From positions 1 through 30,014 of IMG/VR virus record IMGVR_UViG_3300020162_002633: a stretch of 30,014 bases of DNA; one strand, given 5' to 3'. The translations under genes and the position numbers were made by a program. Below are positions 1-30,014 of this stretch, in pieces. The stretch's first letter is position 1; every line of letters begins with the position of its first letter. This DNA is from a virus. The notes under the pieces are model-generated. The model did no database searches. It saw nothing but the letters and a program-made list of their open reading frames with translations, and was not told the DNA's origin.

Positions 1-73
1 TAGAAGTTGCGGTGATCCAACTGATCCACTCTTTAACTTGTTCTACTCTTTGTTTTGCACTAGTTTTACTCAT
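1..73 (-). CDS. Partial unknown gene, N-terminus only
   Basis: An ATG at position 73 opens a frame that stays open to the window edge, giving 24 codons beginning MSKTSAKQRVEQ. The leader is AT-rich (AATAAAAATAAAAAG) with no clear ribosome-binding site, like the neighbours. It follows the SWIM-type gene by 28 nt. The visible part is basic and probably helical, which is too little to assign a function. Confidence 0.5.
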   Translation of the reverse strand, partial: MSKTSAKQRVEQVKEWISWITATS

Positions 74-101
74 CTTTTTATTTTTATTAAATTTAATAAC
101 T

Positions 102-569
102 CTATTTGTCTAATCCAAGCTCTTTTTCAACTTCTTTCATATGCTTGCACTTTCTATCTTTTGCTCTATATTGTCCAGCACAATTACATTTTGCTTTACC
201 ATTTACCACTCTAACAACATAGAAACTGCCTGGTTCACTTTTTGATTCAAATTTGAACTCCTCGTTTGTTTTGAAAACATCAGCTGCTTTCTCTACATTT
301 TTTGGTTTCGGTTGAATCCAATTTATATCCTTTAATGTTGTTTGTGGATGAACCTTTTGATAACCAGGAACAATATATTTTTGCCCTGTTACTGAAGATG
401 TAAATAATGCAGGTGGATATATATGTTCGTGTGTATATTTGAATGCTTTAACTCCAACTACAGGACCAAACCCTCTACCAATTTTGAATGGTTTGTCTCC
501 GGGACGATAAACAATTCGGTGTCTAAATGTACCGTATTTGTTTGTATTTGTAAATTGAATCAACGACAT
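102..569 (-). CDS. SWIM-type zinc-finger protein
   Basis: This 155-aa protein ends in a CxC-x10-CxH arrangement (C128, C130, C141, H143) in the context NGKAKCNCAG...RKCKHMKEV. That is the zinc-binding pattern of SWIM domains, which bind DNA or protein partners. The first 100 residues are basic and rich in aromatic residues and match nothing I recognise. The start at 569 follows AAAGGTTATG, a leader shared by several genes here. It is the last complete gene of the small-gene run below the glycan operon. The zinc finger is seen directly; a nucleic-acid-binding role is inference. Confidence 0.7.
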   Translation of the reverse strand: MSLIQFTNTNKYGTFRHRIVYRPGDKPFKIGRGFGPVVGVKAFKYTHEHIYPPALFTSSVTGQKYIVPGYQKVHPQTTLKDINWIQPKPKNVEKAADVFKTNEEFKFESKSEPGSFYVVRVVNGKAKCNCAGQYRAKDRKCKHMKEVEKELGLDK

Positions 570-617
570 AACCTTTATTTTTTCTTCAATATACGAAAAA
601 TATTTCAGGTATCCAAA

Positions 618-923
618 TTACTTTTGCTTTTCTTTTAAGAAATTTATTGCTTTTACAATTTCAGCACAACCCTCATACAACTCATGTTTTTCATATATTG
701 GTAAATTCTGTTCCAATGTATTAACAAATTCGTGTCTATCAATTGTTATGTCGTATATGGTTTGTTCTTGCTCAATTAAAACGGAAAGTGCATGTAAATG
801 TCTTTTTCTGCCTTTCAAGTTCTTTAAAATCGTTTCAACTAATGCTTTAGATATTCTTAAATCACGTTGCGTTACTAACTCTTCAAATTCCTCACTGTCA
901 AACACACTAATTTCTGTTGCCAT
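618..923 (-). CDS. Unknown 101-aa protein
   Basis: An acidic N-terminus (FDSEEFEELV) is followed by predicted helices with a basic patch (KNLKGRKRHLHAL), ending in KEKQK. There are no transmembrane segments or cysteine clusters. The ATG at 923 follows the stop of the 51-aa gene by a single base, so the two are probably co-translated. I do not recognise a family; it is a plausible small soluble all-helical phage protein. Confidence 0.6.
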   Translation of the reverse strand: MATEISVFDSEEFEELVTQRDLRISKALVETILKNLKGRKRHLHALSVLIEQEQTIYDITIDRHEFVNTLEQNLPIYEKHELYEGCAEIVKAINFLKEKQK

Positions 924-924
924 A

Positions 925-1080
925 TTAAAATAAATCTAAAAAGTCCGTATTTATGTTTTTTTCCTTCAACTTACTAAACTTCTCATCGTTTTTGAGGATG
1001 TTTGTAGCGAGTTTCTCAAGATGTTTCTCCTTCTGTTTATCATAGTCTTTGACTATGCGAGCGTGTTTCTTTTTCTTCAT
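925..1080 (-). CDS. Small highly charged protein, 51 aa
   Basis: Reading the minus strand between the neighbouring genes gives an intact 51-codon frame from an ATG at 1080 to TAA at 925. It starts MKKKKHARIV and ends FLDLF. Lysine and glutamate dominate and it is probably a single long helix. It fills what would otherwise be a 200-nt gap and ends one base before the next ATG, which supports it as a real gene. ATATTTATAA (1086-1095), resembling the 14-bp promoter element described elsewhere, lies just upstream. Confidence 0.55.
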   Translation of the reverse strand: MKKKKHARIVKDYDKQKEKHLEKLATNILKNDEKFSKLKEKNINTDFLDLF

Positions 1081-1124
1081 CTTGCTTATAAATATAAGAA
1101 AAATACTTTAATTCTCCAAGTACT

Positions 1125-1772
1125 TTATTTTCTTCTCGAAACCAAAGAATATGGATCGTCCTCTACTTTTGTATCCCACAAACCTAATTCCTCCAATTTT
1201 TTCTTATGGTATTCATCAACCTGAAAATCAACCATATCACTCGTTTTATAAACGGTTTGATGTCCTTCCAACGCCTCCATATCCTTTTCATTAAACACGT
1301 TTCCTAAACGTATAAAATAACAGTTGTAACACGATAATTGACAATTACCATCCCTATAATTGTGTTTGTTGCCATCTTTAAAGAACATAATCAATGGTGT
1401 TTTCCCATCCGATTCTCTTCTCTCATCGTATGCACACCAATAACATTGCTCAATCATATATCCAGCCTCTACCATCTTGAATTTCAGCTTCTCTGGGGTG
1501 AATGAATTAGCATCCACTTTCCCATTCACTATATCCTCGATTGCAGGGTGTTTTTTTGAGGCATCGCTTATAAATTTGGGAATACCTTTACCACTTTGAT
1601 TCTTGTGTAAATCAAACAAAGATATCCCTGTTTCATCATCCTTATATGCCTTCATAAACGGCTTTAGATGCTGGTAAGAGCAGTTTAAATAACGAGCCGC
1701 CGCATATATTGAGCGGGTTTGCTTCATTGCTCTTAAACAATCCTCTTTTGATATGGGTTTTGCAATTGCCAT
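1125..1772 (-). CDS. HTH plus degenerate HNH-like zinc protein
   Basis: In this 215-aa protein, residues 14-43 look like a helix-turn-helix (IYAAARYLNCSYQHLKPFM). Residues 108-153 hold two CxxC pairs (C110/C113 and C148/C151) around a GNKHNYRDGN core, the layout of phage HNH endonucleases with structural zinc. The usual catalytic DH pair is replaced (IMFFKDG) and the final His is Tyr (CYNCYF). I therefore read it as an HNH fold that may have lost cleavage and kept DNA binding. It starts two bases after the DksA-like gene's stop. Confidence 0.65.
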   Translation of the reverse strand: MAIAKPISKEDCLRAMKQTRSIYAAARYLNCSYQHLKPFMKAYKDDETGISLFDLHKNQSGKGIPKFISDASKKHPAIEDIVNGKVDANSFTPEKLKFKMVEAGYMIEQCYWCAYDERRESDGKTPLIMFFKDGNKHNYRDGNCQLSCYNCYFIRLGNVFNEKDMEALEGHQTVYKTSDMVDFQVDEYHKKKLEELGLWDTKVEDDPYSLVSRRK

Positions 1773-1774
1773 AC

Positions 1775-2092
1775 TTACATATCCTCTAAACCATCAAGCA
1801 GTGTGTTATCCCAATCTGAAAAATCATCATCTCCATCCGAGTTCATTTCTGTTTTATCCAATGTATCGAATGTAGCTTTTTGTTTACTTAGTTTTTCAAA
1901 ACGATCAAACTCATCTGACTCCATAATTACCATGTCTGTCCACGTATGGTCTTTCTCACCAAACATAATTGGCACTCCTCGTTTTGCCCCTGTTGTTGAA
2001 CAATCAACACAAGTTCTAGCTGTTGGTAAAGCCTTTAAACGCAATGGGTTTATCACCTCTTTACATTTTAGACATTTTCTTTCTTCACTCAT
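1775..2092 (-). CDS. DksA/TraR-type C4 zinc-finger protein
   Basis: The ATG at 2092 gives a 105-aa protein with C7-x2-C10-x17-C28-x2-C31, exactly the cysteine spacing of the DksA/TraR zinc finger, in the context RKCLKCKEVINPLRLKA and RTCVDCST. DksA proteins act in the RNA polymerase secondary channel. This one lacks the long coiled coil with the acidic tip, so it is only the zinc-finger part plus an acidic tail (DGDDDFSDWDN). An in-frame ATG at 2197 would overlap the upstream gene by over 100 nt. The 2092 start gives an 8-nt overlap and puts the zinc finger at the N-terminus. A role at host RNA polymerase is inference. Confidence 0.72.
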   Translation of the reverse strand: MSEERKCLKCKEVINPLRLKALPTARTCVDCSTTGAKRGVPIMFGEKDHTWTDMVIMESDEFDRFEKLSKQKATFDTLDKTEMNSDGDDDFSDWDNTLLDGLEDM

Positions 2093-2459
2093 ATTTTTTA
2101 ATAAATTTATATAGTTGAGTTGGTGTTTTGATGATGTGCGATTTTCCTTGCTCATCAACCAAAGGTAAAATACCTCCATCCTCTGTAATACTCTCAAATA
2201 CCCACCATAGGATTATCTCTGTTTTAATCTCACCATAATGCTGTTCCATTAACATTTTAATTGAAATATAGAATGGATTTTCATTTGTTGCTGTAATCCC
2301 AATTGCTTGGAATAGAGCAGACACTGCCTCAATTTGACATAGTTGATCTAACAAACCCATGAAAAACTCTTCATCTTTCTTTTTGGCTGTTTTGGGGCTC
2401 TCCTCTATGGTGATTTTGGAGCCCAATATTTCGCTTATTTTTTTGAATTTTTCTTCCAT
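2085..2459 (-). CDS. Unknown 124-aa protein
   Basis: The first 35 residues are lysine-rich. Hydrophobic helices follow (FFMGLLDQLCQIEAVSALFQ and IILWWVFESI). The helices look amphipathic rather than membrane-spanning. It overlaps the 58-aa gene upstream by 25 nt and the DksA-like gene downstream by 8 nt, so it sits in a coupled group. AGAGG stands a few bases before the ATG at 2459, one of the few purine-rich leaders here. No family recognised. Confidence 0.6.
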   Translation of the reverse strand: MEEKFKKISEILGSKITIEESPKTAKKKDEEFFMGLLDQLCQIEAVSALFQAIGITATNENPFYISIKMLMEQHYGEIKTEIILWWVFESITEDGGILPLVDEQGKSHIIKTPTQLYKFIKKYE

Positions 2460-2611
2460 TCCTCTACTGTAAATATTTTTAAAAACTCGTTAACAGACAT
2501 TTGCTTGATATGTGCTGCTATTAAAATGGCATCATCTAAATTGATTGCCTCGAATTTACCGTGCGGTTCCTTTGTTTTGTCATCCGCGTTATAGTATATA
2601 TATAGTCTCAT
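2435..2611 (-). CDS. Small protein, 58 aa
   Basis: An ATG at 2611 opens a 58-codon frame (MRLYIYYNADDKTKEP...) ending at TAA 2435. It overlaps the next gene by 25 nt in another frame. It starts 22 nt after the last glycosyltransferase gene and accounts for the 2460-2633 gap. The sequence has the composition of a small soluble protein (acidic and basic residues mixed, aromatic N-terminus). Family unknown; an intact frame of the right size in an otherwise empty gap is the main support. Confidence 0.55.
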   Translation of the reverse strand: MRLYIYYNADDKTKEPHGKFEAINLDDAILIAAHIKQMSVNEFLKIFTVEEWKKNSKK

Positions 2612-2633
2612 TGGTTTGTGGGTGTTAGCAAGC

Positions 2634-3797
2634 TTAGTTTTTAATTAAATTATTTGTATATTCTTCCAAATGATTTATTTCTATGGTAAATATGTCTAAC
2701 TCAAATTTTCCTACCTCTCCACTTTCTTTTATAATGCTTGGTAGTTGTTGTAGTAATTGAAAGTTTTGTTGTGTTAATTGATTTGCATCAAATTCAATTA
2801 CAATATCGTTTTCACCAATTGGATCATTATTACTTTCTATAAATACTCTTTTTGATAAATTAAATGTTGTATTTTCTTGTTCTCTATCTATATAAATATC
2901 AATTATATCTTGATTTTCAATATAAATACGATCACACCATGGTTCTAGAATAGTTAATAATTGACCCGAGCAATTTTTTATTACATAAGCAATATTATAT
3001 TTAGGTAAAATGATAGGATATTGATATTCATCATTTTTAACCCAACTACCCCATTTACGTAAATAGTTTCTAGATGCTCGTTCAGAAACAATTTTATAAT
3101 AATCATCATCTTTACCTATTTGTTCATTCCATCTATGTCCTCTACAAGTTAAATGATAAACAAAAGCATCTCGTGATTGAATCAATTCATATCCTGCTAA
3201 AATCCAACGTTGGAAAATATCTGAATCTTCATATGGGAATGGGGCAAATATTGGATCATGTCCACCAATAGCTTGGAAATCGGATTTATAAATGATCCAT
3301 GGAGCAAACATTCCTCTTGTTATTTGGTCTTTAAATTCGGATTGGGCTTCTGAAACATATTGTTCAAATGACTCTATGTCTAGGGTATCAAAATCCATTC
3401 CAAAATCACAGATGATTTTTTCCTTTCCTTCAGGGTGAAGTGGTGGTTCAATTCTAGTAGCACAAACTACTTTACCAGGCTCTAAATGTTTAATTAGGTT
3501 TTCAATATAATTAGGCCCCAAAATCATATCAGCATGTAAAATACCTACAATTTCATTTGTAGCTAACTCAATACCTTTATCGTATAGAATAGTATGACCT
3601 ACTCGTTCTTCACTTCTGATGATTCTTGTTTTATTATTAGGTAATGTTTCTATTTCTTGCATCCATTCCCATGTTCCATCATTTGAACCATCATCTAATA
3701 GGATAACTTCTGCTTGAGAAGCATGTTTTTGAATACTAGCATAAACATTTTTTAAATGTTTTAAATTATTGTAACTTGGAATAATAAATGATATCAT
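2634..3797 (-). CDS. Family 2 glycosyltransferase
   Basis: This GT-A enzyme would transfer a sugar from a nucleotide-sugar donor. The N-terminus MISFIIPSYNN is the classic GT2 start, followed by VILLDDGSNDGT. The DxD-like metal site is HADMI near residue 90, and an acceptor-side motif is seen at FPYEDSDIFQRW. The last ~120 residues are an extra acidic domain. I chose the ATG at 3797, whose ATGA overlaps the upstream stop. An ATG at 3821 adds eight residues before the conserved start. It is the last gene of the glycan operon. Donor and acceptor cannot be told from sequence. Confidence 0.85.
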   Translation of the reverse strand: MISFIIPSYNNLKHLKNVYASIQKHASQAEVILLDDGSNDGTWEWMQEIETLPNNKTRIIRSEERVGHTILYDKGIELATNEIVGILHADMILGPNYIENLIKHLEPGKVVCATRIEPPLHPEGKEKIICDFGMDFDTLDIESFEQYVSEAQSEFKDQITRGMFAPWIIYKSDFQAIGGHDPIFAPFPYEDSDIFQRWILAGYELIQSRDAFVYHLTCRGHRWNEQIGKDDDYYKIVSERASRNYLRKWGSWVKNDEYQYPIILPKYNIAYVIKNCSGQLLTILEPWCDRIYIENQDIIDIYIDREQENTTFNLSKRVFIESNNDPIGENDIVIEFDANQLTQQNFQLLQQLPSIIKESGEVGKFELDIFTIEINHLEEYTNNLIKN

Positions 3798-4483
3798 AAT
3801 TTTTGTATTGTTAAGCCCCATATAACGTTGGGAGTGTGAATATTGTAATATGAATAATATTTTGGATCATTAATTTCTGAAGACATTTCTTCCCAATTCG
3901 TAAAATCATTCGAGAAGAAGAATTTTTCATTTGAAATAAAATAACCATTTCTTTGTAATTCTTGTTTAATTAGATTTTGTCTACGTTGATCATAGTATCT
4001 TAAAAATGGTTCACCTGATTCTTCATAGTTCATATAAGGTCCTGCAGGGAGTGTTATGATTAATTTAGATTCTTTATCTTTAAGAAGTTTACATGCTTTA
4101 TTAATTCCTAATATATCATGATTCCATCTACAAGTATCATCTTCTGCTAAACCATTAGCCATACGATTACCTGCAAACCAAAAACCAAAATGTTCAAATA
4201 CTGAAATAGAAATTATGAAATCATATTGGTTGGTTTCATTAAATTCTATAAAATCACATTGTATATGTTCCCAATTAGTATTTTTTCTTAACCAATATTC
4301 TGGTTTTGAGGGCATTATGTCGGTAGTGTTAACATTAACAAACCCTTTTTCATGAATAGTTTCAGATATACCTTCTATACCACCTTGACATTCTCCTATA
4401 ATTAATACTGATTTAGTATTATCGAGCAATTGATCAGCAAAGTAAGGTACTTCTACTATTTTTGTTCCTTGTAATGATATCAT
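3794..4483 (-). CDS. Class I SAM-dependent methyltransferase-like protein
   Basis: This 229-aa protein has a Rossmann-like start (SVLIIGECQGG), an acidic residue ending strand 2 (VNTTDIMPS), a D near the end of strand 3 (IQCDFIEF), and FIISISVFEHFGF. The last corresponds to the motif-IV region of class I methyltransferases that act on sugars. It resembles the DUF268/methyltransferase-11 type genes found in surface-glycan clusters. Overlaps of 4 nt on both sides tie it to glycosyltransferases. Likely role: O-methylation of a glycan. The fold is fairly clear; the substrate is inference. Confidence 0.65.
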   Translation of the reverse strand: MISLQGTKIVEVPYFADQLLDNTKSVLIIGECQGGIEGISETIHEKGFVNVNTTDIMPSKPEYWLRKNTNWEHIQCDFIEFNETNQYDFIISISVFEHFGFWFAGNRMANGLAEDDTCRWNHDILGINKACKLLKDKESKLIITLPAGPYMNYEESGEPFLRYYDQRRQNLIKQELQRNGYFISNEKFFFSNDFTNWEEMSSEINDPKYYSYYNIHTPNVIWGLTIQKL

Positions 4484-5202
4484 ATAGTGTAATTTTCTCC
4501 ATATTTTCTTAGGTCTAAATATACAGAATTATATTCAGATTTCCAAAAATAACTATTCATATTTTGATCTGCTTTTTGACAAAATTCACTTACTCCAATA
4601 TTAATTTTATTTTCTTTAAATGTTAAAGAGTTCATATGGGTAATTGTATTTGTATCAGATACAATAGTATTTAATTTATTTTTTTCCGAGATACACCCAG
4701 CGTAAAAATCTAATCCCCATCCATAGATCAATTCATCGGGGAAGTGTTGGATTTCCTCTAGAATATCTCGTCTGAGTAGGGGTGATTGGAAATCAATCCA
4801 TTTTACTTTACGTAAACCTTGTCCCCAATTCCACATTTGTTTCCAATGACATTGTTCCATTGAGGCATTTATAACTGTTGGAGAATAAACAGCTGCATCT
4901 GATTCTTTAGCTTCACGTAATGAGGTAGTTAAGAATGAAGGACCATGAAATACTAAATCATTATTTAAAAAATATAGATAATCATGATCTGTTGAGAGAA
5001 AATAATCTAATACAACATTGAAACCACCTCCAAAAAATATATTTTCTTCTAATTGGTGTGTTGTTGATTGAGCCAAAGATTCTTTTGAACCATTGTCAAC
5101 CACCATTAATTCACATTCATTAAATAATGGATCTTTTTTTAATTGATTAACTAAATTATCTGTCCATTGGGGGAGATTATGATTAAGTGTTGCTATTAAC
5201 AT
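4480..5202 (-). CDS. Family 2 glycosyltransferase
   Basis: This 240-aa protein starts MLIATLNHNLPQW and continues with LMVVDNGSKE, the nucleotide-binding part of GT-A enzymes. The DxD-equivalent is NND in YLYFLNNDLVF (about residue 80), as in rhamnosyltransferase-like GT2 proteins. GWGLDFY near residue 165 matches the acceptor-side ED/GxDxD region. It overlaps the upstream gene by 20 nt and the downstream methyltransferase by 4 nt. It is shorter than most GT2 enzymes and has no membrane segment, so it is probably cytosolic. Confidence 0.8.
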   Translation of the reverse strand: MLIATLNHNLPQWTDNLVNQLKKDPLFNECELMVVDNGSKESLAQSTTHQLEENIFFGGGFNVVLDYFLSTDHDYLYFLNNDLVFHGPSFLTTSLREAKESDAAVYSPTVINASMEQCHWKQMWNWGQGLRKVKWIDFQSPLLRRDILEEIQHFPDELIYGWGLDFYAGCISEKNKLNTIVSDTNTITHMNSLTFKENKINIGVSEFCQKADQNMNSYFWKSEYNSVYLDLRKYGENYTI

Positions 5203-6025
5203 AAGGAGGTTGTAATTGGTGGAAATAAAAATTTGTTTTAAACTGATTAAGTAAATGATTATATTTGGATTCTAATTTATTATGTGTTACCCAAATAGAT
5301 TGATTATCAGATAAGTTTTGGTTGTTGGCGCTAATGGAATTTTCTAAATATGGGAAATTGCCTGATCTTGATATTAAAAATGGGAATACTCCTTCAAAAT
5401 AATATCTATCTAATTTAGAAGTAAACCATTTATCAGTTATAAGCTTAAAAAATATATTTATGGGATCATGTGCTATAGCATATATAGTATGAATATAGAA
5501 GAAATTAGCATGAGTACAAGGGAGATCTTCAGAAATATCATTATCCCATAATTTAATTTCAACATCCTCTTCTCCATATTGTTTATTATGATCATATTCT
5601 AAACCTAACATACCATATGATCCTACTTTATTATCTATTATAAATGATTCTATAGTATCTTTTCGTAATAAAAAATTATTAATATACCACTCACGCAAAT
5701 AATCGCTATGGTTATTTACTCCACTCTTTGTGTGTACAAACCAATATACATCATATTGTTTTTTAGAATCATATAATAATTTTAAAGCAGCCTGGTAAGC
5801 AGAAGCATCACTTTCACTATATAATTCAGGTTGGGCTCTTAATATTTGAGTATTTAATCCATATTCTTCTATAATAGATTCTAAATTAGAAATACTATTT
5901 GGGTTGATTCCAATATATAAGTCAGAGGAGTTGAACTTAGTTTGGAACGTTTCCATAAATCTTCTAAGAACAAACTCACGATCAGGACTTAATATTGTTG
6001 CTGCAAATATAATACAACTGGGCAT
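5183..6025 (-). CDS. Putative glycan-synthesis protein, family uncertain
   Basis: This 280-aa protein is rich in aromatic residues. The segment YDVYWFVHTKSGVNN resembles the lHtK motif of RgpF/rhamnan-synthesis-F-like proteins, and FYIHTIYAIAHDP looks like a GT-A core strand. No clear DxD is visible. It sits between a methyltransferase and a GT2 gene in the same operon, so a glycosyltransferase or accessory role is likely. It overlaps the next start by 20 nt. Base composition is very AT-rich, with many AAT, TTA and ATA codons. Function is inferred mostly from context. Confidence 0.6.
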   Translation of the reverse strand: MPSCIIFAATILSPDREFVLRRFMETFQTKFNSSDLYIGINPNSISNLESIIEEYGLNTQILRAQPELYSESDASAYQAALKLLYDSKKQYDVYWFVHTKSGVNNHSDYLREWYINNFLLRKDTIESFIIDNKVGSYGMLGLEYDHNKQYGEEDVEIKLWDNDISEDLPCTHANFFYIHTIYAIAHDPINIFFKLITDKWFTSKLDRYYFEGVFPFLISRSGNFPYLENSISANNQNLSDNQSIWVTHNKLESKYNHLLNQFKTNFYFHQLQPPYVNSNT

Positions 6026-6029
6026 CTAA

Positions 6030-6644
6030 TTATTTTTTGATAATGAAGGCAATATCTGATACATTTGCTTTTTCAATATGAATTTCAGATACGTTTTCCA
6101 TCAAATATTTAATTTCACTTTCACTCATATTATTGCTAACTAACTCACCTGTATTTTTCCAGGTATGTAAAATCTCTAATGTATCAACATCACCTGGTCT
6201 TGTATATGCGGGGTTACCTGCTGTATGAAGATCTTCAATAACAAATGTACCGCCTGATTTTAAATATGGGAATAAAAACCCTAAAGTGATTTGTTGTTGA
6301 TGTTGCCAGTGACCTCCATCATCAATAATAATATCAAATTCATCAAATGTAGAGTTAATCAATTGTTGAAGTTGGTCTCGGTCGGATTGATCACATATTT
6401 TTATTTGTGTGTTTGGGAGCTGAACATGAGATAAATCTAAAATATCTGCACCTACTAAATTACCAATTGGGAAATATTCTCTCCACATTCTAATACTTTC
6501 ACCTTCCCATAATCCTATTTCTAAAAAATTATTTAGATTACTTCTATGTTTTGAAAAATATTTTTCATAGATATCTAAATACCCATGGTATATATTTCCT
6601 TTATCTGATTTGTAGTTTAAGCTAATTTCTTCTAGTGATTTCAT
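6030..6644 (-). CDS. Class I SAM methyltransferase (CmcI/MycE-like)
   Basis: The 204-aa protein carries an N-terminal SDKGNIYHGYLDIYEKYF signature, then motif I LEIGLWEGESIRMW, the motif-II acid in GADILDLS, and IIIDDGGHWQHQQ. The DDGGH stretch is typical of CmcI/macrocin-type O-methyltransferases, where the acids and His bind a metal next to the sugar hydroxyl. This fits methylation of a sugar in the glycan made by the operon. Gaps of 2-4 nt separate it from its neighbours. Family assignment is good; the substrate is unknown. Confidence 0.8.
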   Translation of the reverse strand: MKSLEEISLNYKSDKGNIYHGYLDIYEKYFSKHRSNLNNFLEIGLWEGESIRMWREYFPIGNLVGADILDLSHVQLPNTQIKICDQSDRDQLQQLINSTFDEFDIIIDDGGHWQHQQQITLGFLFPYLKSGGTFVIEDLHTAGNPAYTRPGDVDTLEILHTWKNTGELVSNNMSESEIKYLMENVSEIHIEKANVSDIAFIIKK

Positions 6645-6646
6645 AA

Positions 6647-7429
6647 TTAATTGAATTTATAAATTGATTGTAATCCAATACCTAAATAAAGTTTGGATAT
6701 TTTGTTTGGGGTATAATTAGTTTGTTTATCGTATTCGTATTGATGGGGGTAATGATAATTTTTAAATAATGGTCCTTTAGGCATTAATCGAATAGCTTGA
6801 CTATATAGTAACCATTCCCCATACCAAGTAAATTCAGAACCATTTACTTCAATTAAATCACTAAATTTTAATTTATTTGGGATTAAATAATTTTCTTCTA
6901 ATGATTTCCAAACTTTAGATGACCAAATTGTTGGTCCCGGACCAAAGTCATATATAGCCCCTTCTCTACCGAATAATTCCATTATATGTTTTCGTTCTTT
7001 GGTAAATGACTCATATGGATCAAAATTTAGTGGATATTTTTCCATAAACTCAAAAAACGACTTATATTCATGACATATTGTATAAGGGGTTTCATTATCA
7101 AACATAAAATCTGATATAGTAAAATCTTTAATGAAGATGCAATCTGAATCTATACAGACATAGTTTTCACATAATCCTAATTTCCAGAATTGGCTTTTTA
7201 CTATTTGTTGGCCTTTCCATCCTTCATTTAAACTATCAATATCTTCATCTTTTAAAAGAATATAATTACTTTCACCTAACTCTTTTTTGAATAATTCTAT
7301 ATCAGAAGATGGAACTGAAATGTAAAATGGGATATTGTCTATATTGTGTTTTGTAATGCTTTCTAATAAATCTTTAGCTCTATGTACGTCTAAATGATAA
7401 CTTTTACAATATAATACTATTTTATTCAT
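6647..7429 (-). CDS. DUF6492-like glycosyltransferase
   Basis: This 260-aa protein has FWKLGLCENYVCIDSDCIFIKDF near residues 82-104. This matches the 'L..D.D..f' donor-site motif of DUF6492-type GT-A proteins. GPGPTIWSSKVWKSL and WYGEWLLYSQ fit the acceptor part of the same fold. The N-terminus (MNKIVLYCKSY) is a typical GT-A first strand. It overlaps the PIG-L gene by 8 nt. The fold assignment is moderate; the transferred sugar is unknown. Confidence 0.7.
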   Translation of the reverse strand: MNKIVLYCKSYHLDVHRAKDLLESITKHNIDNIPFYISVPSSDIELFKKELGESNYILLKDEDIDSLNEGWKGQQIVKSQFWKLGLCENYVCIDSDCIFIKDFTISDFMFDNETPYTICHEYKSFFEFMEKYPLNFDPYESFTKERKHIMELFGREGAIYDFGPGPTIWSSKVWKSLEENYLIPNKLKFSDLIEVNGSEFTWYGEWLLYSQAIRLMPKGPLFKNYHYPHQYEYDKQTNYTPNKISKLYLGIGLQSIYKFN

Positions 7430-8054
7430 ATGCTGTAATTATTTTATATGATTCTACAAATCCTTGTCCTTTTTTCATACATTGAAAGTTAGTATGAAAT
7501 CCATCTAAAACAAATTCACCAAAATATTCATGATGTAATTGTGATTTAAATTCAAGTAACATTTTCTTCTTAATATAATAAAAATCTTTTAAAGAAACAA
7601 ATAAATTTGGAGTCCATTTATCTAAAGTTGATGGAGATTTGTATTGAATAATACTATATGGTTTAATTCTAGCTAATGGTGCTGCAAATGAAGATATTAA
7701 AACATGTTCAAAATGACTATCAGATTCTGAAGTGGTCATTATACAATCATAATCAAATTGTTTAGTGAAATTAGTTTCAATATAGTTTATCCATTCATCT
7801 ACTCCTAACTCTTTAAGAAATTTTACACCACTAAAATGTAAAGAATAATTGGATGCAGGAGTTGATTCCCAAGAATTTATTACTTCTTGAATTCTATCAG
7901 TTCCAGTTGTAGTATCACAATCCCCCCCTTGAGTTAAACATAAAATATCAAAATGAGTATCTTGATGTTTCAATACTACCCCAGCAATACTATATTCAGT
8001 ATCATCAGGGTGAGGACTTAAGCATAATACTCTATTAAAGTTTAAGAATTTCAT
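7422..8054 (-). CDS. PIG-L/LmbE family deacetylase
   Basis: The N-terminus carries the family hallmark PHPDDTE (residues 14-20), whose His and Asp bind the catalytic zinc. A second motif, SHFEHV (H114, H117), stands where the family has HxDHxxV. Members remove N-acetyl groups from GlcNAc-type sugars. Next to glycosyltransferases it probably deacetylates an amino sugar in the growing glycan or a precursor. Length (210 aa) is normal for the family. It overlaps the acyltransferase gene by 4 nt, a natural pairing for deacetylation followed by re-acylation. Confidence 0.85.
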   Translation of the reverse strand: MKFLNFNRVLCLSPHPDDTEYSIAGVVLKHQDTHFDILCLTQGGDCDTTTGTDRIQEVINSWESTPASNYSLHFSGVKFLKELGVDEWINYIETNFTKQFDYDCIMTTSESDSHFEHVLISSFAAPLARIKPYSIIQYKSPSTLDKWTPNLFVSLKDFYYIKKKMLLEFKSQLHHEYFGEFVLDGFHTNFQCMKKGQGFVESYKIITAYE

Positions 8055-8881
8055 TTGCGATTTAAATTAAATTTATATCCTTGTGGGGCATATACTCTAA
8101 TCCCATATCTTCTAGCAAAATCTCTAAATGCATCTGTGATTATATCATGTTCTCCTTTATATGAAAAATCAATCAAGTTAATTTCCAACTTATTAATATT
8201 AAGTGTTGGATAATTATGACTAATATGGAATTCAGGGATATCATAATAAGACATTAAATCTTTAAAATCTCTAACTAATCCATCTAACATCTCATTTTTT
8301 TCTTCTAAAGAAGGTTCTACTATACTTTTAATTAATTTAGCAGGAGATCCAGCATAAATACCTTTTGGTATAATTAATGATTTAGTTACTGTTGAATGTG
8401 ACCCAATTACAACATCATCACATATTTCAACTCCAGCCATAATAACTGTTTTCCATCCTACAATAACATTGTTTCCAATTTTAATTTCTTTAAATACTCT
8501 AGGATATCCTTCTAACACATTATACCAAAACCCATGAGTAATTAAATCAACATCATGAGATAACCCCACATCATTTCCTATCGTTACAGGAGCAGCTAAA
8601 TTAATATGTCCTGTATGACATACCATTCCTGATCCTATATTTAGGTTAGCATATGGAAAATTTGAGCTACCTCCACCAATAATCATACCTCTACTATCTG
8701 TAGGACCATTATAAAAATATTCTCCTAAGGTAACGTTTTCGGCATTAACAGTAAATCTATCACCTATAATACTATTATCACCAATTTCTAAACGACCACG
8801 AACTTTTATGTTAATATCTTTTCCAAACTTAACGTTATTTCCAATAATTAACTCACCCGCTTCAATATTTTTTATTTTCAT
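8051..8881 (-). CDS. Left-handed beta-helix acyltransferase
   Basis: The 276-aa protein shows repeated hexapeptides ([LIV]GxxxX), including ELIIGNNVKFG, LEIGDNSIIG, VTIGNDVGLS and IKIGNNVIVG. It ends the coil with the usual IPKGIYAGSPAKLIK. Histidines in LITHGFW and CHTGHINL are candidates for the catalytic base. Family members acetylate sugars with acetyl-CoA. An extra domain of about 80 residues follows the helix and has no recognised match. It is coupled by 4-nt overlaps to the SDR and PIG-L genes, suggesting tailoring of one amino sugar. Confidence 0.85.
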   Translation of the reverse strand: MKIKNIEAGELIIGNNVKFGKDINIKVRGRLEIGDNSIIGDRFTVNAENVTLGEYFYNGPTDSRGMIIGGGSSNFPYANLNIGSGMVCHTGHINLAAPVTIGNDVGLSHDVDLITHGFWYNVLEGYPRVFKEIKIGNNVIVGWKTVIMAGVEICDDVVIGSHSTVTKSLIIPKGIYAGSPAKLIKSIVEPSLEEKNEMLDGLVRDFKDLMSYYDIPEFHISHNYPTLNINKLEINLIDFSYKGEHDIITDAFRDFARRYGIRVYAPQGYKFNLNRK

Positions 8882-9525
8882 ATAATACCTCCACTTATAT
8901 TTAGATTTTGACCTGTAACATACCCTACTTCAATCAGATATTCAATAGTGTGATAGAGTTCTTCAATAGTCCCCCATCGTTTTGAGGGTATACTGTTTTT
9001 GATATTATCTCTAAACTCTTCAGGAATTTTATAAGTTAAACCACCATCAAAATACCCTAATTGAAGACTATTACAGTTAATGTTCTTTCCAGCGTTCTCA
9101 AGTGCAGTAGTTTTTGTTAAACTATCTACAAACCCTTTACAACCAGCATATATTCCTGTACTAATTACTGGGTGGTCTGCTAATACAGAGGATACTAGGA
9201 TAATTCTTCCATATTTTTGTTCTCTCATATATGGGAGACAAGAAGCTAAAATATTGATGGTTCCTTTTACATTGATATCAATCTGTTTATTAATTTCGTT
9301 ATAGTTATTTTGAGAATACTTATGTAAGAAAGAATCATAGTTGTAACCACTTAGATTAACAACGATATCAACTTTATTTGATTTAAAAAATTGATTTACT
9401 TGATTAAAATCTGTTACATCAACATCTTTTGATCTTAATTCTAATACGTTGTATTTTTCTTTAAGTTTAGGGAGAAGTTGACTTCCTAAGCCACCACCAG
9501 CTCCAAATAACACTACTGTTTTCAT
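8878..9525 (-). CDS. Short-chain dehydrogenase/reductase
   Basis: This NAD(P)-dependent SDR of 215 aa has a glycine-rich cofactor loop GAGGGLGS at residues 8-15, NLSG at 57-60 (the usual NNAG), and a serine in LVSSV (112-113). The catalytic pair is Y126-x3-K130 (YAGCK). The C-terminus VTGQNLNISGGI is the usual SDR ending. It resembles FabG-type classical SDRs but is slightly short. In the glycan operon it could oxidise or reduce a sugar nucleotide intermediate. Overlaps of 4 nt on both sides indicate coupled translation. Confidence 0.88.
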   Translation of the reverse strand: MKTVVLFGAGGGLGSQLLPKLKEKYNVLELRSKDVDVTDFNQVNQFFKSNKVDIVVNLSGYNYDSFLHKYSQNNYNEINKQIDINVKGTINILASCLPYMREQKYGRIILVSSVLADHPVISTGIYAGCKGFVDSLTKTTALENAGKNINCNSLQLGYFDGGLTYKIPEEFRDNIKNSIPSKRWGTIEELYHTIEYLIEVGYVTGQNLNISGGII

Positions 9526-10208
9526 TTTACTTCTACTTTACTTGACCAATTACTACTTTGTTTATTCATATGTTCTATATAATATTTTTCATCCTCAGGT
9601 AATGCCTCTGGATTGTAATAGAAAGGTGCATGTTTAACAACATATGGGTATCCAACTCTTAAAGTATCATTACTCCACGTTGGGATAGTTCCTGGGGAAT
9701 GAACTGAAAATGTAGTATCTAATGGATGGGGGTATAATTCAACATCTCCATCCACAATAGCATTAGTCCAATATGTTGATTCGTAACTATATACCCATTC
9801 ATTTAGTGGGTAACTACGATCAATATCATTAATTTCAATTGACATACCCACTTTAGATTTATTGTATTTCTTTGCATATCCAATTAAATGCTCTGCAAAA
9901 TCATCAGGAACCCCTTCAGATGGGATTATATCACTATCGTTAAATATGTACCAATTTGATACAATCTCTACAAACTTTGGGTGATTCATTAAAACTAAAT
10001 CACGAAAAGCATGACAAGAATTTTCTGTTAAATTATTATAAAATACATCAATATCAGATGTTTTGTACCATTCTAATAATGGTTCGTATGTTGATTGATT
10101 ATCTATAATTGTTATATTATTATATCCTCTTTGTTTTAATGCATTCACTTGATCCATTAATGGATATAATCTATCTCTATTTAAAATTACTATTGGTATA
10201 TTTTTCAT
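9522..10208 (-). CDS. GT-A fold glycosyltransferase-like protein
   Basis: This 228-aa protein starts MKNIPIVILNRDRLYPL, with ITIIDNQSTYEP after it and WYIFNDSDIIP near residue 92. These correspond to the first strand, the donor loop and the DxD motif (DSD) of GT-A enzymes. It is shorter than canonical GT2 proteins. ELYPHPLDTTFSVHSPG could form the acceptor site. Overlaps of 4 nt join it to the SDR and to another GT2 gene. Sugar specificity unknown. Confidence 0.75.
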   Translation of the reverse strand: MKNIPIVILNRDRLYPLMDQVNALKQRGYNNITIIDNQSTYEPLLEWYKTSDIDVFYNNLTENSCHAFRDLVLMNHPKFVEIVSNWYIFNDSDIIPSEGVPDDFAEHLIGYAKKYNKSKVGMSIEINDIDRSYPLNEWVYSYESTYWTNAIVDGDVELYPHPLDTTFSVHSPGTIPTWSNDTLRVGYPYVVKHAPFYYNPEALPEDEKYYIEHMNKQSSNWSSKVEVK

Positions 10209-11062
10209 TGGTACATTTTTATCATTCCATACTCATCAAATATAGGCATATCTCCCCATTTTTCCAACCATTTTTTAATATTTTCAGTTTCTGCTTTTCT
10301 TTGGCGTTCTGAGGATTTCCCATTATTTTCTTCTAATCTATGACTACCTCTAGCTCCAAAATGCCATACTAAAGAAGAGGTAGAAAGAATAAATCTTACT
10401 TTATGTTGGAGCATTCGTAAAAATAAATCCATATCATCCCAACTAGTTGGAGCAAAACGAGGATCATTACCTCCTACTTCATCCCAAACCGATTTTCTTA
10501 TTAAACCAGATACACCTTCACCTTTTGGGATTTCAATATCTTTATTCATTTTAATAAAATCTTCAGCCCAATTATCAAAATAATCAGAATCAAAATCATG
10601 AAAATACGCCCCAAACGCATCTAAGGGAACTATAATTGTTCCTAGTCTATGTGATGGGTTATTAAACATATTTGGTTCTACACGATGTGGGTTTATCCAT
10701 AACTTTTCTTCAGGATATTTTTTATATATGTCAAGTAGAGATTTATCCCAATTCTTAGTTACATAAAAATCTGAATGGAGGAACATTATATATTCTGTTT
10801 CAACGTGATCAGCACATATATTCATTCCACCACCAATACCTCTAACCTGGGTGTTTTCAGGTTCAATGAGTAGAGTTAGATTATATTTGTCTTTGTTTTC
10901 AGATAACCACTCATTAGTACCATCAGTACAATTTTCAGCATGTATTATAAATGGAGCATCTTTAAAATAACTGTTTTTTCTAACAGATTCAACTGCTAAT
11001 TTAAGATATGGAAGATTATTCCAAGTAGAAATGCAAAACGTTAGTGGACTAGAGTGTATCAT
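10205..11062 (-). CDS. Family 2 glycosyltransferase
   Basis: From the ATG at 11062 this is a 285-aa GT2 protein. It has LTFCISTWNNLPYL at the N-terminus, IIHAENCTDGTNEWL in the donor loop, the DxD-equivalent HSDFYV, and a GG.DPRFAPTSWDDMDLFLR acceptor motif. These strongly match the GT2 family. A longer frame exists from 11116 but would overlap the upstream gene by 68 nt. The chosen start gives a 14-nt overlap and begins right before the first conserved strand. Confidence 0.87.
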   Translation of the reverse strand: MIHSSPLTFCISTWNNLPYLKLAVESVRKNSYFKDAPFIIHAENCTDGTNEWLSENKDKYNLTLLIEPENTQVRGIGGGMNICADHVETEYIMFLHSDFYVTKNWDKSLLDIYKKYPEEKLWINPHRVEPNMFNNPSHRLGTIIVPLDAFGAYFHDFDSDYFDNWAEDFIKMNKDIEIPKGEGVSGLIRKSVWDEVGGNDPRFAPTSWDDMDLFLRMLQHKVRFILSTSSLVWHFGARGSHRLEENNGKSSERQRKAETENIKKWLEKWGDMPIFDEYGMIKMYQ

Positions 11063-11672
11063 AATAACTGTTTTGTTTTTCTTGTTTCTCAATTGATTTT
11101 GGGTGGTATAGAGCAAAATATTCTACATCAGGCATAGCTGTATAGTGTTTGAAACCATCTAAACGCTCATGTACTTTGTTTACCCATTTAATTTCCGGTT
11201 TATTTTTCCAAATACGCCATTGCATATCAGGCCAATTAACCCATCCTTCATCGTTTACTCTCCATCCCCATTTTGCAATATGTTCAGGAGTTAAACCCTC
11301 AACTGTGTTTACTCTAGGAACTAGATACACCTCAACTTCAGGATTTTCCTCTAAAATTTCAGGAAGCACTATTATTAAGTTTTCATTAGGGATTTCATCA
11401 GCATCGATTTGAAAGATGTAATCGCCATTACACAGACTGGATAGTTTATTTTTCCAGTCTGCGAAATGTTTCTCGAATTTTCCTTTATGCCACGCAAATT
11501 CTCCATTTGTTGAGTGCGAGCGTAGGAAGGCTTCGATTTCATGGTCACCATTTGCTTCATCATATAGGATCACAATATTGTCTTGTATACGTTTGTGTTG
11601 AAGCAAAAAGTGCACTAAACGTTGAATTTCTTTAAATTCATTACAGACTGTGATGGCATAACTTATTTTCAT
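11049..11672 (-). CDS. Family 2 glycosyltransferase (SunS-like)
   Basis: The 207-aa protein begins MKISYAITVCNEFKEI, a strong GT2 start. QIDADEIP (about residues 89-96) is the DxD metal site. The tail ...WVNKVHERLDGF plus YFALYHPKSIEKQE matches SunS/TIGR-type GT2 proteins, where a histidine near the end lies by the active site. Five bases separate it from the upstream 154-aa gene. It has no membrane segment. The donor is unknown. Confidence 0.85.
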   Translation of the reverse strand: MKISYAITVCNEFKEIQRLVHFLLQHKRIQDNIVILYDEANGDHEIEAFLRSHSTNGEFAWHKGKFEKHFADWKNKLSSLCNGDYIFQIDADEIPNENLIIVLPEILEENPEVEVYLVPRVNTVEGLTPEHIAKWGWRVNDEGWVNWPDMQWRIWKNKPEIKWVNKVHERLDGFKHYTAMPDVEYFALYHPKSIEKQEKQNSYYDTL

Positions 11673-11677
11673 ATATC

Positions 11678-12142
11678 TTATTCAGGTAATACTCCAATAT
11701 ATGAAAGAGCATCCATATAATCACGCTCTTCAAACGTTTTCATATTTTTCATATCCATTCTATATTTCATGAATTCACCTGGTTTACCTGGAATTGGGTG
11801 TTTTTTCTGGTCTTTTTTAGGGATTTCGATTGCTCTTACCGCAGCCCATCTCCAATTTGAAGCATCTGTACCATTTGCAAATACCATACCTTGTTCTTGG
11901 TTATTGATTGTATTTGGTAACCAAATCAATCCAGTTTCAGGATCTTTCCAAGCTAAATCTTTATACAACTCAGGTAATGTTTCCATTTGTTGCATATAAA
12001 ATTCATGATCTTCAGTCATGAATGAATTTGTCCAAAATCCACAAGATATACTCATGTAATTGTAAATTTCAGGGGCAACTTGTACTTTATAGCACAAGTC
12101 ACCTCCAGATTTAGGGCAATTTATAATTTCTTCGTGTTGCAT
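11678..12142 (-). CDS. Unknown 154-aa protein, possible zinc ribbon
   Basis: Cysteines C9, C17 and C34, in the context CPKSGGDLCYK...SISCGFW, look like a partly degenerate zinc ribbon. The rest has conserved-looking aromatic segments (LPELYKDLAWKDPETGLIWLPN, and WRWAAVRAIEIP) and ends MDALSYIGVLPE. I do not recognise a named family. It starts at the last base of the GT4 gene's stop and is followed by a GT2 gene. It belongs to the operon but may be a phage housekeeping protein, not a glycan enzyme. Confidence 0.6.
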   Translation of the reverse strand: MQHEEIINCPKSGGDLCYKVQVAPEIYNYMSISCGFWTNSFMTEDHEFYMQQMETLPELYKDLAWKDPETGLIWLPNTINNQEQGMVFANGTDASNWRWAAVRAIEIPKKDQKKHPIPGKPGEFMKYRMDMKNMKTFEERDYMDALSYIGVLPE

Positions 12143-13431
12143 TAATCTATTTTTTTAAGTTTAGGTAATTCAATTTTTTTCAACTTAGGTAACTGTAATT
12201 GTACCTGTTTTGGAAATTCAGGGATTCTGTTTGTAAATACCTCATCTAATTTATTTTTCATAGCATCGAATGAGAATTTTGTTCTACTTTGGAAACCTTG
12301 TCGTTTAGCATTCTCAGCATATCCTTTATAGTTCTCAAATACATCTTTCAAATGATAACCAGCTTGTCCATAATCAACATTAAACCATTCCGCTTCCGCT
12401 AACAACATATTATTTGCTGCGGACGGGTGTACTTTATTCATTGTACCTGGTAAAAGTGTAGTGAATTCTGGGTTTAGGTAATCTGTATGTCCACTCCAAT
12501 TTGTAGTAATGATTGGTTTATTTGTTAATGAGAACTCAAGTAATGGTCGACCAAATCCTTCTCCTTTGGTTAAATTAACCATTGCTTTAACTTTTGAATG
12601 ATTATAAATTTCATTCATCTCATTATCAGTAAATTCACCATGTAACAAATATATATTTGGTAGATTAGTTGATTTAACTGTATCTTTGATTGTTCTAATA
12701 CGTTTAATCAATTCATCTCTATCCATGTAAGAAGAACCTACGGTTGAAGTTTTTAAGATAAGTGCAGGTTTCTTTGATTTGTTTTTAAATGTTTCATAAA
12801 ACGCTTTTACTAACAAACCTACATTTTTTCTATCCTCACCTAAATGCCCTTGCATCCAATGACCTACAAACAAATAAGCAAAATCTTCTTTTATATTAGA
12901 TAAATCAAATGTTGACTTAATAGGTTTATATACCTCTGTGTTAGCACCTTCAAATATTACCTCACTATCACCTTTCCATTCAACATATCCTACTACTTGA
13001 TTGGATTGTTGATCACGTTTCTCAAATTTACTTTCTTTAAGTATTTTAATAGTATGTTCAGATGAACCTAAAATTAAATTCATTCGATTACAACCTTCAA
13101 TCCATTCCGCAGGTGCAATTGTTGTTTCAATTCCTGCGGTACATCCAATATTGAATTTTCCTACTGGTTGGAATTCATTTGGAACTGTAATTTGCATCCA
13201 AATTTCGGGTTGTGATGGTAATTGAGGGGAAACTAATAAATGATTCATTAAAAATTCCCATTCAGGATTATTTTCAATAAAACTCATTGGAGTACTTCCC
13301 CATCGTTGAGGTAAAACTTTTACATCATATTTATCTAATTCAATAATCGCTTTAACGATATCGCGAGAACGTGCTCCATAACCTGAATAGGTATCAATGG
13401 GGCAACTTATTACAAATACTGGTTTACTCAT
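12142..13431 (-). CDS. GT-B glycosyltransferase, GT4-like
   Basis: This 429-aa protein has the two-Rossmann GT-B layout. An N-terminal glycine-rich acceptor loop (DTYSGYGARSRD, residues 13-24) is followed later by donor-binding elements, including the E-x7-E motif at E291-E299 (KGEGFGRPLLEF). The C-terminus carries an unusual duplicated heptad LPKLKKIE/LPKLKKID, a basic tail of unknown role. It starts 3 nt after the upstream GT4 gene. It would transfer a hexose from a nucleotide sugar with retention, as known for GT4. The sugar is unknown. Confidence 0.85.
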   Translation of the reverse strand: MSKPVFVISCPIDTYSGYGARSRDIVKAIIELDKYDVKVLPQRWGSTPMSFIENNPEWEFLMNHLLVSPQLPSQPEIWMQITVPNEFQPVGKFNIGCTAGIETTIAPAEWIEGCNRMNLILGSSEHTIKILKESKFEKRDQQSNQVVGYVEWKGDSEVIFEGANTEVYKPIKSTFDLSNIKEDFAYLFVGHWMQGHLGEDRKNVGLLVKAFYETFKNKSKKPALILKTSTVGSSYMDRDELIKRIRTIKDTVKSTNLPNIYLLHGEFTDNEMNEIYNHSKVKAMVNLTKGEGFGRPLLEFSLTNKPIITTNWSGHTDYLNPEFTTLLPGTMNKVHPSAANNMLLAEAEWFNVDYGQAGYHLKDVFENYKGYAENAKRQGFQSRTKFSFDAMKNKLDEVFTNRIPEFPKQVQLQLPKLKKIELPKLKKID

Positions 13432-13434
13432 AAC

Positions 13435-14874
13435 TTAATATACAAATTTGTGATTAATTGTAGGTTCTTTAACGTCATTAACGTTGATTAATTCATATTT
13501 CTCTCGCGGAGCCCACGTGTTAAATAATTGATCTATCGCCATAATTGCTTTAGCTCCCATATCTTCACCCGTAAATCCTACATCATTGATAGCCCAATGT
13601 CTACCTGTTTTACCTAATTCTTTACGTTCTGTTCTATCTAAAGCATATACTTTACCAATTTGAACAGCTGCATCTTCTGCGTTACATCTATCATCCCAAA
13701 TATATGGTGTTTTAGGTGAACCTTGAATTGATCGGTTAGTTGGAAATACTGGGAATGCCCAACAACCATGATTTTTATATTTTCCTGTATGGTTTGAAGG
13801 GATTTCTGGTGTTGGTGTATACCAATTTCCAAATTCATCTTCAAATCCCATTTGATCTTGCATACCACCTGTTACGTTAGCAATAATAACAGTTCCAGCT
13901 AAAATGGCTTCTGTCAATGATAGACCCCAACCTTCGTTTGATGTCAATAAGATTTGAGCATCGGCAATGTTGTATAATTGATTTAATTGTTTAGTATCCA
14001 ATTTGTTTTGAGAGAAATAAATTGCTTCAGGGTAATCATTAAATAAAATTTTACGTACCGCATCTAAATCTGTTCCATGATCACTCACTATCTCGGTATG
14101 CATAAGCATAGCACATTTAGCTGCTTTTTCTTTTGGTAATGTATCCAAAAATAATTTGAAAGCAAGCATTGTGTCAGGAATTTGTTTACGTCTGATGTTT
14201 CTTGAATTAAAGAATACAACGAAGTCTTTTTCTTTACCTCCAAACATTTGAGATTTTACTTGTTCAAGTTCTTTTAACTCATCTTCTTTCTCAATTGGAT
14301 AATACATTTCATGATTTAAACCATGAGGAACATATTCAATTACTTTTTTACCTCGTTTCTCATCCAATACCAATTCGTTAATCAATTGGGTTTGTTTAGA
14401 GATAGCTAATAATGCATCACATGATTCATAAAATGCTTTATTGTATAATGGAGCAGGATAATCATCCCAAATATTCAAATAAATGATGGGCATTGTTTTT
14501 CTGATCTCGTTTTCAATCATGAATAACCACTCAAAATATCTTGGATCTGTAATCAACATGATTGCATCCGGCTTCTCGATTTTAATCAATTGTCTGATTA
14601 AATCAGCATCACCATATCCATCCACTGGGTATAAAAATACAGAAGTATCTGTTAAACCTGTATTATTGTTTGTATCTCCACTTAAATCAAAGCGTTTACC
14701 TTTTTCTGGGTGATTTATTGCTCCGGCAATGTTTACCCAATTGAAATGTTGGGCTGTATTTAAAACTAATTCACGTGCTACTGTAGCTACACCTGAGTGT
14801 ACTCTAATGTCATCACAAATCAGCATGATTTTTTTCCGCTCGTTTGGAGGGAGTTGTTTAAAACTTGAATTCAT
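13435..14874 (-). CDS. GT-B glycosyltransferase, GT4-like; first gene of glycan operon
   Basis: This 479-aa GT-B enzyme has an acceptor loop at DIRVHSGVATVARELV (22-37), an RNIRRKQI motif at the second-domain start (225-232), and the E-x7-E donor motif at E314-E322 (NEGWGLSLTE). These are hallmarks of retaining GT4 family enzymes. It is the first gene of a 15-gene run in which nearly all neighbours overlap or are within 5 nt. Its leader holds ATTTAATAAAAACAAAATAGTTATATG, AT-rich with no Shine-Dalgarno. Substrate unknown. Confidence 0.86.
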   Translation of the reverse strand: MNSSFKQLPPNERKKIMLICDDIRVHSGVATVARELVLNTAQHFNWVNIAGAINHPEKGKRFDLSGDTNNNTGLTDTSVFLYPVDGYGDADLIRQLIKIEKPDAIMLITDPRYFEWLFMIENEIRKTMPIIYLNIWDDYPAPLYNKAFYESCDALLAISKQTQLINELVLDEKRGKKVIEYVPHGLNHEMYYPIEKEDELKELEQVKSQMFGGKEKDFVVFFNSRNIRRKQIPDTMLAFKLFLDTLPKEKAAKCAMLMHTEIVSDHGTDLDAVRKILFNDYPEAIYFSQNKLDTKQLNQLYNIADAQILLTSNEGWGLSLTEAILAGTVIIANVTGGMQDQMGFEDEFGNWYTPTPEIPSNHTGKYKNHGCWAFPVFPTNRSIQGSPKTPYIWDDRCNAEDAAVQIGKVYALDRTERKELGKTGRHWAINDVGFTGEDMGAKAIMAIDQLFNTWAPREKYELINVNDVKEPTINHKFVY

Positions 14875-14906
14875 ATAACTATTTTGTTTTTATTAAATGT
14901 AAGAAA

Positions 14907-15104
14907 TTAATCTTCGGTTTCCAAACTTAAGTCACTGTGGTTATGGACTTGTTTTCTAAAGTCTTCGTTTGTTAAATAAAGGTGAACTGCGCGTTCAGAT
15001 AATTTTTGGAAGCTAAATTTACGTTTTATGCATTCCACTTTAAACTGCTCAAATAGATCTTTGTCTAATTTGACAGATGTTAATTGTTGATTTTTTTCAC
15101 TCAT
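14907..15104 (-). CDS. Ribbon-helix-helix-like DNA-binding protein
   Basis: The 65-aa protein has the Arc/MetJ layout. A short strand (LTSVKLDKDLF, about 8-18) is followed by two helices (FEQFKVECIKRK and FQKLSERAVHLYL). Such proteins form dimers whose strands enter the major groove and act as repressors. It lies directly upstream of the glycan operon in transcription order, so it is a candidate regulator of it. Fold assignment is by pattern only. Confidence 0.65.
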   Translation of the reverse strand: MSEKNQQLTSVKLDKDLFEQFKVECIKRKFSFQKLSERAVHLYLTNEDFRKQVHNHSDLSLETED

Positions 15105-15120
15105 ATTTTTTAAATTAATG

Positions 15121-15134
15121 TTATATATAAATAT
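15121..15134 (-). promoter_or_regulatory. Variant of the 14-bp promoter element
   Basis: The minus strand reads ATATTTATATATAA, close to the ATATTTATAATAAA form of the repeated element, 16 nt upstream of the ribbon-helix-helix start. The core TATAATA is altered and the spacing is longer than in the six good copies, so this is tentative. Confidence 0.35.
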
Positions 15135-15143
15135 ATGGAGATC

Positions 15144-16079
15144 TTAAAAAGTCGCAGAACATAGGTGGGTTTTGTGAAAAGGGCACCATTTACACTTATC
15201 ACTTGGTGTAGGTTGGTGGTCAAAGTCTTTGAAACCATTTCGATCAAATGCTTTTTCTACAAACTCTTCAATTGATTTAGATACTTTATTCAATTTCACT
15301 TTACCAGATGCTGGTTTGTATAATTGTACACGTTTGATTACAAAGTCCTCGTTTTCATATAGTTTACGTTTCACAATTAGAAATTCTATGTCTATATTCT
15401 CTATTGGGTGATTATATATTTCAGAGAAATATTTTTTATAGAGAACAAGTTGGAATTGTTTTTGTTCATCTGATTTTTCTCTTTTACCCCAACCTGATTT
15501 GCTAGTTTTAATATCTATAATCTTGATTGTATTGGTTGGTTCATGATACATTACTACATCAAGATAACCTTGAAACAATACATTATATAATTTAGGGTGA
15601 GGGTGTAAAGATAGGGGTAACTCAACTCCCACTAAATGCCAACCGCGTTTAGAAAAGTACTTACCCCTATCTTTAGCCAACTCCCTAATGATAGATACTC
15701 CATCATCATAAAAATCCCTTAACTCATCTGGAGTTAGGAAATGTTTGTTATTGTTTGCTTTGTATTGTTTTTTATATTCCTCACGTAATGCATCTTGGAG
15801 CATTTCTGAAGTGTTTAAGCGATCTGCTTCGGCTCCACTTTTCTCATATAGTGTAGTTAAATATGCTTGAACTACCTCGTGTAATGCGGTTCCAAAAACA
15901 GTATGAATAGATGAGGTAAATTGTTTATGTCCTTCTCTATATTGTAATGACCATTTTTTAGGGCACTCATTGAACATAGATAACTGTGAATATGACACAA
16001 GTTTTTGAGATGTAAAATCAATTTTGGGTAATTGTTTACTTTTTATCTCTTTTATCAGGGAAGGTAACTTCTTTTTCAT
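15144..16079 (-). CDS. PD-(D/E)XK nuclease, Cas4/AddB-like with Fe-S cluster
   Basis: This 311-aa nuclease has SYSQLSMFNECPKKW at the start (C39), a histidine motif FGTALHE (H67), GYLDVV (D174), IIDIKTS (D189, K191) and the QxxLY motif (QFQLVLY). It ends with C296-x2-C299-x7-C307. One early plus three late cysteines is the known arrangement that holds a 4Fe-4S cluster in AddB, Cas4 and related exonucleases. All catalytic residues appear present. It follows a terminator and lies next to replication genes, so a role in recombination, end processing or degrading host DNA is likely. No CRISPR genes are nearby. Confidence 0.87.
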   Translation of the reverse strand: MKKKLPSLIKEIKSKQLPKIDFTSQKLVSYSQLSMFNECPKKWSLQYREGHKQFTSSIHTVFGTALHEVVQAYLTTLYEKSGAEADRLNTSEMLQDALREEYKKQYKANNNKHFLTPDELRDFYDDGVSIIRELAKDRGKYFSKRGWHLVGVELPLSLHPHPKLYNVLFQGYLDVVMYHEPTNTIKIIDIKTSKSGWGKREKSDEQKQFQLVLYKKYFSEIYNHPIENIDIEFLIVKRKLYENEDFVIKRVQLYKPASGKVKLNKVSKSIEEFVEKAFDRNGFKDFDHQPTPSDKCKWCPFHKTHLCSATF

Positions 16080-16115
16080 TAACTAAATTTACAAAACTTT
16101 TTTTAAATTTCCAAG

Positions 16116-16150
16116 GAAAAAAGAAACCTCCACGATAGCGACGTTGGAGG
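16116..16150 (-). terminator. Rho-independent terminator after the 198/78-aa cassette
   Basis: Read on the minus strand, CCTCCA pairs with TGGAGG (plus CG/CG beyond a bulged A) and is followed by TTTCTTTTTT. It lies 35 nt after the stop of the 78-aa gene and 37 nt before the nuclease ATG. Confidence 0.75.
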
Positions 16151-16155
16151 CTTCG

Positions 16156-16175
16156 CCGTTACAGTTTTGTAACGG
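16156..16175 (-). other. Perfect 8-bp hairpin next to terminator
   Basis: CCGTTACA and TGTAACGG form a perfect inverted repeat around a 4-nt loop, just 5' of the terminator on the minus strand. It has no U-tract of its own. It may protect the 3' end of the transcript or bind a protein. Confidence 0.6.
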
Positions 16176-16184
16176 TCCTAAATA

Positions 16185-16421
16185 TTATTTGATGATACCA
16201 GCTCTTACTTGCCAGATTCTCATTTCATCAATGTTTTCTTGAGGTCCAATGATATGACTATAATCATCCATTGTTAATACTTTATCTGCTACTGATAAGG
16301 TAATAATGTTTTCTGCTACATCATGTAAATCCATATCTGTTTGAGCATCTTCTCTAGCATATTCGAGTAAACGAATAAACAATGGAACATCTAATTTAAT
16401 TATATCTCTTGGGTTATCCAT
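16185..16421 (-). CDS. Unknown 78-aa protein, second gene of a tagged cassette
   Basis: A soluble, probably helical protein (VPLFIRLLEYAREDA, then DLHDVAENIITLS). The C-terminus WQVRAGIIK (residues 70-78) resembles the RMQxLAGIIT tag of neighbouring proteins in a weakened form. Its ATG follows the stop of the 198-aa tagged gene by one base, and a terminator follows it. Expression with that gene is therefore clear from layout. Family not recognised; a virion role is inference. Confidence 0.65.
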   Translation of the reverse strand: MDNPRDIIKLDVPLFIRLLEYAREDAQTDMDLHDVAENIITLSVADKVLTMDDYSHIIGPQENIDEMRIWQVRAGIIK

Positions 16422-16422
16422 C

Positions 16423-17019
16423 TTAGTAGTTGTTTGGTTCTTCTACTTCTTTACCTTCGTTATTATAACTTCGTTGTGTTAACAATGATTTGATAGTTTC
16501 ATTATTACCCTCTAAACCTGCATTCTGGTTTAATCCTGCTAAAGTATCGATTAATTTATCTTCTAAGGCTACTTTTTGATTACCATAAGCATTAATTTGC
16601 TTGTGTAACTTCATTTTATCAGGAAAGTCTGCAGTTTTTTGTTTAATTATTAGGTCTGATATTGTTTTAATCAATTTCATATAATCATTCGTAACCCCAG
16701 TAATTTCAGAAGATTCACTATCATTTTGGTCATCCTCTTCATTCATTGAAATTTCAGCTTCTACTTCATCTTCCATATCTGAAGTTTCATCTTCATTAAG
16801 ATATTTTGAACCTAAGAAATGATCAAATGCCATTTCATAATCTGTTTTTGGTGTAGAAGGGATTTGGTTGATTGAACCAATTCCAACGATTCCTCCGATC
16901 ATTGATTCGTTTAAAGATGCTTTATCTTCATCTTCAATTTCTTTATTGATAACAGCTGCATATTCACTTTCAGTGATTACACCTGCTAGCATTTGAAAGC
17001 GTAATTTCTCGTTTGTCAT
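16423..17019 (-). CDS. Tagged acidic protein, candidate internal virion protein
   Basis: This 198-aa protein starts MTNEKLRFQMLAGVITESEY. Its first 20 residues match 15 of 20 in the 95-aa protein at 23274-23561, while the rest of the two proteins differ. The shared block holds ITE at residues 15-17, fitting the [LI]xE cleavage site known for T4 prohead protease gp21. The middle is strongly acidic (EDETSDMEDEVEAEISMNEEDD) and the C-terminal half is helical (LIKTISDLIIKQKTADF). The 14-bp promoter element lies 9 nt upstream. A packaged internal protein or scaffold-associated role is inferred from the tag. Confidence 0.65.
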   Translation of the reverse strand: MTNEKLRFQMLAGVITESEYAAVINKEIEDEDKASLNESMIGGIVGIGSINQIPSTPKTDYEMAFDHFLGSKYLNEDETSDMEDEVEAEISMNEEDDQNDSESSEITGVTNDYMKLIKTISDLIIKQKTADFPDKMKLHKQINAYGNQKVALEDKLIDTLAGLNQNAGLEGNNETIKSLLTQRSYNNEGKEVEEPNNY

Positions 17020-17028
17020 TTTAAGTAT

Positions 17029-17042
17029 TTTATTATAAATAT
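17029..17042 (-). promoter_or_regulatory. 14-bp promoter-like element (late promoter candidate)
   Basis: The minus strand reads ATATTTATAATAAA, ending 9 nt before the ATG of the 198-aa tagged gene. It overlaps the stop codon of the MazG-like gene. It is one of six near-identical copies in the window. Confidence 0.65.
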
Positions 17043-17302
17043 TATAAACCTTTTGTTTCTACGGTTTTTTTCAATTTTTCCAAATACAATATAGCATCCA
17101 TATGCTCTTGTTTGGCATGTTCAATCCATTCCAAAATAGATAAATCTTCACGATCTAGATCTGTATTGTATTTTGCTTTTCCAAAAGCTGCTCTTTCAAC
17201 AAATTGGTCTATAATAGAGTCTACAATAGAGTCTGTTTTTTTAATTGTTCTGGAGTTAAGGGATTCAAATTTATGTCTTCCCACGTCTGCGTTTCTTGTC
17301 AT
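17042..17302 (-). CDS. Small MazG-like protein
   Basis: The 86-aa protein holds RAAFGKAKYNTDLDREDLS and EWIEHAKQEHMDAILYLEKL. This pattern is common in phage all-alpha NTP pyrophosphohydrolase-like proteins (usual form: KYGTxLDRxDLxxxxWLxHAxEExMDAxxYL). The E/H/E/D residues would bind metal and phosphate. It is half the size of a full MazG domain, so activity may need a dimer or may be lost. It overlaps the gp62-like gene by 4 nt, suggesting a link to nucleotide supply at the fork. Confidence 0.65.
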   Translation of the reverse strand: MTRNADVGRHKFESLNSRTIKKTDSIVDSIIDQFVERAAFGKAKYNTDLDREDLSILEWIEHAKQEHMDAILYLEKLKKTVETKGL

Positions 17303-17730
17303 TTTTTTAATAGCTTTTCTGTTTCTTTCTCATCAACACCCATTTTCCAAAGAATATCTCGTAAACCGTATACTCTTAGGATGTCAATATATTCTTCGGC
17401 TTCACCTAAACCGCATTCAAAATATTTCGCTACGTACTCTACCAACGTTGCAGGTTGTTTTTTGTTTCTTGATTTGATATACTTCAAGAATACTTTTGTT
17501 TTCGGAATCATCTCTCTATAAATTTGATATGTTTGTTGTTTGTTATCGTAAGGTAGAGTTTGAACATAATTTGCCAATTCAACATAAGCTATATTCATAG
17601 ATACATATCGATGTATCATGTAAGAGTTCCATTTGTCCCACGAATCTTCCGAAATATTTTCGATGGGTGTTTTATAGAGGGTGATTTCATTTAACCACCC
17701 CCATATATCTTTTATCTGTTTCTTAGACAT
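17299..17730 (-). CDS. 62: Clamp loader small subunit (T4 gp62-like)
   Basis: T4 gp62 joins four gp44 subunits to load the gp45 clamp. This 143-aa protein has the features of phage gp62 relatives: an N-terminal WGWLNEITLYK, a YMIHRYVSMN...ELANYV helix, and a basic KTKVFLKYIKSRNKK stretch. A C-terminal domain (VEYVAKYFECGLGEAEEYIDIL) ends in acidic/basic helices. It is shorter than T4 gp62 (187 aa), as in many environmental T4-like phages. It lies three genes downstream of the gp44-like gene. Sequence divergence is high, so context matters. Confidence 0.75.
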   Translation of the reverse strand: MSKKQIKDIWGWLNEITLYKTPIENISEDSWDKWNSYMIHRYVSMNIAYVELANYVQTLPYDNKQQTYQIYREMIPKTKVFLKYIKSRNKKQPATLVEYVAKYFECGLGEAEEYIDILRVYGLRDILWKMGVDEKETEKLLKK

Positions 17731-17968
17731 CTAAAGTAATATCTTTATATTCTTCACGAATATCTAAAGGTAGAGAATCAGCTAAGATTTTTTTCGAATC
17801 CAAGTCATAGAATACTGGGATAGGGATTAATGAGTCTTCATCTGCTCCGATTAAGAATTTAGAAATTTTACGGATAATAACTGCTTGTCCGAATAATTTA
17901 CCCCCATCATGTCCTTCAATAGAGGTTGTGTTTTTGAAATCAATGTTCAATTGTGGTTGTTGTTGCAT
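17723..17968 (-). CDS. Unknown 81-aa protein in clamp-loader operon
   Basis: Starts MQQQPQLNIDFKNTTSIEG and has VIIRKISKFLIGADEDSLIPIPVFYDLDSKKIL, which looks like a small beta-rich soluble domain. It overlaps gp62 by 8 nt and follows a 67-aa membrane-like protein. I do not recognise the family. Its fixed place among replication genes suggests a helper role or a phage-specific accessory protein; this is context only. Confidence 0.6.
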   Translation of the reverse strand: MQQQPQLNIDFKNTTSIEGHDGGKLFGQAVIIRKISKFLIGADEDSLIPIPVFYDLDSKKILADSLPLDIREEYKDITLDV

Positions 17969-17977
17969 ATAACTTAT

Positions 17978-18181
17978 TTATTTGTTTGTTTTTTCGTTTT
18001 TATATTCTATAAAATCATGGATAAATCCTGCCGCCACTATTATGTTCATTCCGAACGACATTATTATCTCTTGTATATCAGCGTAAACTGATGTCATTAA
18101 ATGGATATGTCCTATTGTCCAGAAAGGTACGGCTAGGTTTTGAGATACCCACGAAAGACTGTATTTTAGGAAATGTTTCAT
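17978..18181 (-). CDS. Small hydrophobic protein, possibly membrane-associated
   Basis: The 67-aa protein has two hydrophobic stretches (about 17-34 and 42-56: FWTIGHIHLMTSVYA, FGMNIIVAAGFIHDFI) separated by an acidic turn, with a charged C-terminus (YKNEKTNK). Either two short membrane helices or amphipathic helices would fit. Its ATG overlaps the gp44-like stop by 4 nt. It interrupts the gp44-gp62 pair that is adjacent in T4. Confidence 0.6.
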   Translation of the reverse strand: MKHFLKYSLSWVSQNLAVPFWTIGHIHLMTSVYADIQEIIMSFGMNIIVAAGFIHDFIEYKNEKTNK

Positions 18182-19086
18182 ATTGCGTCAATAATTTTAG
18201 CAATTGCACTCATCACATTAATTTCTTTATCTATTCGGAAATTTGCTTGATACAAATGCTCGTTTAAAATAATTGCTACAGATCCTTCCTTACCAGGAGC
18301 ATATTTTGGACTGTATTCAAATAGTGAACGATATAGTTCCTCAAAATCCTTAACGTTTGAATCTGCTATAATTTGTCTAATGGTAAGCCATTTTTTATTA
18401 CCTGCTAACTCTTTCAATACATCTTTGATATAGCTATTTGATGTCAAAACTGTTTCATCAAGTACAACAGCATCATCCTTTACAGACATTTGTAAAACGT
18501 TTAACATTTTACGCATATCGGGATAGTATTTTAAAATCAATGACTTGATATCCTCTGGTGTGTAAGACAATTCTAATTGATCAGCTAATATCCAAGTTAA
18601 ATGGTTGTACACATCCATTTTTGTTGGTGGTACAATTTTAAGTACCTGGCAACGTGATTGGAGTGGGTCAATAATTCGCTCTACAAAATTACAAGTTAAG
18701 ATAAAACGTGTTGAGCGAGAGAATGTCTCGATTACGTTTCGTAAAGCTGCTTGTCCCTGAATGGTGATGAAATCGGCTTCATCTAGGATTACTACTTTGA
18801 TACCTTTCCAAGATGCAGCACTAGCGAATCCTTTTACCTTCTCTCGAATAGTATCGATTCCGTTTTCATCAGATGCGTTTATATAAAGATAATCACAATC
18901 TAGATTTTTAACGATAATCTTAGCTAGGGTTGTTTTACCTGTTCCGGCAGGACCGTAAAAGATAAAATTTTGAATATCACCTTGATCAAGGTATTTTTGG
19001 ATTGTTTCTTTGACGTTTTCATTACCTACATAGTATTGTAGTTCAGTAGGGCGAAAACGTTCTACATATAACGTATTTTCTTTCAT
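18178..19086 (-). CDS. 44: Clamp loader ATPase subunit (T4 gp44-like, RFC/AAA+)
   Basis: This AAA+ ATPase opens and loads the sliding clamp. From the ATG at 19086 it has 302 aa, close to T4 gp44 (319). It shows YVERFRPTELQYYVG at the start, Walker A GPAGTGKT (45-52), Walker B VVILDE (98-103), sensor-1 ILTCN, and the trans-acting SRC motif (144-146). All are typical of RFC small subunits. A TTG at 19101 would add five residues (MYNTV) but lies within the promoter-like TATAAT; the ATG starts just before the conserved region. Confidence 0.93.
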   Translation of the reverse strand: MKENTLYVERFRPTELQYYVGNENVKETIQKYLDQGDIQNFIFYGPAGTGKTTLAKIIVKNLDCDYLYINASDENGIDTIREKVKGFASAASWKGIKVVILDEADFITIQGQAALRNVIETFSRSTRFILTCNFVERIIDPLQSRCQVLKIVPPTKMDVYNHLTWILADQLELSYTPEDIKSLILKYYPDMRKMLNVLQMSVKDDAVVLDETVLTSNSYIKDVLKELAGNKKWLTIRQIIADSNVKDFEELYRSLFEYSPKYAPGKEGSVAIILNEHLYQANFRIDKEINVMSAIAKIIDAI

Positions 19087-19088
19087 AA

Positions 19089-19102
19089 CCGTATTATACA
19101 AA
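19089..19102 (-). promoter_or_regulatory. Degenerate copy of promoter element before gp44
   Basis: The minus strand reads TTTGTATAATACGG, sharing TGTATAATA with the repeated element. It lies only 2 nt from the gp44 ATG and runs into the U-tract of the upstream terminator. A transcript from here would have almost no leader, so function is uncertain. Confidence 0.4.
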
Positions 19103-19125
19103 AAAAGCTTGCACTAGGCAAGCTC
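19100..19125 (-). terminator. Rho-independent terminator after 319/178-aa cassette
   Basis: AGCTTGC-CTAGT-GCAAGCT followed by a run of Ts on the minus strand: a perfect 7-bp stem with a 5-nt loop. It starts 12 nt after the stop of the 178-aa gene. Its stem sequence resembles the terminators at 23225 and 24953. Confidence 0.85.
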
Positions 19126-19136
19126 TTTTAATTATT

Positions 19137-19673
19137 TTATCTATCTACATCTGGGAATGCAGGGCGGGAAAAATTGGTACTGTCTTCATGGGATAAATAC
19201 TCAACATCTGTAATTTTAGAAGCTAATTTTTCCATTTGATCTATTTTATTGAAAAAACCAGGTATAAAATCTTTGTCCTCTATTTTAAATAATCCTTCTC
19301 CAAAGTCAATAGTTCCTTCTTCAAAATCAATCATTTTACCATATTGATGTTTTTTACTTTTTAACAAACCAAATAATTTCTTTTCGAATTTTGGTGTTGG
19401 TTCAAAAAATATATGATATTGGTATCGGTCATGTTTAGGAATTCTATTATATGCAGTTAAATCCCAAGTTGTTATTGATACACAGAATCTACCTAAAGGA
19501 AATTCTTTATACCATATATCGTCATGTCCACCATTGAAATATTCTTCATCGATCATTTTAAATCCACGTTTTTTAAATTCCTCTTTGTACATATCAATGT
19601 TACTTTGATAAGTTTCACTTAGAATTTTTTGGATTTCCTCTTTAATGAGTTGTTTAAGTTGAGAGTGTTTCAT
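19137..19673 (-). CDS. Unknown 178-aa protein with N-terminal capsid-targeting-like tag
   Basis: The N-terminus MKHSQLKQLIKEEIQKILSE is an amphipathic helix with IKE (10-12) and LSE (18-20) followed by T. This fits the [LI]xE cleavage sites of T4 capsid-targeting sequences. After the tag comes a mixed alpha/beta protein with FYNGGHDD-like aromatic segments, YQYHIFFEPTPKFEKKL and an EGTIDFGEGLF turn. No enzyme family is recognised. Its ATG shares one base with the stop of the 319-aa gene, and a terminator closes the unit. Virion packaging is inference. Confidence 0.65.
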   Translation of the reverse strand: MKHSQLKQLIKEEIQKILSETYQSNIDMYKEEFKKRGFKMIDEEYFNGGHDDIWYKEFPLGRFCVSITTWDLTAYNRIPKHDRYQYHIFFEPTPKFEKKLFGLLKSKKHQYGKMIDFEEGTIDFGEGLFKIEDKDFIPGFFNKIDQMEKLASKITDVEYLSHEDSTNFSRPAFPDVDR

Positions 19674-20632
19674 TATAATCCTGCTAGTTTTTGCATTCTG
19701 TATAGATCGAAATCAAAATCCATTTCTTCTTTCAATGTAGCTTTTTTCACTAAAAGTTTTTGTCTTTGGTCTTTTGAAATACCTGTTACAACCAATTTGT
19801 ATTGTCTTCCTCCTTCTGTTTCAATAGCTTCAGTTTCGTATTTTGCTGTAGGTACATCTCCAATTTCTTTTTGGAATGTTTTACGAATTTTGTCTATTTT
19901 ATCCATACTATCTGCAGTTACAGATAATGGTGGAACAGCTTCAGCTTTTGGTTTTTCCTTTGTTTTTGGTGCCTCACCTCCATCTTGTTCAATGTCTACT
20001 AAAGTATATTCTACTTTTGCATTGTCCATAATTGTTTTCAATACTTTAGACAAATATGGTTTTGTTTTGTATGGATTTTCTAGTGTTGAAGGGAAAACGA
20101 TTTTTCCATCTTTTACTACATAGTGAACATCTTGTTCCAATTTACCAGCATATTTTTTCAAATTATCTGGTGTTTTCATTGGATAGTAATTTTTACCGTA
20201 TGTACCAACTAAACTTTTTGGAAGTGATTTACCTGGAAGTGTAAATAAATAGTCGTTTAAACTACCATCGTTTCCTTCAGCTTGCCATTTTTCATAGCCT
20301 GCTTCTGCTTCTTTTTCAGTTGCAGCCCATGCTTCAGGTACTCTATTTTTGATATCAATTATCTTAAATGCTTTTTCGTCTTCCGAACGAGAATCCCAAT
20401 CTTTCCAAGCAGCTCCTGCTTTTTGTGCAGGAATTGAAGGTCCGAATGCTTTTACAATTGCTTTAGGATCACGCATATTCTGTGCGTAAATACCGTAGTT
20501 AGCGGTATCATTCATAGCATCAAGTGCCGCGTTTAAATCCGTTGGTTGAACAGCAAGGTCATAATTAACCTTCATTTGTTTCATACCATCTTCATCACCT
20601 TCGATTTCGCGTAATATATCTGTTAATTTCAT
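19673..20632 (-). CDS. Unknown 319-aa protein with tags at both ends
   Basis: The N-terminus MKLTDILREIEGDEDG contains LRE (7-9), a possible prohead-protease site. The C-terminus ends RMQKLAGL, the same block that forms the N-terminal tag (RMQMLAGIITE) of the 95-aa protein. In between are a helical part rich in Ala and Lys, a beta-like domain (VHYVVKDGKIVFPSTLENP), a Lys/Glu/Pro linker (about 222-237) and a final domain with YKLVVTGISKDQRQKLLVKK. The promoter element is 9 nt upstream. No family recognised; likely the main product of this cassette. Confidence 0.65.
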   Translation of the reverse strand: MKLTDILREIEGDEDGMKQMKVNYDLAVQPTDLNAALDAMNDTANYGIYAQNMRDPKAIVKAFGPSIPAQKAGAAWKDWDSRSEDEKAFKIIDIKNRVPEAWAATEKEAEAGYEKWQAEGNDGSLNDYLFTLPGKSLPKSLVGTYGKNYYPMKTPDNLKKYAGKLEQDVHYVVKDGKIVFPSTLENPYKTKPYLSKVLKTIMDNAKVEYTLVDIEQDGGEAPKTKEKPKAEAVPPLSVTADSMDKIDKIRKTFQKEIGDVPTAKYETEAIETEGGRQYKLVVTGISKDQRQKLLVKKATLKEEMDFDFDLYRMQKLAGL

Positions 20633-20641
20633 TTAAAGTAC

Positions 20642-20655
20642 TTTATTATACATAT
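20642..20655 (-). promoter_or_regulatory. 14-bp promoter-like element
   Basis: The minus strand reads ATATGTATAATAAA, 9 nt before the 319-aa ATG and overlapping the final base of the preceding gene's stop. Identical to copies at 23570 and 24163. Confidence 0.7.
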
Positions 20656-20903
20656 TAGTAGTCTCCGTAGATGTTGTATCGCTTAGGTGGTTCAGGGGAT
20701 TTGTTTTCAGTTCGAATAACATATACCTTACTGTCTAAAGGAGCTAAACGGAACTCTGCTTTCTCTTGGTTTTTATCAAACCAAGCCTCTAAAACACTAG
20801 TAAGAGAAGAATATACTGTTTTTGATTCATCACCAACAAGCACCCAGTTATCACCAGGTGCTTGTCTATTAGCGATCAATTCATTGAATTCTACTTGTTC
20901 CAT
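20655..20903 (-). CDS. Unknown 82-aa protein after groEL
   Basis: A soluble protein with an acidic N-terminal half (FNELIANRQAPGDNWVLVGDES), then helical VLEAWFDKNQEKAEF and a beta-like KVYVIRTENKSPEPP. It ends in an aromatic tail YNIYGDY. It starts one base after the GroEL stop, so it is made with the chaperonin. It might be a chaperonin adaptor or simply share transcription. No family recognised. Confidence 0.6.
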   Translation of the reverse strand: MEQVEFNELIANRQAPGDNWVLVGDESKTVYSSLTSVLEAWFDKNQEKAEFRLAPLDSKVYVIRTENKSPEPPKRYNIYGDY

Positions 20904-20904
20904 A

Positions 20905-22836
<1,932 letters not shown>

Positions 22837-22840
<4 letters not shown>

Positions 22841-23193
22841 AACTCTACTTTGTTTAACATTGTTTCTAATCCGTCTTTAACGGTATTCCAAGTTGTAATA
22901 TATTCTTGAATCGAATCATATTCCGCTTGGTTTTCATAAAATTTTTCTTTGGCTACGCGGTTTAATGCGTTTTTGAATGAGGTATAAAAACCTAATGCTT
23001 TTTCGGTTTCTTTACCAGTTGATTTTTTACCTGCAAATCCTCTTTCAGATATGGATTTTGTCATTACGGTAAAGTTTGTGGCATCTTTTACAATATAAAA
23101 TGGCTCCATTAATGGATCCTTAATTGTACATAGATTAGATTGTGTATCATTCTCGTCTCTAGCGGGACGACCGCGTCTTTTGGTTTCTTCCAT
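22837..23193 (-). CDS. Unknown 118-aa protein with AT-hook-like start
   Basis: Residues 4-11 read TKRRGRPA, containing the R-G-R-P core of AT-hook minor-groove binders. The remainder (EPFYIVKDATNFTVM, then GFYTSFKNALNRVAKEKF and helical C-terminus) resembles a small phage protein family with no name I can give. It is the first gene of the chaperonin operon and lies 31 nt after a terminator. Upstream, GTTATAATTTAAATT could serve as a promoter. DNA binding is inferred from the motif only. Confidence 0.65.
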
Positions 23194-23224
23194 AACTAAA
23201 TTTAAATTATAACTGTAATATACG

Positions 23225-23253
23225 AAAAAGCCTGCGGGTAGGCAAGCTTTTTT
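23225..23253 (-). terminator. Rho-independent terminator after 95-aa tagged gene
   Basis: On the minus strand AAAAAGC-T-TGC pairs with GCA-G-GCTTTTT (one G-U) around CTACCC. It lies 20 nt past the stop of the 95-aa gene. It is closely similar to the terminator at 24953. Confidence 0.85.
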
Positions 23254-23273
23254 GTAGAAGATTTGTTGTTTTA

Positions 23274-23561
23274 TTAATTGGTTGATAATCCTCTTTTATC
23301 CATCTCAATTTTAACTAATTTTTGTTGGAAAGCAAGAGGTGTATTTGGGATTCCATTTTTGTCTTTTGACCAAGCGATTAAAGTATCATCTGGTAGTTCT
23401 TTAATTTTAGCTGCTAATTCTTTAGGAGTTAAATCTTCTCCAGCCCATCCTAATTTGCGAAGTAATTGGGTTATAAAAGAAGATTCTTCTAATTTTTCTT
23501 TATATTGACTTTCAGTAATGATACCAGCCAACATTTGCATACGTAATTGTTCTTGTGTCAT
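23274..23561 (-). CDS. Tagged small protein, candidate internal virion protein
   Basis: This 95-aa protein opens with MTQEQLRMQMLAGIITESQY, nearly the same block as in the 198-aa protein, with ITE (15-17) followed by S. That fits a cleavage site for a gp21-type prohead protease. Beyond the tag lies a small helical domain (FITQLLRKLGWAGEDLTPKELAAKI, DDTLIAWSKDKNG). The 14-bp element is 8 nt upstream and a terminator follows, so it forms a single-gene cassette. Function of the mature domain is unknown. Confidence 0.65.
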   Translation of the reverse strand: MTQEQLRMQMLAGIITESQYKEKLEESSFITQLLRKLGWAGEDLTPKELAAKIKELPDDTLIAWSKDKNGIPNTPLAFQQKLVKIEMDKRGLSTN

Positions 23562-23569
23562 TTATTTTA

Positions 23570-23583
23570 TTTATTATACATAT
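23570..23583 (-). promoter_or_regulatory. 14-bp promoter-like element
   Basis: ATATGTATAATAAA on the minus strand, 8 nt before the 95-aa tagged gene's ATG. It overlaps no coding sequence. Confidence 0.7.
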
Positions 23584-23584
23584 G

Positions 23585-24154
23585 TTAAACTCTATTGCCT
23601 TTGCTTCTATTTTCTGAAAAATGCATGGGTTGGGTATTGGTGTAGTGGAAGCTTCCTTCTTTACTTAATGGGTGAATATGGTCTATTTCCCAATATGTTC
23701 CATAATTTCCCCAATTCATGTTTTCGTCAAATTGTTTTTCTAAATGTAATCTAAATTCTTCAATAGAGCAACCTAATTCTTCAATAGTAGTATTTTTAAT
23801 TCTTCCTTTTAAAGCATTCGATAATCTACTTCTTAAATTTTCATGTAGTCTAAAGTTTATATCTTTTTGTTTTTTAACCTTTTTTAAATAACATTGTCTC
23901 TCTTTACTTTCAGGTTTAGATTTATATACTTTAGTATATTCTAATCTTTGTTCTTTATTGTTTTGGTAATACGTTTTAGCATACTCTTTTCTTGAAGAAT
24001 CTTTTTGCTTTTTCTCTAAAATTTCTTCTCTATTTTCTTTATAGTATTGGGAATCCTTTTCCTTACGTTTTAGTTTGTTTTTTTCGTAATATTTTTTATC
24101 CCATTCTTTTTTTGCTTGTTTTTTATCTTCAGGGGTTAAATAAATCTTTTTCAT
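23585..24154 (-). CDS. HNH homing endonuclease
   Basis: The 189-aa protein begins with about 100 residues of Lys/Glu-rich coiled-coil-like sequence. The domain LGCSIEEFRLHLEKQFDENMNWGNYG follows, then the HNH core WEIDHIHPLS...YTNTQPMHFSENRSKGNRV. The catalytic DH, the central N and the late ENxxKG are present. This matches free-standing phage HNH homing endonucleases. It sits just downstream of the clamp gene, a usual kind of target for homing, and has its own 14-bp promoter element 8 nt upstream. Confidence 0.87.
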   Translation of the reverse strand: MKKIYLTPEDKKQAKKEWDKKYYEKNKLKRKEKDSQYYKENREEILEKKQKDSSRKEYAKTYYQNNKEQRLEYTKVYKSKPESKERQCYLKKVKKQKDINFRLHENLRSRLSNALKGRIKNTTIEELGCSIEEFRLHLEKQFDENMNWGNYGTYWEIDHIHPLSKEGSFHYTNTQPMHFSENRSKGNRV

Positions 24155-24162
24155 AAATATGT

Positions 24163-24176
24163 TTTATTATACATAT
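24163..24176 (-). promoter_or_regulatory. 14-bp promoter-like element
   Basis: ATATGTATAATAAA on the minus strand, 8 nt before the HNH endonuclease ATG. Third identical copy. Confidence 0.7.
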
Positions 24177-24203
24177 TGATCTTTCTTCCCTTCTACCAAT
24201 ATT

Positions 24204-24938
24204 TTAGAACGCAGATTCCTCCTTTCTCACCATATAATATTCGCATGTAGTGTCCTCTGATTTGAATTCAAGTTTCATTAGGCCTTGGTAACTCAAAAAT
24301 ATAAAACCTTCATCTAAATCTTTATTTGCTTGAAGTATGTTTTTGAATATATCTGAATTGAATGGGATTTCATATTTTTCTTGCTTGATTTTACCATACA
24401 TTTGGTAGGTAATCTTGTTGTTGTGGCCTTGCTCATCTCCGAATGTGAATACACACATATTATCATCGTTCAAGTCTTTGTCAACAGAAACTGTTAACAA
24501 ACCAACTCCTGCTAAAGCAGATTTTGCTTTAACTAAATTGTCGACATGTTCTTTCTCAAGTGCAAGTACAGCATCCCATTCAGGTTCACTTACAGCACCT
24601 ACTTTACCAATCAATAAAGGATCAGCTAAAGCATATGTTAAGTTAAAAGATGCATCTGCAAATTTCATTTTGGTATAGACCGATCTGCCTTTCTCTAACT
24701 CAAACATTAAGTCACCCTGTGTAATACCTAACAGGTTTAATAGTTTTTTGGTATCGAAAATGGCTAATTCACTATCCTCAATATCAATATTGTTGTGAGT
24801 GATCTTACCTATTACCTCCTTTGAAATTGACATAAAGTCAATTGTAAGGGTTTTGTTGTTGATTTTCCACTTAACGGACTCGTTTTCGCCCAAGTAGTAT
24901 TTGTTTATAACTGATTGTAGAACTAATTTATTTACCAT
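24204..24938 (-). CDS. 45: Sliding clamp (T4 gp45-like)
   Basis: This 244-aa protein (T4 gp45, 228 aa) has ELAIFDTKKLLNLLGI, equivalent to the gp45 strand-helix DVAIYDLNGFLGIL. It also has SFNLTYALADPLLI, where relatives have ADPS-like sequences, and ends EYYMVRKEESAF, similar to the gp45 end. Clamps form a trimeric ring that tethers polymerase and, in T4, activates late transcription. It lies between polymerase and clamp-loader genes. Its ATG follows a terminator-like hairpin by only 14 nt, which matters for regulation. Confidence 0.8.
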   Translation of the reverse strand: MVNKLVLQSVINKYYLGENESVKWKINNKTLTIDFMSISKEVIGKITHNNIDIEDSELAIFDTKKLLNLLGITQGDLMFELEKGRSVYTKMKFADASFNLTYALADPLLIGKVGAVSEPEWDAVLALEKEHVDNLVKAKSALAGVGLLTVSVDKDLNDDNMCVFTFGDEQGHNNKITYQMYGKIKQEKYEIPFNSDIFKNILQANKDLDEGFIFLSYQGLMKLEFKSEDTTCEYYMVRKEESAF

Positions 24939-24952
24939 GTTTTAAAGATAAG

Positions 24953-24979
24953 AAAAAGCCTGTCGGTAGACAAGCTTTT
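24953..24979 (-). terminator. Rho-independent terminator after 72-aa tagged gene
   Basis: AAAAGC-T-TGTC pairs with GACA-G-GCTTTT around TACC on the minus strand, then TTTTTC. It is 19 nt after the 72-aa stop and 14 nt before the clamp ATG. Confidence 0.85.
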
Positions 24980-24998
24980 CTAATTAGGGATTGTTGTT

Positions 24999-25217
24999 TT
25001 AGTTATTCCAAGCAGGGTTTTTACCTGAAAGTTCACAAACCATGTCAAATAATTCTTTGGCATAATCCGGGATTTCATCTTCATTCATTTTCATTTGAGA
25101 AAAATCGTTCCATCCTAATTTTTGAGCCAGTTCGTCGTGAAATGGATATTCATCCATCATGGCTCCTTCATTTAACTTATTTTCAGCTAAATATTGTTTT
25201 AAATCAAAGTTATCCAT
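24999..25217 (-). CDS. Small tagged protein, candidate internal virion protein
   Basis: The 72-aa protein starts MDNFDLKQYLAENKLNEG. The pattern hydrophobic-x-x-hydrophobic-LAE (10-12), with a second LNE (15-17), resembles T4 capsid-targeting sequences such as the FIAE type, including the [LI]xE cleavage motif. The rest is a small acidic helical domain (FHDELAQKLGWNDFSQM, YAKELFDMVCELSG). The promoter element (14 nt upstream) and terminator make it a one-gene cassette between the GIY-YIG gene and the clamp. Confidence 0.62.
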   Translation of the reverse strand: MDNFDLKQYLAENKLNEGAMMDEYPFHDELAQKLGWNDFSQMKMNEDEIPDYAKELFDMVCELSGKNPAWNN

Positions 25218-25231
25218 TTTGTTTTATTTTA

Positions 25232-25245
25232 TTTGTTATACATAT
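25232..25245 (-). promoter_or_regulatory. 14-bp promoter-like element, one-base variant
   Basis: ATATGTATAACAAA on the minus strand, 14 nt before the 72-aa ATG, with C in place of T at position 11. Confidence 0.6.
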
Positions 25246-25256
25246 TATAATACCAT

Positions 25257-25898
25257 TTATTCTTTATATTTCCAAATATAATTAAATGCTTTTTTTTGTT
25301 TTTCTTGACAACATCTATTTATACTATTAGGGCTTAAATTTAATGTGAGAGATATTTCCTTTAGGGAATCCCATGTTTTAAGAAAATCACCATTTAAATC
25401 GTATTGAGATATTTTTCTCTTTTTATTGTTTGATGGTTTACCTAATTTAGATTCTCTCATTTTTTGTTTAGTAAGAACAGAGTGAGTGTGATTTTGAAAA
25501 TTACTAGGTTTACCTAATTTAGATTCTCTCATTTTTTGTTTAGTTTCTTCTGTTCTTTTTTGTCCTCTGATTTTATTTTTTACATGATCTGAAAGGGGAC
25601 CAAATGATCCTATATCATATAGGTTACAAAATAGAACTTTATTCCATTCTCCTTCCTGGGATTCTAGTATGGTTGTTTTCCAATAGCTTTCTCTTTCAAA
25701 TAATTCATCGATTAAACATTCTTCTATAATTTCAAATACATGATTTTCCCACCCATATTTTTGAATTGAATTATATATTTTAGGACCCATTATTCTTTTA
25801 TCTATACATTTATATGCAGATTTCCTTTTATTAATGTTAATAGATTGACCAATATATATTTTACCTTTAGGGTTAGTTATTTTGTATATTCCTATCAT
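25257..25898 (-). CDS. GIY-YIG homing endonuclease with NUMOD modules
   Basis: The 213-aa protein has GIY at residues 3-5 and YIG at 15-17, with the following R and a downstream E in FERESYW as catalytic residues. Two NUMOD3-type motifs (KQKMRESKLGKPSN) bind DNA. A NUMOD1-like C-terminus (ISQYDLNGDFLKTWDSLKEI...AFNYIWKY) reads sequence in the groove. It is the Seg/intron-endonuclease type of mobile gene and sits right after DNA polymerase. A copy of the promoter element lies 7 nt upstream. It starts at the ATG at 25898. Confidence 0.92.
   Translation of the reverse strand: MIGIYKITNPKGKIYIGQSININKRKSAYKCIDKRIMGPKIYNSIQKYGWENHVFEIIEECLIDELFERESYWKTTILESQEGEWNKVLFCNLYDIGSFGPLSDHVKNKIRGQKRTEETKQKMRESKLGKPSNFQNHTHSVLTKQKMRESKLGKPSNNKKRKISQYDLNGDFLKTWDSLKEISLTLNLSPNSINRCCQEKQKKAFNYIWKYKE
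25435..25544 (-). repeat. 38-bp perfect direct repeat, period 72 bp
   Basis: The sequences at 25435-25472 and 25507-25544 are identical over 38 bp. They encode the duplicated NUMOD3 motif of the GIY-YIG enzyme (24-codon period). Identity at the DNA level suggests recent duplication or ongoing recombination. Confidence 0.9.
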
Positions 25899-25905
25899 AT
25901 GTTAT

Positions 25906-25919
25906 TTTATTATAAATAT
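25906..25919 (-). promoter_or_regulatory. 14-bp promoter-like element
   Basis: ATATTTATAATAAA on the minus strand, 7 nt before the GIY-YIG ATG. Same form as the copy at 17029. Confidence 0.68.
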
Positions 25920-25958
25920 GTAGAAGGTGGGTTTTTAATTTAAAATTATAAATACATT

Positions 25959-28688
25959 TTATGAGAAGTTAAAGAACTTTGCACGATATGGGTTGAGGGA
26001 AAGCTCCCATCCAATATCATTGTATACTGTTTCTAATTTGTTTCGCATTACACTATCAAACAAACCATCTCTGTCAATATACTTGTTGATCAATTCAGTA
26101 ATATCATCTGGGTCATTATATCCGTTGTATCCTATAGCATCAATTTGGTATGGATTTGGTTTTAAGTTAGCAATGTACATTTTGTCTCCAATTGTAAACT
26201 CAGGGTATTTTACATTAAGTTTCTTGTAACGCAAGAAATCATTATATCTAATAGCTGCTTTGGTATTTACCGGACATTTCAATTTCAATTTGGTAAATAA
26301 TTCACCAGCCATAGGTCTACGCTCAATATATTCACCCATTTTCTTCAATCCAGTTGGTTTCAATAGCTTAATCCACTCAATTTCACCTACCATTTGTTTG
26401 AATTCCATTACGTCTTTATCTATTTCGGTTTTTGGTTTACCAAATAGAATATTTTTGATTAGGTTTTCTCCAAAGTTTCTAAATAGAGGTGGGAAATTCG
26501 ATTTCATAATATCTAATCCCTTCATCTCTAGCTCCTCAATTTCAACACCCTCTTTGTTTACAATATACATTGCGTAACGGCGTTTCCCAGACCAATATGC
26601 TTTTTCAGCGATTACCTCTTGTTTGAGCACAAAGTGGTGTGCTTTGGTCATATTAAACAGATCCTGCGATATATTGTTCAGATTATCGTTTGCTACCTGT
26701 TGTAGCTCCTCAGTCAAAACAAGCAATCGTTGTATTTTCTCTTCACGATCATCGTACTTCAAATCTGGATTTCTGTGCTTTAACAAGTCAGTTAACTCCA
26801 TATAAAGTGAATCGGTATCAGAGGCGATCACAAATGTTCTAGGATCAATATCTAATTGCTCTGAAATATAATCGTTTACAAATGCAATAGATTCTTTGGT
26901 TAAACGTTGTCCACTATTTGTAATTGCAGCAGAACATATTTTAAATCCATCTGTGAAACGCCATGAATTAATTGCATATGTACCATATAATGCGTTTTGA
27001 AGGATCTTGAATGCCATTTGGTACAAGTCATATAATTTGTAGTTTACCCAATCCTCTGATTTACCTGCTGTTTTCTTAAGTGCTCTATAGTGCTCTCGTT
27101 TATCAAACCAATCCTCTAGTACCTCACAAGCAATACTCTTTTGATCCGTTCTATAAAATGCTCCACTGGCTGAAATGGTCCATTTATTGTCTTCAATCAA
27201 TTTGATTAAAGCACCTGCTCCTATTTTAGCATCTTTTAGAGCATAAGTAGATTTAACTAGCTTTTGTATGTGTAGTTTTTCCTCGGGATCAAGTTTCTTT
27301 AACTGCTCAAGTGAATTGTATTGCTCGTAATTGTTTTTTGTTACAATTCTACCTACTAATGTTTCAACACCCAAATTCAATGATTTGATAATTGAAGGAT
27401 ATAGTGAGGTAAAATCGAGATCGGATACATCTGAATATAATCCAGGTATAGGATCAAGTAAATAACCACCTGCATAACTATCCTTTTTACGAATCGTTTT
27501 AGGGTAACGGTTAATATACTTTCCGGACATTGTTTTTACTACAATGTTATCTTTCTCAAAGCTATATACAGTACCTTCAATTGTTGGAGTACCTCGTTGA
27601 TGTATAACGTGATCACCGAGTTCAAGCTCTCTAATGGATGGATTCGTTGTAGTTGGCTTGTTTGGTGCAATAATATTCTTACGTTTTAAATACGTTAAAA
27701 TCGCTCCCTCATTCAATGCTGTATTATAATAGATTGATTCATATGGTGTATGACATAAATGGGAAATCAAAATAGTCAATTCAATGAATTTTAATTTCTC
27801 CTCTAATACCTCAATGATTTCAACATCTCGAATGTTATAGTCAATAAACTTGATTGGATCCTCTCTAAATAAAGTATCTAGATTACCATTGTACTCAATC
27901 TTACCTAACTTAGCATATTTCAAACCAATATCACCTAACTTATATGATGGTTCTTCCTTAGCGATATATTTTTTCAACAACAACATATAGTCCAAACTGT
28001 TAACAAGTCCAATTCTGATTGGGTTGTTTGGTTGAGATAATGTTTCTGTGATTTTACCTACTGGGGATAAGCGATATACTTCATCTCCTAAACGTTTTTG
28101 TATTCTGTAGTACAAATATGGGATATCGAAGAAATCACTATTGTAACCTGCAACAATTGTAGGATCCATTTGTTCCCATTTGTTTAAGAACTTACGTAAT
28201 AGTGTATTTTCATCAGGGCAAGATACAATGACTTTACCATCTTGGTTCATATCCTCAATTGCACCTGCTTTATCTAAAATAAAACATATTTTTTCCTTAG
28301 TGGAAACATCAATCAAAGCAATAGCTGTAACCTCAGCATTTGCCTCTCTAATTGTTTGTGGTGTAAGTGCTCCTAGAATCTCAATCTCAATATCCAGATA
28401 AACTGTATTGTGATATGAAGGCATATCATCTGATTGATAATATAAATCTCTAAGGATTACCAATTCACGATCGATGTCTTTTTCATAAATTTTAGGATCC
28501 TTTCTATCATATTTTCCTTGAAAGGGAGAACATCTATCACCAAATAGTGTTTCAAATTCTCCCTCATCATCAAGTTTATATAAAGTAGGCCAATATTGGA
28601 ATTTATGAATTCCTTTCTTATCGTCTCGAAGATAGTAATGGTACTGATCTTCTCCTGGTAACCTGTTGTAAAAAACAGATTGGTACAT
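25959..28688 (-). CDS. 43: Family B DNA polymerase (T4 gp43-like)
   Basis: The 909-aa replicative polymerase has a 3'-5' exonuclease domain: Exo I YLDIEIE (97-103), Exo II YNSDFFD (182-188), Exo III YNIRDVE (284-290). Polymerase motifs follow: A DLDFTSLYPS (423-432), B KILQNALYGTYA (561-572), C SDTDSLY (623-629). Length and order match T4 gp43 (898 aa). Between residues about 351 and 405 lies an extra segment before motif A (LGDHVIHQRGTPTIEGTVYS...) that looks like a small SH3-like beta domain. It follows the MazG-like gene by 14 nt, with leader AAAAGTTATG. Confidence 0.97.
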   Translation of the reverse strand: MYQSVFYNRLPGEDQYHYYLRDDKKGIHKFQYWPTLYKLDDEGEFETLFGDRCSPFQGKYDRKDPKIYEKDIDRELVILRDLYYQSDDMPSYHNTVYLDIEIEILGALTPQTIREANAEVTAIALIDVSTKEKICFILDKAGAIEDMNQDGKVIVSCPDENTLLRKFLNKWEQMDPTIVAGYNSDFFDIPYLYYRIQKRLGDEVYRLSPVGKITETLSQPNNPIRIGLVNSLDYMLLLKKYIAKEEPSYKLGDIGLKYAKLGKIEYNGNLDTLFREDPIKFIDYNIRDVEIIEVLEEKLKFIELTILISHLCHTPYESIYYNTALNEGAILTYLKRKNIIAPNKPTTTNPSIRELELGDHVIHQRGTPTIEGTVYSFEKDNIVVKTMSGKYINRYPKTIRKKDSYAGGYLLDPIPGLYSDVSDLDFTSLYPSIIKSLNLGVETLVGRIVTKNNYEQYNSLEQLKKLDPEEKLHIQKLVKSTYALKDAKIGAGALIKLIEDNKWTISASGAFYRTDQKSIACEVLEDWFDKREHYRALKKTAGKSEDWVNYKLYDLYQMAFKILQNALYGTYAINSWRFTDGFKICSAAITNSGQRLTKESIAFVNDYISEQLDIDPRTFVIASDTDSLYMELTDLLKHRNPDLKYDDREEKIQRLLVLTEELQQVANDNLNNISQDLFNMTKAHHFVLKQEVIAEKAYWSGKRRYAMYIVNKEGVEIEELEMKGLDIMKSNFPPLFRNFGENLIKNILFGKPKTEIDKDVMEFKQMVGEIEWIKLLKPTGLKKMGEYIERRPMAGELFTKLKLKCPVNTKAAIRYNDFLRYKKLNVKYPEFTIGDKMYIANLKPNPYQIDAIGYNGYNDPDDITELINKYIDRDGLFDSVMRNKLETVYNDIGWELSLNPYRAKFFNFS

Positions 28689-28702
28689 AACTTTTATTTA
28701 TT

Positions 28703-29323
28703 TTATTTTAAAAATTGGGTTAGATCAGGTCTAAAGTATTTAATGTTTTTCATGACTTTTTTGTCACGTGTTCTATAGACGATATAATATGACCCAACCT
28801 TTTCATAGTGACATGGTTCACCCTGTTCTTTGGAACGCGCTTCAACAGTAGCTTGTGCATCTTCTTCACTTGTACAAGCTTTGCTAAGATTCGACGCTTG
28901 TACTTCTTGGTATGCTGGCCATACTTTATCCTTAAGACCATGTAACATAGCTCCGTTCCCCAAGGAAACATAGGTGATGTCACATAGAGCATCAAGAACT
29001 TCAACAATATTCCCTGTTTCACACGCATGCTTATACTCCTCCAATTCTTCTAAGATGAAATTATATACGAACATCCATTCCTTTTCCTCGGGAATGTTCG
29101 GGGTATAATTATTGGGTTTTCCCATTATTTCATTAAACTCTTCAACTTCTGATATGAATGGTATGTAATAATAGTCTTTTATTTGAGCAATTTCTTGGTT
29201 TAGGTTACTCCATTCTTTGGTCACATCATCTCCAAGTTCAATTTTAGACATCATAGAAAGATCTATTACTTGACTTGTTAATAAATTAATTAATTCTTGT
29301 TGTTTTTGTTCTAATTTTGTCAT
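28703..29323 (-). CDS. MazG-like NTP pyrophosphohydrolase
   Basis: This 206-aa all-alpha NTP-PPase-type protein has EVEEFNEIMGKP near residue 60 and ILEELEEYKHACETGN with EVLDALCDITYVSLG. Together these are the EExxE...ExxD metal-binding pattern. VQASNLSKA follows, typical of this family's C-terminal end. A last domain (about 150-206) with YEKVGSYYIVYRTRDKKVMK is extra. The enzyme would hydrolyse nucleoside triphosphates to monophosphates, trimming dNTP pools or alarmone signals. Its ATG overlaps the 58-aa gene's stop by 4 nt. Confidence 0.85.
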   Translation of the reverse strand: MTKLEQKQQELINLLTSQVIDLSMMSKIELGDDVTKEWSNLNQEIAQIKDYYYIPFISEVEEFNEIMGKPNNYTPNIPEEKEWMFVYNFILEELEEYKHACETGNIVEVLDALCDITYVSLGNGAMLHGLKDKVWPAYQEVQASNLSKACTSEEDAQATVEARSKEQGEPCHYEKVGSYYIVYRTRDKKVMKNIKYFRPDLTQFLK

Positions 29324-29496
29324 TTGTTTTCTATTAAATGGAAATATAATCGTTCACTTGTTATGCTAATCCAAGTATTTACTCGTTGTTCACTAAAACT
29401 ATCTTTCTTTTTAGGATCAATCAAGACCATGAGATTACCTCTCATTTCTGCTTGGATTAGTTTAAGGATTTCCTCCTTAGATCTGGTGTCCTCCAT
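29320..29496 (-). CDS. Small protein, 58 aa
   Basis: An ATG at 29496 opens a 58-codon frame (MEDTRSKEEILKLIQAEMRG..., ending HLIENK). It overlaps folE by 20 nt and the MazG-like gene by 4 nt (ATGA). It begins with an acidic/basic helix and ends in a beta-like ITSERLYFHL. No family recognised. The tight overlaps on both sides and the absence of any other gene in the gap support it. Confidence 0.6.
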   Translation of the reverse strand: MEDTRSKEEILKLIQAEMRGNLMVLIDPKKKDSFSEQRVNTWISITSERLYFHLIENK

Positions 29497-30014
29497 TATT
29501 GATTTTTAATGAATCAAAGAACTCTTTACGTGCCTCGTTACCGTTATCTAAAAACACACCTGATGCTTTAGTTGTAACCATTGAAGCGCCTTGGTGTTTA
29601 ACACCTCTACAAGATACACAATTGTGAGTTGCTACTACTGTAACAATTACACCTCTGTTTTTCTCACAAATTTTATTTACTGCTTGATGAATAGCTGATG
29701 TTAATTGCTCTTGAATAGCACCTCTACGACCAAAATGTTCTACAATTCGGTTCAATTTTGATAATCCGATTACTCGACCTTGATCTCCAACTACATAACC
29801 AATATGAACTACTCCCCCAATAGTTTGGTGGTGATGTGAACACATTGAAGTTAATGGAATATTACGTTCAATAACAATACCATCGTATCCGTCTGAAGGG
29901 AATGAAGTAATATCGGACATTGCTGTATATCTACCAGCAAATAAATCGAATACATAAGCTTTAGCTACACGTCTAGGTGTATTATCGGAGTTTGGATCAT
30001 TTTCCCAATCAACA
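29477..30014 (-). CDS. folE: GTP cyclohydrolase I (5' end outside window)
   Basis: The enzyme converts GTP to dihydroneopterin triphosphate, for folate or 7-deazaguanine synthesis. The frame stays open to the window edge and already shows DNTPRRVAKAYVFDLFAGRY, then MCSHHH with zinc-binding C and H. GLSKLNRIVEHFGRR and IQEQLT follow, then HNCVSCRG (third zinc ligand) and a C-terminal ARKEFFDSL. These match the C-terminal two-thirds of FolE. A later ATG at 29920 is internal, because the conserved region starts before it. Phage FolE copies are often linked to modified guanines in phage DNA, but no other queuosine-pathway genes are visible here. Confidence 0.93.
   Translation of the reverse strand, partial: VDWENDPNSDNTPRRVAKAYVFDLFAGRYTAMSDITSFPSDGYDGIVIERNIPLTSMCSHHHQTIGGVVHIGYVVGDQGRVIGLSKLNRIVEHFGRRGAIQEQLTSAIHQAVNKICEKNRGVIVTVVATHNCVSCRGVKHQGASMVTTKASGVFLDNGNEARKEFFDSLKINNGGHQI

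Follow-up and report, generated by a model that had tools for sequence, protein, structure and literature searches.

A predicted SH3-like barrel inserted before the YxGG motif of a T4-type phage DNA polymerase

A family B DNA polymerase of the T4 type, found in one phage lineage, carries about 46 residues inserted at the junction between its N-terminal domain and its palm, directly before the YxGG motif. The gene lies in the window, by which we mean the whole 30,014-nt stretch of DNA analysed here (IMG/VR record IMGVR_UViG_3300020162_002633, positions 1 to 30,014). The inserted residues are under purifying selection and are predicted to form a compact SH3-like barrel (Tudor/KOW-type) of no assigned family. 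We propose, with a probability of roughly 45%, that this barrel adds a contact with DNA or template beside YxGG. It is rare for a replicative polymerase to acquire an entire folded module beside a motif that controls both its hold on DNA and its switching from copying to proofreading.

The polymerase and the site of insertion

The 909-aa product of the polymerase gene matched the phrog_262 profile over its whole length (E 3.8e-139, residues 12-897) and the Pfam families DNA_pol_B and DNA_pol_B_exo1, with the 3'-5' exonuclease domain at residues 118-251 (PF03104, E 2e-14). Its AlphaFold2 model has an RB69-like overall fold (Z 31.0 and rmsd 4.9 against RB69 gp43, with 782 aligned residues and 23% identity), and the window enzyme resembles T4 and RB69 gp43 in the whole-length match, in motifs A and C, in the exonuclease domain and in a hydrophobic C-terminal tail. 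In our alignment A4 this tail keeps F906 in 58/58 sequences and K904 in 54/58, and its likely clamp-binding role is deduced from the C-terminal tail of RB69 (PMC3012046, excerpt). The YxGG motif is kept in the same alignment, GG in 58/58 sequences and Y in 57/58. The landmarks of the gene are the following:

25959..28688, (-): family B DNA polymerase, T4 gp43 type, 909 aa (PHROG, Pfam, AlphaFold2 model)
27639..27662, (-): NKPTTTNP, residues 343-350, flank before the insertion, common to insert-less relatives (alignments)
27483..27629, (-): predicted inserted SH3-like barrel, residues about 354-402 (alignments, AlphaFold2, Foldseek, VIA-align)
27582..27599, (-): QRGTPT loop, residues 364-369, joining strands 1 and 2 at the RT-loop position; of the surface motifs in the insert it is the best conserved (conservation)
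27507..27509, (-): invariant R394, at the end of strand 4 and before the 3-10 turn (71/71 sequences; strands from the full-length model)
27465..27476, (-): YAGG (the YxGG motif), residues 405-408, directly C-terminal to the insert (alignment A4)
27387..27416, (-): motif A, DFTSLYPSII, residues 425-434 (sequence)
26808..26822, (-): motif C, SDTDS, residues 623-627; the gene is intact in the window (sequence)
25965..25994, (-): C-terminal NPYRAKFFNF, likely clamp-binding tail (A4 and comparison with RB69)

The extra segment that the original prediction had placed at 27460-27640 is real; it corresponds to residues about 350-410, and contains LGDHVIHQRGTPTIEGTVYSF...IRKKDSYAGGY. With phmmer, the alignment to RB69 gp43 reached residue 343 of the query (RB69 382) and resumed at residue 404 (RB69 390), and everything in between was unaligned. 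This boundary at RB69 382-390 can be compared with the published RB69 domains, an N-terminal domain of residues 1-102 and 340-380 and a polymerase domain from 381 (PMC3012046, excerpt). The spacer corresponding to window residues 343-404 is 62 aa long in the window enzyme and 9 aa in the aligned T4- and RB69-type enzymes; in a MAFFT alignment it was 9-12 aa in 14 of the 15 named phage polymerases and 20 aa, with no barrel sequence, in the fifteenth (Mel-JY01), a sixteenth fetched record (L085) having been excluded for its lack of annotation. Thus, the segment is not carried by all T4-like polymerases, and the alignments, together with structure prediction and Foldseek, place it outside the T4/RB69 fold. 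Set against relatives that lack the insert, L159 and L117 among them, the window enzyme is longer by about 46 aa (approximately residues 354-402), and because both the flank NKPTT.NP before it and YAGG after it are common to enzymes with and without the insert, the insertion point is fixed between these two motifs. Insertions in gp43 are reportedly the subject of a 2010 work by Petrov, Ratnayaka and Karam.

Whole-protein tblastn matched at least 2,500 phage records, none of those listed above 60% identity, and the closest isolate among them was Microcystis phage Mel-JY01, with a polymerase of 32% identity. The T4-like phage lineage with the barrel is known only from environmental DNA. The scan of bacterial and archaeal genomes returned only two remote Micrarchaeota polymerases (21-23% identity), and therefore no host was inferred.

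Predicted fold and sequence constraint

The AlphaFold2 model of residues 343-404 (47 sequences) reached a mean pLDDT of 84.8, with 42 of the 62 residues at 90 or above, and shows five strands that follow the SH3 order, a 3-10 turn preceding the fifth; in fragment numbering the strands are 18-21, 29-35, 40-44, 49-52 and 57-59, and a short helix occupies 54-56. The full-length model (58 sequences, mean pLDDT 86.5, pTM 0.77) has the same strands in the insert. The pLDDT fell below 50 at the loop 365-369 and at the YAGG linker 404-407, so the position of the barrel relative to DNA is not fixed by the model.

A Foldseek search of the PDB with the insert model gave no match reaching E 0.001; its best rows included GatD, Tudor domains (PHF1, Pcl), PWWP, KOW (Spt5), myosin heads, a designed SH3-type barrel and the UvrD C-terminal domain. 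The Tudor domain of PHF1 (8h43_C) aligned with TMq 0.69, TMt 0.77 and E 0.017, and VIA-align gave Z up to 7.8, where the tool advises caution under 8. The top match to viral models (E 7.9e-4) was a phage protein of 63 aa that is uncharacterised, and proteins named KOW, DUF2158 and DUF2187 followed further down. The SH3/Tudor-like barrel suggested from the sequence alone is therefore borne out, as a prediction, by the five-strand model and by the Tudor, KOW and PWWP matches. The window's own insert matched 0 Pfam families even at E 10 and only weakly matched PHROG (E 0.027 or worse), and PDB profile searches with the insert found nothing significant (best E 0.18 and 0.36). Members of the insert family matched DUF2187 (12/37, best 4.5e-4, with no match reported over a curated cut-off), phrog_2251 (22/37, best 8.8e-5) and phrog_29923 (14/37, best 3.4e-4), all weakly. 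The small barrels of the Tudor, KOW, PWWP, DUF2187 and DUF2158 families are thus like the insert in predicted fold, and DUF2187 and phrog_2251 also in weak profile matches, but the insert is not assigned to any of them, its copy in the window matching no Pfam family.

In the search for a free-standing relative or donor, the A5 profile run on 17 records matched only the polymerase itself in six barrel-type contigs, and in five other records its coverage was limited to 12-17 positions of the polymerase flank. When 50,697 phage records were searched with the insert by tblastn, the single match (E 5) looked unrelated. A match to phrog_2251 was also seen for a 71-aa ORF beside nrdC in a T4-type phage, which could be a remote relative.

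The purifying selection on the insert is seen in a median dN/dS of 0.18, compared with 0.07 in either flank (24 polymerases, 276 pairs). Six residues (D359, Q364, R365, T367, G372 and R394) are invariant in 71/71 barrel sequences, a set that leaves out the diverged L057 and L070, and within the QRGTPT loop T369 is kept in 70/71 and G366 in 67/71; the loop is absent from L057 and L070. The mean entropy was 1.15 bits in the insert, 0.78 in the enzyme and 0.40 around motif A, and the net charge of the insert ranges from 0 to +4 (median +3). Together, the dN/dS values, invariant residues and entropy indicate a module that is kept, with a conserved polar loop, yet held more loosely than the catalytic core.

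Relatives, clamp and candidate partner genes

Our first viral_contigs scan used six query peptides, one of them inside the insert, and its 71 loci are consequently biased towards the insert; all 68 loci spanning the site (68/68) carried an insert there, 66 of the same type and two diverged (L057 and L070). Further scans led by the alignment and by the insert-less L117 added relatives at about 46-60% identity. Among the matches listed there were at least 123 distinct full-length environmental polymerases, which we sorted by how many residues separate positions 341 and 411 into 72 with a long barrel-type insert (68-73 aa; QR present in the insert of 70/72), 40 with a short linker and 11 with a mid-length insert (49-52 aa) of different, helix-like sequence at the same point. 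The proportion 72:40:11 is no population frequency, because similarity-ranked lists, the insert peptide in one scan and one insert-only scan favour close relatives.

On a polymerase tree of 56 rows, from which the columns of the insert had been omitted, the barrel rows other than L057 and L070 form one group (SH-aLRT 99), and these two are placed outside an insert-less group. The barrel label requires two changes on this tree and the starred branches are compatible with one origin; a single clade of all barrel rows was marginally rejected (p-AU 0.034, AU test, 31 rows). The insert of L057 and L070 was taken as related to the barrel since it scored 14.1 bits against the barrel profile, when the best of 2,000 shuffles reached 7.7. 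These data are compatible with one gain and a loss, with two gains, or with a swap. The helical insert, present in 8 of the 56 rows, requires five changes, at least four of them forced by starred branches. One helical insert (L192) resembled SHOCT (PF09851) at E 3.4e-5 and 23.9 bits, under the cut-off of 27; of the seven helical peptides another gave E 0.26 and the remaining five no match.

Two further genes of the window bear on the role or the origin of the barrel:

24204..24938, (-): diverged sliding clamp, 244 aa (family profile matches)
25257-25898: GIY-YIG gene, directly downstream of the polymerase gene

The Pfam family of the T4 clamp, PF02916, found no clamp in the clade (1/16 records matched, this being the T4-type control), and a diverged clamp family was therefore built from the gene at 24204-24938, which had matched nothing in single-sequence searches. 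This family is present in 15/16 records searched. We assign its product as a clamp because 10 of its 28 members matched phrog_223 (DNA polymerase processivity factor, best 2.3e-9) and its only PDB profile matches were sliding clamps (E 0.0066 and 1.0).

The original prediction had suggested that the insert might contact the phage clamp. Added domains of family B polymerases that contact a processivity factor do exist (PMC5682278, excerpt). Co-inheritance of the barrel with a cognate clamp was not found, however: the barrel label requires nine changes on the clamp tree (57 rows), at least five of them forced by starred branches, compared with two on the polymerase tree, the two row sets being different and the long branches of the clamp tree making its deep joins unsure. 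Furthermore, L096, with the barrel, and L187, which lacks it, have clamps that are 89% identical and polymerases that are 58.5% identical, and the C-terminal KFFxF tail is conserved whatever the insert state. Clamp genes have thus been exchanged among barrel-bearing and barrel-less lineages, which makes an obligate barrel-clamp pairing unlikely; we regard a clamp-specific contact as very improbable, and the movement of the clamp narrows what the module can be for.

A role for the barrel with modified template bases, also raised originally, was not supported either. FolE and QueC each occur in 12/14 long contigs, namely 5/6 with the barrel, 7/7 with a short linker and 0/1 with the helical insert (this last a 102-kb fragment), and the modified-base pathway thus does not follow the barrel, since these genes occur with and without it. 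Genes of the TGT/DpdA type were found in 0/14 contigs, with 14/14 control genomes positive, and thymidylate synthase in 5/14 with no pattern. Among the clamp, FolE, QueC, TGT, thymidylate synthase and Cpn10, we found no gene that tracks the insert.

Possible roles of the barrel

The contact with DNA or template is the reading we rank highest. The YxGG motif adjoined by the barrel lies between the exonuclease and polymerase parts (PMC10604792, excerpt) and reportedly matters for processivity and fidelity; in the Pfu polymerase, one extra leucine just before YxGG displaces the motif from the DNA backbone (PMC4034419, excerpt). In addition, single-stranded template lies at the N-terminal domain (PMC5718519, excerpt), and Sso7d, which is SH3-like, raises processivity when fused to polymerases (PMC5112516, excerpt). 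This position and this precedent favour a DNA contact, as do the purifying selection, the conserved polar residues and the median charge of +3. The barrel would then act as a built-in accessory domain touching DNA. Its partner there would probably be the template, either single-stranded or as one side of the duplex, and the contacts would be made by the conserved QRGTPT loop, by R394 and by the basic R/K-K-K tail that adjoins YAGG. Such a contact could strengthen the grip on the template and increase processivity, or it could alter how synthesis is balanced against proofreading, on which the YxGG region has an influence, and the barrel would be a natural, internal counterpart of the engineered Sso7d-polymerase fusions. 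Several observations argue against a DNA contact: the insert has little net charge, its evolution is faster than that of the remaining enzyme, the diverged form in L057 and L070 is without QR, the relatives with a short linker or helical insert evidently do without the barrel, and the structural matches stay above E 0.001 in the PDB and under Z 8 in VIA-align.

Docking of a protein other than the clamp (SSB, helicase/primase, the clamp loader or RNA polymerase, from the replisome or the host) ranks next, as a doubtful alternative, and the barrel would use its QRGTPT loop for it, like the Tudor-like domains of UvrD-type proteins. The invariant polar loop and R394 sit at places flanking the usual SH3 ligand groove. 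The Foldseek matches also include a UvrD C-terminal domain bound to UvrB (rank 46, E 0.039). An insert elsewhere in the vaccinia E9 polymerase binds the processivity subunit (PMC5682278, excerpt), and a jumbo-phage review considers the small SH3-fold gene beside the PhiKZ-type polymerases to encode a possible subunit (PMC7824862, excerpt). Against docking, no partner among the six genes searched for tracks the insert, and relatives whose gene content is related differ in their insert state. The junction may instead be an exposed, length-permissive place where domains come and go with little effect beyond folding; this we hold to be unlikely and rank third. It would agree with a single point that holds a short linker, a barrel or a repeatedly changing helical insert, and with the insert being among the faster-evolving parts of the enzyme. 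The dN/dS of 0.18 and the invariance of QR-T and R394 in 71/71 sequences speak against a mere spacer, as does the retention of the barrel in at least 70 distinct environmental sequences that keep QR, among the matches listed.

Least probable of all is that the insert is what remains of an intein or of another mobile element. Homing endonuclease genes are frequent around the polymerase gene, as with the GIY-YIG gene of the window, and several relatives have the polymerase gene split. These splits, however, sit just upstream of motif C, away from the insert site, and the predicted fold is a compact barrel whose sequence is under purifying selection. Nor did the window insert match a Hint domain, the Pfam search at E 10 having included the Hint families. 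At the motif C splits, a search for group I introns gave no Rfam match in 10 loci.

A broader proposal extends the DNA-contact reading and is, in our judgement, somewhat improbable as a whole. The junction before YxGG could be an evolutionary socket for accessory domains of phage replicases, filled here by a DNA-binding SH3 barrel that would make a natural Sso7d-like processivity and template-guiding polymerase, or a proofreading switch, and in sister lineages by a helical module or by nothing. Natural matched enzymes with the barrel, with the helical insert and with neither make the effect of the module testable by simple deletion or transplant. If the barrel does add processivity, engineered SH3-type fusions would have a precedent in nature, and a new site in the chain for such modules would be known.

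Other family B polymerases are already known to bear extra modules, and what appears to be new here is an SH3-like insert at this junction. We found no description of one at the N-terminal-domain/palm junction in the open-licence literature, and the word SH3 is absent from the main text of a PolB survey (PMC7544198). The Sso7d and Sac7d fusions likewise place a small SH3-like barrel on a family B polymerase, with raised processivity (PMC5112516, PMC10604792, excerpts); they are engineered from an archaeal chromatin protein, whereas the window barrel is natural and intrachain and its DNA binding is a proposal. The vaccinia E9 polymerase also has lineage-specific inserts, of which insert 2 is a small, six-stranded beta-barrel in the exonuclease domain and insert 3, in the palm, binds A20; according to the excerpt neither is at the junction of the window insert (PMC5682278). 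The P-domain of pol epsilon (PMC7544198, excerpt) and TPR1 and TPR2 of phi29 (PMC4974454, excerpt) are extra family B polymerase domains linked to processivity, with folds and chain positions other than those of the window barrel. Lastly, a small SH3-fold protein is also associated with the family B polymerase of PhiKZ-type phages, but it is a separate gene product, only proposed as a subunit, encoded beside a divergent polymerase without a fused exonuclease (PMC7824862, excerpt).

Interruptions and inserts in related polymerases

Among the related polymerases from environmental viral contigs, the gene is broken just before motif C in nine loci (L044, L045, L048, L054, L055, L058, L060, L119 and L122), where a stop closes the first part and the start of the second part precedes (S/A)DTDS. 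A long ORF lies between the two parts in eight of these nine split loci, and the gap in L054 is only ~50 nt. Judged by eye from their sequences, these intervening ORFs often appear homing-endonuclease-like. A split gp43 is on record for Aeromonas phages (PMC2988022). In the window, a homing endonuclease gene sits between the clamp gene and the intact polymerase gene.

25257-25898 (-), gene for a GIY-YIG homing endonuclease, carrying NUMOD1/NUMOD3 motifs
24204-24938 (-), diverged sliding clamp

The N-terminal-domain/palm junction, which holds the predicted SH3-like barrel in the window enzyme, carries a helix-like insert, unlike the barrel, in L115, L148, L151, L153, L155, L156, L157, L184, L185, L192 and L193. 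That of L192 resembles SHOCT, with a score below that family's cut-off, and this kind of insert has undergone several gains or losses.

The sliding clamp

The clamp gene was missed by single-sequence searches because it is strongly diverged, and it appears to have been transferred among phage lineages independently of the polymerase.

Other genes of the window and related contigs

29477-30013 (-), gene for GTP cyclohydrolase I, which lies upstream of the polymerase gene
20905-22542 (-), phage-encoded GroEL (phrog_5725, E 2e-147)
22535-22840 (-), GroES (Cpn10, E 4e-21)
2634-14874 (-), gene block with GtrB-like, methyltransferase, FabG/epimerase-like and glycosyltransferase genes

FolE and QueC were each present in 12 of the 14 related contigs and TGT, sought in the same set, in none (0/14), which suggests a putative preQ0-type pathway. 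Additionally, the GroEL and GroES genes are adjacent in the window, and a Cpn10 gene was found in all the related contigs searched (14/14).
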